Shown piece by piece: positions 1-64,000 of a DNA stretch of 64,000 bases. Position numbers and translations under genes: made by a program. Source of the stretch: Pseudodesulfovibrio sp. S3 (GTDB taxonomy: Bacteria; Desulfobacterota; Desulfovibrionia; Desulfovibrionales; Desulfovibrionaceae); NCBI RefSeq assembly GCF_004025585.1, contig NZ_QTZO01000002.1:1-64000 (forward strand), in the 5' to 3' direction. Positions within the stretch are counted from its first letter, which is position 1, and the number at the start of each line of letters is the position of its first letter. The notes beneath the pieces are model-generated. The model worked only from the letters and a program-made list of their open reading frames with translations, did not search any database and was not told the DNA's origin.

Positions 1-33
1 CCCCAAAAAAAACCGAAACCTTCAACACTCCAC

Positions 34-56
34 AAAAAAACCCCACTCTCGCGGGG
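34..56 (-). terminator. Rho-independent terminator of the solute-binding protein gene
   Basis: Read on the minus strand, a six-pair GC stem (CCCCGC / GTGGGG with one G-T pair, loop GAGA) is followed at once by seven T residues. It lies about 40 bases beyond the stop codon of the minus-strand gene ending at 97. Confidence 0.8.
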
Positions 57-96
57 CCGCCCATCCTCTCAAAAACAAAAAACCACACCAACCTCA

Positions 97-906
97 CTAC
101 CGCCTACGCACATACCTCCCCATTATCTCATCCATTGTCCCGTCCGCCCTCATCTCCTTGAGAACCTCATTAAACCGGGAAAGAATACCCACAAACGACG
201 ATCCCTTGCCAATCAGCAAATGAAACGGCGTGGGGTCCAGAGAGACGCCCACTTCCACTAGCTTGCCGTCCAGCCCGGCCTCCTCGACCAAGGGCCAGAC
301 CGCCCCCGCCCATTCAATGATGATATCCCCCCGGTGGTTGGCCAACATCATCCATACGCTCTTGAGCTTGGGCGCATCATAGGTCTTGATGCCGCGCGAA
401 CGTATATTCTTGTCATTCCAACCGTTGCCCTGGTAGGTGATCACAGTCAGACCAGCCTTGTGGATGTCGTCGATGGACTTGATGGACTTGATGAGTTCAA
501 GCTTCGGATGGGCGGCATAGGTGAAGATGTCATGCCCTTTCATATAGATCGGGTCCGGGTGAGTGACGGCATAGCGCAATCGCTCGGGCGTGGGTACCGT
601 GACCAAGGCATCGGCTTCGCCAGCCTTCACACGCGCCTGGGCACGGCTCCATGGATAGGATTCCCAACAGGCTTCGACACCTATCCTGCCCAGGGCTTCA
701 GTTACCATTTCATAAGCAAATCCGGTCATATGGCCGTCGGTTCCCCGGGTGTAGAACGGCCAAAAATCATGATACTCAATACAAAGCACAGGTTCGGCAG
801 CCGCAGTGGGCGGATAGAACAGGCACCCCACCAGACAGAACATGAGAAAGAGGTGGGGTGCGCCCTTCAGTAACGTTTTACCAAAGGGGTATGGTTCGAT
901 AATCAT
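97..906 (-). CDS. Periplasmic amino-acid-type solute-binding protein (SBP_bac_3 family)
   Basis: This is a 269-residue protein with a hydrophobic export signal near residues 15-38 ending at TAAAEP. The mature part has the two-lobe pattern of SBP_bac_3 proteins: a start such as IEYHDFWPFYTRGTDG, then GFAYEMVTEALGRIG, then a second lobe ending VLKEMRADGTMDEIMGRYV. No permease or ATPase gene adjoins it. As is common in Desulfovibrio-type genomes, it may serve a distant transporter or a sensory system. The start at 906 has no strong ribosome site, so an internal start cannot be excluded. The ligand is not predictable. Confidence 0.8.
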   Translation of the reverse strand: MIIEPYPFGKTLLKGAPHLFLMFCLVGCLFYPPTAAAEPVLCIEYHDFWPFYTRGTDGHMTGFAYEMVTEALGRIGVEACWESYPWSRAQARVKAGEADALVTVPTPERLRYAVTHPDPIYMKGHDIFTYAAHPKLELIKSIKSIDDIHKAGLTVITYQGNGWNDKNIRSRGIKTYDAPKLKSVWMMLANHRGDIIIEWAGAVWPLVEEAGLDGKLVEVGVSLDPTPFHLLIGKGSSFVGILSRFNEVLKEMRADGTMDEIMGRYVRRR

Positions 907-1001
907 TCATATTTTACAGCATTATTCTGACAAATAGTCAACCGGTGGACAGGCATACCGGGACAAGGACCGAATCATTGCCCTGCATTCAACCAAAAAC
1001 A

Positions 1002-1029
1002 GAAAGGCCGCCCTGGCAGGCGGCCTTTC
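1002..1029 (-). terminator. Terminator of the RND efflux operon
   Basis: A perfect 11-base-pair stem (GAAAGGCCGCC / GGCGGCCTTTC) with a six-base loop lies 25 bases after the stop codon at 1054. A T-rich tract follows on the minus strand. Confidence 0.85.
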
Positions 1030-1053
1030 GTATCAACTCTGAGTGAGATGAGG

Positions 1054-4000
1054 TTATTCCTCTTTCTTGTTGGCAATGCCCCTTCTGAGCAGTGAACTAA
1101 TCTTGCCCCCCGCACCCTGAATGGCCGTGTACAGGGCCGGGACAATGAGCACGCCGAAGATGGTGGCCGCGAGCATGCCGCCGAAGACCGAGGTCCCCAG
1201 CGCGTGGCGACTGGAAGAGCCTGCGCCCTGGGCGGTGACCAGCGGGATGACGCCGAGAATAAAGGCGAACGAGGTCATCAGGATAGGCCGGAACCGCAGG
1301 GATGCCGCAGCCTTGGCCGCGTCCATGATGGCCATGCCGCCGTCGTGCTTGTCCTTGGCGAACTCCACGATCAGAATGGCGTTCTTGGCGGCCAGACCGA
1401 TGAGCATGACCAGCCCGACCTGAGCATAGACGTTGTTGTCCAGTCCCCGGATCCACTGGGCTGACATGGCCCCGAAGATGCCGAGCGGCACGCACAGGAT
1501 GACCGCGAACGGCGTGGTCCAACTCTCGTACTGGGCGGCCAGCACCAGGAAGACCATGACAATGGCCAGGGCGAACACCAGCCCGGTGTCGCCGCCGGAA
1601 TACTTCTCCTGATAGGCAATGGCGGTCCAGTCGAACCCATACCCCGCAGGCAGGATCTGCTCGGCGACCTCTTCCATGGCGTCCATGGTCTGGCCCGAAC
1701 TGTATCCGGCCGGAGTGGCCGCGTTGACCTCGACCGTGCGGAACACATTGTACCGCTGCACGTACTCCGGACCGCCAATGCGCTTGGACGTGGAGAGCGT
1801 GGACAGCGGGACCATCTGGCCGTCGCTGGAGCGCATATAGAACTGGTTCAGGTCCTCAAGCTTCGTCCTGAACTGGGATTCGGCCTGGGCCATGACCCGG
1901 TAGGTACGACCATACTTGTTGAAGTCGTTGATATAATAGCCGCCGAGGTAGGTCTGAAGCGTCTTGAAAACATCCGTGACCGGCACGCCGAGCTTCTTGA
2001 CCTTGTCGCGGTCGATTTCCACAAAATACTGCGGAACTTCGTTGCTGAACGTGGTGAACAGGCTGGTGATCTCGGGCCGTTTGCCTGCTTCGACCATATA
2101 CTGCTGGGTGATGGAGGCAAGATCCGCCACGGAACCGCCGGAACGGTCCTGCAACTCGAACTGGACGCCGCCCGTGGAGCTCAACCCCGGAATGGGCGGC
2201 GGACCGAAGCACATGACAATGGCCTCCTGGATACCCCAGAACGCCTTTTGCGCATTGCCCATGATCGCCTTGAGCGAAAGCTCGGGAGTCGTCCGCGTGT
2301 CCCAGTCATCCAGAATCACGAACACGGCTGAAGTGTAGGAGGAATACGCGCCGGTCAGCAGGTTGAACCCGCCGAGCACCACGTAGCTCTGCACACCGGG
2401 GGCATCCTTGAGATATGCCTCGACCTTGGACATGACCGCGTTGGATCGTTCCAGCGATGATGCCTCCGGCAGCGAGGCATTGATGATGAAATACCCCTGG
2501 TCCTCATCCGGCACAAAGCTGGACGGCAGGATCGAGAAAAGCCCGCCGCAACCCACGATGAGCACCAGGACCACCAGCACGCCCATGAAGGCGCGTTTGA
2601 CGATGGCACCCACAGCGGCATTGTACCGCTTGGAAACCCAGTCGAATACCATGTTGAACTTGTCGAAGAACCAGCCGAGCGGACCGCCGATGGGCTTGTA
2701 GGGCCGCAACAGCAGCGCCGACAGGGCCGGGGACAGGGTCAGGGCGTTGATACTCGAGATAGCCACGGACACGGACAGGGTCAGGGCGAACTGCTTGTAC
2801 AGCTGGCCCGTGATGCCGCCCATGAAGGCCACGGGAATGAAGACCGCGATCAACACCAGCGTACTGGCAATAACCGGGCCGGTGACCTCGGACATGGCCT
2901 TTTTGGTGGCTTCCTTCGGCGACATGCCCTCTTCGTCGATGTTGCGCTGCGTGGCCTCGACCACGACAATGGCATCATCGACAACAATACCGATGGCGAG
3001 CACCAGTCCGAACAGGGTCAGGGTGTTGATGGAAAAGCCGAGCAACGGGAACAGGGCAAAGGTTCCGATGAGCGAGACCGGCACGCAGACCATGGGGATG
3101 ATGGTGGTACGCCAGTTCTGCAAGAAGATGAAAACAACCAGGAACACCAGGATCAGGGCCTCGTACAGGGTGACCATGACCTCATCAATGGACGAGGTCA
3201 CGAACCGGGTGGTGTCGTAGGGGATTGAATAGCTAATGCCTTCCGGGAACCGCTTGGACAGTTCCGCCATGGTCGCCTTGACCTGTTTGGCCACGTCCAG
3301 GGCGTTGGACCCCGGCAACTGGTAGATGAGCAGGGAGGCGTTGGCTTGCCCGTTCTGCCGGGAAAATGTGAAGTAGTTCTTGGCGCCCAGCTCCACTCTG
3401 GCCACGTCACGGATGCGGACAGTGCTTCCGTCGGCCTCGGCCTTGAGGATGATGTTGCCGAACTCATCCGGCTCGACCAGGCGTCCCTTGACGCGCAGGG
3501 TCATCTGGAACTGCTGGTCCGCAGGGGTGGGAGGCAGACCGATCTGCCCGGCCGGGGCCTGGGTGTTCTGCTCCTCCACGGCATTGATGACATCCGAAAC
3601 GGTCAGGCCGTAGGAGGTCAGGCGGTCCGGGTTGAGCCACAGGCGCATGCCGTAGTCGAGGTCGCCGAACATGTTGACGTCGCCGACACCTTCGATGCGC
3701 TTGAGGGCATCGTAGATATTGATCTTGCCGTAGTTGTTCAGGAAAAGCGTGTCATATTCCGGGTTATCCGAAGCCAGGGAAACGATGACCACGAACTCCG
3801 GAGACTGCTTGCGCACGCTGATACCGGTGTTGCGGACCTCCTGGGGGAGCTGGGGCGAAGCCAGATTGACGCGGTTCTGCACGTCCACGGTGGCCAGCTC
3901 AAGGTCACGGCCCAGCTCAAAGGTCACGGTCAGGGCCATGGACCCGTCGTTGGCCGAGATGGACTTCATGTACATCATATCCTGGGCGCCGTTGACCTGC

Positions 4001-4203
4001 TCCTCGATGGGCGCAGCCACGGACTGCTCCACCGTGGCCGCGTCGGCACCGGTATAGGTGGCCTTGACACTGACCGAAGGCGGCGAAATCTGCGGATATT
4101 GTGCGATGGGTAGGGCGAACACCGAAAGGATACCCACCATCAGGATGATGATGGAGACCACCGATGCGAAAATGGGCCGATCAATGAAAAAACGGACGAA
4201 CAT
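1054..4203 (-). CDS. RND multidrug efflux permease, AcrB/MexB (HAE1) family
   Basis: The 1049-residue protein is the usual length for the hydrophobe/amphiphile efflux family. It begins with the typical [18 protein letters not shown], has two large periplasmic loops, and carries the proton-relay Asp pair in [17 protein letters not shown] of the central membrane domain. It would form the inner-membrane trimer that drives proton-coupled export of amphiphilic compounds. The membrane-fusion gene lies three bases upstream on the same strand. No TolC-like gene or TetR/MarR regulator adjoins, so the outer-membrane channel must be encoded elsewhere. Substrate range cannot be deduced. Confidence 0.95.
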
Positions 4204-4206
4204 GCT

Positions 4207-5418
4207 CTACTCCGCCTTGGTTGTCGCGTCACCGGAGGCGGGCGCAGCGGAGGATGATTCCGCTGACGCGGGTTGGCTCTGATCAGAGCTCATGGGGACC
4301 ACGATGGGCTTGATCTGCATGCCCGGCTTGACCCTCCGGGCGCCGTCCACGATGACCATGTCCCCGACGTTCAACCCTTCCGTGACCATCACGAATTCAC
4401 CCTGTTCCGAACCGAGCTTCACCGGCTGGCTCTTGATTATGCCATCCTCGCCCACCACGTAGAGGGACTTCATGCCCTGCGTGTCGATGACGCCCTTGAC
4501 GGGAACCACGATGGCATCCTTGACATTGCTCAGAAGCACTCGGACCTTGGCGTACTGACCTGGCTTGAGCAGGTCGTCAGGATTGGGGAAGAGCACGCGA
4601 ATGCCCAGTGTGCCGGTCTGCGGATCGATGGTCGGGTCCACCATGTCGAACTTGCCGGGCTGGTCATATTCGCTCCCATCGGACAGAATCAGCTTGATCA
4701 AACGGTCTGTCTGAGCTGCCTTGTCGCGCACGGCCCGAATATAGTCGCTTTCGCTGACGCTGAAGCTGACGTAGATCGGGTCCTGAGTGGAGATGGTAGC
4801 CAGCAACGTGTTTTCGCCCTGGCCTACCAGGTTGCCCACGTCCACCTGCACCCGGCCGATGGTGCCGTTGATGGGGGAATAGATCTTGGTATATCCAAGC
4901 TGGATTTTGGCATTCTCCACCTTGGCCCGGTTGTCGGAAATCTGGGCCTTGTAGGTGGACACCTGTGTCTGGTAACCCTCATATTCGTCCCGGCTGACAA
5001 CGCCTTCGTCATAGAGCTTCTTGAAGCGCTCAAAGTCCTTCAGGGCTTTTTCATACAGGGCCTGATTGTACTCAAGCCCGGACTGTGCCTGCTTCAGGTC
5101 CTCTTGAAAGGGCTTGGGATCGATCACAAAAAGCAGATCGCCCTTGGTGACATGGCGCCCCTCTTCAAATTTGCGCTCGACCAGAAAACCACCCACCCGG
5201 GCGCGGACTTCCACGGTCTCATGGGCGCTGATCTGGCCCACGAATTCGCCCCATAAGGGCATATCGCGAGCTTCTGCCTTGACCACCTTCATGGGTACTG
5301 GCCCTTGCTGAGCCGCTTGGTCCGCTTTCTTGTCGTCACCGGAACACCCGGCAAGCATCAACGAAACGGACAGAATCAGACACAGAGCGGTAACAGATCG
5401 CAGAGCAGGGTTCACCAT
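4207..5418 (-). CDS. RND efflux periplasmic adaptor (membrane-fusion) lipoprotein, AcrA family
   Basis: I place the start at 5418 (MVNPALRSVT) because it is followed directly by a lipoprotein signal ending in LAGC; the open frame runs 55 codons further upstream without such features. The 403-residue product shows the lipoyl half-motif region (VEVRARVGGFLVERKFEEGRHVTKGDLLF), an alpha-helical hairpin and the second half-motif (YTKIYSPINGTIGRVQVDVGNLV), then the beta-barrel domain. It would link the AcrB-type pump, encoded three bases downstream, to an outer-membrane channel. The tail is rich in Ser and Ala. Confidence 0.93.
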   Translation of the reverse strand: MVNPALRSVTALCLILSVSLMLAGCSGDDKKADQAAQQGPVPMKVVKAEARDMPLWGEFVGQISAHETVEVRARVGGFLVERKFEEGRHVTKGDLLFVIDPKPFQEDLKQAQSGLEYNQALYEKALKDFERFKKLYDEGVVSRDEYEGYQTQVSTYKAQISDNRAKVENAKIQLGYTKIYSPINGTIGRVQVDVGNLVGQGENTLLATISTQDPIYVSFSVSESDYIRAVRDKAAQTDRLIKLILSDGSEYDQPGKFDMVDPTIDPQTGTLGIRVLFPNPDDLLKPGQYAKVRVLLSNVKDAIVVPVKGVIDTQGMKSLYVVGEDGIIKSQPVKLGSEQGEFVMVTEGLNVGDMVIVDGARRVKPGMQIKPIVVPMSSDQSQPASAESSSAAPASGDATTKAE

Positions 5419-5655
5419 GGCAAAAACCTTGACTTGAGTTGAGTTAAGACAAAAAAAGTCCTTCATCTGAAAATAATCATGAACTTTAGCCACAAAAGAA
5501 AATTCTGTATACATGGTTATAGACACAAAAACCACATATTTCAAACATAAAGGCCTTGCAACATCAGGCAAACCGCTGTCCATATATTGACTCCGGGCAA
5601 AGCAGCCCGTACTTATCTGGCAGTGACAATCGCATCAATCCGCACGGAGAAGAAA

Positions 5656-5943
5656 ATGGCTGACAACACCTGCAAAGGGAATCCCATGAAAGGCATTCCC
5701 CTTGGAATCAACTTCACCACCTTTATCTATTCCCTGTCTTCGTCGGCAATGGTCGCCCTCGGCGAGGCCGCAGACCCGGGCACAGGCAAGGTGGAATTCC
5801 ATCCGCAACTGGCCAAGCACACCATTGACGTGCTCGGCATGCTCAAGGAAAAGTTCGACAACGGCCTGGAACCGGACGAAAAGAAATTGCTTTGCGACAT
5901 CGTATACAACCTGCGCATGTCCTACGTAAACAAAAACAAATAA
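5656..5943 (+). CDS. DUF1844 domain protein
   Basis: The start at 5656 is preceded by GGAGAAGAAA, a good ribosome site; the open frame extends upstream without support. The 95-residue product (NFTTFIYSLSSSAMVALGE and HTIDVLGMLKEKFDNGLEPDEKKLL) matches what I remember of DUF1844, a short soluble family of unknown function. Its stop lies 12 bases before argC, so the two are probably co-transcribed. I do not infer a role in arginine synthesis from this alone. Confidence 0.85.
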   Translation: MADNTCKGNPMKGIPLGINFTTFIYSLSSSAMVALGEAADPGTGKVEFHPQLAKHTIDVLGMLKEKFDNGLEPDEKKLLCDIVYNLRMSYVNKNK

Positions 5944-5955
5944 TCAGGAACACCA

Positions 5956-7011
5956 ATGTCTCATATCATCAAGGCTGGGCTGGTGGGCGTCACCGGCTAT
6001 ACCGGCATGGAACTGGCCCGGCTCATGGTCCACCATTCCTCCATGGAACTGGTGCGCGTCACTTCCAGATCCGAAGCGGGCAAACGCCTTGCCGACATCT
6101 ATCCCTTCCTGAACCGGCTGCCCCTGGGCAACCTGGTCATTACCCAGCCCGACCCGGCGGACCTGGCCGAAGAATGCGACGTGGTCTTCCTGGCCGTGCC
6201 GCACAAGACCGCCATGGAAATCGCCGCCGCCCTGCTCGAACAGGGAGTCAAAGTAGTGGACCTGTCCGCAGATTTCCGCATCAACGACAAGGCCACCTAT
6301 GAAGAATGGTACGGCGTGGTGCATTCCCGTTCCGAACTTCTCACCGAGGCCGTCTACGGCCTGCCCGAACTGTATCTCGATCAAATCATGGGCGCACGAC
6401 TCATCGCCAACCCCGGCTGCTACCCCACCGCCTCGATCCTCGGCCTTGCCCCGGCCCTGGCTGAAGGCCTCATCGAGACCGGGAACATCGTCATCGACGC
6501 AAAATCCGGCGCTTCCGGGGCAGGACGCAGCGCCAAGGTCGGTACGCTCTTTTGCGAAGTGCATGACTCATTCCGCGCGTACAGCCTGCCCGCCCATCGG
6601 CACACGCCCGAAATCGAGCAGGAGATTTCCAAGCTGGCCGGGAGCAACATCACCCTCTCCTTCAACACCCATCTGCTGCCCATCGACCGGGGCATCCTGG
6701 CCACCATCTATACCAAACTGACCTCAAATATGTCCCTGGCCGACATCCATGCGGCCTACACGAAATTCTATGAGGAAAAACCCCTGGTACGCGTGCTGCC
6801 CATGGGCCAATTACCCGAGACCAGATACGTGCGCGGCACGGTTTTCTGCGACATCGGACTGGTGGTCGATCCCCGGACAAACCGCCTGATCATCCTGTCG
6901 GCCATCGACAATCTCTGCCGAGGCGCATCCGGCCAGGCTCTCATGAACGCCAACCTGATCTGCGGCCTGGACATAGACGAGGGGCTGCCCATGGCACCCA
7001 TGATGCCCTGA
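5956..7011 (+). CDS. argC: N-acetyl-gamma-glutamyl-phosphate reductase
   Basis: ArgC catalyses the NADPH-dependent reduction of N-acetylglutamyl-5-phosphate to the semialdehyde, the third step of arginine synthesis. The 351-residue protein has the nucleotide-binding motif GVTGYTGMELARL near residue 11 and the catalytic Cys in ANPGCYPTASILGL at about residue 155. It also has the conserved SGASGAGRSAK segment and a later His in LPAHRHTPEI. Length and motifs fit the ordinary (non-fused) ArgC. The gene follows the DUF1844 gene closely and ends before a strong terminator. Confidence 0.97.
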   Translation: MSHIIKAGLVGVTGYTGMELARLMVHHSSMELVRVTSRSEAGKRLADIYPFLNRLPLGNLVITQPDPADLAEECDVVFLAVPHKTAMEIAAALLEQGVKVVDLSADFRINDKATYEEWYGVVHSRSELLTEAVYGLPELYLDQIMGARLIANPGCYPTASILGLAPALAEGLIETGNIVIDAKSGASGAGRSAKVGTLFCEVHDSFRAYSLPAHRHTPEIEQEISKLAGSNITLSFNTHLLPIDRGILATIYTKLTSNMSLADIHAAYTKFYEEKPLVRVLPMGQLPETRYVRGTVFCDIGLVVDPRTNRLIILSAIDNLCRGASGQALMNANLICGLDIDEGLPMAPMMP

Positions 7012-7038
7012 CCATCGTTGCAAAGAAGTTACTCCATC

Positions 7039-7068
7039 AAGGCCGTTTTCGTGACGGCCTTTTCTTTT
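7039..7068 (+). terminator. Terminator of argC
   Basis: An eight-pair stem (AAGGCCGT / ACGGCCTT) with a seven-base loop is followed by a T-rich run (TTCTTTTCC), 28 bases after the argC stop. Confidence 0.85.
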
Positions 7069-7136
7069 CCTGGATATTGCTTATATTCAAAAGACGACCA
7101 TATCCCGACGAACCTTTTAATTCGGAGGATATCCAT

Positions 7137-7748
7137 ATGGATTTCGACAATATTCTTGAAAGACGACGGGCTATCAATTTCTTCGACCCCGACCGCGACG
7201 TGCCCGAGAACCTGCTCAGAACCGTGCTGGAGGATGCTGCCAAGGCCCCGTCCAGTTTCAATCTCCAGCCGTGGAAGGTAAAAGTCCTGCGCGATCCCCA
7301 ACGCAAGGCAGCCCTCCGGGCCGTGGCCTTTGACCAGCCCAAGGTGACCGAAGCCCCGGTGGTGCTCATCCTGCTCGCCGACCGCGACGGCTGGAAGGAA
7401 GGCAACCCGACCCTGGAAGCGCACTTTGCCAACAACCTTGCCCCGGAACAGCGCGACTGGTTCATCAGCACCACCAAGGCGCTCTACGGCGGCAGTGCCG
7501 AGTCCAGTCAGGCGTTCGCCAACAAGAACGCCGGACTGTTCGCCATGTCGCTCATGTATGCGGCCAGCCACCAGGGCCTGGACACCCATCCCATGGACGG
7601 CTTCGACCATGAGGCGGTCCGCAAGGAATTCGCCATCCCGGACAACTACTGGATCCCCATGCTCATCGCCGTGGGCTACCGCAAGGCCGACCTTGAGCTG
7701 CACCCCAAGGCATGGCGGCAATCCGTTGAGGAGATGATTCTGGAGTAG
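7137..7748 (+). CDS. Nitroreductase family protein (FMN-dependent)
   Basis: The start at 7137 is chosen for the GGAGGA site nine bases upstream. The 203-residue product begins with the nitroreductase FMN-phosphate signature (LERRRAINFFDPD, then PSSFNLQPWKV) and has a central GLFAMSLMYAASHQGLDTHPM segment. Members are homodimeric flavoproteins that reduce nitro compounds or quinones with NAD(P)H; the physiological substrate here is unknown. It stands alone between the argC terminator and a palindromic repeat element. Confidence 0.9.
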   Translation: MDFDNILERRRAINFFDPDRDVPENLLRTVLEDAAKAPSSFNLQPWKVKVLRDPQRKAALRAVAFDQPKVTEAPVVLILLADRDGWKEGNPTLEAHFANNLAPEQRDWFISTTKALYGGSAESSQAFANKNAGLFAMSLMYAASHQGLDTHPMDGFDHEAVRKEFAIPDNYWIPMLIAVGYRKADLELHPKAWRQSVEEMILE

Positions 7749-8020
7749 GAATGCCTCCGGCGGCCAGAGGGGAAACTTTTGAAAAAGTTTCCCCTCTGGA
7801 CTCCCCTTCAAAGCTTTTTGGTCCCGCTTCGCGGGGTGGGTATATTGACAAGGCCCCCGACTCAAAACGAATCGGGGGCTTTGTCAATGCTCTCGCGCAC
7901 CCTCGCCGAAGGCACGCCAAAAAGTTTCGGAAAAGGAGGGGATGGGGGTCCGGGTGAAGGGGAGGAAAAAGCCTTTTCAAAGGGTTTTCCCTCCCCTTCA
8001 CCCGGCCACCGGAGGCATTC
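7749..8020. repeat. Nested-palindrome intergenic element, MITE/REP-like
   Basis: The element has 17-base terminal inverted repeats (7749-7765 and 8004-8020, 16 of 17 matching). Inside are a perfect 16-bp stem with a TGAA loop (7764-7799), a 17-bp stem (7844-7888) and a perfect 16-bp stem (7950-7965 with 7990-8005). It begins on the base after the nitroreductase stop and ends two bases before the csaA stop. It probably acts as a two-way terminator. No open frame in it looks like a gene. Confidence 0.85.
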
Positions 8021-8022
8021 CC

Positions 8023-8358
8023 CTACCCCAATTTCAAACCGTTGGGGACGGGTTTGTCGGGCACGGCCAGGACCACGCCGTCCTCCCGGTAGAACCCGGT
8101 GACCAGGCACTCGGACTTCATGGGACCGATCTGCTTGGGCGGAAAATTGACCACAGCCACCACCTGCTTGCCCACCAATTCATCGAGTTGGTACAGCGTG
8201 GTGATCTGCGCGCTGGACTTGCGCGTGCCGATCTCCTCGCCAAAATCCACCACCAATTTATACGCCGGAATCCGGGCCTCGGGAAAGGGTTCGGCCTTCA
8301 GGATGGTGCCTACCCGCAACTCCACCTTCTCAAAGTCATTCCAATCTATGGTTTCCAT
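8023..8358 (-). CDS. csaA: CsaA-type tRNA-binding domain protein
   Basis: The start at 8358 follows an AAGGAGA ribosome site. The 111-residue product is a single OB-fold tRNA-binding domain: [33 protein letters not shown], then [13 protein letters not shown], then [19 protein letters not shown]. This is the standard CsaA length and pattern. CsaA is a homodimeric protein proposed to act as an export-related chaperone and to bind tRNA. The gene is monocistronic; its end abuts the palindromic element. Confidence 0.92.
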
Positions 8359-8415
8359 GATGCAATCTCCTTTGCTTTCCGTATGCATCCAAAGTGTTAC
8401 CACTAAAACTCCACA

Positions 8416-8447
8416 CTCGAAAGGGGGCCCAAAGGCCCCCTTTCGAG
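8416..8447 (-). terminator. Terminator of the FeS/cytochrome b pair
   Basis: A perfect 14-base-pair stem (CTCGAAAGGGGGCC and its complement) with loop CAAA lies 26 bases after the stop at 8473. It separates the FeS/cytochrome operon from csaA, which begins downstream in the same direction. Confidence 0.85.
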
Positions 8448-8472
8448 GTGTTGGAAATGGAGTGTGACGAAA

Positions 8473-8934
8473 CTATTTTCGCACGGCGTAAGCCGAACTT
8501 TTTCTGACCAGAGCGATCAGGGCGACCGCGCCGAGCACCATCACCAGACCGAGATGCACCCATTCGATGGTCACGATGACCGCCGGGTCCAGGGTCACAT
8601 CCGGCAGATTGCGATAGACGCGCAATCCGCCGGAAATCACCAGTCCGCCGACCACAGCCACACGCAACGCACCCAACCGGGTCAAGACCAGCGTATCCTT
8701 CCAGGCGCGCAGCCAGTTGACCACGGTCAGACCGACCACGAACAGAAGCAGGGCCGCCAGGAGATAATGGATCTTGTGCACCATGTAAAAATCACCGGTC
8801 CAGGCCATACCCGGAACCTCGGTCAGGTAATACCGCTTGGCCAGGGGCATCTGCATGAAGCCGGTAAATGCCAGGGCCGCCACGGAAAAGATGAACAACC
8901 TGGAAATCCAGGCAGGATAAGGTCTAGCTCTCAT
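8473..8934 (-). CDS. Four-helix membrane subunit, cytochrome b561-like
   Basis: The 153-residue protein has four predicted membrane segments and His residues placed near helix ends (MVHKIHYLLAALLLFVVGL and WVHLGLVMVLG), consistent with b-type heme ligation. Its start overlaps the end of the ferredoxin gene by 11 bases, so the two are translationally coupled and probably form one complex. I infer that it is the quinone-facing anchor for the exported FeS protein. The family assignment rests on topology and context more than on a strong motif. Confidence 0.7.
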   Translation of the reverse strand: MRARPYPAWISRLFIFSVAALAFTGFMQMPLAKRYYLTEVPGMAWTGDFYMVHKIHYLLAALLLFVVGLTVVNWLRAWKDTLVLTRLGALRVAVVGGLVISGGLRVYRNLPDVTLDPAVIVTIEWVHLGLVMVLGAVALIALVRKSSAYAVRK

Positions 8935-9988
8935 GGCTGCCCTCCTCTCCGTTCTTCAGAAGCTTTGCGCCGAGACCGAGAACACCTGCCACCACCCCCG
9001 CCACCGGGGCCAGCAGCGTGGCCGTGGCCAGATTGGTCTCGTCGGCCATGACATCCTTGACCGGTCCCATGTGCGGCTTGCCGGGACCGAGACCCTTGGC
9101 CTTGCCGCCGGCCACTTTACCCCTCCCGCCGCGCGGACCGTCCTTGTCGATAGCCTTGTCGATGAGGTCGAAAGGCACGGGCGAAACATATACGGTATTG
9201 GTGCCGCCGTTCTCCTCCAGCCCATAGATGAACCCATCCATCCCTGCCGCAAGTTCCCTGGCCCTGGCCACGATCTCACCGCGCGGTCCGATGGTCTGCA
9301 CGTCCTCGGGACAGGCGGCGATGCACGCCGGCAGTTCTCCCTTTTCCAGAAGCCGGTAGCAGCGGTCACACTTGAACATCACCCCATTGCCTGCAAAACG
9401 GGGCATGATGTTCAGATACAGGCCCACTCCGGATTGACGCTGAGGGACACTCCAGGGGCAGACGGTACGGCACTTGGCCCCGCCCATGCACAACGAATCG
9501 CTGATCCGGGTAAGGCCGTTCACCTGTTTATTGGCCGCGCCAAATGGACACATGTTGGCACACGGCGGATTCTGGCAATGCATACACCGGCGAGGAATGT
9601 TGATGTCGTAGACCTCGCCTTGATACTCCACTTCGGCGTTTTGCAGGAACAGCCAATTGTAGGGAGTCAGGCGATCCTCGACGTCACGCTTGTCGGACCA
9701 ATCCTCGGGCTTGGCCCGTTTGGACGGCGACATGGCGGGAAAAGATTTCACGGGTTCAGGAAATTTGTGCGCATTGGACTCACGGCAGGCACTGACGCAT
9801 TCACCGCACCCGATACACCTGGACAGATCCAGCAGTGTGGCCAATTCATTATCGGAAGGCTGCGGGACACGACCCTTTCCAGCCGCAACCGCTCCTGAGG
9901 GAGTCAGCAGTCCGACACCGCCCGTGCCAAGCGCCTTCAAAAAGCCCCGCCGACTGACCTTGCCGGGCTGATCATTATTCTTTGACAT
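8924..9988 (-). CDS. Tat-exported 4Fe-4S ferredoxin subunit, HybA/PsrB-like
   Basis: The start at 9988 puts the twin-arginine motif SRRGFLKAL near residue 12. The 354-residue product has four cysteine clusters: CIGCGECVSAC, CMHCQNPPCANMCP, a CMGGAKCRTVCP group, and CDRCYRLLEKGELPACIAACP. It ends in a Gly-rich linker and one hydrophobic segment (LLAPVAGVVAGVLGLGAKLL) that would anchor it to the membrane. It would be an electron-transfer subunit outside the cytoplasmic membrane, partnered by the overlapping four-helix gene. No catalytic molybdopterin or hydrogenase subunit adjoins, so its electron partner is unknown. Confidence 0.88.
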   Translation of the reverse strand: MSKNNDQPGKVSRRGFLKALGTGGVGLLTPSGAVAAGKGRVPQPSDNELATLLDLSRCIGCGECVSACRESNAHKFPEPVKSFPAMSPSKRAKPEDWSDKRDVEDRLTPYNWLFLQNAEVEYQGEVYDINIPRRCMHCQNPPCANMCPFGAANKQVNGLTRISDSLCMGGAKCRTVCPWSVPQRQSGVGLYLNIMPRFAGNGVMFKCDRCYRLLEKGELPACIAACPEDVQTIGPRGEIVARARELAAGMDGFIYGLEENGGTNTVYVSPVPFDLIDKAIDKDGPRGGRGKVAGGKAKGLGPGKPHMGPVKDVMADETNLATATLLAPVAGVVAGVLGLGAKLLKNGEEGSHES

Positions 9989-10054
9989 GGGTTTTTCAGA
10001 CCTCACCTTGGTTAAACATTCCAACGGGACATCCGCCCCGACAGACAGGCCAAT

Positions 10055-10072
10055 ATACCCTATAGGGGTATG
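10055..10072. promoter_or_regulatory. CsoR/CstR-like palindromic operator
   Basis: The near-palindrome ATACCCTATAGGGGTATG lies 67 bases upstream of the ferredoxin start. It resembles the A/T-flanked C-run/G-run operators of CsoR, CstR and related copper- or persulfide-sensing repressors, as I recall them. No such regulator gene is in the window. The rest of the 10025-10398 gap holds no gene. Confidence 0.5.
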
Positions 10073-10209
10073 TTTGCAAAAGTCAACCCGTACGACTATT
10101 GTGGTTCATGAAATGATAGATTATATCCCGAACCTGCACCAATAGAATCAGTCATTCCCATCAAGTAGATGCAATAATTACATTTTTTTACAAAGCCTTT
10201 TTAAGCCAT

Positions 10210-10238
10210 TTGACACGCAGGGCTATTTTATATATTTT
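10210..10238 (+). promoter_or_regulatory. Candidate sigma-70 promoter for citrate synthase
   Basis: TTGACA at 10210-10215 and TATTTT at 10233-10238 are separated by 17 bases inside an AT-rich stretch. This would give a leader of about 150 bases before the gltA start codon. I see no obvious riboswitch in that leader. Confidence 0.5.
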
Positions 10239-10398
10239 ATTTTTTTAAATATTGAGTCCGCACTTCAACAGGACGTTTCTGTCGCAGGAATCGGCCCGAT
10301 TTCCAAAGGCCGACCAGAACCAGGCCAACCAACCGAATTTCCTTCAGCGCCCGACAACGCCCGGGGGACTGGACCAATGACTTTTACGAGGTAATGCA

Positions 10399-11706
10399 AT
10401 GCTCAAAGACAAGAATAGCGCCACCGAAAAAACCGCCACACTCACCATTGACGGCAAGAGCTACGAACTGCCCATCATCATCGGCACCGAAAAAGAACAG
10501 GCCATCGACATCTCCAGACTGCGCACAGAAACAGGCTGCATCACCTATGATCCAGGCTATGCGAACACCGGTTCCTGTCTGAGCGAAGTAACTTTCGTAG
10601 ATGGAGAGAACGGCATCCTGCGCTACCGCGGTTACCCCATCGAGGAACTGGCCGCGAACGGCACCTTCATCGAAACCGCATACCTGCTGATCTTCGGCAA
10701 CCTGCCCACCCGAGCCGAACGTCAGGAATTCCGGGATCTGCTCAGCGAACAGGAGCTGCTGCATGAAGACCTGCGGCATCACTTCGAGGGTTTCCCGTCC
10801 AATGGACACCCCATGGCCATCCTGTCTGCGGTCATCAACTCTCTGGGGTGCTATCATCCGGACCTGCTGGAAATCACGACGGAAGAGGAGTTCCTCCGGG
10901 CCGCCGCCAAAATCATCTCCAAGGTGCGCACCATCGCGGCCTGGTCTTATCGCAAGGCCCAGGGGCTGCCGTTCATGTACCCGGACCCCAACCTGTCCTA
11001 TTGCCGCAATTTCCTGCACATGATGCACTCCATACCGAACAAACCGTTTGATCCCACGGATGCCGAGGTTCGCGCACTGACCCTCTTCTTCCTGCTCCAC
11101 GCCGACCACGAACAAAACTGCTCCACCTCCACTGTGCGCATGGTTCAAAGCACGGAAGCCAACCTGTTCGCCTCGGTCTCGGCCGGCATCTGCGCCCTGT
11201 GGGGGCGTTTGCATGGGGGCGCCAACGCGGGCGTGATCCAGATGCTCAACCAGATCCACGACGGCGAATCGTCCATTCCCGAGTACCTTGAACGCGTCAA
11301 GAAAAAGGAAGTCCGGCTCATGGGTTTCGGCCACCGCATTTACAAGAGCTTTGACCCGCGTGCCAAGATACTGCGCCAAGCCGCCCACGACATGCTTGAA
11401 TCCACCGGCTACGACGACCCGCTGCTCGACATCGCCCTGGAGTTGGCCGAAGTGGCCTTGAACGACGACTACTTCACCGAACGCAAGCTCTACCCCAACG
11501 TGGACTTCTACTCCGGCATCATCCTGCGGGCGCTCGGCATCCCGGTGAACATGTTCCCGGTGATGTTCGCCATAGGCCGCATGCCGGGCTGGATCGCCCA
11601 CTGGAACGAGGCCAACACCGACGGCGTCACCAGAATCCACCGACCGCGTCAGATTTACACGGGCTGCGAGCCTCGGGTGTACATCCCGCTGGACTCCCGG
11701 ATCTAG
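10399..11706 (+). CDS. gltA: Citrate synthase
   Basis: Citrate synthase condenses acetyl-CoA and oxaloacetate to citrate. The 435-residue protein has the type II length and signature blocks. The N-terminal sheet domain includes LRYRGYPIEELAANGTF. Active-site regions follow: LHADHEQNCSTSTVRMVQS, LWGRLHGGANAGV, GFGHRIYKSFDPRAK and NVDFYSGIILRALGIP. GAGG lies seven bases upstream of the start. The gene is monocistronic, with its own promoter region and a terminator. In sulfate reducers this enzyme usually serves biosynthesis of glutamate. Confidence 0.96.
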   Translation: MLKDKNSATEKTATLTIDGKSYELPIIIGTEKEQAIDISRLRTETGCITYDPGYANTGSCLSEVTFVDGENGILRYRGYPIEELAANGTFIETAYLLIFGNLPTRAERQEFRDLLSEQELLHEDLRHHFEGFPSNGHPMAILSAVINSLGCYHPDLLEITTEEEFLRAAAKIISKVRTIAAWSYRKAQGLPFMYPDPNLSYCRNFLHMMHSIPNKPFDPTDAEVRALTLFFLLHADHEQNCSTSTVRMVQSTEANLFASVSAGICALWGRLHGGANAGVIQMLNQIHDGESSIPEYLERVKKKEVRLMGFGHRIYKSFDPRAKILRQAAHDMLESTGYDDPLLDIALELAEVALNDDYFTERKLYPNVDFYSGIILRALGIPVNMFPVMFAIGRMPGWIAHWNEANTDGVTRIHRPRQIYTGCEPRVYIPLDSRI

Positions 11707-11727
11707 TTGCATACCAACACCCCGAAC

Positions 11728-11757
11728 AGGCCTCGGCCCAAAAGCCGAGGCCTCTTC
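11728..11757 (+). terminator. Terminator of gltA
   Basis: A perfect ten-pair stem (AGGCCTCGGC / GCCGAGGCCT) with a six-base loop lies 21 bases after the gltA stop and is followed by CTTCTTG. Confidence 0.85.
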
Positions 11758-11807
11758 TTGTCGCTGAAGCCGCCGGCATACAACGACCAGGCAGTACAAG
11801 GAAAAAC

Positions 11808-12209
11808 ATGCAGGCACACTTCCAGGCTCACGGCATCTTCAGTTGGAATGAACTGATCACCACCGACCTGCTTTCGGCCAAGGATTTTTACGGAAAGTTG
11901 TTCGGCTGGTCTTTCGTGGAATCGACCACAATTTACGGCAATACCTACCTGACGGCTTTCAAGGGCGAGACCCTGGTCGGCGGCATGATGCTCAAAAATG
12001 GCAATGTTGATGGCAACGTGGCCCCGTGCTGGGATCCGTATGTCACGGTTGACGACGTTGATGCGTCAGCCGCCCAGGTCAAGGAGCTCGGTGGCACAGT
12101 GGTGCTTCCCCCCACAGAAATTCCGAACGTTGGCCGTTTCTGCGTTATCCTGGACCCGCAGGGCATCTCCCTGAATCTCATAACCTACACCAACGCCTCC
12201 GGTGAATAG
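11808..12209 (+). CDS. VOC-family (glyoxalase/dioxygenase fold) protein
   Basis: The 133-residue product has the vicinal-oxygen-chelate pattern: ELITTDLLSAKDFYGKLFGWSF at the first beta-alpha unit, a central PYVTVDDVDASAAQVKELGG, and DPQGISLNLI at the end. It resembles the half of the two-domain CFP30B-type proteins. Metal ligands cannot be assigned with confidence. The gene stands between gltA and the NAD kinase gene; the reaction is unknown. Confidence 0.85.
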   Translation: MQAHFQAHGIFSWNELITTDLLSAKDFYGKLFGWSFVESTTIYGNTYLTAFKGETLVGGMMLKNGNVDGNVAPCWDPYVTVDDVDASAAQVKELGGTVVLPPTEIPNVGRFCVILDPQGISLNLITYTNASGE

Positions 12210-12298
12210 TAAACGCGAAAACACGATCCATCCCAGGCCCGCTCAATTGCCCCGAGCATGGGCACTTTACCTTGAACTCGAGTCCGTGTAGAGATCAG

Positions 12299-13093
12299 AT
12301 GAGACACATCGTCATGAACACCCCCCGGACACTACAGAACATCGCTTGCATGGCATCCGACGCCCCCAAGGCGCAGGAAGCTTTCGCGCTTCTGTCAAAA
12401 CGCTATTCCTTTGTTCCCATCGACGAAGCCGATGCCCTGGTCGTCCTCGGCGGCGACGGGTTCATGCTTCAGGCCGTGCACACGTTCATGGATTCCGGAA
12501 TTCCCTTCTACGGCATGAACCGGGGAACCATCGGATTCCTGCTCAACCAGTTCGGTCCGGAGAATCTCCTGGAGCGGCTGAACGCGGCCCGCGGCCACAC
12601 CCTCAACCCCCTGAAGATGACCGTCACGACCATGGACGGACAGTCAACCTCGGCCCTGGCCTTCAACGAAGTGGCCTTGCACCGCTACTCCCAACAATCA
12701 GCCAACATCCGGGTGCGCATCAACGGGAAGATCCAGCTCGAAAACCTGGTCTGTGACGGAGTCATGGTCGCCACCCCGGCAGGCTCCACGGCCTACAACC
12801 ATTCCGCGCGAGGACCGATCATCCCGCTGGGGGCCAATGTCCTTGCCCTGACCCCGGTCTGCCCCTTTCGCCCCAGGCGGTGGAACGGCGCGCTCCTGCC
12901 GCACACGGCAATCGTTGAATTCGATATTCTGGACGGACAGCATCGTGCGGTGAACGCATCGGCCGACTCCTTTGAAGTCCGCGACGTGGCCCGTGTCCGC
13001 GTGATCGAGGACCAATCCAGCCAAGCCAGCATCCTCTTCGATCCCGATCTCTCGCTGGAAGAACGCATCTTCAACGAGCAATTCGCATTATAG
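12299..13093 (+). CDS. nadK: NAD kinase
   Basis: NAD kinase phosphorylates NAD to NADP with ATP. The product has LVVLGGDGFMLQAV (the GGDG phosphate-binding motif), GMNRGTIGFLLNQF, FNEVALHR, and the substrate-binding DGVMVATPAGSTAYNHSARGPI. The frame is open to a TTG at 12272, but the ATG at 12299 gives the usual short N-terminus; a second ATG at 12314 is also possible. About 264 residues is normal for a bacterial enzyme of this shorter type. Confidence 0.93.
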   Translation: MRHIVMNTPRTLQNIACMASDAPKAQEAFALLSKRYSFVPIDEADALVVLGGDGFMLQAVHTFMDSGIPFYGMNRGTIGFLLNQFGPENLLERLNAARGHTLNPLKMTVTTMDGQSTSALAFNEVALHRYSQQSANIRVRINGKIQLENLVCDGVMVATPAGSTAYNHSARGPIIPLGANVLALTPVCPFRPRRWNGALLPHTAIVEFDILDGQHRAVNASADSFEVRDVARVRVIEDQSSQASILFDPDLSLEERIFNEQFAL

Positions 13094-13229
13094 CCACAGG
13101 GTGCTGGCATCGGCAGATTGTACATCCGGGGCAATACTGTATACTATGTACCCGATCAAACGATTTTCACATTCCGGCCCCTCTAAAACATTCAATGGCC
13201 GGAATTCACATCATACACCGTAGGAAGAC

Positions 13230-15014
13230 ATGAAAAACGAAGACCTGAATCCCGAAAACGGGACCGAAACTCCCCAGGCTGACCACGATCCGGCAGCCAT
13301 AACCTTTGACGAATTGCCCGAGAAAATGCGCATGGCGTGCGAGCGCGCCGGATGGGACGGACTCATGCCGGTACAGCAAAAAGCCATGCCTTTCCTCCTG
13401 CGAGGACAGGACGTCATGGTCCAGGCCCGGACAGGCTCCGGCAAGACCGGCGCCTTTGTGCTGCCCTTGATCGAAAAACTCAATTCCGCCAGCCCCAAAT
13501 GCCAGGCGCTGGTCATGGTGCCGACCAGAGAACTAGCCAAGCAGGTGGCCCAGGAGGCAACCATGCTGGCGGGCGACAAGGCCCTGAAGGTCGTGTCCGT
13601 TTACGGCGGCGTGGGCTACAAGGAACAGCTCGACGCCTTCCGCGACGGTGCGCAGCTCGTGGTCGGCACCCCCGGCCGCATCCTCGACCATCTCATGCGC
13701 CGCAACCTCGTACTCGACGACCTCAAGGTACTCATCTTCGACGAGGCGGACCGGATGCTCTCCGTGGGCTTCTATCCCGACATGGTGGAAGTGAAGCGGT
13801 ATATGCCGCCCAAGCTCGCAGGTTCCTTCATGTTCTCGGCCACCTTCCCGCCAAGCGTCCTGCGGCTGGCCGAAGAGTTCATGTACCAACCCGAATTCCT
13901 GAGCCTGTCTTCGGATGAAGAAAATGTCTCGGCCATCGCCCACCAATTCGTGGAAGTCCCGGCCATGGGCAAGGAACGCAAGCTCATCAAGCTCATCGAG
14001 CTGGAAAACCCGGCCTCGGCCATCATTTTTTCCAACACCAAGCGCAACGTGGAATTCACGGCGGCCCTGCTCTCCCAGTTCGGCTTCGATGCCGAAGGGC
14101 TGACCTCGGACCTGACCCAGAACAAGCGCGAACAGCTCATGACCCGCATCAAGGAAGGCAAATTGCGTTTCCTGGTGGCCACGGACGTGGCCGCACGCGG
14201 CATCGACATCCAGGATCTTTCCCACGTCTTCATGATGGAGCCGCCCGAAGACCCGGAATCATACGTGCACCGAGCAGGACGCACGGGCCGGGCCGGAGCC
14301 ACAGGCACGGCCATTACCCTGGTGGACGTCATCCAGCGCATGGAATTGGAGCGCATTGCCACCCGCTTCAAAATCACCTTCGAGGAGATCAAGGATCCCA
14401 CCGAAGATGATGTGACCACCATCATCGAGGAGCGGCTGACCGCCATTCTGGAAAAGAAATTCCGCAAATTGACCAATATCCAGAGAGAACGGGTGGCCCG
14501 TTTCCTGCCCCTGGCCAAGAAATACGGCGAAGATGAAGAAGCCCTGGCCCTGATCGCCATGCTCCTGGACGAATTGTACCAGCCCACGCTGCACGGCAAA
14601 CCGGCCGAACCGGCCTCCAGTCAGAGCGTCCCGCAAAATTCCAGGTCCAACCGGGAACGCAGCGCCAAAGGGCCGCAGAGCCGGGAACGCAGACCCGAAC
14701 CGCGCGAACGTGCGGAGGAGAAACGTAAGCCCCGCTCCGAACGGGAGGAACGTCCTGTTGCCCCCCGTGAGCAGGAGCAAAAGCCCAAACCCAAAAAACG
14801 TCCCGCAAGGGAGCAGGCCAGCGAAATCCGGCCCGAACGGGAAGAGCGGCCTGTGAGCGACGCCCCGCGCGAACCCAGACCCAGAAGGGATGAACGGCCT
14901 GAGAGTGACCTGCCGCGTGAAGCTGCCCCCAGGCAGACCGGTGACGGTGACGACGCCAAGGCCACGATCAAGCGGCGCAGAAGGCGGAGACGGAGAAAGC
15001 CCTCCGGCAGCTAG
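13230..15014 (+). CDS. DEAD-box ATP-dependent RNA helicase with basic C-terminal tail
   Basis: The 594-residue protein shows all helicase motifs in order: QARTGSGKT (I), PTRELAKQV (Ia), TPGRILDHL (Ib), DEADRML (II), SAT (III), then FSNTKRNVEF, VATDVAARGIDI and HRAGRTGRAG in the second RecA domain. After about residue 400 come a folded extension and, from about 460, a low-complexity tail of Arg-Glu-Pro repeats ending in poly-basic RRRRRRRRKP. This layout fits the CsdA/DeaD or RhlE-like helicases that unwind structured RNA in ribosome assembly or cold adaptation. The exact subfamily is not decidable here. Confidence 0.94.
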   Translation: MKNEDLNPENGTETPQADHDPAAITFDELPEKMRMACERAGWDGLMPVQQKAMPFLLRGQDVMVQARTGSGKTGAFVLPLIEKLNSASPKCQALVMVPTRELAKQVAQEATMLAGDKALKVVSVYGGVGYKEQLDAFRDGAQLVVGTPGRILDHLMRRNLVLDDLKVLIFDEADRMLSVGFYPDMVEVKRYMPPKLAGSFMFSATFPPSVLRLAEEFMYQPEFLSLSSDEENVSAIAHQFVEVPAMGKERKLIKLIELENPASAIIFSNTKRNVEFTAALLSQFGFDAEGLTSDLTQNKREQLMTRIKEGKLRFLVATDVAARGIDIQDLSHVFMMEPPEDPESYVHRAGRTGRAGATGTAITLVDVIQRMELERIATRFKITFEEIKDPTEDDVTTIIEERLTAILEKKFRKLTNIQRERVARFLPLAKKYGEDEEALALIAMLLDELYQPTLHGKPAEPASSQSVPQNSRSNRERSAKGPQSRERRPEPRERAEEKRKPRSEREERPVAPREQEQKPKPKKRPAREQASEIRPEREERPVSDAPREPRPRRDERPESDLPREAAPRQTGDGDDAKATIKRRRRRRRRKPSGS

Positions 15015-15017
15015 GCC

Positions 15018-15809
15018 GTGCCCGGAAAGACACTGATTCTCGGCCTGGCAGCAGGCTATCATTACAATGACGTTCGCCCGTTTCTCGCCTCCCTTGACCG
15101 GGCGGCGTATACGGGCGATCTCGTCTTGTTCGTCTCCGAAACCACACGGGACCTGGACAGGATGGGCCGACACCCGGCGGCTATCATTCCCATTGAGCGC
15201 ACATCCGGCATGGAAAACCTACCTTACAACGGATTGCGCTATTTCCTCTACAGGGAATGGCTGACCTCGTGCGGTCAGACCTATGACCGCATCCTGCTCA
15301 CAGACGTCCGCGACGTGATCTTCCAATACGACCCCTTTGCCCACGCCTGGCCGGACGGCGTCAACTGCACCCTGGAGGACCGGATCGTGACCGTGGGCAC
15401 CTGCCCCTTCAACGCCCATTGGGTGCGCGAACACCTGGGGCGCAACGCCCTGGCCGAAGTTGCGGACAGACCCGTATCCTGCTCCGGCACCACCGTGGCC
15501 GACCACGGCTCCATGCTGACATACCTGCGCCTGATGACGGATCGGCTGACGCCGCCAACCTTGGGCGAACGCATGGCCGGATACGACCAGGGCGTCCACA
15601 ACCATCTCCTCCACACCGGACAAATCCCGAACCTCACCCTGCACGACAACACCGGTCCCATCCTCACCCTGGCCCAGACCAGGGAGGAGCCTATTGTCGA
15701 TGCACAGGGCTATGTTCTGAATGACGCAGGAAAACGGCCGCACATGGTGCACCAGTACGACCGCAAACCGGGACTGTTCCAACACCTTCGCGGCCGGTTC
15801 GCTGCCTGA
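15018..15809 (+). CDS. Glycosyltransferase-like protein (GT-A type, unassigned)
   Basis: A GTG start three bases after the helicase stop gives a 263-residue product. The segment RILLTDVRDVIFQYDPFAHAW contains an acidic DVRD motif in the place where GT-A glycosyltransferases carry DXD, and LILGLAAGYHYNDVRPFLASL resembles their first beta strand and helix. TVADHGSMLTYLRLM and GYDQGVHNHLL resemble the later part of small sugar-transfer proteins. The acceptor and sugar are unknown. Close spacing suggests co-transcription with the helicase gene, but a functional link is not evident. The gene converges on the SET gene with a ten-base gap. Confidence 0.6.
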   Translation: MPGKTLILGLAAGYHYNDVRPFLASLDRAAYTGDLVLFVSETTRDLDRMGRHPAAIIPIERTSGMENLPYNGLRYFLYREWLTSCGQTYDRILLTDVRDVIFQYDPFAHAWPDGVNCTLEDRIVTVGTCPFNAHWVREHLGRNALAEVADRPVSCSGTTVADHGSMLTYLRLMTDRLTPPTLGERMAGYDQGVHNHLLHTGQIPNLTLHDNTGPILTLAQTREEPIVDAQGYVLNDAGKRPHMVHQYDRKPGLFQHLRGRFAA

Positions 15810-15819
15810 TCAAAGGCTT

Positions 15820-16437
15820 CTAGCCCCCGACACCGGACAGGCAGGCCGAAACGTCCCTCCACTTGAGATTGCGGATGGAGGAATAGGCTTCAATCCCCTG
15901 GAGCAGGGCATCGATCCGGGAACGGGAGTCATGGTCCAGCAAATCGAAGAGCGGCTGCGGGCAATCTATGATACGGAGCAGACTCGTCTTGATGGCCGAG
16001 TCCCAGCTATCGCCATGGACATCAATATCGTCGAGACGCAGGTGTTCGCGACACCCCTCGCAGCGACAATGGATTTCATAGGGGTCCTGAATGTTGAGCA
16101 ACCCGTATTCCGTGGTGATTTCCTCACCGGCCTCGATATCCCGGACCGCGATTTCCAGATTGTAGTCCGTCATCATGGTGTTGCTGCGGCAACTGTGGTT
16201 CATGTAGCGGGCATGATCCCAGCTCAGGACAAGATTACCGCATTTATCATGGTAGAGGTAGGTTTCCATGGACTCCCGAATGGGATCGGGCAGCCGCAGG
16301 AATTCATCGCGGGTCAGGCAGGTGTCGAATTTGTCCCGAACAACGACGATGGTTCCCCTGGGGATGGGCCGGGTCGCAAAAACGCCGACGCCGATGGTCG
16401 GCTGACAGGTCAGAACCTTGGTATGCGGGTGAATCAC
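15820..16437 (-). CDS. SET-domain protein lysine methyltransferase
   Basis: The 205-residue protein is a compact SET domain. GVGVFATRPIPRGTIVV is the first conserved block. YMNHSCRSNT carries the NHSC S-adenosylmethionine/knot motif, and AGEEITTEYGLLN carries the catalytic Tyr. Then comes a post-SET-like Cys cluster (CRCEGCREH). Free-standing SET proteins are uncommon in bacteria. The gene starts 14 bases after the stop of the GNAT/ATP-grasp gene, so the two are one operon. I infer that it methylates lysine in a protein or peptide, perhaps the product or partner of the upstream ligase; the target is unknown. Confidence 0.88.
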   Translation of the reverse strand: MIHPHTKVLTCQPTIGVGVFATRPIPRGTIVVVRDKFDTCLTRDEFLRLPDPIRESMETYLYHDKCGNLVLSWDHARYMNHSCRSNTMMTDYNLEIAVRDIEAGEEITTEYGLLNIQDPYEIHCRCEGCREHLRLDDIDVHGDSWDSAIKTSLLRIIDCPQPLFDLLDHDSRSRIDALLQGIEAYSSIRNLKWRDVSACLSGVGG

Positions 16438-16451
16438 GATGCAGTTCTCCG

Positions 16452-18446
16452 TCAGTAAAGATAGCGTATCTGATGCCTTTCGGCTTCGATGCGGTTGTAA
16501 ATGGATCGCATGATGCGTTCATACAGTTCGTCGCCAAGGACAAGATCCTCGATGCCGTCGTCCACGTTGGGATTGTCATTGACCTCGATCACGTAGGCCT
16601 TGCCGTTGATCTCCTTCAGGTCAACTCCGTAGAAGCCGTTTCCTATGAGGGACGATGCCTGGACAGCGGCCTTGAGAACATGGGGCGGAATCTGATTCAC
16701 GGAAACGGTTTCAGACCGGCCGCTGAATCCCTCGTCTGACTCCTGTGTCTGCCAGTTGTAAATCTGCCAATGGTTGTTGGCCATGTAGTACTTGCAACCG
16801 AACAGAGGCGAATTGTCGAGCAGCCCGATCCGCCAGTCGTACTCAGAAGTAAGGAACTCCTGGGCGATGACCAGATCCGTCTTGGTGAACATCTCCGACA
16901 ACTTGCCCTGCAACTCCTCGACGGAAGCCACACGAAACACGCCCAGGGAAAAGGAACTCTCCGGCAGTTTCAAAACCAGGGGGAACGGGAGTGAACGCAG
17001 GAATTGCGGCGTGCAGGATTTTTGCGTCAGGAGCCAGCCCCGAGGCTGGCAAACCCCGGCGTTGGCAAGCCGTTCCTGAAGATACACCTTGTTGGAACAG
17101 AGCATGATCGACCACGGGTCATCCACCACCACAAGCCCTTCGGTATAGGCATGGCGGGCAATGGCGTAAGTGTGATTTTCAATGGCCGTGGTCTCGCGGA
17201 TGAAGAGGGCGTCGAACTCGCAGATACGCCTGTGGTCGGCCTTGGTAATGAACTCCACGAAGAAGCCGACACGCTCTGCGGCCTTGCGAAACTTTTCCAG
17301 CGCCAGAGGGCAGGAAGGCGGCGTCCTTTCGGTCCCGTTGACCAAGATGGCCAGGTCGTACTGGTACTGCTTGAGCCTGGGCCTGTTGTACCGTTTCTTC
17401 AGGCAGTACCCGGACAAGGCTTCCTGCAACAGCTCCGGGAAACGATCCGACACCTGCTTCAGATGCAGCACCTTGATCTTTTTCAACTTCCACCCGCCCT
17501 GCCTTTCCATGGTGATGGTAAAGAACGGGATGGAAAAAAGGGAAAACAGCTTCTTGGCCAGTTCCGCATACTCAGAATCATTTGTCTTCCCGAGGAGGAT
17601 GGTCAATTCCAGGACCGACCCCTGGGCGGCCAATCGCTTGGGATGAATGGCGTCCTTGATCTCGTCCAGGAGGCTCTGGGCCACGGCGGGCGTTGTGGCG
17701 TCCTTCACGGTCATGACCGACGGGGTCACGCGGTGGTTGCGTGCCGAGGCCAGCAGAGAAACGTAATACCCCAGGGAATGGGTCTTGTAGGAGTTGCAGA
17801 GGTTGAGGATGTGGAACCTGTGCGAATTGGAATAATCGGTGTCGGAAAGGTAGTCCGTGGCCGAGCAGAACTGGATGCCTGGAGCACAGGCTTTCAAACG
17901 GCCGGGATCATCGGCCACTATGACGATGCTCTCGGCAATGCCCTCCCTGTTGGCCAGTCCCAGAACCATCCTGACGGCGGGCTCGCCCGGACCGTAGTAA
18001 TCCGGCAGGGTGCGCACCGCCTCGAAACCGAGCTTGCGGTACCAGTTGATGAGCTTGATGTTACTTGCGTCAGCTTCCAGAGAGACCCGTTCATAGCCGT
18101 GGCTGGCGGCAAAGCTCAGGATATGATGGACCAGGGCCTCACCCAACCCGAGCAACCGGTGCTCCCGGAGAATCGCAAGGGAATAGATGCGCAGGGAACA
18201 CTTGTATTGGAACACGATCGCCGTACCAGCGGAGGTCGGCTTCTTCCGCTTTTCCTTCCGTTCGATGACCAATGCCATTTGGCTGGAACTGGTGATGCTC
18301 CGGCGCAAGCTTATCTTGGAACTCTGCCGATTCTCGCTGAACCCCGTCAATTCGCATTCTTCGAATAGAGGAAGATCCGCAAGCGTTGCCGTTCTTACGG
18401 TTGAGGAAGGAAATGAAACCGCCGGCGTCTCACAATCAAGGCTCAT
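16452..18446 (-). CDS. GNAT acetyltransferase - RLAN - RimK-like ATP-grasp fusion
   Basis: The 664-residue protein has three parts. Residues about 15-165 are a GNAT domain (YSLAILREHRLLGLGEALVHH is the acetyl-CoA loop; NWYRKLGFEAV follows). Residues about 175-330 match the RLAN domain that precedes some RimK-like ligases (HILNLCNSYKTHSLGYYVSLL). Residues about 400-650 are an ATP-grasp domain with a lysine in PLVLKLPESS and the metal-binding end GKAYVIEVNDNPNVDDGIED. ATP-grasp enzymes of this kind join a carboxylate to an amine, often on peptides. GGGAGG lies seven bases upstream of the start. The SET gene follows in the same operon. Confidence 0.88.
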   Translation of the reverse strand: MSLDCETPAVSFPSSTVRTATLADLPLFEECELTGFSENRQSSKISLRRSITSSSQMALVIERKEKRKKPTSAGTAIVFQYKCSLRIYSLAILREHRLLGLGEALVHHILSFAASHGYERVSLEADASNIKLINWYRKLGFEAVRTLPDYYGPGEPAVRMVLGLANREGIAESIVIVADDPGRLKACAPGIQFCSATDYLSDTDYSNSHRFHILNLCNSYKTHSLGYYVSLLASARNHRVTPSVMTVKDATTPAVAQSLLDEIKDAIHPKRLAAQGSVLELTILLGKTNDSEYAELAKKLFSLFSIPFFTITMERQGGWKLKKIKVLHLKQVSDRFPELLQEALSGYCLKKRYNRPRLKQYQYDLAILVNGTERTPPSCPLALEKFRKAAERVGFFVEFITKADHRRICEFDALFIRETTAIENHTYAIARHAYTEGLVVVDDPWSIMLCSNKVYLQERLANAGVCQPRGWLLTQKSCTPQFLRSLPFPLVLKLPESSFSLGVFRVASVEELQGKLSEMFTKTDLVIAQEFLTSEYDWRIGLLDNSPLFGCKYYMANNHWQIYNWQTQESDEGFSGRSETVSVNQIPPHVLKAAVQASSLIGNGFYGVDLKEINGKAYVIEVNDNPNVDDGIEDLVLGDELYERIMRSIYNRIEAERHQIRYLY

Positions 18447-18611
18447 GACATGGCCTCCCGAAGGATGTAATCAATCTCCCATGCTGTACGGAGTACCGCT
18501 GGTGATGGACATGAATATACACTGATAAAGATCTGGTAAACAGAAAAAGATGGCATACTGAAAAAATATCAACCGACACAAAACCAACTGGAATTACGAA
18601 CTGTTTTTCAA

Positions 18612-19427
18612 TCATCTTTCCGCAGAATCTCTGTGGGCAAGCGAGGCGACAAACCCCAGTGGAGTCAGGGTCGCGGGTTTTACCCTGTAATACGCTCCGA
18701 GCTGGGCGATCTGGCAAGGCAGCAAACCGCATTTTTCCATCAGCACATGTTCCTCGAAGAGTTCGGCAACATTCCCGTCGAAGCGCATTTTTCCGGTTTC
18801 CAGGCAAAGGGCACGGGAACAGTTCTCCGCCACAAAATCCATGTCGTGACTGATGACCACGACCGCCTTTCCCCGCCGTCTCAGGTCCTGCAACGCCGCC
18901 GCCAGCATGCCCGTTTCGCGGGAGTCCAGCCCGGCCGTGGGCTCGTCGAGCATCAACAGGCCGGTATCCATGGCCACGACCGAGGCCAAGGCCAACCGCT
19001 TGCGTTCACTGTACCCCAGATCATAGGGGTTTCTTCCTCCATGGGAGGCGAGCCCAAAAAGGGACAGGGATTCCTCGACAAGGTCGCCTATCCGCTCCGC
19101 CGGATAGCCTAGATTCTTCGGGCCAAAGGCCACTTCGTCCCATACCTTGCGCTTGCATGTCTGATCGTCGGGGTTCTGGAACAGGAGAGCAATCTTTCTG
19201 GCCAGTCCTGCAACAGTACAGGAACTCGTCGGCACCCCGTCCACCAGCACCTCCCCCGAAGAAGGCAGCAGCAACCCGTTGAAGAGCCTGGCCAGGGTAC
19301 TCTTGCCCGAGCCATTGTGCCCCACAAGGGCGACCTGTTCACCGGCATCAATGCACAGGGAAACGCCCTTCAGGGCCGTGACCCCTTCCGGGTAGGTGTA
19401 GGTGACGTCTTTCACTTCGATCAGCAC
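18612..19427 (-). CDS. ECF transporter ATPase (EcfA-like), second copy
   Basis: The 271-residue ABC protein has Walker A (GHNGSGKSTLARL), Walker B (GLLMLDEPTAGLD) and a switch His (VVISHDMDF). The signature loop reads LGYSERKR rather than LSGGQ, a deviation seen in one of the two ATPases of some energy-coupling-factor modules. It is the last gene of the minus-strand ECF operon, seven bases after the other ATPase. With that ATPase it would form a heterodimer that powers uptake through the T and S subunits. No terminator is visible after it. Confidence 0.9.
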   Translation of the reverse strand: MLIEVKDVTYTYPEGVTALKGVSLCIDAGEQVALVGHNGSGKSTLARLFNGLLLPSSGEVLVDGVPTSSCTVAGLARKIALLFQNPDDQTCKRKVWDEVAFGPKNLGYPAERIGDLVEESLSLFGLASHGGRNPYDLGYSERKRLALASVVAMDTGLLMLDEPTAGLDSRETGMLAAALQDLRRRGKAVVVISHDMDFVAENCSRALCLETGKMRFDGNVAELFEEHVLMEKCGLLPCQIAQLGAYYRVKPATLTPLGFVASLAHRDSAER

Positions 19428-19434
19428 AACGCCC

Positions 19435-20280
19435 TCACTTGACCTTCAAACCGTTTACGATCTGGGAAAAGGTGGTGGCCAAGGGCTGTCCGCATTGCCA
19501 CATCCCCTGCGCCTCGGCGAATCCGGCCACTTTGGTGAATCGGTTCCAATCCAGCCCGACTTCCGGCAACAAGGGGTGGCAGAGGATTTCCGCCGGGGGA
19601 CCGTCCAGCACGAGCCGGCCTCCGTCCAGAAGGCAAACGCGGTCGGCGTACCGGGCAATCCATTCCAGGCGGTGCTCGGCGATGACCACGGTTGTTCCGT
19701 CTTCCCGCAGATCGTGCAGTGTCTCGAAGACCTGCCGTGTCCCCTGCGGATCGAGAAAGGTTGTGGGTTCGTCCAGGACAAGGACCGATGGTCCGCACGC
19801 CATGACCGAGGCCAGGGCCACCTTCTGCTGCTGCCCGCCGGAGAGATGCAGGGGCGATCTGTCAGCCAGGTCCGCCACACCGGCCAAGACCAGGGCCGCT
19901 TCCACGCGTTCACGCATACCCTCCCTGGCGACCCCTCTGTTCTCCAGCCCGAAGGCGACTTCCTCGAACACGGTAAACCGTACACCGGAAAACTGGCTGG
20001 TCGGCGTCTGCATGACCAATCCCACATCAAGCGCGATGTCGGCGACGCACAGCTCCCGGCTGTCCACGCCGCGAATGGCAACCCGTCCCTCCATCCGGCC
20101 GTTGTACAGGTGCGGAATGACCCCGGTCAGGGCATGGCACAGGGTGGTTTTTCCGGCATTGTTCAAGCCGATGACGGCAACAAATTCACCCGCCTCGATG
20201 TGCAGGGACAAGTCGCGCAGTGCAGGCTCTCCGGTTGCAGGATAAGAATAGGTGAGATTCTCGATTTCAAGCAGCGCCAT
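19435..20280 (-). CDS. ECF transporter ATPase (EcfA-like), first copy
   Basis: I place the start at 20280 (MALLEIENLTYSYPATGEPA), two bases after the EcfT stop; the open frame runs 33 codons upstream inside EcfT. The 281-residue protein has Walker A (GLNNAGKTTLCHAL), a canonical signature (LSGGQQQKVALASV), Walker B (VLVLDEPTTFLD) and a switch His in VVIAEHRLEWI. It pairs with the downstream ATPase, whose signature is altered, so ATP hydrolysis may be asymmetric. The tail beyond residue 230 is longer than in minimal ABC subunits. Confidence 0.92.
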   Translation of the reverse strand: MALLEIENLTYSYPATGEPALRDLSLHIEAGEFVAVIGLNNAGKTTLCHALTGVIPHLYNGRMEGRVAIRGVDSRELCVADIALDVGLVMQTPTSQFSGVRFTVFEEVAFGLENRGVAREGMRERVEAALVLAGVADLADRSPLHLSGGQQQKVALASVMACGPSVLVLDEPTTFLDPQGTRQVFETLHDLREDGTTVVIAEHRLEWIARYADRVCLLDGGRLVLDGPPAEILCHPLLPEVGLDWNRFTKVAGFAEAQGMWQCGQPLATTFSQIVNGLKVK

Positions 20281-20282
20281 GA

Positions 20283-21068
20283 TCACACCACCGCCCTGTA
20301 GCCGATCAGGCCAAGGGAGGCCGCCAGCATGAGCCATCGGAACCACTGTTGCGCACGCGAATCCCTGACCACCCGCCATGAGGTTTTGGGCACGCCTCCG
20401 TTGAAACCGCGCACCTCAAGAGCCACGGCGCGCTGCTCGATATCCATGAGCGCACCCAGGACAAACGGGATCACCAGCGGGACGACTCCCTTGATGCGTT
20501 GAAACAGATTGCCCTCGGAGTTCAGTCCTCGGGCGCGTTGCGCCGACTGGATGACGCCGACGCGCGCCTTCATGGCGGGCAACATGAGCAACGGACTGCC
20601 GAGTAGATAGGCCAGGGCCGGAGGCAGCCCTGACTGCGTAATGGCGGTCAGGATATCCGCAGGGTGGGTGCAGAGGACAAAGAGCAGGGACGCGGTCAGC
20701 AGTACGGCCAACTGCAACAGGACGGTCCCGGCGAATTGCAACCCCTCCCGGTATACGGCCACGCCGTGCCAGACGGCCAAGGCGGTCTGGTTGTCCGGAT
20801 ACAGAAAACCGTGGATCGGGATCATGAAGACTGCGAGCGGCAGCATCACGCGCCACAACAGCTTCCACGCCCGACCTGCGACCCCCGCGTACAGCGCCAA
20901 CCCGCTGTTCAGGACCAGAACGGTGACGCAGGGCAGCCACCCTCCCGGAGCCAGATACGCGACCGCGCCCGACAGGAAGACATAGGCCAGCTTGTTCAAC
21001 GGATGCAGGCCATGGACCCTGGACTGCCCCTTGACATAGAGGGTCGTGTTGTCAGCCGAAGACTGCAT
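20283..21068 (-). CDS. ECF transporter transmembrane coupling subunit EcfT
   Basis: The 261-residue membrane protein has five or so hydrophobic segments and the EcfT coupling-helix pattern with Ala-Arg-Gly-type motifs (IQSAQRARGLNSEGN, and ALEVRGFNGG near the end). These motifs contact the ATPases. It lies in order S subunit, T subunit, ATPase, ATPase on the minus strand. It begins 65 bases after the S-subunit stop. The genes form a dedicated (group I) module, with the substrate-binding subunit in the same operon. Confidence 0.92.
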   Translation of the reverse strand: MQSSADNTTLYVKGQSRVHGLHPLNKLAYVFLSGAVAYLAPGGWLPCVTVLVLNSGLALYAGVAGRAWKLLWRVMLPLAVFMIPIHGFLYPDNQTALAVWHGVAVYREGLQFAGTVLLQLAVLLTASLLFVLCTHPADILTAITQSGLPPALAYLLGSPLLMLPAMKARVGVIQSAQRARGLNSEGNLFQRIKGVVPLVIPFVLGALMDIEQRAVALEVRGFNGGVPKTSWRVVRDSRAQQWFRWLMLAASLGLIGYRAVV

Positions 21069-21133
21069 TTATCCTGAACAGGCAGGCCGCACGGATTCTG
21101 CCCCCCATGGATAGTGTATTGAAAACGTTTCGG

Positions 21134-21733
21134 TCATCGGGAAGCAACGGACTCCGCCTGGGGAAACCGGGCCGTTGTCCTGCCGGGCAACGCCTTGACC
21201 ACGCCCCACACGATCAATGCCGTGACAACCTTGTCCAGGAGATTGGAGGTGAATACCGTGATCACCACGGAACCGAACAAGTCCTTGCCCAGGGCCAGCA
21301 TGTATGCGGTGACGAAATCCGCCCCGCTGCCCGTAATGCCGCCGAACATATACAACCGGATGGGCACGGCGGAGACAGCATTGAAAACCGTGATGATAAT
21401 TCCGCTGAGAATGGCCAGCCACCAGGTTTTGAACAGGCCGTACCGGGCGCACAATCCGGCCGTTATGCCGATGACCATGGCGACCGGTGCAAAGGCTGCG
21501 GCCACAGGAGAACTGATCACGCCCCAGATGAGGTTGGTCAGCAGGCCGGTCAGACCGCCCGCCCAGGGACCGGCCAATACACCGACCAATATCGTTCCGA
21601 TGGAATCCAGGAATATCGGAAGCTTGAGAAGAGAAACCAATTGGCCGACTGCAATATTCAGGACAATGGCAACGGCAATCAAGACAAGCGTAAACGTGGT
21701 GAATTCCTTTTTCAACTGATCAGAAAAACTCAT
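21134..21733 (-). CDS. ECF transporter substrate-binding (S) subunit
   Basis: The 199-residue protein has about six membrane segments and no ATPase motifs. LPIFLDSIGTILVGVLAGPW and GLTGLLTNLIWG are typical of a widespread S-subunit group related to the riboflavin-type family, whose substrates are mostly unassigned. It binds the vitamin or ion and docks on EcfT. The gene starts four bases after the DUF296 gene. I saw no cobalamin, TPP or FMN riboswitch upstream that would reveal the ligand. Confidence 0.85.
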   Translation of the reverse strand: MSFSDQLKKEFTTFTLVLIAVAIVLNIAVGQLVSLLKLPIFLDSIGTILVGVLAGPWAGGLTGLLTNLIWGVISSPVAAAFAPVAMVIGITAGLCARYGLFKTWWLAILSGIIITVFNAVSAVPIRLYMFGGITGSGADFVTAYMLALGKDLFGSVVITVFTSNLLDKVVTALIVWGVVKALPGRTTARFPQAESVASR

Positions 21734-21737
21734 ACCC

Positions 21738-22148
21738 CTACTCCTCTTCCGGTTCTATGGTTGCGATCTCAAGTTCCGGGTAGCCGGTCTGCGGATCGAA
21801 CGTCCGCAAAAAGCGCATGCCCGGACAGGTACCTATAATGATTTCCGCCGTGGTGTAGACATTGCAGCCTGCCATCAGGTGTCCGCCCACAGTCCGCCCC
21901 TCCCTGTCGGAAATGGAAATATGACAATGCGCTCCGTGGGTGGACAGAACACCGGTGAGCGAGACAATCTCGAAATGCCCGTGCAGTTCTTCCGCCTGCT
22001 CCTGATTGGCAAAACGGATCACCGCCGTGGTCAGACTGCCCACGCAGGTCAATACGCATCCCGCATCCAGGCTCTGCGCTCGGCAGAAATATTCCAATTC
22101 CCGGAGCAGGTCCTGCCCTGGATGCAATCTCACTGCAATGGGAATCAT
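21738..22148 (-). CDS. DUF296 / PCC-domain protein
   Basis: The 136-residue protein is a complete PCC (DUF296) domain: AVRLHPGQDLLRELEYFCR at the start, then CVLTCVGSLTTAVIRFA, GHFEIVSLTGVLS, CHISISDREGRTVGGHLM and GCNVYTTAEIII. In plants this domain is joined to AT-hooks; free bacterial versions are trimers whose function is poorly known. It is the first gene of the ECF operon, so it may help handle or sense the transported compound. The start is preceded by a run of eight G residues that serves as the ribosome site. Confidence 0.9.
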   Translation of the reverse strand: MIPIAVRLHPGQDLLRELEYFCRAQSLDAGCVLTCVGSLTTAVIRFANQEQAEELHGHFEIVSLTGVLSTHGAHCHISISDREGRTVGGHLMAGCNVYTTAEIIIGTCPGMRFLRTFDPQTGYPELEIATIEPEEE

Positions 22149-22155
22149 GACTCAG

Positions 22156-22163
22156 CCCCCCCC
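22156..22163 (-). promoter_or_regulatory. Homopolymeric G8 ribosome-binding tract
   Basis: On the minus strand eight consecutive G residues lie seven bases upstream of the DUF296 start codon and are the only Shine-Dalgarno-like sequence there. The rest of the divergent gap (22149-22467) holds a TATAAT-like hexamer at 22185-22190 on the minus strand and no gene. Confidence 0.55.
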
Positions 22164-22467
22164 TGTAAGTGCCAGCCATAGCTTATTATAATTCAACGTG
22201 ATTAAGAACGGATGCCACTGAACGACACACAACACCATCCAGAGACTAATGACCTTCAATATTCTACAGTCAAATATTGTCAATCAATTTAATCTATACC
22301 GACATAGGCACCACAATCCGTCTGCTCGGCCTTTCCTCGGCCGACCCGCATTATATTCTGCTCAGGGCATGTATTCGGTGCTTGACGTGGGACCATTACT
22401 CCTGCGAGAAATTATGTTGGGATCGGGATTCTTTTTTTGCCTACGCCAACCAACACGGGGAAAATCC

Positions 22468-24939
22468 ATGTCCGACACACCTGCCTCTCAACTGAACATG
22501 AAGAAAATCCAAAGCTTCGACACACTGGCCGATGACATTCACCGCCACATCGTCTCCACTTTGGGAAACGATATCAGGACAAAGTCGGATTACCGATACT
22601 TCCAGGGATTGGCCCACAGTGTTCGCGACAGGCTCATCGCCCTTTGGCTGGAAACGCAACGGTCCTACTATGACGCCATGGTCAAACGGGTGTATTACCT
22701 GTCCATGGAGTTCCTGCCCGGCCGCTTCCTGATGAACTACCTGACGAACATGCAGATGACGGAAGGATGCGCCGAGGTGGTCGAGGAGCTGGGCTTTGCC
22801 CTGGAGAACCTGGAAGAGGAGGAGTGGGATGCAGGCCTGGGAAACGGCGGCCTCGGGAGGCTGGCCTCCTGCTACATGGATTCCATCGCCAGTCTGAAGA
22901 TCCCCGGATATGGCTACGGGATCCTATATGATTACGGCATGTTCCATCAGAAAATCGTCAACGGTTACCAAGAGGAACAATGCGACAACTGGCGCAGGCA
23001 CGGCAGTCCCTGGGAAATCGTCCGCAGGGAGAACCTCTATCCGATCCACTTTTACGGCCGGTCAGAGGCCTACACCGACGATGAAGGCCAGGAGCTGTTT
23101 CGTTGGGTCGACACCGAAGAAGTCATGGCCATGCCCTGTGACATCCTCATCCCCGGCTACGCCGCCGCGCATGTGACCAACATGCGTCTCTGGGCCGCCC
23201 AGTCCAGCCGGGGCTTCAACCTGTCGCACTTCAATGAGGGCGACTATGTCGGCGCCATGCAGGACAAGGTCATCAGCGAAAACATTACCAAGGTTCTCTA
23301 CCCCAACGACAAGGCCGTGCAGGGAAAGGAGCTTCGGCTCAAGCAGCAGTATTTTCTCGTGGCCGCCACATTCCAGGACATCCTGCGACGGCATGTCAAA
23401 CAGCACGGGACCTTCGCCAATCTGGCGGACTTCGTGGCCGTGCAGCTCAACGACACCCACCCCTCAATCGCCATTCCCGAACTCATGCGCATTCTTCTGG
23501 ACGAGCATAAACTCCAATGGGAAGCGGCCTGGGACATCTGCACGCACACCTTTGCCTATACCAACCACACCGTGCTGCCCGAGGCCCTTGAGACATGGCC
23601 CGTGGACCTGCTGGGCCGGGTTTTGCCCCGCCACCTTCAGATCATCTTTGAAATCAACCGCCGCTTCCTGGACGAGGTCGCCGAACGGTATCCGGGTGAC
23701 ATGGGTCGCCTGGCCAGGATGTCGATCATCTCGGAAGGAGCGGAACGAAGTGTGCGCATGGCCAACCTGGCCATCATCGGGAGTCATGCGGTCAACGGCG
23801 TGGCCGCCCTGCATTCGAAGATCATCCAGGAAGGAATATTCAACGATTTCCACGTGCACTTTCCGGGCAAGATCCGAAACGTGACCAACGGCATCACGCC
23901 GCGGCGCTGGCTCCTCCAATGCAATCCGGCGCTCTCGGAGCTGATCACTTCGACCATAGGCCCCGGCTGGCCTGTGGACCTGGACAAATTGCGGGAACTG
24001 ATTCCCCTGGCCGAAGATACGGACTTCTGCGAAAAATGGGCCGAGGCCAAGCTGGAAAACAAAAAGAGGCTGTCCCGCTACGCCCTGCGCAAGATCGGGC
24101 TGGGCCTCAACCCCAAAAGCATGTTCGACGTCCAGTTCAAGCGGATGCACGAATACAAACGCCAACTGCTCAACGTCCTCCACGTGATCACCCTGTACAA
24201 CCGCATCAAGGACAACCCGGACGGAGATTTCGTACCGCGCACGGTCCTGTTCGGCGGCAAGGCCGCCCCCGGTTATCATCAGGCCAAGCTGATCATCAAG
24301 CTGATCAACTCCGTTGCCGACAAGGTCAACACGGCCCCGGAAATCCGCAACCGGCTGCGCGTGGCGTTCCTGCCCAACTATTGCATTTCACAGGCAGAAA
24401 AAGTCGTGCCCGCCGCCGACCTGTCCGAGCAGATATCCACGGCAGGTATGGAGGCCTCGGGAACGGGCAACATGAAATTCGCCCTCAACGGCGCACTGAC
24501 CATCGGCACCCTGGACGGTGCCAACGTGGAAATAATGGAAGAAGTCGGTGAGGAGAACATCTTCATCTTCGGCCTCAAGGCCCATGAAGTGGACCGGATG
24601 CGTTGGGAAGGCTACAATCCCCGACATTATTATGAGAACGATCCCGAACTGAAAAAGACCCTCGACATGATCTCGTCCGGGTATTTCACCCCCCAGACGC
24701 CCGGCCTGTTCTACCCGATCATCGACGCCCTGCTCAACCTCGGCGACTACTACCTGCTGCTTGCCGATTACCGGGGCTACATCGAAACACAAGCACAGGT
24801 TGACACCCTGTACCGCGACCAGCGGGAATGGACGCGACGCTCCATACTGAACACCGCCAACATGGGCAAATTCTCCAGCGACCGGGCGGTCATGGAGTAC
24901 GCAAAGGGCATCTGGAACGTGCGGCCGCTGGGCAGTTAG
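22468..24939 (+). CDS. glgP: Glycogen/starch phosphorylase
   Basis: The enzyme releases glucose-1-phosphate from alpha-glucan with phosphate and pyridoxal phosphate. The start at 22468 (MSDTPASQLN) is preceded by CGGGGA; an upstream in-frame extension of 73 codons is not protein-like. The 823-residue product has LPGRFLMNYL, the family blocks LGNGGLGRLASCYMDS and FNEGDYVGAM, and the cofactor-lysine motif EASGTGNMKFALNG followed by TLDGANVEI. Length is standard. Its stop codon overlaps that of the convergent EAL-HDOD gene. Confidence 0.96.
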   Translation: MSDTPASQLNMKKIQSFDTLADDIHRHIVSTLGNDIRTKSDYRYFQGLAHSVRDRLIALWLETQRSYYDAMVKRVYYLSMEFLPGRFLMNYLTNMQMTEGCAEVVEELGFALENLEEEEWDAGLGNGGLGRLASCYMDSIASLKIPGYGYGILYDYGMFHQKIVNGYQEEQCDNWRRHGSPWEIVRRENLYPIHFYGRSEAYTDDEGQELFRWVDTEEVMAMPCDILIPGYAAAHVTNMRLWAAQSSRGFNLSHFNEGDYVGAMQDKVISENITKVLYPNDKAVQGKELRLKQQYFLVAATFQDILRRHVKQHGTFANLADFVAVQLNDTHPSIAIPELMRILLDEHKLQWEAAWDICTHTFAYTNHTVLPEALETWPVDLLGRVLPRHLQIIFEINRRFLDEVAERYPGDMGRLARMSIISEGAERSVRMANLAIIGSHAVNGVAALHSKIIQEGIFNDFHVHFPGKIRNVTNGITPRRWLLQCNPALSELITSTIGPGWPVDLDKLRELIPLAEDTDFCEKWAEAKLENKKRLSRYALRKIGLGLNPKSMFDVQFKRMHEYKRQLLNVLHVITLYNRIKDNPDGDFVPRTVLFGGKAAPGYHQAKLIIKLINSVADKVNTAPEIRNRLRVAFLPNYCISQAEKVVPAADLSEQISTAGMEASGTGNMKFALNGALTIGTLDGANVEIMEEVGEENIFIFGLKAHEVDRMRWEGYNPRHYYENDPELKKTLDMISSGYFTPQTPGLFYPIIDALLNLGDYYLLLADYRGYIETQAQVDTLYRDQREWTRRSILNTANMGKFSSDRAVMEYAKGIWNVRPLGS

Positions 24940-26177
24940 CTCCGAGCCATGAAGAAGCTGCTCGCCCAATCCCGGGCCGAGGCATGGGCATTCTTGACCA
25001 CGGCCAGGTCAAAACCAAGCTGGGCGATCTGGCCTTCGAGGTCGCTCCAACGGGCGTCCTCCAGGCACTCCATGAGATCGAACAGGGGTTGATGCTCGGT
25101 GTTGGGGTCCCCGCACAGGGTGGACTTGAGCTTTGCATCCAATGGGAGCAGTTCCACCACCTGGGGCATGGGCATTCCAAGGATGGCATCGAGGAGCGAA
25201 AACATGCCGAGCAGGAAGAGTGTTCCGGGGTTGAACCCCCAGTAATCGTATTCCGTAGTGATCAACTCCAGGAACCTGGCCCGTTGGAGCGACAGGGCGG
25301 CCAGTTCCTGGGGACCTTCCTCCTGACCGGACATATCGGCCAGAATCACGGCCCGCAGCCAGCTCTTGACCTTGACCCAGCCGAGCAGCCGGATGGCATG
25401 GTCGATAGACTCGATTTTCTGGGTGAAACCAAAGAACGGACTGTTCATGAAGGACAGGAGTCGAAAACTCACGGTCACGTCAGCCTTGACGGCCTCGCTC
25501 AGGGCCTTGAAATCCGGTTCAGAGGATTCCATGATCCGCAGCATGTTGATCCGGGATATCTCGTTGGAACTGAGTTTTCGGTCCGGGACCAATTCCGGCT
25601 CCTTGACGAACGAACCCTGAAAAAGAGAAAAACCCATTTCCTTGGCCACATCGAAACTCTCCAGATTCTTGACCCCTTTGGCCAGGAGCGTGATCCCGGC
25701 ACATTGACGCAACAACTCAGGGGCTGGGGCCCTATTGCTGAAGTCGAAAGCCAGAATGTCACCGGAATCGCAGATCGCTTCGGGCAGCGTGTCGGTCACT
25801 CCGAACAGGACTTCCAGTCCTTCACCACGAAAAGCCTGAAGGGCCGCGAGCACCTCCTGCGAACATCCAGAGCCTGCAGAAACGCGGACAATGCCATGGG
25901 ACGGCGGAAGCGCACGGGGAAGACCTTCAAGAATGCTCTGCTCGTCAAAAGCCACCACCACCTTTTTCCCCCGTTCCATGGCCTCCTGAATGCCAAAATA
26001 GGTACTGGAGGAAAGTCCGGCCGCGGCACTCTCGTTTTTGGAAAAGACCTGATAAATACCTTCCCGAAGCTCGCCGCCAAGCAACTCGTAGCCCCATATT
26101 CTGCGCTTTGCATCCAGAATGGGCTGCTTGGTGAAAAACAGGGAACCTTCAGACGGGGTATCGCTTGTGCTAGTCAT
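24936..26177 (-). CDS. EAL-HDOD (YuxH-type) signalling protein
   Basis: The start at 26177 (MTSTSDTPSEG) is chosen because the 31 upstream codons are not conserved-looking. The 413-residue product has an N-terminal EAL-like domain with a degenerate motif (YELLGGELREG in place of the active EAL core, and few of the metal-binding acids). The second half is an HDOD domain (ISRINMLRIMESSEPDFKALSEAV, then SIDHAIRLLGWVKVKSWLRAVILAD). The EAL part is thus probably non-catalytic. Proteins of this layout take part in motility or stress control. Its stop codon overlaps the glgP stop. Confidence 0.9.
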   Translation of the reverse strand: MTSTSDTPSEGSLFFTKQPILDAKRRIWGYELLGGELREGIYQVFSKNESAAAGLSSSTYFGIQEAMERGKKVVVAFDEQSILEGLPRALPPSHGIVRVSAGSGCSQEVLAALQAFRGEGLEVLFGVTDTLPEAICDSGDILAFDFSNRAPAPELLRQCAGITLLAKGVKNLESFDVAKEMGFSLFQGSFVKEPELVPDRKLSSNEISRINMLRIMESSEPDFKALSEAVKADVTVSFRLLSFMNSPFFGFTQKIESIDHAIRLLGWVKVKSWLRAVILADMSGQEEGPQELAALSLQRARFLELITTEYDYWGFNPGTLFLLGMFSLLDAILGMPMPQVVELLPLDAKLKSTLCGDPNTEHQPLFDLMECLEDARWSDLEGQIAQLGFDLAVVKNAHASARDWASSFFMARS

Positions 26178-26442
26178 ATTTGTTGGTCTCACTTTTCCGA
26201 CGCGGAATAACAGTTCATCCCTGACATCCAGACCGGCCGCTTTCCGACAAAGCCACCTGATACCCAACATACTCGGTCACGGCATTTCTCCGCAACACAT
26301 TTTTCCTGAACGCTGCATCTGGTTGGCACCCCCCGGTGCACAAACCATTTCATCCCCAAATCCGATTGAGGTTTCTTCAGGGACACGATTTCCCGGGCTG
26401 TTTATCATATGTGACCTATTGGGCGCGGGAAAGCACCGCATG

Positions 26443-26472
26443 AAAAAGGTCGTTCAAATCAATGACCGACCT
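26443..26472 (-). terminator. Terminator downstream of the lipoprotein gene
   Basis: On the minus strand a stem AGGTCG / CGACCT with a 14-base loop is followed by five T residues. It lies about 30 bases beyond the TAG at 26501 and 150 beyond the TGA at 26624, which suggests that the gene originally ended at 26501. Confidence 0.65.
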
Positions 26473-26623
26473 CTCTGTCCTATGGGAAGTTGAATTCCCC
26501 CTAGTCCACCGAGGGCTGGGGGGGTGTCACCTTCACTTCCAATGCAAACGAATCGCCGGAAGTGTCGTAAACGACAACAGGCACATCAATTTCGGCCGCT
26601 CCGGCCTGTATAGCATCACCTTT

Positions 26624-28390
26624 TCACGTAAAAATCACGAGACTCTTGCTCTCTGTCAGAGGTTTGACCCCAACGATCAGGCTCGGATTCGTAGACTTCG
26701 TGTTCAGACTCCCTTTGACGCCGTTAATGATGACCCTAGCCGTGGCATTCTGGGTGCCCACAAGAACCGGGCTACTGGGCTTGGCCGTAAGCTTGGAAGT
26801 ACTGGCGGTGTACTGCCAGCAACTTTCAGAAAGCCCATCCATGCTCAAACCGCTCTCGACGAGCGTGGCCGCAAGATTTCCATACTCCTTGAATTGTTCA
26901 AGAGAGACTTTCAAATCATTCCCCTTTCTTCTGAAGGCTTCGACAGAGTCAAAATGAACAGCCGCAGTTTTACCGCCATTACTATGCTTCTGCCTCACTC
27001 CACCCTGTAGCAAAAAATCTTTTACTTGATTATCCTCCTTCGACGCATTTTTTGAATCCATCACGAAAGGAGTGCCCAATGCATACCCGGCGGAAAGGCT
27101 TCCCTTGATGGAATTGGCAAAGGCGGTGAAATCCGGTTCAAGACGAGCCAGCTCATAGGTGATCGTTGTTTCCAGGGCGATGATCTCTTGCAAAATGGAT
27201 TCACTCAACCTGGACATGGGGCCAATTGAGACACCCACCGCGCTGTATTCTTTTGTGAACCACGTCAAAGTAGTGCCCATAACTTCAATCATCGATGTCG
27301 CAGCTTCAATTCTCTCAATCTTCCCAAGCTCAACCTGAAGCTTCTTACTCTGTTCCTTCTTCTTGCCATTGTCATTCTTAAGCTCAACAAGCTCAGCATT
27401 ATTGGCATTGATGCCTTTCCTAAGCTCTGCGAGCTTGTCAGTATTGGCCTCAATGGTTTTCTCGATTTCAAGAAGCTTCGCTTTATCAATGAGATTTTTC
27501 CCCCGGACCTTCGCAATCTCCTCTTTATTCTTCTCTCTGTCCTTCTCTAGCTCAACAAGCTGATCGTTATTGGCCTCAATAACCTTCTCAAGCGCTTCAA
27601 GCTTGTCAGCATCGACCTTAATGGTCTTCTCAAGCTCAGCAACCTTCGAAATAAGACCATTAGTATCCCCCTGGATCTTCGCAATCTCACCTTCATTATT
27701 CTCTCTAATCAGCTCAAGCTCACTCATCTTCGCCGTAATATTGTCTTTATTCTTCTCCGGGCCCAGCTCCGAATCCCAATAAGAACGATACGCCTCAACC
27801 TCCTTCTTTGCGACGGGGTACAGTTCCCGCAGATCCATGAAATCCGATTTGACCAGGTTTGCCGAGTCGTAATACCCGTCCATGGCAAAACTGACCGGAC
27901 TGAGCGCGATTGTCCGGCTCACGATGCAGCCGTAAGCCTCGGCCGCAGCCTTGTATATCTTGCGGCGCTCACTGTTGAGCGCCATCTGCCCGGTGGCATA
28001 GACGGCTCCGGTACCAAGCGCCAACCCCTTCAACAGGTCGTTGCTCCCGTCAAACAACAGGACGCCGGTGGCTGCGGTCAACAGTGCAACAAGGGAAAGC
28101 TGGACCGCACGCTGGGTATGCACGTCCCCCCTGATGGCGGCCTGGTAGCGCAACTGAAGCAAGCTCGCCAACCTCGAAAGCTCCCGTATGCTCAATTCCG
28201 TGGTATCGATCTCGGCTTTCAGCTTCTCCACCCCCACTTTGTCCTTGGCCTTCTCTTTTTGCACGACCTCCGGATTGATGACCTCTGCCCCCACAAACGG
28301 GTTCACCGCCGGAGTACAGCCAGGCGGGACCAGCAGCAAGCCGCAAAGAATTACAATACCGAGCCGACAACGCATATTAAATGACTGCAT
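26624..28390 (-). CDS. Coiled-coil lipoprotein, interrupted by an in-frame TGA near its end
   Basis: The start at 28390 follows a perfect AAGGAGGT site. The 588 residues begin with a signal peptide ending PPGC at residue 25. Two hydrophobic stretches lie near residues 100-140. From about 200 to 390 there is a long repetitive coiled coil (units such as IEANNDQLVELEKDREKNKE). A C-terminal beta-rich part follows. The reading frame meets TGA at 26624-26626, but the next 40 codons, to TAG at 26501-26503, read as good protein (for example VPVVVYDTSGDSFALEVKV), and a terminator follows. The gene is therefore probably a nonsense variant or is read through. Function is unknown; I infer a cell-envelope protein. 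Confidence 0.8.
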   Translation of the reverse strand: MQSFNMRCRLGIVILCGLLLVPPGCTPAVNPFVGAEVINPEVVQKEKAKDKVGVEKLKAEIDTTELSIRELSRLASLLQLRYQAAIRGDVHTQRAVQLSLVALLTAATGVLLFDGSNDLLKGLALGTGAVYATGQMALNSERRKIYKAAAEAYGCIVSRTIALSPVSFAMDGYYDSANLVKSDFMDLRELYPVAKKEVEAYRSYWDSELGPEKNKDNITAKMSELELIRENNEGEIAKIQGDTNGLISKVAELEKTIKVDADKLEALEKVIEANNDQLVELEKDREKNKEEIAKVRGKNLIDKAKLLEIEKTIEANTDKLAELRKGINANNAELVELKNDNGKKKEQSKKLQVELGKIERIEAATSMIEVMGTTLTWFTKEYSAVGVSIGPMSRLSESILQEIIALETTITYELARLEPDFTAFANSIKGSLSAGYALGTPFVMDSKNASKEDNQVKDFLLQGGVRQKHSNGGKTAAVHFDSVEAFRRKGNDLKVSLEQFKEYGNLAATLVESGLSMDGLSESCWQYTASTSKLTAKPSSPVLVGTQNATARVIINGVKGSLNTKSTNPSLIVGVKPLTESKSLVIFT

Positions 28391-28620
28391 ACTGACCTCC
28401 TTCCCATCTATGCGATAATCTATATTTACAATACGCCATTTTTCCCATACCATAACAAACGACATATGACCATCTGTTTATGACAAATCGTGCACAATGC
28501 CGGTTCAGGCAAGTTCATAGGGCATGACAGCAGGCCAACACCAAGGGGAGTCGGGGATAAAAGCGACCTCAAATTGCCCCCACTGACTCGGGGTACTCAG
28601 TACTACGTCCGGCAGCGAAG

Positions 28621-30234
28621 CTACATGATGAAGTCCGTGGTCAGGAAGTTCGAGGAATGCTTCCGGGTGATGTCGGACAGCAGAGCCTTGTTGCGCGGCG
28701 TTCCCTTGGCGGCAACCAGGGTACGGATGGAGAAGCACCGCAGGGCATCGTCCACCGAGAGGGTCGCTTCAGCCGAGTCCTTGCGTCCCGTGAACGGAAA
28801 GCTGTCGGGACCACGTTGGCAGAGGCAATTGATATTCACACGACAGACCTGGTTGACCATGGGATCGATGAGACGGGCGACCTCTTCCGAGTCATCGCTG
28901 AAGATACTCATCTGCTGCCCGTAGCGGGATTCGATGATGTAGCGGATGGGGGTTTCCATATCCCTGAACGGGATGATGGGGACCACCGGGCCGAACTGCT
29001 CCTCGTGATAGATACGCATCTCGCTGTTGACCGGATACAACACGGCAGGGTGGAACAGGCTTCTTTCCACGTCACCACCGTTCGGGTTGACGATCCTGGC
29101 TCCGTGCTGCACCGCGTCTTCCACCAGGGTCGTCAGATAGCTGATCTTGCCGGGCTCCGGCAGCGGGGTGATGCGCACGCCTTCGTCCCACGGCATGCCG
29201 ATGGGCATTTTCTCCAAGCCCTTGTTGAACCGCTCGATGAATTCGTCCACCTTGTTTTCATGCACGAAGAGCACCTTGAGGGCGGTGCACCGTTGACCGC
29301 TGAAAGAGAGGCTGCCGGCAACGGCTTCGGCAACGGCCAGTTCCATGTCCGCGAAATCCGTGATGATGGCCGCGTTTTTCGCCCCCAGACCGAGGATGCA
29401 GCGCAACCGGTTCGGGCTGGGATGGGACATGCGCATGGCATTGGCCGCTTCGCTCGAACCGATGAAGGCGAGGACGTTGATGACGCCTGATTCGAGAATG
29501 GGCTTGATCAGTTGGCGGTTTCCGAACACAAGGTTGACGACCCCGGCCGGGAAGCAGTCGCGAAAGGCCTCCATGAGAGGCGCAAAGAGCAGCTTGCCGA
29601 GACGAGGCGGCTTGATGATCACGGGATTGCCCATGAGCAGGGCCGGGATCAGCGTGGCAAAGGTCTCGTTAAGCGGATAGTTGTACGGTCCCATGCACAG
29701 GGTCGGCCCGAGCGGTGCCCGGCGGATCTGGGCGTAGATACCGCTTTCGATGACAAAACGGGACGATGTCCGGTCCAACGCCTTGAGGGAGTCGATGGTA
29801 TCGCGGATATATTCCACGGTCCGGTCGAATTCGACACAGGATTCCTTGTACGGCTTGCCGATTTCCCACATCATCAGGCGCACGACCGTGTCCCGCTCCT
29901 CCACCATCCGATGGGTGAAGTCTTCCACATGCAGAATACGATCGGCCACACTCATGGTCGGCCACACGCCCATGCCGTTGTCATAGGCGGCCCTGACAGC
30001 CTCCACCGCCTCAAGGCCGGTCTCTTCGTTCAGCACGGGACAGGAGCCGATAACCTTGGGGGAAAACACTCCGTCCTTCCCGGTTTCAATGGGAGACTCA
30101 ACCCGCAGCATCTCCCCTTTCCAGTCGTGGATACGACCGCCTATGAGATATGCTGCGATTTCCAGGGGAGCCTGAATGCGAAATTGCTCGGGGATGGAGG
30201 ATTCTTCGGGGAAAAGGGTACTGAGATTCGTCAT
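28621..30234 (-). CDS. gapN: Non-phosphorylating glyceraldehyde-3-phosphate dehydrogenase (GapN-like aldehyde dehydrogenase)
   Basis: The 537-residue enzyme belongs to the aldehyde dehydrogenase superfamily: GPYNYPLNETFATLIPALL, LGLGAKNAAIITDFAD and the catalytic Cys in FSGQRCTALKVLF. GQRCTA with Lys following and the tail TGRKDSAEATLSVDDALR match NADP-dependent GapN of plants and bacteria as I remember it. That enzyme oxidises glyceraldehyde-3-phosphate directly to 3-phosphoglycerate. A neighbouring GTG at 30243 with AAGGA close by is an alternative start. The gene is monocistronic and divergent from hutC. Confidence 0.8.
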   Translation of the reverse strand: MTNLSTLFPEESSIPEQFRIQAPLEIAAYLIGGRIHDWKGEMLRVESPIETGKDGVFSPKVIGSCPVLNEETGLEAVEAVRAAYDNGMGVWPTMSVADRILHVEDFTHRMVEERDTVVRLMMWEIGKPYKESCVEFDRTVEYIRDTIDSLKALDRTSSRFVIESGIYAQIRRAPLGPTLCMGPYNYPLNETFATLIPALLMGNPVIIKPPRLGKLLFAPLMEAFRDCFPAGVVNLVFGNRQLIKPILESGVINVLAFIGSSEAANAMRMSHPSPNRLRCILGLGAKNAAIITDFADMELAVAEAVAGSLSFSGQRCTALKVLFVHENKVDEFIERFNKGLEKMPIGMPWDEGVRITPLPEPGKISYLTTLVEDAVQHGARIVNPNGGDVERSLFHPAVLYPVNSEMRIYHEEQFGPVVPIIPFRDMETPIRYIIESRYGQQMSIFSDDSEEVARLIDPMVNQVCRVNINCLCQRGPDSFPFTGRKDSAEATLSVDDALRCFSIRTLVAAKGTPRNKALLSDITRKHSSNFLTTDFIM

Positions 30235-30497
30235 TACGCACACGTTTCCTTTATTTTAAGAAAGAATATTATTATGTCCGAACAGGCACGATAGTGAAGA
30301 ATATCCCGCATGACAACCGCTATTTTTGGACCGCCTGGGACCATCGAGCCTGCCCCAGTCCCCGGTTTTTCAGTCCAATCAGCCGGAAGGCGCTGATACA
30401 GTATCCACCCCCTTTGAAACCAGTAACGGCCCTGCGCCAGAGAAGAACCTCACCACAGACCATTACGATGCCGCATGAGAGACTTTCCAACTGCATA

Positions 30498-30532
30498 TTG
30501 ACGAAACCCGATTTCAAATGTATATACATTTG
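30498..30532 (+). promoter_or_regulatory. hut operon promoter with HutC operator
   Basis: TTGACG (30498-30503) and TATATA (30521-30526) are spaced by 17 bases. The -10 box is the centre of a perfect 18-base palindrome, CAAATGTATATACATTTG (30515-30532). The core TGTATATACA matches the HutC operator known from pseudomonads and enterics. Binding here would block RNA polymerase, giving auto-repression of hutC and the whole operon. The rest of the 30235-30556 gap holds no gene. Confidence 0.85.
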
Positions 30533-30556
30533 CACCAAACACATAGGTCAATAATC

Positions 30557-31270
30557 ATGCACAGCAAACACCACGCGCAACGCATCCGCGAACACATCAT
30601 GACCAGAATCCTGGACGGTTCATGGCCTGAAGGGCACAAGATTCCTTCAGAAGCGGAAATGATGAAGCTTTTTTCCGTCAGCCGCATGACCGTGCATCGG
30701 GCCGTCAAGGAACTGGCCACGCAGGGACACCTTTGCCGGGAGCGTGGGCGAGGGTCCTTTGTCACCAGACCGCTGCCCCGCCGCGACCTGCTGGAGATCT
30801 CCGATATCGCAGAGGAGATCGCCGCCCGTGGCGGCACCTATTTCAGCGACCTGAAACGGCTGGAGCAGGTACGTCCTTCCCCGGTCACCACCCATGTGTT
30901 CGGACGGAACGCGGCCGGTCACATCGCCCGCTCACAGGTCGTGCATTTCGAAAACAGCCTGCCTCTTCAACTGGAAGACCGGTATGTGAACCTGGCGGCC
31001 GTGCCCGACTATCTTGAACTGGATTTCACCAGAACGTCCGCGCACAAGCATCTCATGAAGGTCGCCCCGTTGCAGAAGGCCGAGCACCAGCTTACAGCGG
31101 TGCTGCCGACAGGCGAGCAATGCGATTTTCTCCAGATTCAACCGAACGAACCATGTCTGCTCATCAAACGCAAGACGTGGTCAGAAGGCGTTCTCGTCTC
31201 CTATGCCGAACTGCTGTATCCGGGCTCGCGGTACAGCTTCGGCGGCGAGTTCTCCCCTGAAACAACATAA
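30557..31270 (+). CDS. hutC: Histidine-utilisation repressor (GntR/HutC family)
   Basis: The start at 30557 lies 25 bases after the operator palindrome. The 237-residue product has an N-terminal GntR winged helix ([40 protein letters not shown]) and a C-terminal UTRA effector domain that in HutC binds urocanate. It ends in the typical [11 protein letters not shown], a HutC hallmark. It is the first gene of hutC-hutU-hutI-hutG-hutH, so it likely represses its own operon until histidine is broken down to urocanate. Confidence 0.95.
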
Positions 31271-31290
31271 TTCGACCCAACGAGGTACTC

Positions 31291-32943
31291 ATGTCCAAAC
31301 GCATCGTCAAATCCCCGACAGGCACCACGCTTTCCTGCAAGAGCTGGCAGCTCGAAGCCCCTTTTCGCATGCTCCAGAACAACCTGGACCCCATGGTCGC
31401 GGAACGCCCCGAGGACCTGATCATCTACGGCGGCATCGGCCGGGCGGCCCGCAACTGGGATTGCTATGACAAGATCATCGAAACGCTCAAGGCGATGGAG
31501 GATGACGAAACACTGCTCATCCAGTCGGGCAAGCCGGTGGGCGTGTTCCGCACCAGCAAGGGTGCGCCGCGTGTGTTGATCGCCAACTCCAACCTCGTGC
31601 CGCACTGGGCCAACTGGGAACACTTCAACGAACTGGACCGCAAGGGTCTCATGATGTTCGGCCAGATGACCGCAGGCTCGTGGATATACATCGGCAGCCA
31701 GGGCATCATCCAAGGCACCTACGAAACATTCGTCTCCATGGCCCGCAAACATCTGGGCGGCGACCTGACCGGCAAATGGATTCTCACCGCAGGTCTTGGC
31801 GGCATGGGCGGTGCACAACCGTTGGCCGCCAAGTTCGCAGGCGCGTCCATGCTGGCCATCGAATGCAGGGAAAGCCGCATCCAGAAACGCCTCGACACCG
31901 GATACATCGACGTCAAGGCCGACAGCCTGGAGCACGGCCTCGAACTGATCAGGGAAGCGTGCGCCAAGGGCGAAGCCCTGACCGTCGGCGTTGTCGGCAA
32001 TGCCTCCGAAATATACCCCAGGCTCGTCAGGGACGGCGTCCGGCCCGATGCGGTCACCGACCAGACCTCGGCCCACGACCCCCTCAACGGTTACCTGCCT
32101 GCGGGCTGGACGGTCGAGGAGTGGGAAGCCAGACAGAAAACCGACGAGGCCGGCGTCATGCTGGCCGCACGCAAATCCATGGTGCCGCACGTGCAGGCCA
32201 TGCTCGATTTCCAGAAGATGGGTATTCCTACCTTCGATTACGGCAACAACATCCGCCAGGAAGCTTTCAACATGGGCCTGGAAAATGCCTTTGATTTCCC
32301 CGGCTTCGTGCCCGCCTATGTCCGCGACCTGTTCTGCACCGGCCACGGCCCGTTCCGCTGGGTGGCCCTCTCCGGCGACCCCGAGGACATTTACAAGACC
32401 GATGCCAAGATCAAGGAACTCATCCCTGACGACGCCCACCTGCACAACTGGATCGACATGGCCCAGAAGCACATCCAGTTCCAGGGACTGCCCGCACGCA
32501 TCGCCTGGGTGGGACTGGGCGACCGCCACCGCGTGGGCCTGGCCTTCAACGAAATGGTGCGCAACGGCGAATTGAAAGCGCCGGTGGTCATCGGACGCGA
32601 CCACCTCGACTCCGGCTCCGTGGCCAGCCCGAACCGTGAGACCGAGGCCATGAAAGACGGTTCCGATGCGGTCTCGGATTGGCCGCTGCTCAACTGCCTC
32701 CTCAACTGCGCCTCGGGAGCCACATGGGTTTCCTTCCATCACGGCGGCGGGGTCGGCATGGGCTATGCCCAGCACGCCGGTCTGGTCATGCTCTGCGACG
32801 GATCGAAAGAGGCCGACGAAAAAATCGAACGTGTCCTCTGGAACGACCCCGGCACAGGCGTCATGCGCCATGCGGATGCAGGCTACGAAAAAGCGATACA
32901 ATGTGCTAAGGATAAAGGGCTGAATCTGCCCATGATCGACTAA
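31291..32943 (+). CDS. hutU: Urocanate hydratase
   Basis: Urocanase uses tightly bound NAD to hydrate urocanate to imidazolonepropionate, the second step of histidine breakdown. The 550-residue protein has the full family length and blocks: [54 protein letters not shown] (NAD site) and [15 protein letters not shown]. The active-site Cys is that of this FCTG motif. A good ribosome site (AACGAGG) precedes the start, 20 bases after hutC. Confidence 0.97.
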
Positions 32944-32956
32944 CAACGGGAATGCC

Positions 32957-34174
32957 ATGACCGCTCTGCTCGTCAAGAATCCTGCCCGGATAGTCACGCC
33001 CCGTCCCGGCTCCCTCAGGGGGCCGGGCCTGGCGACCCTCTCCGAGACTTCCGGCATGTCCATCTACGTCACTGACGGCACCATCCAGGAAATTGCTCCT
33101 TTCAAGGACCTGGACCACCGCGCGCAAACGGACGGCGCCATGGTCATCGACGCTGCGGGCAGCGCGGTCATTCCCGGATTTGTCGACGCCCATACCCACC
33201 TCGTGTTCGGCGGCAACCGGACCGACGAATTCGCCATGCGTACGGCCGGGGCAACCTACGAACAGATCGCGGCATCCGGCGGCGGGATTTCCAGCACCGT
33301 GGCGGCCACCCGCCATGCTTCCAAGGCAGAACTCAAGGCCCTGGCACGTGAGCGCCTGAACCGGGCCGTCCGGCAAGGCACCACTACCATGGAGGTCAAG
33401 ACCGGATACGGCCTTGATGCCGAGACCGAATTCAAGATGCTCCGGGTCATAGCCGAACTCGACGAAGAGCACCCCGTCGACCTTATCCCCACCTTTCTCG
33501 GTGCCCACGCCGTGCCAAAGGACAGGGAAAAGAGCGAATATCTCGCAGAGGTGAAAACAATGTTGGCTGAGGCGGGGAAACTGTCCAAATTCTGCGATGT
33601 CTTCTGCGAACAGGGATATTTCACTCCTGCGGAATCCCTTGACCTGTTGGCCGCAGCCCGGGCGCACGGCTTGCTGCCCCGCCTCCACGCCAATCAGTTC
33701 CACTCCATCGGCTGCATAGAGGCGGCCATAGAGGCCGGAGCCGTGTCCGTGGATCATCTTGAGACATTGACCGAGCGGGAAATCGCGCTATTGGGCGCAT
33801 CCGACCTCGCCTGCGTCATGCTGCCCGGCGTGTCCCTCTTTCTCGACATCCCCTTTGCGCCGGGTCGCAAGCTTGTGGACGCAGGCTGCATCCCGGTCCT
33901 GGCATCGGATTTCAATCCCGGTTCCAACATGTCCCTCAACCTGCAACTGGTCATGTCCCTGGCCTGTATGCGCATGGGCTTGAGCGTGGAAGAGGCCCTG
34001 GCCTGCGTCACACAGAACGCGGCCCACGCCCTGCGGATCGACAAAGTGGGCTGCATCGAACCGGGCTGGCAGGCGGACCTGCTCATTCTGGACAGCCCCG
34101 ACTATCGGAACATGACGTATTTCTATGGAGAGAACCACGTACAGACCGTGATCAAGAAAGGACGAATCCTATGA
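32957..34174 (+). CDS. hutI: Imidazolonepropionase
   Basis: This amidohydrolase opens imidazolonepropionate to N-formimino-glutamate. The 405-residue protein has the first metal motif FVDAHTHLVFGGNR, then TMEVKTGYGLD, then FLGAHAVPK, the later metal His in RLHANQF, and the Asp-containing LASDFNPGSNMSLNLQ. The fit to HutI is strong over the whole length. It follows hutU by 13 bases and overlaps the next gene by four bases (ATGA). Confidence 0.97.
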   Translation: MTALLVKNPARIVTPRPGSLRGPGLATLSETSGMSIYVTDGTIQEIAPFKDLDHRAQTDGAMVIDAAGSAVIPGFVDAHTHLVFGGNRTDEFAMRTAGATYEQIAASGGGISSTVAATRHASKAELKALARERLNRAVRQGTTTMEVKTGYGLDAETEFKMLRVIAELDEEHPVDLIPTFLGAHAVPKDREKSEYLAEVKTMLAEAGKLSKFCDVFCEQGYFTPAESLDLLAAARAHGLLPRLHANQFHSIGCIEAAIEAGAVSVDHLETLTEREIALLGASDLACVMLPGVSLFLDIPFAPGRKLVDAGCIPVLASDFNPGSNMSLNLQLVMSLACMRMGLSVEEALACVTQNAAHALRIDKVGCIEPGWQADLLILDSPDYRNMTYFYGENHVQTVIKKGRIL

Positions 34175-35103
34175 CGGACAGCGACCTGAACTCCCTGCTT
34201 ACGCCACCAGAACTGCCCGAGGGGAGCCATGATCCGCTTGACGTGCTGCTGCGGGATGTCGTGTCGCTCTCGCCTGACGATCTTGCGCAAGCCACCCATG
34301 TCATCATGGGCTGCCCGCAGGACCTCGGCGTTAGGCGCAACCATGGGCGGCCGGGAGCCGCAGCCGCGCCTACGGCCATCCGGCAGGCCCTGTACAAGCT
34401 CAAACCGCCCATCTCGGACGCGGTCATCCTGGCGGATATCGGGGACGTGGCGACAACGGGCGAGCTTGAAGCAATCCATGAACGGCTTGAAGCCGTGGTC
34501 TCCGGCCTGTTGCAACTGGGCAAGACCGTCATTTCCCTGGGGGGCGGCAACGACATTTCCTTTCCTGACGCAAGCGCCATGGGCAAGGCGTATCCCGGCT
34601 TGGCGGCCGTCAACATGGACGCCCATCTGGACATGCGCAAAAGCGCCATCCGGCACTCGGGCACGCCCTACCGCAACCTGATCGACAGCGGCATACTGCG
34701 CCCGGAACATCTGCACGAAGTAGGTATCGCACCATGGGCCAACTCGCCGACCTATCTCGCCGACGCCCAAAGCATGGGCGTCCATATCCACACCCTGCAC
34801 AGCATCGAACAGACCGGACACCGGGCCTGTTTCGACAGCCTCTTCGCAGAAATCAGCGGCCAGCCGCTCTTTGCCGGACTGGACATGGACAGCATACGCG
34901 CCTCGGACGCCCCCGGAGTCAGCGCATCCTCTCCGATAGGCCTGTCGGCGCGGGCTGCTCTCGATTTCGCGGACCATTGCCGCGCCCATGGACAGACCAG
35001 GATTTTCGAAATCACTGAAGTCAACCCGACCTTCGACATTGACGGACGCACGGCAAAACTGGCTGCGCTGGCCGTCTACACTTTCATATACGGCACCAAA
35101 TAG
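34171..35103 (+). CDS. hutG: Formimidoylglutamase, arginase-family hydrolase with an altered metal ligand
   Basis: The 310-residue protein has the arginase/agmatinase fold: MGCPQDLGVRRNHGRPGAA, the DAHLD metal motif in VNMDAHLDMRKS, and LDMDSIRASDAPGVS with the two later Asp ligands. The motif that is normally GGDHS or GGGHE reads LGGGNDISFP, so the first His ligand is replaced by Asn. In the hut context it would hydrolyse formiminoglutamate to glutamate and formamide. Coupling by overlap with hutI supports that role. An altered mono-metal site or a divergent specificity is possible. Confidence 0.85.
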   Translation: MTDSDLNSLLTPPELPEGSHDPLDVLLRDVVSLSPDDLAQATHVIMGCPQDLGVRRNHGRPGAAAAPTAIRQALYKLKPPISDAVILADIGDVATTGELEAIHERLEAVVSGLLQLGKTVISLGGGNDISFPDASAMGKAYPGLAAVNMDAHLDMRKSAIRHSGTPYRNLIDSGILRPEHLHEVGIAPWANSPTYLADAQSMGVHIHTLHSIEQTGHRACFDSLFAEISGQPLFAGLDMDSIRASDAPGVSASSPIGLSARAALDFADHCRAHGQTRIFEITEVNPTFDIDGRTAKLAALAVYTFIYGTK

Positions 35104-35111
35104 GAAACATT

Positions 35112-36839
35112 ATGAACGTCATCCTCGACCATACGCGAAGCCTGCCCCTTGAAGAGATCATTGCCGTGGGCACAGGCAAAACCACCGTTTCCCTGGCTCC
35201 GGCCACCCGGTCCATGCTTGCCGAACGCAGACAACAGATCGAACGGTCCATCGTGGAGCAGGAATTCCCGGCCTACGGTTTCAACCGGGGATTCGGGCAC
35301 AATGTCGACCTGTCGGTCAAGACCGAAGACCTGTCGAAACTTCAGGAGAACCTCATCCTCTCCCACTCGGTCGGCGCGGGCGAGCCCATGGATGAAACCG
35401 TTGTCCGCGTGACCATGCTGCTGCGCGCCAATTCCCTGGCCCGCGGGTACAGCGGCGTCCGGCCCGAGCTGGTGGAAGCCTTCATCAACATGCTCAACGC
35501 GGGCATCACGCCCCAGGTCCCGGAACTCGGCTCCGTCGGTGCCAGCGGCGACCTTGCCCCGCTTTCCCACATCGCCATGGCCCTCATCGGGCGTGGCCGA
35601 GTGGCCTACAGGGGGGAAGTCGTTGAAGCCGGGGCAGCCCTGAAGGCAGCAAGGCTGACGCCCTTCAGCCTCCAGATGAAGGAAGGGTTGGCCCTGACCA
35701 ACGGCGTGCAGTTCATGAACGCCATCGGCCTGGTATCCTGCCACAAGCTCAAGATCATGCTGCGGTCGGCGGCGGTTGAATCGGCCCTGACGGCCCAGGT
35801 CATGCTTGCCCCGGACACCTATTACCGACCCGATTTCCACGCAGTCCGCCCGCATCCCGGAGCGGTCCGGGTGGCGGACTGGATCTGGCGGCTCATGCAG
35901 GATTCTCCCATCCGCAATTCCCACCGCGACTTCAAGACCGACGGCCAGGTGCAGGACCCGTACAACGTGCGATGCGCGGCCCAGATACTGGGAGCGGCCC
36001 ACGACCTCATCAATCAGGCCGAAACCAGCCTCCTGATCGAGGCCAATTCCGCCACCGACAACCCCATCCTGCTGGAAGACACCGACGGCCTGCATGTGGA
36101 TGTGGTCTCGGGCGGCCACTTTCACGGCATGCCTGTGGCCGTGCAGGTATACAACCTGATGCAGGCTCTCGGAATCATGGCCGGTCTTTCCCACCAACGT
36201 TCCGTGCGCTTCGTGGACCCCAACCGCAACAAAGGGCTGGGACGCGACCTCAAATGGCCGGACCTGAGCCATGACGACCGTTCCATATCCAGCGGCATGA
36301 TGATGCTCGAATATGCCTCCGCCTCCCTGCTCAACTCCATCTGGGGTGACGCCATGCCCAGCCACCTTTTCAACATATCGACCAACTCCGGACAGGAAGA
36401 CCATGTGAGCATGGGCACCGGATTGGCCGTGCGCCTCCTCAAGGCCATTCCCAAGGCTTCCCACATCATGGGCATCGAACTGGCCTACATCATCCAGGCC
36501 ATTGCCATACGCAAACGGCTGGACACCATCCCCACGGAAGTGGATCTGCCGCAATGGGTGGACAAGGAACTGGGTGCCCTCAAGTCCCGCATGAACGGGC
36601 AGGGAGATGGGGTGATTTTCGATGCCTGCGTCATCCGCGAGCACCCTCTGACCGAGGCGGAGAAAACGTTCAGTCCGGCCTGTGAGGCCCTCTACCGGAC
36701 AGTGCGGGAGCGGGACCTTTTCCCCATTGTCGAAAAGGACCGTTTCATGGCCGACGAGGTCTCGGGCCTGTCCGGTTTCATTCTGAGCGGTGAGTTGATC
36801 GAGGCCGTTTCCACGCAAATCAAACTCGACTGGGATTAA
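35112..36839 (+). CDS. hutH: Histidine ammonia-lyase (aromatic amino acid lyase family)
   Basis: The enzyme removes ammonia from histidine to give urocanate, the first step of the pathway. The 575-residue protein has the Ala-Ser-Gly triad that forms the MIO cofactor in GSVGASGDLAPLSHIA (residues 144-146). It also has the QEDHVSMGT block and the catalytic Tyr region YGFNRGFG, where the usual sequence is YGVNTGFG. It is about 65 residues longer than typical HutH, mainly after the catalytic core. Hut context makes histidine the likely substrate. It ends 11 bases before a convergent gene. Confidence 0.92.
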   Translation: MNVILDHTRSLPLEEIIAVGTGKTTVSLAPATRSMLAERRQQIERSIVEQEFPAYGFNRGFGHNVDLSVKTEDLSKLQENLILSHSVGAGEPMDETVVRVTMLLRANSLARGYSGVRPELVEAFINMLNAGITPQVPELGSVGASGDLAPLSHIAMALIGRGRVAYRGEVVEAGAALKAARLTPFSLQMKEGLALTNGVQFMNAIGLVSCHKLKIMLRSAAVESALTAQVMLAPDTYYRPDFHAVRPHPGAVRVADWIWRLMQDSPIRNSHRDFKTDGQVQDPYNVRCAAQILGAAHDLINQAETSLLIEANSATDNPILLEDTDGLHVDVVSGGHFHGMPVAVQVYNLMQALGIMAGLSHQRSVRFVDPNRNKGLGRDLKWPDLSHDDRSISSGMMMLEYASASLLNSIWGDAMPSHLFNISTNSGQEDHVSMGTGLAVRLLKAIPKASHIMGIELAYIIQAIAIRKRLDTIPTEVDLPQWVDKELGALKSRMNGQGDGVIFDACVIREHPLTEAEKTFSPACEALYRTVRERDLFPIVEKDRFMADEVSGLSGFILSGELIEAVSTQIKLDWD

Positions 36840-36850
36840 TCAGCCCCTTG

Positions 36851-38329
36851 TCACACTCCCATGATGCGATGGGATACCCGCTCGAAATGCAAACCGAGAA
36901 TGGCAAGTTCCACCACAACGGGGAAAGCCTTTGGCTTGGTCAGCAATGTCTTGGCCATGAGCCTCCAGTAGGAAAACCGGGCGGAAGAGACGACTCCGAC
37001 AGCCCACATGCTTTTGACGAAGGCCTGAATATCTGTCCGCAGGATTCGACCACGGGATGTCGGCTTATAGGAAGAGAGGAAGGTGCGTATCCGATCATAG
37101 TATTGATTGTGTGAGTAGAGGACACCCAACAGGTTCTTGTATCCCTCAAGCAATGCTTCGCATCCCATGCTGGGACTGAAATTCAGGCAGGCGTCCGTGT
37201 TTTCCCCACTCATGCCGTCCAGCAGACGCCCCTCGGACTTGAGGCGGCGCCAGAGTCTGGTATGCGGCAATGCATTGAGAACCCCGACCATGGCCGTGAC
37301 AACCCCGATCTCCTGTATAAACTGAATCTGTTGCTCGAAGATGGATGCGGTGTCGCTGTCGAAACCCACGATAAATCCGCCCATCACCTGCATCCCATGT
37401 CGATGTATTTCCCTGACGGCAACAGCAAAATCAGTCTTTACGTTCTGCTTTTTCCCACACTCGACCAGGCTCTTGGTTGAAGGCGTTTCGATGCCGATAA
37501 AAACCTTATGGAAGTTGGCATTACTCATCATCTGCATCAGTTCCTGATCCTGCGCCAGATTAACGCTTGCTTCGGTCATGAGCTTGAAAGGGTATTTTTT
37601 CCTTTTCTGCCATTGTGTCAGCTCGGGCAGAAACTCCTTCACGTGACGAATATTGCCGATGAAATTGTCGTCCACAATAAAAACCGAATCCCTCCATCCG
37701 GCATCATATAAGCTTTGCAGCTCCCGCACCATCTGCGCGGGACGTTTCACGCGAGGGCGTTGCCCGTTCATGGCCACGATATCGCAAAACTCGCAATCGA
37801 ACGGACAGCCTCGAGAATACTGCACGGACATGGACACATAATCCTTCATGTCCAACAACTCCCAGGCAGGAAGCGGAGTGGAACTCAAATCGGGATGTTC
37901 GTCGGTCTCATACACCCTTTTTGCCACACCATGCTCAAAGTCCTTCAGGAATAAGGGCAACACGGCTTCGGATTCACCTATGACAAAATGATCGACATCG
38001 GGAAACTGATCATGCTCAGCCCTGAAGGCAGGCCCTCCAGCTATCACGATTGCTCCCGCATTCTTCGCACGTGCGACTATTTCCCGTGCGCTGGGGACCT
38101 GTACAATCATGGCGCTGACCAAGACGATATCCGCCCACTCGAGGTCAGCGTCCTTCAAGGGTTTAACGTTTGTGTCCACCAGCCGTTTTTCCCATACCCC
38201 CGGAAGCATGGCGGCGACAGTCAGCAAACCAAGCGGAGGAAAGGCCGCCTTTTTTGAAACAAAGGGCAGTATGCTTTTAAAACTCCAGAAAGTGTCGGGA
38301 TACGACGGGTAGACAAGAAGGGCGTTCAT
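36851..38329 (-). CDS. B12-binding-domain radical SAM protein
   Basis: The 492-residue protein has an N-terminal cobalamin-binding-like domain (LLVYPSYPDTFW, then DIVLVSAMIVQ and AIVIAGGPAF). A radical SAM domain follows with the cluster motif YSRGCPFDCEFCDIV (CX3CX2C) and GIETPSTKSLVECGKKQN. The C-terminal part resembles DUF4070. This is the layout of HpnP-like methylases and many unassigned cobalamin-dependent enzymes. Substrate is unknown. The gene is monocistronic and converges on hutH. Confidence 0.88.
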   Translation of the reverse strand: MNALLVYPSYPDTFWSFKSILPFVSKKAAFPPLGLLTVAAMLPGVWEKRLVDTNVKPLKDADLEWADIVLVSAMIVQVPSAREIVARAKNAGAIVIAGGPAFRAEHDQFPDVDHFVIGESEAVLPLFLKDFEHGVAKRVYETDEHPDLSSTPLPAWELLDMKDYVSMSVQYSRGCPFDCEFCDIVAMNGQRPRVKRPAQMVRELQSLYDAGWRDSVFIVDDNFIGNIRHVKEFLPELTQWQKRKKYPFKLMTEASVNLAQDQELMQMMSNANFHKVFIGIETPSTKSLVECGKKQNVKTDFAVAVREIHRHGMQVMGGFIVGFDSDTASIFEQQIQFIQEIGVVTAMVGVLNALPHTRLWRRLKSEGRLLDGMSGENTDACLNFSPSMGCEALLEGYKNLLGVLYSHNQYYDRIRTFLSSYKPTSRGRILRTDIQAFVKSMWAVGVVSSARFSYWRLMAKTLLTKPKAFPVVVELAILGLHFERVSHRIMGV

Positions 38330-38557
38330 GGTTTTTCACCTCACACCCACCATACCCCCTTTCAGACAGACTACAACCCGCTTGATGTTATTATCCCGTG
38401 TCAACGGAAGAGCGTCCGTCACCGTATTCATCCGAGAATCCGAGTCCTGTGACCAAGTGTATTGACCCCGAACCGACGGAAAGCGTATCATCATGGCAGA
38501 CATCTGCAATCATCACAAAAGATGCAAACAATTCAGTTTAAAGGATGGTCAAAGCCC

Positions 38558-38797
38558 ATGGAAAACGCACTCTCGAAAATAAAGCAGAGGGTACACATCG
38601 TTTTAACGGTCTTCCTGACGACACTCTTTATTCTGTTTCTCGTTCAGAACACCGAACAGGTGCAAGTCGCATTCCTGTTCTGGTCATTCTCCACACCTCG
38701 CGCATTGCTGCTGTTGGCAACACTGTTCATTGGCATCATCATTGGTCTGCTCACCGTCATGGGACGCCCGAAGAAAAACACTGCCCGCAAACAATGA
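38558..38797 (+). CDS. LapA-domain (DUF1049) small membrane protein
   Basis: The start at 38558 is preceded by AAGGATGG. The 79-residue product has two membrane segments (IVLTVFLTTLFILFLVQNTE and LLLLATLFIGIIIGLLTV) separated by QVQVAFLFWSFSTPRALLL, the classic LapA pattern, and a basic tail. LapA-type proteins work with LapB in envelope or lipopolysaccharide control in enterics. The role in isolation here is not known. Confidence 0.88.
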   Translation: MENALSKIKQRVHIVLTVFLTTLFILFLVQNTEQVQVAFLFWSFSTPRALLLLATLFIGIIIGLLTVMGRPKKNTARKQ

Positions 38798-38801
38798 AAA
38801 A

Positions 38802-38827
38802 GGCCGTGAAGAATATCCTTCACGGCC
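38802..38827. terminator. Bidirectional terminator between LapA-like gene and chemoreceptor
   Basis: A perfect ten-pair stem (GGCCGTGAAG / CTTCACGGCC) with a six-base loop lies four bases after the LapA stop. A-rich and T-containing flanks suit termination from both sides. Confidence 0.8.
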
Positions 38828-38863
38828 CTTGTTTGAATCTATCTGCTGAACGGAACGAGCCGA

Positions 38864-40849
38864 CTAGAATCGTTCGAAATCCTGGTCGTCATCGGGTCCC
38901 ATTGCCAGCTCGAACCCCTTTTCAGACTTGCGCCTGGATGGCTTAGCCTGAGTCGCACCCTTGGGCAGCGCCCGCCTCGGGGACGTGGCAACCACAGAAC
39001 TGTGTATCCGAGCATCTCCGCCGTGGGAATCAATCCTGAAAAAGGACATCGTGGATTGCATTGACTGCCCCTGTCCCGCCAGCTCTTCACTGGTGGAAGC
39101 CATTTCCTCGGAGGCGGAAGCGTTCTGCTGGATGACCGTATCAAGCTGGCCGATCGCTTGATTGATTTGACTGGCACCCGCGTTTTGCTCGTTGCTCGAA
39201 GCAGCGATATCCTGAACCAACTGGGCCGTTTTTTCGATGTTCGGAACCAGCGTGGTAAGCATTTCCCGCGCCTGCCTGGATGCGCTGACCGTGCTGGCGG
39301 AAAGCTCACTGATTTCAGCTGCGGCCAGACCGCTTCGCTCGGCGAGTTTGCGCACTTCAGCGGCTACAACTGCGAACCCCTTGCCGTGTTCCCCCGCCCG
39401 AGCGGCTTCGATGGCTGCGTTCAGGGCCAACAGATTCGTCTGTCTGGCGATTTCTTCAATGATCGATATTTTTTCCGCGATGTTGGTCACGGCGTCGACG
39501 GCCCCCGAGACAACCTCACCACTCTTTTTGGCATCTTCTGCGGAAGACGTCGCAATCATCTCGGTTTCCTTGGCATTCTCCGCGTTCTTGCTGATGTTGG
39601 AAGTCATCTGCTCCATGGAAGAAGAAACTTCCTCAATGGCTGCGGCCTGCTCCGTTGCTCCCTGGGAAAGGGATTCCGCCGTGGCCGACAGCTCCTCGCT
39701 GCCGCTTGCGACGTTGTCGGTCGCACTCTGCACGTCCTGCACGACCTGACGCAGTTTCAATACCATATCGTTCAATGCCGAAGCCAGCACACCGATCTCG
39801 TCCTTCTGGTCTATGTCCAGGGTCTTGGTGAAATCTCCCACGGACATCCCTTGGGCAAACCTTACCCCCATGGCTACAGGCCTGGTGATGGCCACAGTCA
39901 GGAAGAAAGCGGCAAAAATACCGATGACAAGTGCCGCAACAGTCACACTAATACTGACGACGTTCGCAAAACTCATATCGGCCAGCATCATGCTTTTTTG
40001 GGAAGCCCGAGCCTCCCTGCACACCTTGTCAGCCTCACGGGCGGACTCGACCATGGCCATCTCAGCATTGCCCTGCTGCTTGATGGAATCGACAAAAGTC
40101 ATGAATTCAGTCTGATAAGACATCAAAGACTGCTCGACTGCATGCACTTTTCCAATGTTGTCCTGTCTCCGGAAACGACTCTTCAGATCACTCGCAAGTG
40201 CAAGGATCTTGTCCATCCCCGCGCTGACCTGAGTCAGGTACTTTTCATCCAGGGAAATGATGAACTCTTTCTCATTCTTTCTGCAATCCAGAAACATCTT
40301 GATCATTCTGTTGGCATCATCGGCCTTGGTGAGCCGGTCCTGCAGGATATCTTTGGAGGTGTTCCCATCCTCCAACAACTCATTGAATTCATTCTTTTGA
40401 TCTGTCCGAAGTGCTTCCGTTTGAGACAAGGCTATCTGGGCGTTTTTCCGCATCATTTCCATGGCGGCGGTCTTCCGCTCTTCAAGGTCAACATACAGCT
40501 TGAACGCCGCTTCGTAAGTGTTGACCGCTTTTTGAACCTCACCCATTTGGTCCAGATTGAGCTTGTTCTGGAATTTGCTGCTCGTCAGCTCGATTTGCTT
40601 GTACATCTGTTTCAGGGAATTCTCATGTGCCTCGAGTATCTTCGGATCCTTGCGTAAAATATAGTTCTTCTCCTGAACACGGGTTTCCAGGATAAACCGT
40701 ACCAATCGGTTCACATCATCAGCTTTGTCCACCCTCCCTTGGACTCCTTGCATACTGGCATACCCGATAAACGCGACAAAAGCCGTCAATACCAAAATCG
40801 TCCCAAACCCCATCCCCAATTTCAATCCCAAACGCAAATTCTTTAACAT
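38864..40849 (-). CDS. Methyl-accepting chemotaxis protein with two-module helical sensor domain
   Basis: The start at 40849 follows GGAGGA. The 661-residue protein has a first membrane segment at about residues 12-32. A periplasmic region of some 270 residues contains two similar helical modules ([20 protein letters not shown] and [20 protein letters not shown]), the mark of the HBM sensor type. Then come a second membrane segment, a HAMP domain and the signalling hairpin ([20 protein letters not shown]-like core). The end, DFERF, resembles the CheR-binding pentapeptide with Phe for Trp. The ligand is unknown; HBM receptors often sense organic acids. Confidence 0.93.
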
Positions 40850-41296
40850 GGGTCCTCCACAATAAATTAGTGCAAAGACACGCAAATGAATAAATCTTCA
40901 TTGGTATACTTGCAGCCTGAACATAGTTATAACCATTATAAATACAATTATACCCGCAGCGCACAATAGGTGTTAATCATACCTTAAAGATATGAATTAA
41001 CTCGCTGCCCAAAAATACAAATTACTACCCTCTTTTTTCAATAAGATTATATTGTTATAGTGTATAAAAAGCATCAATACCTCTGATTACTTTTCTTTTA
41101 ATAGAGAAAATTTCAATCCACGCGCCGTTTACCATCGAAACAAATAATCAAAACTGTTCGACGGACAAGCATTAGAGGTTCCTTTGACTTGATAATGAAA
41201 ATAGCGCCATACTCGCTCAGCTCTCCCAAGACACCAGTTTGTCAGTCGAAAATACATATATAATATAATGCATATTGTTTTGTATATTATTATATG
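40850..41296. other. AT-rich intergenic region, no gene seen
   Basis: This stretch is markedly richer in A and T than its surroundings and probably holds the chemoreceptor promoter on the minus strand. I find no coding frame, tRNA or clear repeat in it. Confidence 0.6.
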
Positions 41297-41350
41297 TCAT
41301 CCACGACAAAGGCCCGGTAGGATATCCTACCGGGCCTTTGTCGTGGATGA
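41297..41350. terminator. Perfect 54-base palindrome, probably a bidirectional terminator
   Basis: Bases 41297-41323 are the exact reverse complement of 41324-41350, with no unpaired loop. The inner part (AAAGGCCCGG ... CCGGGCCTTT) has the look of an intrinsic terminator. It lies 27 bases beyond the stop of the coding relic on the minus strand. Confidence 0.75.
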
Positions 41351-41377
41351 ACAGTTCAACCGAATTGAACCACAGAC

Positions 41378-41527
41378 CTATCTAATGTCTTCCTGAACCA
41401 ACTTGATTATCCATTGAGACATGCCCGAAGCCATAAGCTTGTCACGGGCAAATTCCGCAAAAGAAAAAATGGAGATAGTTCCCGGCTCAACAGCCGGAAC
41501 ATATCCCGTAACGAAGAAATCGCCGGC
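41378..41527 (-). pseudogene. Orphan C-terminal coding fragment
   Basis: A 49-codon open frame without a start codon reads as convincing protein (GYVPAVEPGTISIFSFAEFA, then KLMASGMSQWIIKLVQEDIR) and ends in TAG. A TGA precedes it in frame. The palindromic terminator follows. It looks like the 3' end of a gene whose front has been lost. I do not recognise the family. Confidence 0.4.
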
Positions 41528-41560
41528 TCAATTAAACCTTTGATGCCAACAACGTTCAAA

Positions 41561-41601
41561 GCCTGCCTGTGTGGGAAAGACGTGTCCCGGCACAGGCAGG
41601 C
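41561..41601 (-). terminator. Terminator of the O-methyltransferase-like gene
   Basis: An 11-pair stem (GCCTGCCTGTG / CACAGGCAGGC) with a small inner stem (GGGA / TCCC) starts 14 bases after the stop at 41616. There is no long T run. Confidence 0.6.
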
Positions 41602-41615
41602 CGTCAATATCAAAA

Positions 41616-42632
41616 CTATTTCTTCCGGGCTGCGACCATAAGCCCCAGCCCGGTTTCTGAAACAGGTCGGCAGCGGATGTCATCGAAACCGAGAGATCCC
41701 AGAATGCCGACCAGTTCGTCTTGCTCGATAAAATGTGAGGAATAGCCGCACAACCGGGTCAGGAGTTCCAACGAGGCTTCTGCCATCTCGTTCAGCCGGT
41801 TACCGCCCCGAAAACAATGGTGGGAGACAAACCATCCACCCGGCTTCAATCCTTCAGCAATTCTTGCAAGCGCATCGCCGAGATCAGACTTGAACGCGTA
41901 CAACACGTGCGACGTCAGTATGAGATCAAAATGCCCTGCCGGGATTCGATCTTCCCTGAAGTCGAGACCGTGCGTTGTCACGCGGTCACCGAACCCCAGC
42001 CGATCGCACCTGGCCTGAGCCTGTTCAACAACATGGGGAAGATCGAAGATCGTCCCGTGCATCTCATCATTCCGCTCCAGTACGCCCATAGTATACGAAC
42101 CGTGATTGCCGCCGATGTCCCCCATTGTCCTGAATTCGTCAAAACCAGGCAGACCGGCCACGAGATCCACCACGGGAGACAGGCCGTTGCCTTTGGCATC
42201 CTGAGCAGTGCCTTCCATGGTTTCGGCAACGCCCCAATCGTTATCCGTTACATTGCGGCCCACCTCTCCACCGGATACCAACGCAGTTATGGAATCTTCC
42301 ACCATCGCGTTGAAACGCATGGTTAGGGCCATGCTGTCCCCCTGATACAGAGGTGCACTGCTGACCAGGTACTCCGAAGCCATGGCCGTATTGACATATC
42401 CGTCCACGGTTCTGGCCAAAAGATCAGCCGCAACCAGAATATCCAGAATCGGCTCAAGCCGTTCTGCCACCAGTCCCATTTCCGCCGCGAGCGCTTCCGC
42501 CCCCTTGGCCTGCCCCTCAAGTCGGTCGAACACCTTCAACTCCACGGCGCTCATCACAGCCTTGGTGGAGAGTGACGATATCATCATTCTATTGACAGGT
42601 TCAAAATCAGAACAAGGTTTCAAGACAAGCAT
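41616..42632 (-). CDS. O-methyltransferase-like protein (HIOMT/CrtF type)
   Basis: The 338-residue protein has an N-terminal winged-helix dimerisation domain (MSAVELKVFDRLEGQAKGAEALAAEMGL) and a C-terminal SAM-binding domain with motif I as MGDIGGNHGSYTMGVLE and a later LILTSHVLYAFKSD. The family includes acetylserotonin and bacterial pigment or antibiotic methyltransferases; the substrate here is unknown. AGGAGT precedes the start. It lies downstream of a MarR gene on the same strand, with related operator-like palindromes before each, so MarR control is likely. Confidence 0.85.
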   Translation of the reverse strand: MLVLKPCSDFEPVNRMMISSLSTKAVMSAVELKVFDRLEGQAKGAEALAAEMGLVAERLEPILDILVAADLLARTVDGYVNTAMASEYLVSSAPLYQGDSMALTMRFNAMVEDSITALVSGGEVGRNVTDNDWGVAETMEGTAQDAKGNGLSPVVDLVAGLPGFDEFRTMGDIGGNHGSYTMGVLERNDEMHGTIFDLPHVVEQAQARCDRLGFGDRVTTHGLDFREDRIPAGHFDLILTSHVLYAFKSDLGDALARIAEGLKPGGWFVSHHCFRGGNRLNEMAEASLELLTRLCGYSSHFIEQDELVGILGSLGFDDIRCRPVSETGLGLMVAARKK

Positions 42633-42646
42633 AGAGACTCCTATCT

Positions 42647-42661
42647 GTTTAGTTGCTATAC
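42647..42661. promoter_or_regulatory. Degenerate MarR-type operator
   Basis: GTTTAGTTGCTATAC is an imperfect palindrome (five of six arm bases pair) just upstream of the methyltransferase ribosome site. It resembles the perfect palindrome ahead of the MarR gene. Confidence 0.5.
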
Positions 42662-42678
42662 TGATTCGAGAAAATTTT

Positions 42679-43137
42679 TTATTTCAAATAATTGTCCATC
42701 CACAGATTCATCTGCCTGCTCATCGTGCGGACGATTTCGTAGGATGCTTCATCCAACTGGGCCACATACTTCAAAAACACCCTGTCGTGGTCCCGGTGAA
42801 AAGCTATATGGTTCTCACTGGCGGCATGCCCCAGTTCCGTTGTCCTGATAACAACACGGGACCCGTTCTCCGGGTCTGATTCCTTGACCAAAAACCCCTT
42901 TTTCACCAGCTTGGCAACCAACTGTGAGACCGCCCCCTTGGTGATGCCGAATTCCTCGGCCAACTCCGTGACTCCGGCCCCGTCCCGCATATCCACAGCA
43001 GTGATCATATGAATCTCCGCCGGGAACAGCTCCACACCTATGCCGAAATCAAAAGCCTTTCGTTCCACAAGCGCATATTTTGCCATGGCCCGGCCAAGAT
43101 CCCTGAGCACAGGCGTCATCTCTTCAAATGTCTTCAT
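42679..43137 (-). CDS. MarR-family transcription regulator
   Basis: The 152-residue protein has the MarR winged-helix: MRDGAGVTELAEEFGITKGAVSQLVAKLVKKGFLVKESDPENGSRVV, with the wing KESDPENGSR. Terminal helices provide dimerisation. It precedes the methyltransferase gene by 46 bases. A perfect palindrome covers the region just before its start codon, so it probably represses itself and the methyltransferase, with release by a small phenolic or similar ligand that cannot be named here. Confidence 0.92.
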   Translation of the reverse strand: MKTFEEMTPVLRDLGRAMAKYALVERKAFDFGIGVELFPAEIHMITAVDMRDGAGVTELAEEFGITKGAVSQLVAKLVKKGFLVKESDPENGSRVVIRTTELGHAASENHIAFHRDHDRVFLKYVAQLDEASYEIVRTMSRQMNLWMDNYLK

Positions 43138-43142
43138 ACAAA

Positions 43143-43161
43143 GTGTTTAGCAGCTAAACAC
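43143..43161. promoter_or_regulatory. Perfect palindromic operator of the MarR gene
   Basis: GTGTTTAGCAGCTAAACAC has two perfect nine-base arms around one central base and ends six bases from the MarR start codon. Position and symmetry fit autoregulation by a MarR dimer. Confidence 0.75.
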
Positions 43162-43488
43162 CTCGTAGTCAACAGACTGTTTTTTGCTTGAAAGGAACTG
43201 GTAGCGCATCAGAGAAAGCACCCAATCACAAACAACTCCCCCAAAGATCAAAACAACCCAATACGGGCATTTGGGTATTCCACAAGCCCTTGAACACCTG
43301 ACGGCATTTTTTATAATAACATACTGTTATAAAGGGACATATTTGATTAAAAGCGTATTAACGCTCCCGGTCGCAGAATGTGACTGGCGCGCGGGATATC
43401 AGTAGTATCGCTGGGAGATCGAAAGGAGAGCGGCCAGGGCCGTTGTCCCGGTTCAGGTAGATAATTCATCGGATCACGACATGAAAAA
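43162..43488. other. Intergenic region, no gene seen
   Basis: The stretch contains an imperfect AT-rich palindrome near 43314-43335 (TTATAA arms), possibly a promoter or operator. No coding frame is convincing. Confidence 0.5.
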
Positions 43489-43510
43489 GGGGAGGATTAT
43501 CACCCTCCCC
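43489..43510 (-). terminator. Terminator of the autotransporter gene
   Basis: On the minus strand GGGGAGG / CCTCCCC with an eight-base loop is followed by TTTTT, 30 bases after the stop at 43540. Confidence 0.85.
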
Positions 43511-43539
43511 CAGAATATCTTTTTGATCTTTGACGGCTT

Positions 43540-45219
43540 TTAATAGGCCATTTCAAGCATCATCCTGGCACCAGTGTTGCCCGCATCCTCAGACGACATG
43601 GTATGAGTTGCATCAAGCTCGCAACTCATGACGCCGTCTGCGCTTGTGAACTTCAGCCCGGCTCCGAAGACCTGCCCACCGTCAGCATCCAGGTTGGAGT
43701 TCACGAAAGGAGCCAGAGTGCCCACCTGGTTGCCGTCATCGCCATTCAAGGCGAAGTTGTAGGCGAGAAGTCCTTTGATGGTGTATTCGGAGTAGTCATC
43801 TCTGCAAAACTGACGTTCACCTTCGATCACGCCGGACAATCCGGTTTCGCCGGACAGGACCCGCAAACCACCACCGAGATTGAGCGCATTGCTGTCATCG
43901 TTGATTTCATCGACAAAGTCATGAATGTAATCGGCCTTGACGAAAGGCTGCAAGGTCATCCCCTGTGCATTGAAGCTGTAGGCGACTTCAACACCGGGTT
44001 TGATCTGGCTGGTGTCAGCCGTGGACTCGCCGACACGGGTTCCATCGCTTTCGGTAAAGGCATCAAGTGTTTTTTCCGACAACAGGTAACCAAGTCTCGC
44101 AGTCAACTCCAGAGGAATGGAGTCGGACGGCTGCATCCTGTACTCGCCTTCCAGTGCCGTATACCACATGTCACTGTCGGTGTTTCCCGTGACAGTGGAG
44201 TTCCGCTTGCGGTCAACGTCACCAAAACTATACCCTGCAATAAACGAAATCAGTGCGCCATCGACTGGTTCGTACATGACATAGGGTGAGAAGTTCCAGC
44301 TCTGTTCTTCGTACTTGCCGGAGTTGTAGCTGGTCGTAATATCTGTATCAGTGTAGCCGACAGAAAGACCGGCAATGACTTTTTCATGAAAACGGTAGTC
44401 TGCACCGAGGCTGTAGCCCCACACATTACCATTGTACCGTCTGTCATCCCCGCCCTTGTTGAAATCGTTATCGGCAGACGTAAAAGACGCATGCCCCCAA
44501 ATGGTGAAAGGGTCACTTGTAAGGATACCACGTCGCTGTTCTATGCCGGAGACGCCGCCATCAGCCGCCGCAGCCACACTTTGTGACGTATTGAAGGTGG
44601 CGAACTGCCCCAGTTCCTTGATGGACATTTCTCTGGCTTCATGCTGCTCGCCCCTTTGATAAAGAGAACCTTTATTGAATGATGACGCCAAATTCCTACC
44701 TCGCGCTTCCTGCGGCGGAGCACCAAAAGAGGCCGTTGCGGTCCGGGACATGATGTTGCCCGTTATGACGGAAGTTTGTCCTCTGGAGGCAGAGGCAACG
44801 GTGTTGGAAAAAGCATTCTTCGTTTCACCACTTGTACCATCGGGCCCATCTGTTACGCTGTAATAATTGACGTTACATGAGCTAGCAGCATGAGTAGTAG
44901 TCCATATTCTGTAATCACCATCCGATACGACTGTGTACTCAAAAACATCTCCACCAACAATATTCATCCACTCAGCTACTTTAAAATAGAGGTCATCCAC
45001 GATACTAATATGTGTCGTCCCAGATGCAGAAACAACTTTACATCGTATTTTTTCACCAGCGACAAAACTAAATAATCTATCAGAGCCTATACCATCACTT
45101 TGCGTAATATTAAATAAAAGCGTCTCCCTTTCTGCAGCATATGCTGAGAATGGAATGCTGCATACAAATACTCCCAGACACAACAGGGAAAGCATATGAA
45201 ATCGTACTTTATTGAACAC
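43540..45219 (-). CDS. Autotransporter beta-barrel domain protein
   Basis: A GTG start at 45219 is supported by GGAGG five bases upstream; a signal peptide ends at SAYAAE. Of 559 residues, roughly the last 290 are an autotransporter barrel with repeated amphipathic strands (VWGYSLGADYRFHEKVIAGL, FSPYVMYEPVDGALISFIAGY) and an aromatic C-terminus (LEMAY). The passenger of about 230 residues is short, Ser/Thr-rich and not recognised. It would be secreted across the outer membrane or displayed. A terminator follows; no partner genes are evident. Confidence 0.88.
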   Translation of the reverse strand: MFNKVRFHMLSLLCLGVFVCSIPFSAYAAERETLLFNITQSDGIGSDRLFSFVAGEKIRCKVVSASGTTHISIVDDLYFKVAEWMNIVGGDVFEYTVVSDGDYRIWTTTHAASSCNVNYYSVTDGPDGTSGETKNAFSNTVASASRGQTSVITGNIMSRTATASFGAPPQEARGRNLASSFNKGSLYQRGEQHEAREMSIKELGQFATFNTSQSVAAAADGGVSGIEQRRGILTSDPFTIWGHASFTSADNDFNKGGDDRRYNGNVWGYSLGADYRFHEKVIAGLSVGYTDTDITTSYNSGKYEEQSWNFSPYVMYEPVDGALISFIAGYSFGDVDRKRNSTVTGNTDSDMWYTALEGEYRMQPSDSIPLELTARLGYLLSEKTLDAFTESDGTRVGESTADTSQIKPGVEVAYSFNAQGMTLQPFVKADYIHDFVDEINDDSNALNLGGGLRVLSGETGLSGVIEGERQFCRDDYSEYTIKGLLAYNFALNGDDGNQVGTLAPFVNSNLDADGGQVFGAGLKFTSADGVMSCELDATHTMSSEDAGNTGARMMLEMAY

Positions 45220-45591
45220 CAGAACCTCCACTTGGCAGAACAAGTCAAATGTTTGCCAATGCTGTACTATCGAAAAAGAACACTCCCCTCAGTCCAACCT
45301 CTTCCACGTACGGTCGGCAATTCGCAATGCAGACGCAGGCGACCAAGATTGTCGGTGCGCATGATCTCGCTTTCGCGTCGAGCACGCGCCGCCGGACTTC
45401 TGGACAGAGGCCGTCCAGGGACGACTTGCGTTGTCTGCCAACGAGCAGCACTACCCATATATCCCAGGAGAATTCCTGTCTGTCCGGGTTTTCCCGGACA
45501 GACGTACGATAATGAGATAAATTAGCAGAGCGCTAAGAAAAAAAGGGATGGGTACGGAATGCTTATTTCAATGTAAGTGATTGATTTTAAT
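45220..45591. other. Intergenic region with one strong hairpin
   Basis: A perfect 11-pair stem GTCTGTCCGGG / CCCGGACAGAC with loop TTTT lies at 45478-45503, downstream of the response-regulator gene, but without a T run. Several short overlapping frames exist on both strands; none has a ribosome site or a family pattern I recognise, so I do not call a gene. Confidence 0.5.
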
Positions 45592-46224
45592 CTAAACAAT
45601 GCAGTATTCGCGGAGGGCATATTTCCTGAGAACTTTCATGCCATTCAGACCAAGTTTTATTTGTATCCTTGAATAGTAAGTTTCCACTGTTCGGACACTC
45701 ACGTCGAATCTCGCTGCGATCTCCGCATTGGTTTCGCCCTTTGCCAGAAGGATCAGAACTTCCCTCTCGCGTTCGCTGAACTGCGGAGGCTCGACCGAGG
45801 TCTCGATCTGGTTCCCTTCCGCCTCAAGGCTCGCCGCCACGCGGGGACTGAGGTAGATTTCACCGCCGAGGACGGTCTGAATCGCTTCCAATAGGACTGT
45901 CGAGCTTTCACATTTGGTGACGAACCCGTGCGCCCCGCGACCAAGGGCGCGTTTCACGACACTGGCGTTGCCATGCATGGAGTAGATAAGCACCGATATA
46001 TCTCTTGAGAGCAGGTCCTGAATACAGTCCAGGCCACTTTCCTGGCCCAGAGAAATATCCACCAAAGCGACGTTCGGGCTGGTGGAATCGAGTACGGTCA
46101 AGAGTTCATCCCGACAGGACACTTCAGCGCAGACCGTGTGCTGGCCCTTTGCGAGCAACAGACCGAGTCCTTCGCGTACGGCCGGATGGTCATCCACAAT
46201 GAGTATGTTGGCGGAAACGCTCAT
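45592..46224 (-). CDS. NarL/LuxR-family response regulator
   Basis: The start at 46224 overlaps the kinase stop (ATGA). The 210-residue product has a receiver domain (ILIVDDHPAVREGLGLLL, phosphorylated Asp in NVALVDISLG) and a LuxR-type DNA-binding domain (FSEREREVLILLAKGETNAEIAARFDVSVRTVETYYSRIQIKLGL). It is the output partner of the co-transcribed sensor kinase. Target genes are not evident; the uptake/radical SAM operon just upstream on the same strand is one possibility. Confidence 0.94.
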   Translation of the reverse strand: MSVSANILIVDDHPAVREGLGLLLAKGQHTVCAEVSCRDELLTVLDSTSPNVALVDISLGQESGLDCIQDLLSRDISVLIYSMHGNASVVKRALGRGAHGFVTKCESSTVLLEAIQTVLGGEIYLSPRVAASLEAEGNQIETSVEPPQFSEREREVLILLAKGETNAEIAARFDVSVRTVETYYSRIQIKLGLNGMKVLRKYALREYCIV

Positions 46225-48287
46225 ATATCGTCCTCTTCGCCTTTTGGACGTGCAGCAGAATGACAAGCAACGGAGCAGACGACCATGGTCCCGCCGCCCT
46301 CGGCTTCGTCCATGTCCACAATCTGCAAGTCGCCACCGATCATCATCGCCCGATGCGCCATGATGTTCATGCCCAATCCCCCTTTGGACTGATCGGCCGC
46401 AGATCGGCCGACACCATCATCACGAACCGCGAGCGTTGCCATGCCGTTTGAAGAGCAATCGAACGAAACCGTAATCCGCTGGGGGTTGGCGTGTTTTACG
46501 GCATTGGAGATAGCTTCCTGGGCGATACGATAGAGCTGCGTCACTTGCATGTTTCGACAGACTTCGCAGGCCCTCTCATCCTGAAATTTCATGGGAATGC
46601 CGCTCGACCGGGAATAACGACGGATCATGTCCTCCAGAGACGGCCCTGCGCTTGCATCACCATGCTCCAGCGGCCAAATGCCACAAGACAGGTCGTATGC
46701 CTGATTCACCAATCCATCCAAAACAGCAGAAAGCTGGCGCAGCTCCTCCTTTCTGCCTTCCGGATTCTGATCCTCTTGCGAGAGCGATGCGCACCGCAGA
46801 CAGGCCCCGGTCAACTGCTGACACAGGCCATCATGGATATCTATGCTGATGCGGCGGCGTTCTTCTTCGCTGAGATTCACGATCTCCCGCTCCAACCTGC
46901 TGCGTTCAGCAATCTCTTCTTCAAGATTGACGTTTCTGATCTCAAGTGCCTCGGAGAGGTGTTCGACGGAGGTAAAAGAATTGGAAAAACGCTGGGCCAA
47001 TGCCATGGCTTGAGACAGAACGAGGGCAAAAAGCCCCAACGGAAGGAGACTCTCCACGTGGGTACTGAAAATGAGATAATAAATATCATGTGTTGAAGTT
47101 ACCCCAAGAACAATAATTCCACAGAGGAGAACCAGCGACCCGCTATACCCTCGACGAAAGCAAACAAACAACAGAATGATAAAGCAAGCAGTAATAAAAA
47201 CAGCCGTTAAAGCAAACAATTGAAGCGCCGTTTGAAAAACGAGACCGGGTAGAAAAAAGACCGTAAGAATGAAAAGAAGACCTCTTACATCAACGATATA
47301 GAGAAGAATTCGACCAAATTCATTCGGAAACAATGACCTGTAAAATCTATACAGTATTGAGGTTGAAATAGCGTAGCAGACAAGGGCAATCTTGCTGAGT
47401 ACCACGAATTGAACATCTTGAAGGTATGACCTGATCAACCAATCTGATGCATCATTTGAGGCAACCAACACAGTCAAAACCATGCAATATAACCCAAAGT
47501 ACAGCGTCGAGAGATCTTTCTTTCTCAAAATATAGAGGATAAAATGGTACAATGCCATGATCAGCATGCAGCCCGAAAACAACAACCCCCAACTTCGTGC
47601 ATCGTTATGGGCTTGTTCCAGAACTCCCTGCTCAGCCAATACGATTGGATTCTGCACCCCACCCCCGGGAAAGAAGTGGTTGGATATCTGCATCACCAGA
47701 TCAATAGGCGCTCCATCGATTGTAATTGGCGACAGGACGATTGAACGATCCGGAGTCTCAGCCTCAACGCTCCGCCCTACGACTCCGCTCGTGGCGACAA
47801 GCGTTCCGTTGGCCCATATGCGGTAGGCGGCCCGAATTGAAAGAAAACGCACCGTCAACTGGCGAACGCCGGGAGCGGGCAGGATGCGCAGCCGGAATGT
47901 TGCTTGCCCTGTGCCGGGCAGGGAGTGGCCGTTTAATTCATACCCTTTCCAATAACCGGGAAAGACCAGATAGCCGCTGCTTGTCTGAACATTGCCCGCC
48001 GCGAAGTCATCGGGAGTCAGCAGTTGATCCCAATAGAACTCCCACTGTCCATCAAGAGCGATCGGGCCATGCCGGACCGGATCCCAGCCGGAAAGATCAA
48101 TTACGCCACGCTCGGCAGTCGGCATGGTCTTTTCACCTTCACGACACCCCCCGATACCACAGATCACTATCGCGATTGTGACGAGCAAAAGTAATCGAAG
48201 AGGTTTGGCAAACAAAAAAGGCCTTACGGCAAACAGGTAATCTTTCAAATTAAAAGAATCCTTAAGATTTATTGACAGTCTGAGCAT
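46221..48287 (-). CDS. Sensor histidine kinase with 7TMR-DISM input and HisKA_3 output
   Basis: I set the start at 48287 (MLRLSINLKD) because the longer frame overlaps the preceding gene. The 688-residue protein has an N-terminal membrane segment or lipoprotein-like region (CGIGGC) and an extracytoplasmic DISM-type beta domain (YWKGYELNGHSLPGTGQATF, RLRILPAPGVRQ). Seven membrane segments follow, then a coiled linker and a HisKA_3 domain with the phospho-His in RRISIDIHDGLCQQL. The ATPase ends with GVGRSAADQSKGGLGMNIMA. DISM domains are thought to bind carbohydrates or other small ligands. It pairs with the overlapping regulator gene. Confidence 0.92.
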   Translation of the reverse strand: MLRLSINLKDSFNLKDYLFAVRPFLFAKPLRLLLLVTIAIVICGIGGCREGEKTMPTAERGVIDLSGWDPVRHGPIALDGQWEFYWDQLLTPDDFAAGNVQTSSGYLVFPGYWKGYELNGHSLPGTGQATFRLRILPAPGVRQLTVRFLSIRAAYRIWANGTLVATSGVVGRSVEAETPDRSIVLSPITIDGAPIDLVMQISNHFFPGGGVQNPIVLAEQGVLEQAHNDARSWGLLFSGCMLIMALYHFILYILRKKDLSTLYFGLYCMVLTVLVASNDASDWLIRSYLQDVQFVVLSKIALVCYAISTSILYRFYRSLFPNEFGRILLYIVDVRGLLFILTVFFLPGLVFQTALQLFALTAVFITACFIILLFVCFRRGYSGSLVLLCGIIVLGVTSTHDIYYLIFSTHVESLLPLGLFALVLSQAMALAQRFSNSFTSVEHLSEALEIRNVNLEEEIAERSRLEREIVNLSEEERRRISIDIHDGLCQQLTGACLRCASLSQEDQNPEGRKEELRQLSAVLDGLVNQAYDLSCGIWPLEHGDASAGPSLEDMIRRYSRSSGIPMKFQDERACEVCRNMQVTQLYRIAQEAISNAVKHANPQRITVSFDCSSNGMATLAVRDDGVGRSAADQSKGGLGMNIMAHRAMMIGGDLQIVDMDEAEGGGTMVVCSVACHSAARPKGEEDDI

Positions 48288-48360
48288 AGGTAAAACAGCC
48301 CTGACAGATAAGTCAATAAAACCCACTTCGCCCACACCGACAGATGAGCCTACGCCACTA

Positions 48361-50196
48361 TCAGATGTGAGAAGAAGATGCCGGCTTGCCCTCTTTCCCC
48401 CACGACCACGCGGTATCCGGTTTGCCAAAAGACCTGTTCACGTCCAGCACATTGAAGGAAGCACCATAAAAGAGCTCATGGAACTCCGTCGCTTCCCTGA
48501 TGATATTAAATGAGCACACTTCCGGGTGTATCTCGTTGGCAATATGCATCAGACCCAGAATCCACTTGGGACCGCCAAAGTCACTGCTTGGAATCGGAGC
48601 CGTATGGATGCGCCTGTCGCGAACAGCATCAATACGAAGATTTTTCTCCACGCATTCATTGTAAAAATCCATTGGGGAGTTGGAAATAAACGCTGAAATG
48701 AACATTATTTCCGGATTCAACTTCTCAAGGATTTCCGGTTCGATACTCATGCCCGGTCGGCCATGTATCTCGATCTCCCGATTGACGCTTGCGCCATTGC
48801 AGATTTCCACCAAATGGTTTTCGAATCGCTCTCCCTTGATACAAAACAGCGGCTTTCCCATGGCATAATACACTCTGGGCCGAGTATCCTGGGCACGGCA
48901 GAGAGATTGAACCAGCGCTGTCTTTTCCTCCAGGTAGGTCGCCAGAATCTCGGCGGAAGTTTCACGGTGCACCAACGAACCGAAGAAACGTATCATTTGT
49001 ATATACTTATCCACCCGCTGTATGTCGTGATGCAGATCCTGCATCTTGCCGTTGCACAGCAGATATTCCCAGACATGCACCACCTCGGCCTTGCTGGCAA
49101 CGCCCATGGTGATCAGGATGGACTCGACGATTTCAAGAGCGCGCGTAAATGGATATCCCCCTTGAAAATCCTTTTCCCTGAAGTCCACGGCATTGACTTC
49201 CCCGCAAATCCCGATGGGTTGCCTGCACGCGGGACATGCGTGATGTTCCGGTTCTTTCATGACGCCGTTTTGCAACCGCGCTCCCATGGGGCCGTAAAAA
49301 TCCCTGGAAAGGGTCGTTTCACCGCAATGCCGGCACACTGTGTTCAACTCTTTTGTCCCCGGAGAATTAAACACATACACATGATTCAACAGGGTACGCA
49401 TCCTTTGGCTGAGTGCTTCCGTTTCCCTGATCAACGGCTCCAGTTCGGGGTCTGCCCCTTCCAACGGAATGAACCGCATCACCTGCAAGGGAATTTCAGG
49501 GGATATGTCGCGGATGATGGAGCACAGTTCCAACAATTCCTCGGCATTGTCCTTCTTATGGATGCAGGCAAGTTCGACGTGGATACCGCCCTTGTGCAGC
49601 ATCTTGATATTTCTCAGGACAGGAGAAAACCCCTTGAGTCCGGCACAGTCATGGTAATTCTGATCGGAAAGTCCTTTAATCCCGATATTGATGAAATCCA
49701 GGACCGGCTGCGTCCTTTCAATGGATTCCCGGGAAAAATACCCGTTCGAGGAGCACCCGACATACAGCCCCTTTGCTTTGGCCAACGTTGCCACGGCAAG
49801 GAATGTTTCAAATGCGGCGAGCGGGTCGTTCATCAGAAAGGCAATACCCTTGCACCCGCACTGGATTGCTTTCTCAACGATCTGCTCGGGCGAATACCGC
49901 TGAAGCGCCTTGCTTTGCGGATTCATTTCCCGAACGATCACCGCAGATATGCATCCGGGGCAATTGAAATTGCAGCCGACGGTGCTGACCTGAAGGAAAC
50001 GCGCCCCGGGGTGAAAGTGGAGCATGGGCATGGTCTCAATCCGGATCGGGCAGACCATGATGTATCTGTTCGGATACAATTCGGAAACAAGGCCGTCCCT
50101 GTTCCCGTAGCGACCGCAACGGCCAATGCCGCCCTCGACAATCGTGCATGCGTTTTCGCAGACATGGCAACGCTGCACAGGAGTATTGCCGCCCAT
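48361..50196 (-). CDS. Radical SAM enzyme fused to a cytosolic BtuF/TroA-like ligand-binding domain
   Basis: The 611-residue protein has three parts. A Cys-rich start (CHVCENACTIVEGGIGRCGRYGN) is like the zinc or cluster site of activase-type radical SAM proteins. The radical SAM core has CX3CX2C in VGCNFNCPGC, residues about 70-290, followed by more Cys pairs (CRHCGE, CPACRQ). A C-terminal 250-residue domain resembles class III periplasmic binding proteins (RVYYAMGKPLF, EPEILEKLNPEIMFISAF, GGPKWILGLMHIANEIHPEV) but has no signal, so it is cytosolic. The start overlaps the methyltransferase stop (TGATG). It closes a transporter operon for a metal complex or cofactor, and I infer that it acts on the imported compound. 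Confidence 0.85.
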   Translation of the reverse strand: MGGNTPVQRCHVCENACTIVEGGIGRCGRYGNRDGLVSELYPNRYIMVCPIRIETMPMLHFHPGARFLQVSTVGCNFNCPGCISAVIVREMNPQSKALQRYSPEQIVEKAIQCGCKGIAFLMNDPLAAFETFLAVATLAKAKGLYVGCSSNGYFSRESIERTQPVLDFINIGIKGLSDQNYHDCAGLKGFSPVLRNIKMLHKGGIHVELACIHKKDNAEELLELCSIIRDISPEIPLQVMRFIPLEGADPELEPLIRETEALSQRMRTLLNHVYVFNSPGTKELNTVCRHCGETTLSRDFYGPMGARLQNGVMKEPEHHACPACRQPIGICGEVNAVDFREKDFQGGYPFTRALEIVESILITMGVASKAEVVHVWEYLLCNGKMQDLHHDIQRVDKYIQMIRFFGSLVHRETSAEILATYLEEKTALVQSLCRAQDTRPRVYYAMGKPLFCIKGERFENHLVEICNGASVNREIEIHGRPGMSIEPEILEKLNPEIMFISAFISNSPMDFYNECVEKNLRIDAVRDRRIHTAPIPSSDFGGPKWILGLMHIANEIHPEVCSFNIIREATEFHELFYGASFNVLDVNRSFGKPDTAWSWGKEGKPASSSHI

Positions 50197-50828
50197 CAGC
50201 CTTTCCCCCCGGACTTACGGATTTCAACCCATGTTCCATAGCTGTCGTCGATGATGTCGTATTCTTTTACGGATGCCTGCCCCAGGGTGTCCGTCAGGAA
50301 ACTGCCCTTCTTCCACCGGGTCCGCTCCTCAAGGACGTCAGGGGCCCAGACCGGGCGCATCCCCTTGACCTCTTCAAGGGTTTGGAGGCGGCTGAAGCCG
50401 CACCCGATCATCGCCTTTCCGCCAGGAGCGAGCACGCGTTGAATCTCTTCAAAGGCGGACACATGGTTTTCCCAAAACGGGATTGACCCTCGGCTGAGAA
50501 TCAGGTCGGCACTCCCGTCGGGCAAGGGCATTTTTTCGACAGGGGCGGAGACGAACCGTATGCGGCCATCGGGAACGCCATGCATGACGCAATTCTCCCT
50601 GGCCAGCTCTATTGCTTCCGGTTCGGCGTCCAACGCGATTATTTCAAGGTCCGTAATCTTCGACAGTTCAATGGAAAGAGCAGCACTTCCTGTTCCAATA
50701 TCAAGACACACCCCTTCAACAATGTCATATTTGCTAACAACCTCCCTGGCCAAAAGCGGGTACATCACGGCAAAACGATGATCCTTTGTATACTTATAAA
50801 AATCTTTTTCATCTTCCGGTATGGACAT
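50196..50828 (-). CDS. Class I SAM-dependent methyltransferase
   Basis: The 210-residue protein has motif I as VCLDIGTGSAALSIELSK, an acidic ribose-binding segment (EIIALDAEPEAIELA), and LILSRGSIPFWEN. The tail resembles small Methyltransf_11/25 proteins. It sits between the transporter ATPase gene (20 bases upstream) and the radical SAM fusion (overlapping stop/start), so it belongs to the same operon. Its substrate is probably the transported molecule or a product of the radical SAM enzyme; this is inference. Confidence 0.88.
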   Translation of the reverse strand: MSIPEDEKDFYKYTKDHRFAVMYPLLAREVVSKYDIVEGVCLDIGTGSAALSIELSKITDLEIIALDAEPEAIELARENCVMHGVPDGRIRFVSAPVEKMPLPDGSADLILSRGSIPFWENHVSAFEEIQRVLAPGGKAMIGCGFSRLQTLEEVKGMRPVWAPDVLEERTRWKKGSFLTDTLGQASVKEYDIIDDSYGTWVEIRKSGGKG

Positions 50829-50848
50829 AGGGAATTCTCCTTTTTGTT

Positions 50849-51721
50849 TTAACAGGATTTGGGCTGACCAGAATCAGTATGGAGAGAAGGGGATGGGCCA
50901 TGCGGAATCTGACCGGCCGCCCTGGGCAATGCGTCGCAAAGCCTTGAATATATCCCTCCAGGAATGCACATCCTGAAATTTTCTGCATACGGCATGACCA
51001 GCACATTTGCGCCGTAAAGTTCATACAGGCTTTCCTGCGTTATGACCTCGTTCGGAAGGCCGTCGGTATACACAACGCCATTCTTGAGCATGATCACATG
51101 ATCGGAGACCCAAAATGCGTGGTCAGGAAAATGCGTGGATTTAATGAACGTATATCCTTCGCTGCACAACTCATGCAGTTGCTCCAACAGCTTGAGCTGA
51201 TTGCCGTAATCAAGCCCATTGAGAGGCTCATCCAGAATGAAGATCCGGGCACCTTGGGCCAGTGCCCTGGCAATCAGGGTCAGCTGTCTCTCCCCGCCGC
51301 TGATCTGCGTATACGATTTGTCTTTCAGGTGCAGAATCCCGGTCTTTTCCATGGCGCTGACAGCCACGTTCTCGTCTTCCTCGGAAAATAGACTGAAAAA
51401 ACTCTTGTGAGGCATACGCCCCATCATGACCACGTCCTTGACCGGATAGGCGAAAGAGGCCGTGTGCACCTGGGGAACGTAGGCGACCTGTTTGGCGAGG
51501 CTCTTTCTGCCGATGCAGCCGATATCCACACCATTCAGAAAAATCTGCCCTGTTTTCGGCATGAGAATACCGAGGAGAACCTTGAGCAGCGTTGTCTTGC
51601 CGCACCCGTTGGGCCCAAGAACGGAAACCAATTCACCCTTGGCGATGCTGAAGGAAACATCGTCCAGAATGGGGGTATCCGCATAGGAAAAACCGATATT
51701 ATTCGCGCGGAGCAATGGCAT
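50849..51721 (-). CDS. FecE/BtuD-type ABC transporter ATPase
   Basis: The 290-residue protein has Walker A (GPNGCGKTTLLKVLLG), signature (ISGGERQLTLIARALAQG), Walker B (ARIFILDEPLNGLDYGN) and a switch His in FIKSTHFPDHAF. It belongs to the iron-siderophore/cobalamin import group. It begins directly after the permease stop with no gap (TAG then ATG). The C-terminal extension of about 40 residues is Ser/Pro-rich and not recognised. Confidence 0.94.
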   Translation of the reverse strand: MPLLRANNIGFSYADTPILDDVSFSIAKGELVSVLGPNGCGKTTLLKVLLGILMPKTGQIFLNGVDIGCIGRKSLAKQVAYVPQVHTASFAYPVKDVVMMGRMPHKSFFSLFSEEDENVAVSAMEKTGILHLKDKSYTQISGGERQLTLIARALAQGARIFILDEPLNGLDYGNQLKLLEQLHELCSEGYTFIKSTHFPDHAFWVSDHVIMLKNGVVYTDGLPNEVITQESLYELYGANVLVMPYAENFRMCIPGGIYSRLCDALPRAAGQIPHGPSPSLHTDSGQPKSC

Positions 51722-52789
51722 CTATTTCCACCCCTGTTTTGCATTTTTCATGATTATCGAAAAAAACGGAATCCCGACAAGTGACGTGATGATGCCCAAC
51801 GGTATTTCCACATCCAGCAGGAGGCGGGAGATATCATCCACGAGTACGAGATATATGGCCCCGACAAGGGCTGTCGTCGGAAGCAGGATGCAGTTGTTGG
51901 GACCGACAAGCATTCTGCCGATATGCGGTATCACAAGCCCGACCCAGCCGATCAATCCCCCCATCGCAACGGTGAGCGCACTGATCACTGTCGCGAAAAC
52001 GATGAGGCACAAACGGATCACCTTCACATTGATTCCAAGGGTCTTTGCTTCCTCATCCCCCATGCTGAGCGCGTTGAGGTACCGGGACATGCCGAGAATG
52101 CACCCTATCCCGATGAGAATCGGAAGGGCTGTGCCGGCAACGGTTTCCGTATCGACCAGGGAAAGACCGCCCATGAGCCAATACACGATCGCCGGCAGTT
52201 GGTCCGTGGGGTCCGCCGTGTATTTGACGATCGACAGCAATGAGGTGAACAGGGATCCGCTTATGATCCCACCGAGAATGAGCATCATCAGCTTGTCGCC
52301 GTTATACATTTTGGCCAGGGACATCGCCAGGCCCACAGCCAGGATTCCTCCGGTAAAACTCAGCAGTTGGACTTCAAACCAGGAGTTGCCTATCAGCAAT
52401 CCGAGCGCGGCGCCGAACGAGGCTCCGGGCAGGACCCCAAGAATTCCGGGCGCGACCAGCGGGTTGACGAACATGGACTGAAAAGCCGCCCCGGAAATGG
52501 AAAGTGCGGCCCCGATCAGGGCGGCGGCGATCAGTCGCGGGGCGCGGATATCGAACAGGACATTCCTCACCAGATCGTACCCGTCATCATGGGTACCCCC
52601 GGTCGGGAACACCCCCTGTTGGACAACGAACCATAGCTCTCTCAAGGAAATGGGATATTTTCCCAACGTCAAGGACACCGCCAGACACAAGAGCAGGAGA
52701 AATCCCAAGGCCAGGAGCAGAAAGGACCGATTTCCCCAGCCCTCGAAGAGATACTTTCTTGTCCGGGCAAAAGGACGGAGCTGTTTCAT
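51722..52789 (-). CDS. FecCD/BtuC-family ABC permease
   Basis: The 355-residue protein has about ten membrane helices and FecCD landmarks: LRAP-like DIRAPRLIAAALIGAALSISG, then NPLVAPGILGVLPGASFGA, GGLIGWVGLVIPHIGRMLVG and LLDVEIPLGIITSLVGIPFF. It would work as a homodimer in the inner membrane. It overlaps the binding-protein gene by four bases and abuts the ATPase gene. The family imports iron-siderophores, heme, cobalamin and, in MolBCA-type systems, molybdate or tungstate; substrate is undetermined. Confidence 0.95.
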   Translation of the reverse strand: MKQLRPFARTRKYLFEGWGNRSFLLLALGFLLLLCLAVSLTLGKYPISLRELWFVVQQGVFPTGGTHDDGYDLVRNVLFDIRAPRLIAAALIGAALSISGAAFQSMFVNPLVAPGILGVLPGASFGAALGLLIGNSWFEVQLLSFTGGILAVGLAMSLAKMYNGDKLMMLILGGIISGSLFTSLLSIVKYTADPTDQLPAIVYWLMGGLSLVDTETVAGTALPILIGIGCILGMSRYLNALSMGDEEAKTLGINVKVIRLCLIVFATVISALTVAMGGLIGWVGLVIPHIGRMLVGPNNCILLPTTALVGAIYLVLVDDISRLLLDVEIPLGIITSLVGIPFFSIIMKNAKQGWK

Positions 52790-53832
52790 CTTGCACTGCT
52801 CATGAGCTGCTCGGCGTCTTCGGACGAAATGTCCTTTTGCAAAAACAAATGGAAGAATTCACGGCATTCATGCTGCATGTCCCAATCAAAAAGATCCGGA
52901 TACATAATATTGGCGACCCACTTCAGCCCCAATATGCGCATGAAGGACGGAGGACGGTCGAACCAGTTGAACGGCTTATTCGGAATGAGGTAGACGCGAT
53001 GATTCTTGACTGCCGGGATGCTTTTCCACCCTGCGGACGAATAAATCTGCGCATAGAAAGAGGCCTGTTCGACAAAGATGACCTCCGGCTGATACGCGAT
53101 AACCGTTTCCATGTTCACCCTCTCTTTCCCATACCGTGTCACCACGCCTTCGCCGTGCACATTGATCCCACCGGCCAGGGGAATGAGTTCCGCATGGATC
53201 GACGTGCTGCCTTCGGTGCGAAGGCCGTCGTTTCCCTCCGCGTAATAAACCTTCACCCTTTTCTGAGGAGAAATTAAGGCCGTTTTTTCAGCCACCTGAG
53301 AAAAGACTGCCCGTGTATAATCGGCGAGCGCCCTACCCCTTGCCTCCCTGCCGAGGATCCCCCCCAAGGCTTCGAATGCATCCGGGTATTGATACAACTG
53401 ATCGATGACAATGTTGGCAATCGGAATATTGAATTTCCCAAGAAACGCTTCAAATTTATGGCTCAACGGACTGGAATTCCTCCCGACAACAATATCCGGG
53501 TTCAATGCGACAAGCTTCTCCAGATTAGGGGTTTTCCCCTGGCCGAAATAACCGCCGATAACAGGAAGATCCAGCGTATGCGCGTCAATATACTTGTCAC
53601 AGCCTTTCAATGGGAAATTCAACCCGGCAAGAAGCGTCGGATCAATGGCATATACCAGCATGGTTTCCGGCGGTGACGCGGCATACACTGTTTTTACCGC
53701 ATCAGGGACCGAGACGACACGTCCGGTCATGTCCGTAATATCTCTGGCGAATGCAACCCCTGAAAAAACGAAGACAGAAACACAGACCATCACTGCCAAT
53801 AGCATTTGCTTTTTCAATGTATAACTGGACAC
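52786..53832 (-). CDS. Periplasmic binding protein, FecB/BtuF class
   Basis: A GTG at 53832 gives MSSYTLKKQM and a signal peptide ending VAFARD; the frame also extends to 53910. The 348-residue protein has the class III pattern: ITDMTGRVVSVPDAVKTVYA, LEKLVALNPDIVVGRNS, IAYQPEVIFVEQASFYA, and IPNKPFNWFDRPPSFMRILG. The last motif marks a subgroup that, as I recall, includes CeuE- and MolA-like proteins binding metal chelates or oxyanions. It is the first gene of the five-gene operon. The mature protein lacks a lipobox. Confidence 0.92.
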   Translation of the reverse strand: MSSYTLKKQMLLAVMVCVSVFVFSGVAFARDITDMTGRVVSVPDAVKTVYAASPPETMLVYAIDPTLLAGLNFPLKGCDKYIDAHTLDLPVIGGYFGQGKTPNLEKLVALNPDIVVGRNSSPLSHKFEAFLGKFNIPIANIVIDQLYQYPDAFEALGGILGREARGRALADYTRAVFSQVAEKTALISPQKRVKVYYAEGNDGLRTEGSTSIHAELIPLAGGINVHGEGVVTRYGKERVNMETVIAYQPEVIFVEQASFYAQIYSSAGWKSIPAVKNHRVYLIPNKPFNWFDRPPSFMRILGLKWVANIMYPDLFDWDMQHECREFFHLFLQKDISSEDAEQLMSSAR

Positions 53833-53931
53833 GGCCTTCTCTTTGTTAAACGTGAGTTCTATTTTTCGATCAATATCTCCAAATTTATGTAAGTATTTTT
53901 CGTAAATCATGATCCACGCCCTGCCAATCCC

Positions 53932-54022
53932 GTCACGGGTTTAATTGTTATCGTGACAGGTGGCGGAACCTCGCAAACAGTTGTCGGGCACCGCGACCAT
54001 GGGCCACAGAAGCGAGGCCGCC
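53932..54022 (-). promoter_or_regulatory. Structured 5' leader of the uptake operon
   Basis: Two nested structures precede the operon. A long-range stem pairs 53962-53974 (GGCGG, AA bulge, CCTCGC) with 54012-54022 (GCGAGGCCGCC), enclosing about 37 bases that could fold further. Nearer the gene is a hairpin GTCACG (53932-53937) with CGTGAC (53952-53957). The layout of aptamer-like domain then hairpin is riboswitch-like, but I cannot assign it to a known class. Confidence 0.35.
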
Positions 54023-54063
54023 TCCTGAAAACAAAAAAGGCAGCGACCGACAAACCAATAATG

Positions 54064-54093
54064 GCAAGCCTTCTTCTGATAAAAAGGGCTTGC
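54064..54093. terminator. Terminator-like hairpin
   Basis: GCAAGCC (54064-54070) pairs with GGCTTGC (54087-54093) around a 16-base loop. It lies upstream of the uptake operon leader and could insulate it from the upstream region. Confidence 0.45.
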
Positions 54094-54136
54094 TATTCAC
54101 AATATGGCATTAATGGCCACTGGTATTTGAAGAAGC

Positions 54137-54179
54137 TGGAGCTGGAGGGGATCGAACCCACGACCTCTTGAATGCCATT
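54137..54179 (-). other. 3' tRNA fragment, probable attachment-site relic
   Basis: On the minus strand the 43 bases read as a tRNA from anticodon loop to discriminator: AATGGCATT, a paired CAAGAGG segment, GTTCGATCC of the T loop, and the acceptor strand CAGCTCCA. The anticodon would be GGC (Ala). The 5' half of a tRNA is absent: upstream sequence diverges immediately. A partial tRNA copy of this extent is the usual product of site-specific integration. The T arm has one mismatch. The tail is also tmRNA-like. Confidence 0.6.
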
Positions 54180-54252
54180 AGAGAGGCCCTGTGGAACTAG
54201 AACAGCATTGACCAACTATGGAGATGGAGCTTTCGCCCAGTAATACCGTTTT

Positions 54253-54420
54253 GTGCTCTGCGGGGGCACAAGGTGCATCAACTACCTGATTCCACAAATC
54301 ATACCTGCCGTTGCAGCGTGTTGGGACACACTGTGGACACAATATGAGCAAACAAAAATGCTCAGGCGTAACCTGGCCGACTCACATTCCAAAGCTTTGA
54401 AAGTCCTTTCCCGAAGCTGA
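54253..54420 (+). pseudogene. Possible relic gene next to the attachment site
   Basis: An open frame of 55 codons (GTG start, no ribosome site) reads as plausible protein, for example INYLIPQIIPAVAACWDTLW and QTKMLRRNLADSHSKALKVL, and is followed by a hairpin at 54459-54481. A TAA precedes it in frame. It may be the end of a decayed gene of a mobile element. No family is recognised. Confidence 0.3.
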
Positions 54421-54458
54421 TCCGATACAGGATGAGTTTGCAACCAGCTAAAACAATA

Positions 54459-54481
54459 CCCCCCCGGAAAATCCGGAGGGG
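54459..54481. terminator. GC-rich terminator-like hairpin
   Basis: CCCCCCCGGA pairs with TCCGGAGGGG (one mismatch) around AAA. It lies 38 bases after the relic frame. The flanking 54482-54669 holds only weak hairpins downstream of the flavodoxin gene. Confidence 0.6.
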
Positions 54482-54669
54482 ATGTTGTCTGTGAACCACT
54501 CATGGAGGCTGTTAAACCGTCTCTATGCAAAATTTCAATTGTTCCATCTCTTGCTTATAATTCTATTCCCTAACCACTTTTTCATAACGCCTGCTGTCGT
54601 ATAAAAGCACTCCCGAATCCATGATCTCTGCCCCGCAAATCCTTTGGGGCAACTCGCCGGGACTATATA

Positions 54670-55113
<444 letters not shown>

Positions 55114-55285
55114 CTACCTCGCAAGTTTATACGTTGCCATTTGATGGTGCGGAAACCGCACGATCCAAGACGCAAACCGCCCTCTGACGAAGGAGGCCTG
55201 CTATCTACAGCGTGGCATAATGATCGCTGACATTTGCATACTCTGTCTGATCTTGTATTTATACGTCATTTTGATTCCCATGCTT

Positions 55286-55332
55286 ACTGGTGGCCCTCCA
55301 ATCCAGAGGCGGTCAATCAGGGAGGTCCACCA
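55286..55332. repeat. Long imperfect hairpin between DUF4198 gene and flavodoxin
   Basis: CTGGTGGCCCTCC (55286-55298) pairs with GGAGGTCCACCAG (55320-55332), 12 of 13 positions. It lies just after the stop of the DUF4198 gene and may terminate its transcript. There is no T run. Confidence 0.5.
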
Positions 55333-55347
55333 GAAACCTAAGCTGCA

Positions 55348-56202
55348 TCACTGGTGTTCCGCCACAGTCGGCTTACGCTCATTGGGAACCAGCACGACCA
55401 GGGTTGCGGTCTGCTTGAGTTGCAAATACGCATCCTTTTTGTCCGGGACCGCGTCGGTCTTGATATAGTACCGTATAAACCACCTTCCCGGCTGATCCAG
55501 GGAAACCCTGATCGTGTCGCCGGAGACTTCGGCACCGGGATGGTAAAGGTCCTCGGCCTCGGTGGAATACCCACCGTACGTGGCATCCCAATGCCCTGCT
55601 CCGAAATACCGCTTGCCGCCCTTGAAGACCTTCAAGACAAGCGTGTCACCGGGTTTCAACGTGGTAGGATCCTGCACAGGGACCAGTTCCAGAGGCAAGC
55701 CCACATGGGCCTGATATTTGCCGTCAGGCTCCCCGCAACGGACGTACGACTTCGCATATTGCTTGCTGTAAAGGGATTTGACGATTTCGGAAGCCTGATC
55801 CCTGACCTCGCTCATGGGTTTGATGGAGTTCCGGTCACGGCCTTTCTTGTCCACCCACTTGGTGTAGAAGCCGGGATTGGTTTCGGCAGTCAACACATAG
55901 GTGCCGTTTGTCCCGTACTCCACCATGTGAGATTGCAGGCAGGTTTCATCACGAGGCGCAATTTCAGTCACCTTGCCGGTGGGATCATACACCCTGATGA
56001 AAGCGAGTTTGTTGAAACGCACCCCATCGTCCACCGGGAAATGATGCCCGTATGCAAAGAAAAGCGGGGTCTTTTTGCCTTCGCTCACCCGAAAGCGACC
56101 CGATTGGATGTACAACGAATGAGCCGAAGCAATTTCTCCACCGAGAAACAACGTCAGCGCAAGCACGAGGCATACAGCAACAACTTTTTCCATATAACGC
56201 AT
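55348..56202 (-). CDS. DUF4198 periplasmic protein
   Basis: The start at 56202 follows AGAGGA. The 284-residue product has a signal peptide (VAVCLVLALTLFLGGEIASA) that ends just before HSLYIQSG, leaving a His near the mature N-terminus, a common feature of DUF4198 proteins. A beta-rich domain follows with a carboxypeptidase-regulatory-like end (PGDTLVLKVFKGGKRYFGAG, then GRWFIRYYI). Members are often found beside nickel, cobalt or iron transporters. The gene lies 11 bases after the FeoB-associated peptide gene. Its role is presumed to be metal handling in the periplasm. Confidence 0.85.
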   Translation of the reverse strand: MRYMEKVVAVCLVLALTLFLGGEIASAHSLYIQSGRFRVSEGKKTPLFFAYGHHFPVDDGVRFNKLAFIRVYDPTGKVTEIAPRDETCLQSHMVEYGTNGTYVLTAETNPGFYTKWVDKKGRDRNSIKPMSEVRDQASEIVKSLYSKQYAKSYVRCGEPDGKYQAHVGLPLELVPVQDPTTLKPGDTLVLKVFKGGKRYFGAGHWDATYGGYSTEAEDLYHPGAEVSGDTIRVSLDQPGRWFIRYYIKTDAVPDKKDAYLQLKQTATLVVLVPNERKPTVAEHQ

Positions 56203-56213
56203 GTTTTTCCTCT

Positions 56214-56369
56214 CTATTTTTTGTCGGAACAATCGGCCCCCCGGCCGCAGGAATCAGAGGTGCAACCGGAACAACCGCAGCCCTCTTTTGCCTGAAACTG
56301 TTTACGGATTTTTGTAAAAACATAATATCCTGCGAAAATGATAATAACGACGGCAAGAACGGTACCCAT
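56214..56369 (-). CDS. FeoB-associated Cys-rich membrane peptide
   Basis: This 51-residue gene starts after a GGAGG site: one membrane helix (VLAVVIIIFAGYYVF), a basic stretch (KIRKQFQAKEG), then a Cys-rich tail with CGCSGC, CGRGADC. That is the exact plan of the FeoB-associated Cys-rich family (Pfam FeoB_associated). It lies between the binding-protein gene and the DUF4198 gene, about 6 kb from feoB. It may bind Fe(II) at the cytoplasmic face. Confidence 0.88.
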   Translation of the reverse strand: MGTVLAVVIIIFAGYYVFTKIRKQFQAKEGCGCSGCTSDSCGRGADCSDKK

Positions 56370-56382
56370 AAAAACCTCCGAC

Positions 56383-57288
56383 TCAGTCTTTCAAGGCTGC
56401 AACCAGCCTGGAAAGGTTCCCGTCGAACCACTCGACAAGTGCTGTAAGCGCATCTTCCTCCTCCCCACGGACAAACCGCTTGAGGACCACCGGAGTCGCT
56501 CCACCGTCCCTCAAAGCCTCCAGCCCTCTGACCCCGGGCTCCCAGGAGCAGATCACGGCCCTGACCCCGGCCTTTTTGATTTGAACGGCCAATTGCCGCG
56601 CATCGCCGTCGGTCCACTGCTCCTCGGGCTTGAGCATATGGAAAGCGACATTCAAACCGTATTCGTCAGCCAGACAGGTATATCCACTGGTCAGGGCCGC
56701 CAGTTCCACAAAATCAAGCTCCATGAAAAGACCTTCGTATCTGCTCCGCAGTTTGAACAATTCGGTTTGCAACACCTTGAGATTTCCCCTGACCACGTCT
56801 GCATCCGAGGGCACCAATCGGCAGAGATCGTCGGCGGCAATGGCCGCCATGCGGGTGAGGTTTGCCGGGCTTCTCCAGACATACGGAGAGAATTCTCCTT
56901 CCACTTCCACCATCGGCACACCGGCGCCATAGCCGTCCAAGGACTGGGTGACATCAATGTTGACCACATGGATATTGCCGCGACGCGCCCATTGATAGAG
57001 CGGGTCGGCAGTCCAGGCCGATCCTACGGACAGGACCGCATCCGCCTTGGCAGCAATTTCAAAAAACGCCGTGCGGTGCTTTTTCAGATACGCTTTCTGT
57101 CCCTGCATGGAATAGCCGTCGGGGATGACATCCTTCACGGTCATGGACGTCCCCCTGGTCAGGACCTCCCCCATGGCCTGAATCACATCAAGGGAAGTCA
57201 GAACAACCACTTCCTTTTGGGCCATTGCAGGGGAAACGGCTGTAACAAGGAAAAACAGGACAGTGGCAAAGCCCAGTCGCTTCATCAT
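56383..57288 (-). CDS. ZnuA-like (cluster A-I) binding protein lacking the usual His ligands
   Basis: The 301-residue protein has a signal peptide (FATVLFFLVTAVSPAMAQ) and the two-lobe zinc/manganese binding-protein fold. Where relatives have DPHVWLDP it reads SPYVWRSPANLTRMAAIAAD, and where they have a conserved His before YLA..YGL it reads TSGYTCLADEYGLNV. Thus at least two of the three or four metal-binding His are missing. It overlaps the permease gene by four bases, so it belongs to the same transporter operon, which also encodes a normal binding protein. Confidence 0.85.
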   Translation of the reverse strand: MMKRLGFATVLFFLVTAVSPAMAQKEVVVLTSLDVIQAMGEVLTRGTSMTVKDVIPDGYSMQGQKAYLKKHRTAFFEIAAKADAVLSVGSAWTADPLYQWARRGNIHVVNIDVTQSLDGYGAGVPMVEVEGEFSPYVWRSPANLTRMAAIAADDLCRLVPSDADVVRGNLKVLQTELFKLRSRYEGLFMELDFVELAALTSGYTCLADEYGLNVAFHMLKPEEQWTDGDARQLAVQIKKAGVRAVICSWEPGVRGLEALRDGGATPVVLKRFVRGEEEDALTALVEWFDGNLSRLVAALKD

Positions 57289-58190
57289 GCGGCAGCCTCC
57301 CGGAAAGAACCTGAAAACGTGCGCAACCCAGCTGTTATGACAAAAATGCCCGAGGCGACCAGAATAATGGCCCCTCCCGACGGCACTGGAATCTCGAACT
57401 GCATGGGCACGATGATGCCGAGAAGGCAGCTCACGGTGGCAAAGATCACGCTGTAAAAAAAGAATCCCCTGACGGACCGGCTCACATTGCGTGCAGATGC
57501 CGCCGGAATGATGAGCAGGGCCTCCACCAGCACGGCACCCACGATCTTGAGGCAGGCCACGGTAACGACCGTGATCATGAGCACGAACACGTAGTCGTAA
57601 AATTTGGCGTTGATCCCGCGTACCTGGGCAAGACTCGGATTCAAGCTCGCCAACAGCATGTGATTGTACGTGGGGATACCCACAACGGTGCAGAGCACCC
57701 CGATAAGGAGCAGCACGTTCATGTCCGTATCATTCACCGTAAGAATCGAACCGAACAGAATGTTGTCCAGCACATGCATGTTCACCTTGGCCGTCACATA
57801 TAGAAGCACGCACGCCCCCACGGCCAGGGAGATGGAAAGGAAGACTCCGATTACGGTGTCCTGCTTCATGCGCGTGCGATTTCGGGTATAATTCATGGTC
57901 AGGGCAAACAGGATGCAAAAACCGAAAAGAGAGGCATACGGAGCCGTCACAGGCTCGCCGAGCATGACGCCCAAAGCCACGCCGGTAAGGGCAGCCTGCC
58001 CAACGGCCTGTGAAAAAAAGGCCAGCCGCTTGGAGATCACCATGGTGCCTATACCGCCGAGGAGCGGACCGGCCACCACAGCGCACAGCAAGGCATTGAC
58101 CACGAATGCATACTGAAAGGAATTCGGGAGGTTGCCTGCCCTGCCCAGCTCCATGACATGAAGGCGAACATAATCATAAATAAATCCCAT
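57285..58190 (-). CDS. ABC-3 family metal permease (ZnuB/MntB type)
   Basis: The start at 58190 (MGFIYDYVRLHVM) is preferred over an upstream TTG because it lies just after the ATPase stop. The 301-residue protein has eight or nine membrane segments. ABC-3 landmarks are LLGGIGTMVISKRLAFFSQAVG near the start and NILFGSILTVNDTDMNVLL, PTYNHMLLASLNPSLAQVRG and ALLIIPAASARNVSRSVRGF later. It is the membrane channel for the zinc/manganese/iron-type importer encoded here. Confidence 0.94.
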   Translation of the reverse strand: MGFIYDYVRLHVMELGRAGNLPNSFQYAFVVNALLCAVVAGPLLGGIGTMVISKRLAFFSQAVGQAALTGVALGVMLGEPVTAPYASLFGFCILFALTMNYTRNRTRMKQDTVIGVFLSISLAVGACVLLYVTAKVNMHVLDNILFGSILTVNDTDMNVLLLIGVLCTVVGIPTYNHMLLASLNPSLAQVRGINAKFYDYVFVLMITVVTVACLKIVGAVLVEALLIIPAASARNVSRSVRGFFFYSVIFATVSCLLGIIVPMQFEIPVPSGGAIILVASGIFVITAGLRTFSGSFREAAA

Positions 58191-58194
58191 AGAG

Positions 58195-58926
58195 TTATGC
58201 CGCCTTGACCGAAGTGGAAAAGATATCAAGGAGGCGCTCCGGGGTCAGCTCGACTCCAGGGTCTCCGGAAAAAAGCACCTCACGATTGATGCAGGTGACA
58301 CTCTGGGCCATGTATTTCACCATGGCGAGGTCATGATGAACGACGACAACGGTCGTTCCAGAGGCCGACAACTCCTTGAGAAGATGATGCATAATTGATG
58401 ATCCTGATCTGTCCAGCCCGGTTACAGGTTCATCAAGCACAAGAAGCTTCGGCTCCGGCATCAAGGCCTGAGCCAACAGCACGCGTTGACGCTCGCCGCC
58501 CGACAAGGCGCCGAAGGGCCTGTCCATCTTATCCGCCATCCCCACCACATCCAGCACCCGGCGAATGTCCGACCTGACTTGACTCTTGATACCGAAAAAG
58601 ACAGGGCACCTCCCTTGACGGACCATGCCCATGAAATCAAGAACGGTCATGGGCAGCGTGTCGTCAAAATCCAGGGATTGCGGCACGTATCCCACAGCCC
58701 CTTTTCTGTCCCAGCAAATACGAATGGTGCCTGAGTGTGGCATCTGCCCAAGCATGCACCGGACAAGTGAAGTCTTGCCCCCCCCATTGGGTCCGATGAT
58801 GCCGTGGATGGAACCCTGATTCACGGTAAAATTCACCCCGTGCAAAATGGAATTCCCGCCAAGCTCCAGGCCGACATTCTCAAAATGAATTCGCGGACCG
58901 CGATCCGCATTCATCACTCCCGTCAT
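58195..58926 (-). CDS. Metal ABC transporter ATPase (ZnuC/MntA type)
   Basis: The start at 58926 (MTGVMNADRGPRIH) lies one base after the binding-protein stop. The 243-residue protein has Walker A (GPNGGGKTSLVRCMLG), signature (ALSGGERQRVLLAQALMP), Walker B (PKLLVLDEPVTGLDRSG) and a switch His (VVVVHHDLAMV). The unusual C-terminus (CINREVLFSGDPGVELTPERL) is typical of the metal-chelate ABC group. Operon position between binding protein and permease fits. Confidence 0.94.
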   Translation of the reverse strand: MTGVMNADRGPRIHFENVGLELGGNSILHGVNFTVNQGSIHGIIGPNGGGKTSLVRCMLGQMPHSGTIRICWDRKGAVGYVPQSLDFDDTLPMTVLDFMGMVRQGRCPVFFGIKSQVRSDIRRVLDVVGMADKMDRPFGALSGGERQRVLLAQALMPEPKLLVLDEPVTGLDRSGSSIMHHLLKELSASGTTVVVVHHDLAMVKYMAQSVTCINREVLFSGDPGVELTPERLLDIFSTSVKAA

Positions 58927-58927
58927 A

Positions 58928-59839
58928 TCACCTTCCCTGTTCTCCGGGACGGACATCCACCAGGGCACTGGTCAAGGCGTCGAGATTGGCGCGCAGTCCC
59001 TTTTCAAATCCATCCGTACTGTATTCTCCGTTGGTCAAGTGAGAGAGATGACGGATGCGGATGCCGGTCTCCTCATGAATGGTGTCCACGTATTTATCGG
59101 GAAAAGCCATCTCCGTGAAAATGACTTCCACCCCAAGATTTTTAATTTCATCAATAACATTGGCGAGTTGACTTGCTGTCGGCCTGAGGCCATGCCCGGG
59201 TTCGATGACTGCCGTGACCTGCAGGCCAAAATCCTGGAACAGGTAGTCATAGCCGCCGTGGATAGTGGCGCACCGAAAATCCATCAAAGGCAAATCGGCG
59301 ATACGTTCCATGTACTCGGCCTTCATGCCGCGAAGCTTCCCGGCGTATGCGCGGGCATTTTTACGATAAATTTCGGCATGTTTCGGAAACAACACTCCAA
59401 GCTCCTTGGCAATGGTATAAATTTGACGGACCGAAGCCGTGACCGAAACAAAGGTATGCGGGTTGACGACCTTCTTGCCGTCCAGACGACCGGATACGGG
59501 AATAAGCGAAACATCCTTGTTGGCGAAAACAAACGGCAGCTTGTCCTGCATACCTGCGGCTTCCACGATCTCGAAGGCGAACTCGTCGTGCCCGATGCCA
59601 TTGACCACCAGTGCGTCCAGGGTCATGCACTTCTTTATATCTTCAGGTTGCGGACGGTAGCTATGCGGATTGAACCCTTCTCCGATAAGAGGAACAACTT
59701 CTGCGGTATCGCCCACAATGGACGACACGAAACTATAGTAAGGGTGAAGCGTTATGCCGATACGCGGCTTGCCTGCCGCATGCCCTGCTCCTGCAAGGAG
59801 ACAGGCGAACAAAAGACCCAACAAGAATCGGTTGATCAT
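58928..59839 (-). CDS. ZnuA/MntC-type metal-binding protein
   Basis: The 303-residue protein has a signal peptide (FLLGLLFACLLAGAGHAAG) and the cluster A-I fold. Candidate metal ligands are present: His in GFNPHSYRPQPED, in VVNPHTFVSVTASV, in CATIHGGYDYLF, and an acidic residue in VIFTEMAFPDKYVDTI. There is no His-rich loop as in many zinc-specific ZnuA proteins. It starts in overlap with the DUF6162-like gene (TAATG). With ATPase and permease it forms a complete importer for zinc, manganese or iron. Confidence 0.92.
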   Translation of the reverse strand: MINRFLLGLLFACLLAGAGHAAGKPRIGITLHPYYSFVSSIVGDTAEVVPLIGEGFNPHSYRPQPEDIKKCMTLDALVVNGIGHDEFAFEIVEAAGMQDKLPFVFANKDVSLIPVSGRLDGKKVVNPHTFVSVTASVRQIYTIAKELGVLFPKHAEIYRKNARAYAGKLRGMKAEYMERIADLPLMDFRCATIHGGYDYLFQDFGLQVTAVIEPGHGLRPTASQLANVIDEIKNLGVEVIFTEMAFPDKYVDTIHEETGIRIRHLSHLTNGEYSTDGFEKGLRANLDALTSALVDVRPGEQGR

Positions 59840-60489
59840 TAAAGGCGCTCTTCATTTTTGGTATGTTTCATTTCATCCTCTCCCTTGCGGGCCACCACTT
59901 CTCGCCACCCCTTGTTGATGAGTGCCTGGTCCGAGATCATGGTGGGAATTTTCTCTACCGGAGAGGCGTGGAGCCAGATTTCGTACGGGGCGTGAGCGGC
60001 CTCATCCTCATGATCATGCTCATGAAGCATAACCAGCAAGAAAGAACAGGACTCTCCCGAATCCTGCGGATGCCCCACGTACAAGGCCACATGCTCATCC
60101 TGCGTGGCAATGACGCTCCGGGTCCAGCCAAACGCACCATTTTTTATCCAGGCTGCGTCATGGACAAAGGGCGGGACATGCCAGCTTGCCAATGCATCCA
60201 CCGTGGGCCAACCCCCGTCATCTTCATGATACATTTGAATTTCGGGAGCCGCCGTGTAGAGGCCATTGAAAATGGCCAATTCCTCTGCCCGAAGCTCCTT
60301 GAACGCATCAACCTGCCAAGCCGGGACCACCCTGGCAGAGGCAGTGGTATTCCGCAGGACAATGGCAACACTGCACATGATCACGGTCACAAGCGCCGCC
60401 GCAAACACCATCCATGTCTCCTGTCCTGTCCCGGATGGACAAACCACAACCTCGCAGCGCGTTGTCCGTTTTCTTATGCCCATTTTCAT
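59839..60489 (-). CDS. DUF6162-like membrane-anchored protein
   Basis: The start at 60489 (MKMGIRKRTTRCE) is preceded by AGGGAAG. The 216-residue protein has one N-terminal membrane segment (TWMVFAAALVTVIMCSVAIVL) and an extracytoplasmic part with a His/acid cluster LHEHDHEDEAAH and the segment DDGGWPTVDALASWHVPPF. I recognise it from metal-transport gene clusters, where it is annotated DUF6162. It is the first gene of the Znu-type operon, so a role in delivering or buffering metal for the binding proteins is plausible. Confidence 0.75.
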   Translation of the reverse strand: MKMGIRKRTTRCEVVVCPSGTGQETWMVFAAALVTVIMCSVAIVLRNTTASARVVPAWQVDAFKELRAEELAIFNGLYTAAPEIQMYHEDDGGWPTVDALASWHVPPFVHDAAWIKNGAFGWTRSVIATQDEHVALYVGHPQDSGESCSFLLVMLHEHDHEDEAAHAPYEIWLHASPVEKIPTMISDQALINKGWREVVARKGEDEMKHTKNEERL

Positions 60490-60677
60490 ACGACTTCCCT
60501 GTTCTGATACGTGAACCCAACAACTTCCGGACACAATCCCTGACGGCTGCACATGCCCCCGAGACAAAGAGGACTTGCGACATGACCGGGGCATGAAGGA
60601 AGGCCGCTTGCCAGGCGAAGCCCACACCCTCCACCCAATTCATACTCAAATACATCGAATCCACTCGTAAACAGATC

Positions 60678-60713
60678 GGTGCGGCGGACACAGAGGGAAA
60701 TGCCCGCCGCACC
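60678..60713 (-). terminator. Hairpin after the second DUF4198 gene
   Basis: GGTGCGGCGG / CCGCCGCACC pair perfectly around a 16-base loop, 50 bases after the stop at 60763. It separates the feoB segment from the Znu operon. The T content after it is modest. No gene is seen in the 60490-60762 gap. Confidence 0.6.
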
Positions 60714-60762
60714 CCTTAAGGCGCTCGCCACTATTGATGAACGAGCATGGGGAGGCTGTTGT

Positions 60763-61593
60763 CTACTTCATGTCCTCGGCCTTGACCCAAATGACGGCGT
60801 CCTGGCCGAGTTCCTTGCCCTTGTGTTCCTTTTCAGGACCGATACCGAGAGCGGCAAAACCCCACCAGCCTGCCTTGGGAATGCCGAAGGTGATGTAGCC
60901 GTTGACATCGGTGAAGATGGTCTGGGTAACAAAGGCGTCATGAGGGTACTCCACGGAAGACTTCTCAGGCATGGAATTGGTGCTCAGGTCGGGCATGTGG
61001 CTCATGTATTCCACTTCCACCTCGGCACCGGCAACAGGCTTGCCTTCGGACAAAACCTGGGCCTTGAAGACGTTGCCGGTCCAAAGGCCATAGGGCTTGA
61101 TCAGGGGAACTATTTCGCACGGCAGGCCCACGGGGTCGGCCCAGTTGCCCGGAATGCCGCCCACATTGATGATCAGCTTGGTAATCTGCTGCATATACAG
61201 GCCTTCTTCTTTCTCGAAATAATAGCCGGGCTTCATGACGAAAACGTAGTCCCCCATGGAACGGACTTCCTTCTTGGGGATGACGGCCGAATAGGCCTTA
61301 TTGGAAGACCCGGGATTTTTCCAGGTGATCTCCTTGACGTATTGCATCAAGTCCACCTTCTTGGCCTCGGCGTCACCACGCTGTTTCAGGACATAGAACT
61401 CCTCGATACCACCCATATCCATGGTATGCCCGGCCTCGGCAGGATGGGTGAACACCATGCGCATATCCAGGTCCTTCCCCTCCTCAAGGGCGATCTCGGG
61501 GGTATACACGACCATGAAATGGGCGAACGCGGAACTGACGACCGTCAGAAGACAAATGGCGGCCAAAAGGGGAATAAATCGTTTTTTCATCAA
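60763..61593 (-). CDS. DUF4198 periplasmic protein, paralogue
   Basis: The 276-residue protein starts after GAGGAG and has a signal peptide (FIPLLAAICLLTVVSSAFA) cleaved before HFMVVYTPE, again leaving His at the mature N-terminus. The rest is beta-rich (GIEEFYVLKQRGDAEAKK, GYYFEKEEGLYMQQ, GADVNGYITFGIPKAG-like end), matching DUF4198. It lies downstream of feoB and the small secreted protein on the same strand. It shares only the overall plan with the DUF4198 protein at 55348. Periplasmic metal binding is presumed. Confidence 0.82.
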   Translation of the reverse strand: MMKKRFIPLLAAICLLTVVSSAFAHFMVVYTPEIALEEGKDLDMRMVFTHPAEAGHTMDMGGIEEFYVLKQRGDAEAKKVDLMQYVKEITWKNPGSSNKAYSAVIPKKEVRSMGDYVFVMKPGYYFEKEEGLYMQQITKLIINVGGIPGNWADPVGLPCEIVPLIKPYGLWTGNVFKAQVLSEGKPVAGAEVEVEYMSHMPDLSTNSMPEKSSVEYPHDAFVTQTIFTDVNGYITFGIPKAGWWGFAALGIGPEKEHKGKELGQDAVIWVKAEDMK

Positions 61594-61607
61594 GAACTCC
61601 TCAAGTA

Positions 61608-61630
61608 TTGAGATTGAATTTTATTCTCAA
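61608..61630. promoter_or_regulatory. Inverted repeat ahead of the DUF4198 gene
   Basis: TTGAGATT (61608-61615) and ATTCTCAA (61623-61630) form an inverted repeat with seven of eight positions paired and a seven-base AT-rich centre, directly upstream of the ribosome site. Size and context would suit a Fur-type site, but the match to a Fur consensus is only partial. Confidence 0.35.
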
Positions 61631-61684
61631 ATTCTACGCGTGAAAGGACGCAGGGCGGACACATCGTCGCCCTGCGCAATTTCC

Positions 61685-62002
61685 CTATTCAATGATATCA
61701 GCGCCGTTCAATTCCACCGTATGCCCTTCTCCGGCATCAAAAATGACAACATAGGCACCGGCAGGCTTGTCAAAAGTGCACTCGCTGTCATCGTTCATAT
61801 TGGCCTCCAAAATGGATTTTCCGTCGCCATCCCGGACGTGCATTTTCACACCGGCAGCAGAAGAGCCGTCTGAGAATCCACCCTCACAGGTGATGGTGTT
61901 GTCTCCGTTGTCAAAGCAGCTCATGAGCGGGCTGTGGGCAAAAGCCTGTCCGGCAAAGGCCGCCATGGCGGCCAAGGTCAATACGATCATTCGTTTCTTC
62001 AT
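61685..62002 (-). CDS. Small secreted protein of the feoB operon
   Basis: The 105-residue product has a signal peptide (MIVLTLAAMAAFAGQAFA) cut before HSPLMSCFDNGDNTITCEGG, so the mature chain again begins with His; two Cys could form a disulfide. The rest is a small beta domain (SAAGVKMHVRDGDGKSILEA, PAGAYVVIFDAGEGHTVELN) similar to transthyretin-like or CarboxypepD_reg folds. It starts three bases after the feoB stop, so the two are co-transcribed. A periplasmic iron-related role is inferred from context only. Confidence 0.8.
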   Translation of the reverse strand: MKKRMIVLTLAAMAAFAGQAFAHSPLMSCFDNGDNTITCEGGFSDGSSAAGVKMHVRDGDGKSILEANMNDDSECTFDKPAGAYVVIFDAGEGHTVELNGADIIE

Positions 62003-62005
62003 TAG

Positions 62006-64000
62006 TTACTCCTCCTTGAGAGCAATTGTATTTACCTGGGTTATGTTGGAGGCGACAACCGCCTCCTTTTCCTCTGGGGTCGGGATCATGGCCATGATCA
62101 ACGTGGTGGCGACGCACAAGGCGTAAAATCCCCACATGGCCTGCACACCTGTGAGTCCGAGAACCGTGCCTCCGGTGAAGACCAGGCTGGCCACGAAAAG
62201 ACCGAGCAGAGTTTGATAACCGATGGAAAACAGCATCCATTTCGTGGAATTGGATTGGCTCCGAACCATGATGGATGCCGGAACGCACGGTGGGTACAGT
62301 GCCATGAAGAGCATCAAAGCCAGGGCGTGAAGCGGAGTGAAACCGCCCTCTCCCGCCTTCATGCTCTCCTGGACCGACTGATCGGAACCGTCGATGCCGT
62401 AGATGGAGCCGAGGGTCGCTGCAGAATTCTCCTTGGCTGCAAAAGCCGACAAGAGTGCGATATTGATGCGCCAGTTGAATCCGGCCCACTGGGTGACAGG
62501 CTCAAGCGCCCGGCCCATGGTACCGAGGAAGCTGGTTTCAAACCGCTCCGCACGGGCTTCCCGCCGGATCTGTTTGCGAACCCGGATCACTTTCTTGAGC
62601 GACTTGTTCAACGCCTTGCCGTCCTTGCCCACACGCCGGGCAACGGCATAGTAAGCCGGGTTTTCCTCTTGGAACTCCGCATCAATCAAGGCCGCCCGAT
62701 CCTGATCCGTGACGGCACGCTTCGCATCCCTGATGGCTTCGCCAAACAGGATGATGGGCAGCACGTCTTCAGAGCCGATCTCGTCCTTGAATCCGGTCCT
62801 GCCCACATCCGCCATGAACGCGGCAACAGCCGCATCCTGCATGTCCTCATAATGAGCCTTGCGGCTGTCGGTCAGTCCCGGATAATTGATGAGCACGAAG
62901 ACCACCACGGCCACGGCAGCGACCACGGTGACGATTTTTTTCATGAACAGCCAGACACGCTCGATCGCCCGGCGAAGCACACCGGATATGGTCGGAACGT
63001 GATAAGGAGGCATTTCCATGATGAACGGCGCACTGGGCCGCTTCTTCAGCACGGTTATGGAAAGAATCTTGGCCACGGGCAGGGCCATGAAGAGCGTCAC
63101 CGTGGCGATGAAAAACATGGTCGACCCGGCCACATCCGAGAAATAGGCCCCGATGAGAATGAGGTACAGCGGAACCTTGGCAAGGCAATTCATCATAGGG
63201 ACGATCATGATGGTGGCCAGACGCGCCCGCTCATCCGGGATCGCCTTGGTGGCCATGACGCCGGGGATGGCGCAACCGCCGACATACACACCGCCCAGGA
63301 TCATGGGCAATGTGGACTGTCCGTGCAGCCCGAAACGGCGGAAGAGACGATCAAGGATAAAGGCCATGCGCGGCATGTATCCGCTGTCCTCCAACACGGC
63401 GATGAGGCTGAACAACAGAAAGAAAATGGGCAGATAATTGAGAATGGCCGTAATGGATTTGACCACCCACAAGCCGAGTGAACGCAGTATGGGGTCATTC
63501 AGGAATCCGGCCTGGGGCAAAACGTCGCCGGCAAAGCTCTCCAACGCCCCCCACAGCGGCCAGATCTGAAGGGCAAGCCAGTTGCCGAAAACGATCGAAA
63601 TCTCATAGAGCACGAACAGGATGGCTATGAGGATGAGCGGGCCGAGCAACCGGTTGCACACGTACCGGTCGGCGCGGTCAGAAAGGTTGCGTCTTTTTTC
63701 CTCCGGAAACGTCACGGTTTCGCGTATGATCTTTGCACAACTGCCATGGCGGGTGAAGGCAATATGCCGCTCGCATGCATGGCCCTCTTCCTTGTGAAAA
63801 CGTTGTCGACAGGATTCGACACGATCAAAAACCTTCTGCGCATCAAGATGCGTCCCCGTGAGAAGCTCCGTTACCCCAGCATCGCCTTCAAGCAGTTTGA
63901 TGGCAAACCAGCGAACCGGGTACTGTACGCTGAGGACCGGATCTTCGACCAGCACCGCTTCCAATTCAGAGATATGGTCTTCAAGCTGACCATAATCGAT
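62006..64000 (-). CDS. feoB: Ferrous iron transport protein B, 5' end cut by the window
   Basis: The reading frame is open through base 64000, so the N-terminal GTPase domain lies outside; an apparent TTG start at 63964 is an artefact. Visible are the end of the GDI-like helical region (GVTELLTGTHLDAQKVFDRV), then the two Gate domains and FeoB_C core: LNYLPIFFLLFSLIAVLEDSGYMPRMAF, GLHGQSTLPMILGGVYVGGCAIPGVMATK and CLAKVPLYLILIGAYF. GCAIPGVMATK replaces the common GCNVPAIMATR. A hydrophilic insert of about 130 residues follows VLINYPGL. FeoB takes up Fe(II) through the inner membrane. Confidence 0.95.
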   Translation of the reverse strand: MDYGQLEDHISELEAVLVEDPVLSVQYPVRWFAIKLLEGDAGVTELLTGTHLDAQKVFDRVESCRQRFHKEEGHACERHIAFTRHGSCAKIIRETVTFPEEKRRNLSDRADRYVCNRLLGPLILIAILFVLYEISIVFGNWLALQIWPLWGALESFAGDVLPQAGFLNDPILRSLGLWVVKSITAILNYLPIFFLLFSLIAVLEDSGYMPRMAFILDRLFRRFGLHGQSTLPMILGGVYVGGCAIPGVMATKAIPDERARLATIMIVPMMNCLAKVPLYLILIGAYFSDVAGSTMFFIATVTLFMALPVAKILSITVLKKRPSAPFIMEMPPYHVPTISGVLRRAIERVWLFMKKIVTVVAAVAVVVFVLINYPGLTDSRKAHYEDMQDAAVAAFMADVGRTGFKDEIGSEDVLPIILFGEAIRDAKRAVTDQDRAALIDAEFQEENPAYYAVARRVGKDGKALNKSLKKVIRVRKQIRREARAERFETSFLGTMGRALEPVTQWAGFNWRINIALLSAFAAKENSAATLGSIYGIDGSDQSVQESMKAGEGGFTPLHALALMLFMALYPPCVPASIMVRSQSNSTKWMLFSIGYQTLLGLFVASLVFTGGTVLGLTGVQAMWGFYALCVATTLIMAMIPTPEEKEAVVASNITQVNTIALKEE

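Follow-up and report, generated by a model that had tools for sequence, protein, structure and literature searches.

What does an importer operon gain from a methyltransferase and a radical SAM enzyme that ends in part of a binding protein, and what would such an operon import? The locus that raises this question lies within a 64,000-nucleotide stretch of DNA, the whole of which was analyzed (hereafter, the window). Anaerobes in sulfidic settings need molybdenum or tungsten (Mo/W) for formate dehydrogenase, aldehyde oxidoreductase and nitrogenase, and free molybdate is scarce there. We rate at somewhat better than even the prospect that this operon is a Mo/W acquisition module, with the fusion protein serving as an enzyme that dechelates the imported metal complex inside the cell. 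A literature search returned no description of the fusion at the title and abstract level; its coverage took in little of the subscription literature, so absence is unproven.

Operon Layout and Conservation

ORF calling places five minus-strand genes at 48361–53832 or 53910, depending on the start of the first gene, for which 53832 is more likely than 53910. They encode an exported class III binding protein (52786..53910; PF01497, 70.2 bits), a FecCD-type permease (51722..52789; PF01032, 263.8 bits), an importer ATPase (50849..51721; PF00005, 109.9 bits), a class I SAM-dependent methyltransferase of 210 aa (50196..50828; PF08241, 72 bits), and a radical SAM–half-binding-protein fusion of 611 aa (48361..50196; PF04055, 64 bits). 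We refer to the last two as MT and FUS. Counting from FUS through MT, ATPase and permease to the binding protein, the intergenic gaps are −1, 20, 0 and −4 bases. An earlier interpretation of this DNA, the sequence-only reading, had described five joined minus-strand genes in which an importer and a methyltransferase are coupled to a radical SAM fusion that is cytosolic and carries a domain derived from a binding protein, and this outline held up. Upstream of the operon, the window also contains a flavodoxin gene (54670–55110) and ZnuA-type and FeoB-like genes. An Rfam scan of the window found no RNA elements, cobalamin riboswitches included.

FUS proteins form a well-conserved family (36 aligned members, 45–75% identical to the FUS of the window) with a patchy distribution among anaerobes; MT mostly adjoins, and the importer often does. 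A same-strand methyltransferase is present at 45 of 51 FUS loci, directly upstream (within 60 bases) at 30 of them. The expectation that all five genes would occur together in related genomes was borne out: all four partners are on the FUS strand at 28/51 loci, and at 26/36 when only loci with >15 kb of sequence are counted. The commonest units consist of MT and FUS only, beside an importer. Within the MT subfamily, 24 aligned sequences share the motif SRGSxxFW. Nitrogenase-like genes are a local feature and not general partners, since they occur at 1/41 FUS loci vs. 3/38 controls.

Domain Architecture of FUS

Residues 9–328 (49213..50172, minus strand) constitute a radical SAM part that aligns over nearly the whole of TIGR04337 (AmmeMemoSam_rS, the AmmeMemoRadiSam enzyme), with a score of 118.9 bits, below the NCBIfam cut-off of 220; FUS differs from that enzyme in adding half a binding protein. 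None of its 15 NCBIfam matches exceeds the cut-off of the model concerned. The CxxxCxxC motif is formed by C75, C79 and C82, and further cysteines are found near the N-terminus (C10, C13, C17, C27) and as pairs (C288/C291, C321/C324); all are invariant in the 36 aligned members except C324 (90% or more). An AF2 model of FUS is confident (mean pLDDT 88.2, pTM 0.88), and structural neighbors of its radical SAM part include the activase PFL-AE (3c8f, Z 19.2) and NifB (6y1x, Z 16.6).

The C-terminal 250 residues had been described as a second BtuF/TroA-type binding domain. The homology stands, and it is limited to the connecting helix and C-lobe of class III binding proteins (residues 400–584; 48445..48999, minus strand), so that FUS carries half a binding protein rather than a second complete one. 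Similarity to this class is clear from the FUS family profile, which matched the solved structures 4ovk (1.5e-18) and 4pag (3.1e-18), and from a single-sequence phmmer search in which binding proteins of known structure matched the window's FUS at residues 367–586. Comparison with PF01497 in Pfam, a check the sequence-only reading had proposed, gave a divided result at E ≤ 0.01: the FUS of the window went unmatched, and 30 of the 36 family members matched. Across 134 domain hits, FUS 400–584 corresponds to residues 145–345 of binding proteins of ~364 residues (medians), and model residues 353–582 superimpose on 4hn9 with Z 21.0 (220 of 316 aligned). The preceding residues 345–399 (49000..49164, minus strand) occupy the N-lobe position and comprise only short helices by DSSP of the model. 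Over residues 309–440 the model shows no strand as long as three residues, indicating that the N-lobe sheet is missing; helix and C-lobe alone align, and the two-lobe class III architecture is absent. The relatives 4pag, 4ovk and 4hn9, in contrast, are whole binding proteins.

By eye, FUS starts directly with its Cys-rich radical SAM part and has no export leader, as had been claimed, and is therefore probably cytosolic; the separate binding protein of the operon carries a hydrophobic leader. A lobe of a periplasmic binding protein would thus have been re-used as an enzyme domain. Its loops are strongly conserved in the 36-member alignment (G447-K448, R457/E459/N460, D539-F540-G541), and in our reading they face the ligand. 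The nature of that ligand is not readable from the fold, because Foldseek and VIA neighbors bind iron, nickel, heme and molybdate alike. The half binding protein also scores higher against the binding proteins of FUS loci than against those of control loci (medians of 68.2 bits, n = 52, vs. 31.8 bits, n = 71; p = 6e-9, four FUS fragments left out). Loci dropped from the survey were L030, which shares a contig with L027; the controls L075 and L096, which contain FUS; L139 and L140, whose FUS sequences duplicate those of L052 and L045; and L150, with 96% identity to L058.

Importer and Its Relatives

A family profile of the operon's binding protein scored highest with 4pag from Sulfurospirillum deleyianum (435 bits, 1.6e-129), a direct relative, followed by 4ovk (163 bits) and, third among solved structures, the molybdate-binding MolA (3psa, 131.8 bits, 2.4e-37). 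The iron binder YiuA (106.9 bits) and other iron binders are close to MolA in score, with IsdE (77.5 bits) and the best BtuF (60.6 bits) lower. By profile score, the binding protein thus resembles MolA more nearly than BtuF. BtuC and BtuF equivalog scores lie below the cut-offs (BtuC 181.7 vs. 461 and 174.5 vs. 334; BtuF 30.8 vs. 234).

The FecCD permease, ATPase and MolA-like binding protein make up the same set as MolABC, the molybdate importer of Haemophilus influenzae. In that organism HI1470–HI1472 are molABC, clustered with modA and modD, and the affinity is low, about 100 μM; as that cluster is described there, it comes without a radical SAM fusion or methyltransferase, unlike the FUS operon (PMC3928620).

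A Predicted Operator Shared With Mo/W Genes

A palindrome, GTCACG-N14-CGTGAC (53932..53957, no strand assigned), precedes the operon. Its general form, RTCACG-N14-CGTGAY, occurs at four sites in the window genome, compared to none for a control pattern. Besides the site before the FUS operon (C2:53932), one (C6:12925) lies between a modA-like/modB/DUF364 operon, whose modA-like protein scores 93.3 bits vs. a cut-off of 62.5, and a regulator gene encoding two TOBE/Mop domains and a phage-integrase domain. The TOBE/phage-integrase regulator goes by the name TunR and has a role in Desulfovibrio. Another site (C8:108726) precedes the ORF of a second modA (188 bits) by 92 bp, and the last (C7:57243) precedes that of a PF13557 outer-membrane protein by 64 bp. 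A PF13557-family protein is also found beside the FUS operon in genome G033, and a protein with a similar start is found there in G002.

The palindrome precedes the FUS unit in all six genomes of the genus that were searched, which together contain 33 sites vs. two of the control pattern. Neighboring genes were covered for 17 further sites outside the window genome, with seven left out. Eleven of the 17 belong to modA/modB, TOBE regulator or molybdopterin oxidoreductase genes or operons; the others comprise one TonB receptor, two ssuABC-like operons and three unassigned sites. This distribution supports a predicted operator common to the FUS operon and the Mo/W transport genes of the genome.

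Mo/W Genes and Riboswitches Near FUS

Mo/W marker genes, which were picked after inspection of the first loci, are present at 18/41 FUS loci vs. 6/38 FecCD controls (p = 0.008), leaving 23 of these first FUS loci without one. At new loci the counts were 4/10 vs. 1/20 (p = 0.031), or 7/10 vs. 3/20 (p = 0.005) with DUF364/FmdE added; because loci are related, the p values of these locus comparisons are too small. FmdE (6/41 vs. 7/38; new loci 0/10 vs. 3/20) and TonB receptors (12/41 vs. 5/38, p = 0.10; new loci 6/10 vs. 7/20) were not significantly enriched and were dropped as FUS signatures.

Mo/W riboswitches (RF01055 or RF01713) occur at nine of 51 FUS loci, with 42 lacking them. Same-strand examples lie upstream of TonB-MT-FUS (L051), DUF364-TonB-MT-FUS (L054) and a HmdB-like radical SAM gene followed by FUS (L039); at L036, a Moco-II element precedes an ORF and then TonB, binding protein, permease, ATPase, FmdE, MT and FUS. 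Of 28 genomes that have RF01055, at least 9 have it no more than 10 kb from FUS, where random positions would give 1.18 (P = 8e-7). It is also found at no fewer than 9 of 58 control FecCD loci (two of these share a contig with a FUS cluster), a frequency comparable to that of FUS loci (Fisher p = 0.80, RF01055 or RF01713 for FUS vs. RF01055 for controls). The Mo/W riboswitch was therefore rejected as a feature that would set FUS apart from other FecCD loci of the same genomes. RF01055 is absent from the window genome and 23 others of the 52 FUS genomes.

Together, these data suggest Mo/W as the probable substrate class of the operon. The ligands offered by the sequence-only reading (metal chelates, corrinoids, heme or oxyanions) would accordingly narrow to Mo/W forms, with corrinoid and heme disfavored.

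Proposed Function and Alternatives

In the proposed module, a Mo or W complex (an organic chelate or thiometallate) would cross the outer membrane, through a TonB receptor or porin in diderms, be captured by the exported binding protein, and enter the cell through the FecCD/ATPase pair. Cytosolic FUS may then take it into a cleft that its radical SAM barrel forms with the half binding protein, where radical chemistry, aided by the methyltransferase, would open or alter the organic ligand and free the metal for cofactor synthesis. We infer that FUS dismantles the imported complex, and the capture, radical chemistry and methylation envisaged by the sequence-only reading are likewise hypothetical. 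A more specific version, tentative and on the doubtful side, is that the barrel replaces the missing lobe, and that an organic carrier (a molybdophore or a scavenged Mo/W cofactor) is clamped between the two and dismantled. If true, there may be a Mo/W metallophore or cofactor-salvage economy in sulfate reducers, Geobacter relatives, Sulfurospirillum, acetogens and syntrophs. With its Mo/W control elements, a candidate regulator and a predicted metal, the FUS family offers a handle on how anaerobes acquire Mo/W.

The main rival to release is synthesis, which we consider unlikely while giving it an appreciable chance: FUS and MT would produce or modify an organic ligand for Mo/W (molybdophore-like, or part of a cofactor), the half binding protein would hold product or metal during assembly, and the importer would retrieve the loaded ligand. 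A FUS cluster of >40 kb in Desulfosporosinus BRH_c37 (L105–L107) is biosynthetic in look. It encodes HmdB/HcgA-like radical SAM proteins (TIGR03957 140.5, 118.2 and 90.3 bits, below the cut-off of 320.9), a nitrogenase-component-1-like pair, O-methyltransferase-like proteins, DUF4213/DUF364, FmdE, modD and two modABC-like sets, some of these recognized by eye. Synthesis would also suit genome G014, where the palindrome precedes an MT-FUS pair with no importer within the 14 kb examined and a MATE-type efflux gene adjoins (L027:10792–12204, by eye); two more such genes were seen by eye at L048. Against this, the prevailing units of MT and FUS beside an importer provide little for a de novo pathway, and a binding-protein-derived domain would more naturally recognize an imported form.

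Uptake of iron-siderophore or another metal under low-metal conditions, with a secondary Mo link, is quite improbable. The flavodoxin, ZnuA-type and FeoB-like genes upstream and the YiuA score would fit it; however, the flavodoxin, DUF4198 and ZnuA genes of the window had no relatives among the six other loci first examined, and the operator ties the operon to Mo/W genes. Iron control through Fur was likewise rejected: five aligned upstream regions contain no Fur-like box, the best match having 7 of 19 mismatches to the consensus. Equally improbable is that FUS modifies a protein, as kin of glycyl-radical-enzyme activases with the half binding protein as a docking domain. PFL-AE is indeed among its closest structures, but no glycyl radical enzyme was recognized by eye in the neighborhoods examined, and the binding-protein-derived part keeps the conserved loops that we take to face a ligand.

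Least probable is import of a corrinoid or heme whose tetrapyrrole the radical SAM enzyme would then process, as in anaerobic heme breakdown or cobamide remodeling: FecBCD/BtuCDF-type importers carry both, and BtuC and a corrinoid ATPase are the best equivalog matches for the permease and the ATPase (both below cut-off), but the single cobalamin riboswitch among 51 loci (L144, just 3′ of FUS) compares with nine for Mo/W, BtuF and IsdE score below MolA, and the operon has its operator in common with Mo genes of its own genome. Cobalamin riboswitch control of BtuCDF importers is usual, not universal.

ChuW/HutW are cytosolic radical SAM enzymes that degrade heme anaerobically. The dechelation proposed for FUS resembles theirs in concept, since in both a radical SAM enzyme of the cytosol would act on a metal complex brought in from outside, whereas the metal indicated differs; no HemN/HutW-type name, for which NCBIfam has a model, is among the 15 matches of FUS. 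For riboswitch-linked TonB channels of Pelobacter carbinolicus, novel porphyrins were suggested as possible ligands, in a description of the channels that makes no reference to a fusion of radical SAM and binding protein (PMC3543383). The window genome also encodes a separate homolog of the radical SAM part of FUS, 31% identical, at C7:72627.

Architecture of the Fusion Protein

The five minus-strand open reading frames that the sequence-only reading had joined into an uptake operon lie at 48361–53910, and Pfam and NCBIfam searches recovered the expected domains: a 611-residue radical SAM fusion protein (FUS, 48361–50196), a class I methyltransferase (MT, 50196–50828), and an importer made up of an ATPase (50849–51721), a FecCD permease (51722–52789), and an exported class III binding protein (52786–53910). 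The genome is 3.68 Mb in size. The radical SAM part of FUS spans residues 9–328 (TIGR04337, 118.9 bits, cut-off 220; PF04055, 64 bits), and its nearest family is AmmeMemoRadiSam.

The C-terminus, first read as a second binding domain, is homologous to class III binding proteins, but only half of such a protein is present and the N-lobe sheet is missing. Residues 398–586 matched structure 4ovk in a single-sequence phmmer search (2.1e-7), and the operon's own binding protein matches FUS at 2.5e-7. The family profile matched 4ovk (1.5e-18), 4pag (3.1e-18), and MolA 3psa (7.8e-8), and PF01497 was found in 30 of 36 members. By profile medians over 134 domain hits, residues 400–584 pair with residues 145–345 of binding proteins of ~364 residues. 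An AF2 model built on 36 sequences (mean pLDDT 88.2, pTM 0.88) predicts helices at 347–363, 369–381, 385–391, and 395–408, then a long helix (412–434) and an alpha/beta C-lobe, and between 308 and 441 no strand reaches three residues. In VIA structure alignments of the model, residues ~353–584 matched 4hn9 (Z 21.0, 220 of 316 aligned) and MolA (Z 17.7), while residues 38–275 matched PFL-AE (Z 19.2) and 52–284 NifB (Z 16.6). Absence of the N-lobe sheet follows from the profile range, model, and alignment coverage together, and we infer that the radical SAM barrel stands in for the N-lobe at the ligand face. FUS is taken to be cytosolic, since no export leader was seen by eye and its conserved cysteines are of the Fe-S type.

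Distribution and Gene Neighbors

Full-length homologs occur in 6 of 60 relatives (G028, G033, G002, G014, G022, and G051), including one placed in the genus of the window (G014), and at 35 further loci in named genomes. Hosts include Desulfovibrio, Geobacter, Desulfuromonas, Sulfurospirillum, Desulfosporosinus, Pelotomaculum, Sporomusa, Acetobacterium, Clostridium, Syntrophomonas, and Treponema. The 36 aligned members share 45–75% identity with the window protein. In even genome samples, the profile matched 8/395 genomes in the window's phylum, 6/398 and 5/299 (four genomes shared) in the phyla of two Bacillota-type relatives, 3/200 in the phylum of Sulfurospirillum, and 4/73 in the order of a Desulfosporosinus; these counts are rough, as each center genome is among the matches and scoring was mostly limited to a few top candidates per genome. 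By this rough sampling, the family is rare and patchy.

The proposed co-occurrence of the five genes was borne out, with all four partners at 28 of 51 FUS loci and at 26 of the 36 longer than 15 kb. A same-strand MT is present at 45/51 loci, directly upstream at 30/51. MT was found at 35/41 FUS vs. 11/38 control FecCD loci (p 3e-7) and, among new loci, at 10/10 vs. 6/20 (p 3e-4); here and in all locus comparisons below, p values are too small because loci are not independent. In the permease tree, 16 FUS-linked permeases and one control form a clade with support of 1.0, and the remaining FUS-locus permeases are largely interspersed with controls.

Operator and Regulon

Ahead of the binding-protein gene, all five aligned genus sequences carry RTCACG-N14-CGTGAC with TTGGCA or a close variant after it. 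The pattern RTCACG-N14-CGTGAY has 4 sites in the window's genome vs. 0 for a control pattern, and 33 vs. 2 over six genomes. It precedes the FUS unit in 6/6 genomes; in G014 this unit is MT and FUS only. Of the other three sites in the window's genome, one separates a modA-like/modB/DUF364 operon from the gene of a regulator that combines two TOBE/Mop domains with a phage-integrase domain, one precedes a modA and the ATPase gene after it, and one precedes a PF13557 outer-membrane protein gene (L191:7134–8327). In a tally of 17 of the 24 further sites, genes for modA/modB, the regulator, or a molybdopterin oxidoreductase account for 11, a TonB receptor for one, and ssuABC-like operons for two, with three lacking a gene assignment.

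A PF13557 protein also adjoins the FUS operon in G033 (L025:15912–16952), and these proteins are candidate outer-membrane channels for the substrate. In Pelobacter carbinolicus, TonB channels were noted close to molybdopterin-responsive riboswitches (PMC3543383). G002 carries two oppositely oriented copies (L197 and L201) of a TauE-like transporter gene (by eye) and a TOBE/integrase regulator, each with the palindrome in between. A second fusion, of an ssuB-like ABC ATPase and a whole class III binding-protein domain without separate export, is found in four genus genomes (L193:8860–10857, L198:3160–5007, L205:3156–4991, and L207:8256–10859) in ssuABC-like operons at or near the palindrome; cytosolic-side binding-protein domains thus occur twice in this regulon.

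Predicted Metal and Ligand

The operon very probably serves Mo/W, a prediction drawn from sequence comparisons. The binding-protein family profile scores MolA at 131.8 bits, YiuA at 106.9, IsdE at 77.5, and the best BtuF at 60.6. Mo/W marker genes occur at 18/41 FUS vs. 6/38 control loci (p 0.008), or 25/41 vs. 11/38 with DUF364/FmdE added (p 0.006). Because markers were picked after the first loci had been seen, the test was repeated on 10 new FUS loci and 20 new controls, giving 4/10 vs. 1/20 (p 0.031) and 7/10 vs. 3/20 (p 0.005), respectively.

Mo/W riboswitches are present at 9/51 FUS loci (L033, L036, L039, L046, L051, L054, L146, L147, and L149) and a cobalamin riboswitch at 1/51. The latter (L144:8622–8808) lies just 3' of FUS, ahead of apparent cobalamin-synthesis genes (by eye); this is the single locus hinting at cobamides, and its FUS frame is broken by TAG. 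RF01055 is present in 28 of 52 FUS genomes, and in at least nine of the 28 (G061, G065, G069, G072, G074, G846, G712, G610, and, at 9.3 kb, G491) a copy lies no more than 10 kb from FUS, where random placement would give 1.18 (P 8e-7). It also occurs at no fewer than 9/58 control FecCD loci, a frequency as at FUS loci (p 0.80); within these genomes it is a mark of a broader group of FecBCD loci that includes the FUS operons.

The FUS half binding protein scores a median of 68.2 bits against FUS-locus binding proteins (n = 52) vs. 31.8 against control-locus ones (n = 71; p 6e-9), which favors recognition of the same ligand by both. Since free molybdate would call for no organic chemistry, the imported form is implied to be an organic carrier or a thiometallate.

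Proposed Metal Release or Ligand Synthesis

The importer likely brings a Mo/W complex into the cell, where FUS would most likely free the metal by altering the ligand. The main rival is that FUS makes the ligand, for which the best support is a Desulfosporosinus cluster and the MATE-type genes beside MT-FUS in G014. The cluster (L105–L107, contig C60 of G061) spans more than 40 kb, almost entirely on the same strand, and encodes FUS, a 333-residue copy with the radical SAM part only, four FecCD permeases, HmdB/HcgA-like radical SAM proteins bearing a CX5CX2C motif, a nitrogenase-like pair, DUF4213/DUF364, FmdE, modD, and modABC-like sets; its contig holds 5 of the 7 genomic RF01055 copies. MATE-type efflux genes near FUS (by eye; L027:10792–12204 in G014, L048:3461–4819 and 6406–7803) possibly encode a ligand exporter.

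The fusion is real and conserved, with a protein architecture new to us in a known kind of system. The nearest characterized importer is MolABC (PMC3928620); searches aimed at the fusion found no description in the portions of the literature they covered.

Other Genes at Fusion Loci

Directly downstream of FUS in the window, on the same strand, are a histidine kinase (7TMR-DISM) and a LuxR-type response regulator (45592–48428), with no relatives of the pair at the six other FUS loci first read. Encoded at 54670–63964 are a flavodoxin, a pair of DUF4198 proteins, a DUF6162 protein, a FeoB-type permease, and an ABC-3 permease and ATPase together with two ZnuA-like proteins; this is a metal-supply neighborhood, perhaps serving iron, zinc, or manganese. 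In Desulfosporosinus fructosivorans (L042:4209–7915 and 12679–17849), a NifD/NifK-like pair below the NifD/NifK cut-offs and NifH (396.3 bits, cut-off 394.35) lie between MT and FUS. Farther downstream is the alpha chain of an Fe-only nitrogenase (ANFD, 1078.8 bits, cut-off 873.8), accompanied by nitrogenase-like neighbors. In Sulfurospirillum, a bacterial-type globin (PF01152, 75 bits; L058:6305–6871) is flanked by a ModE-type regulator and the binding protein, and a similar one (by eye) is at a second FUS locus (L060:5534–6109); both loci have divergent ExbB/ExbD/TonB-like genes (by eye).
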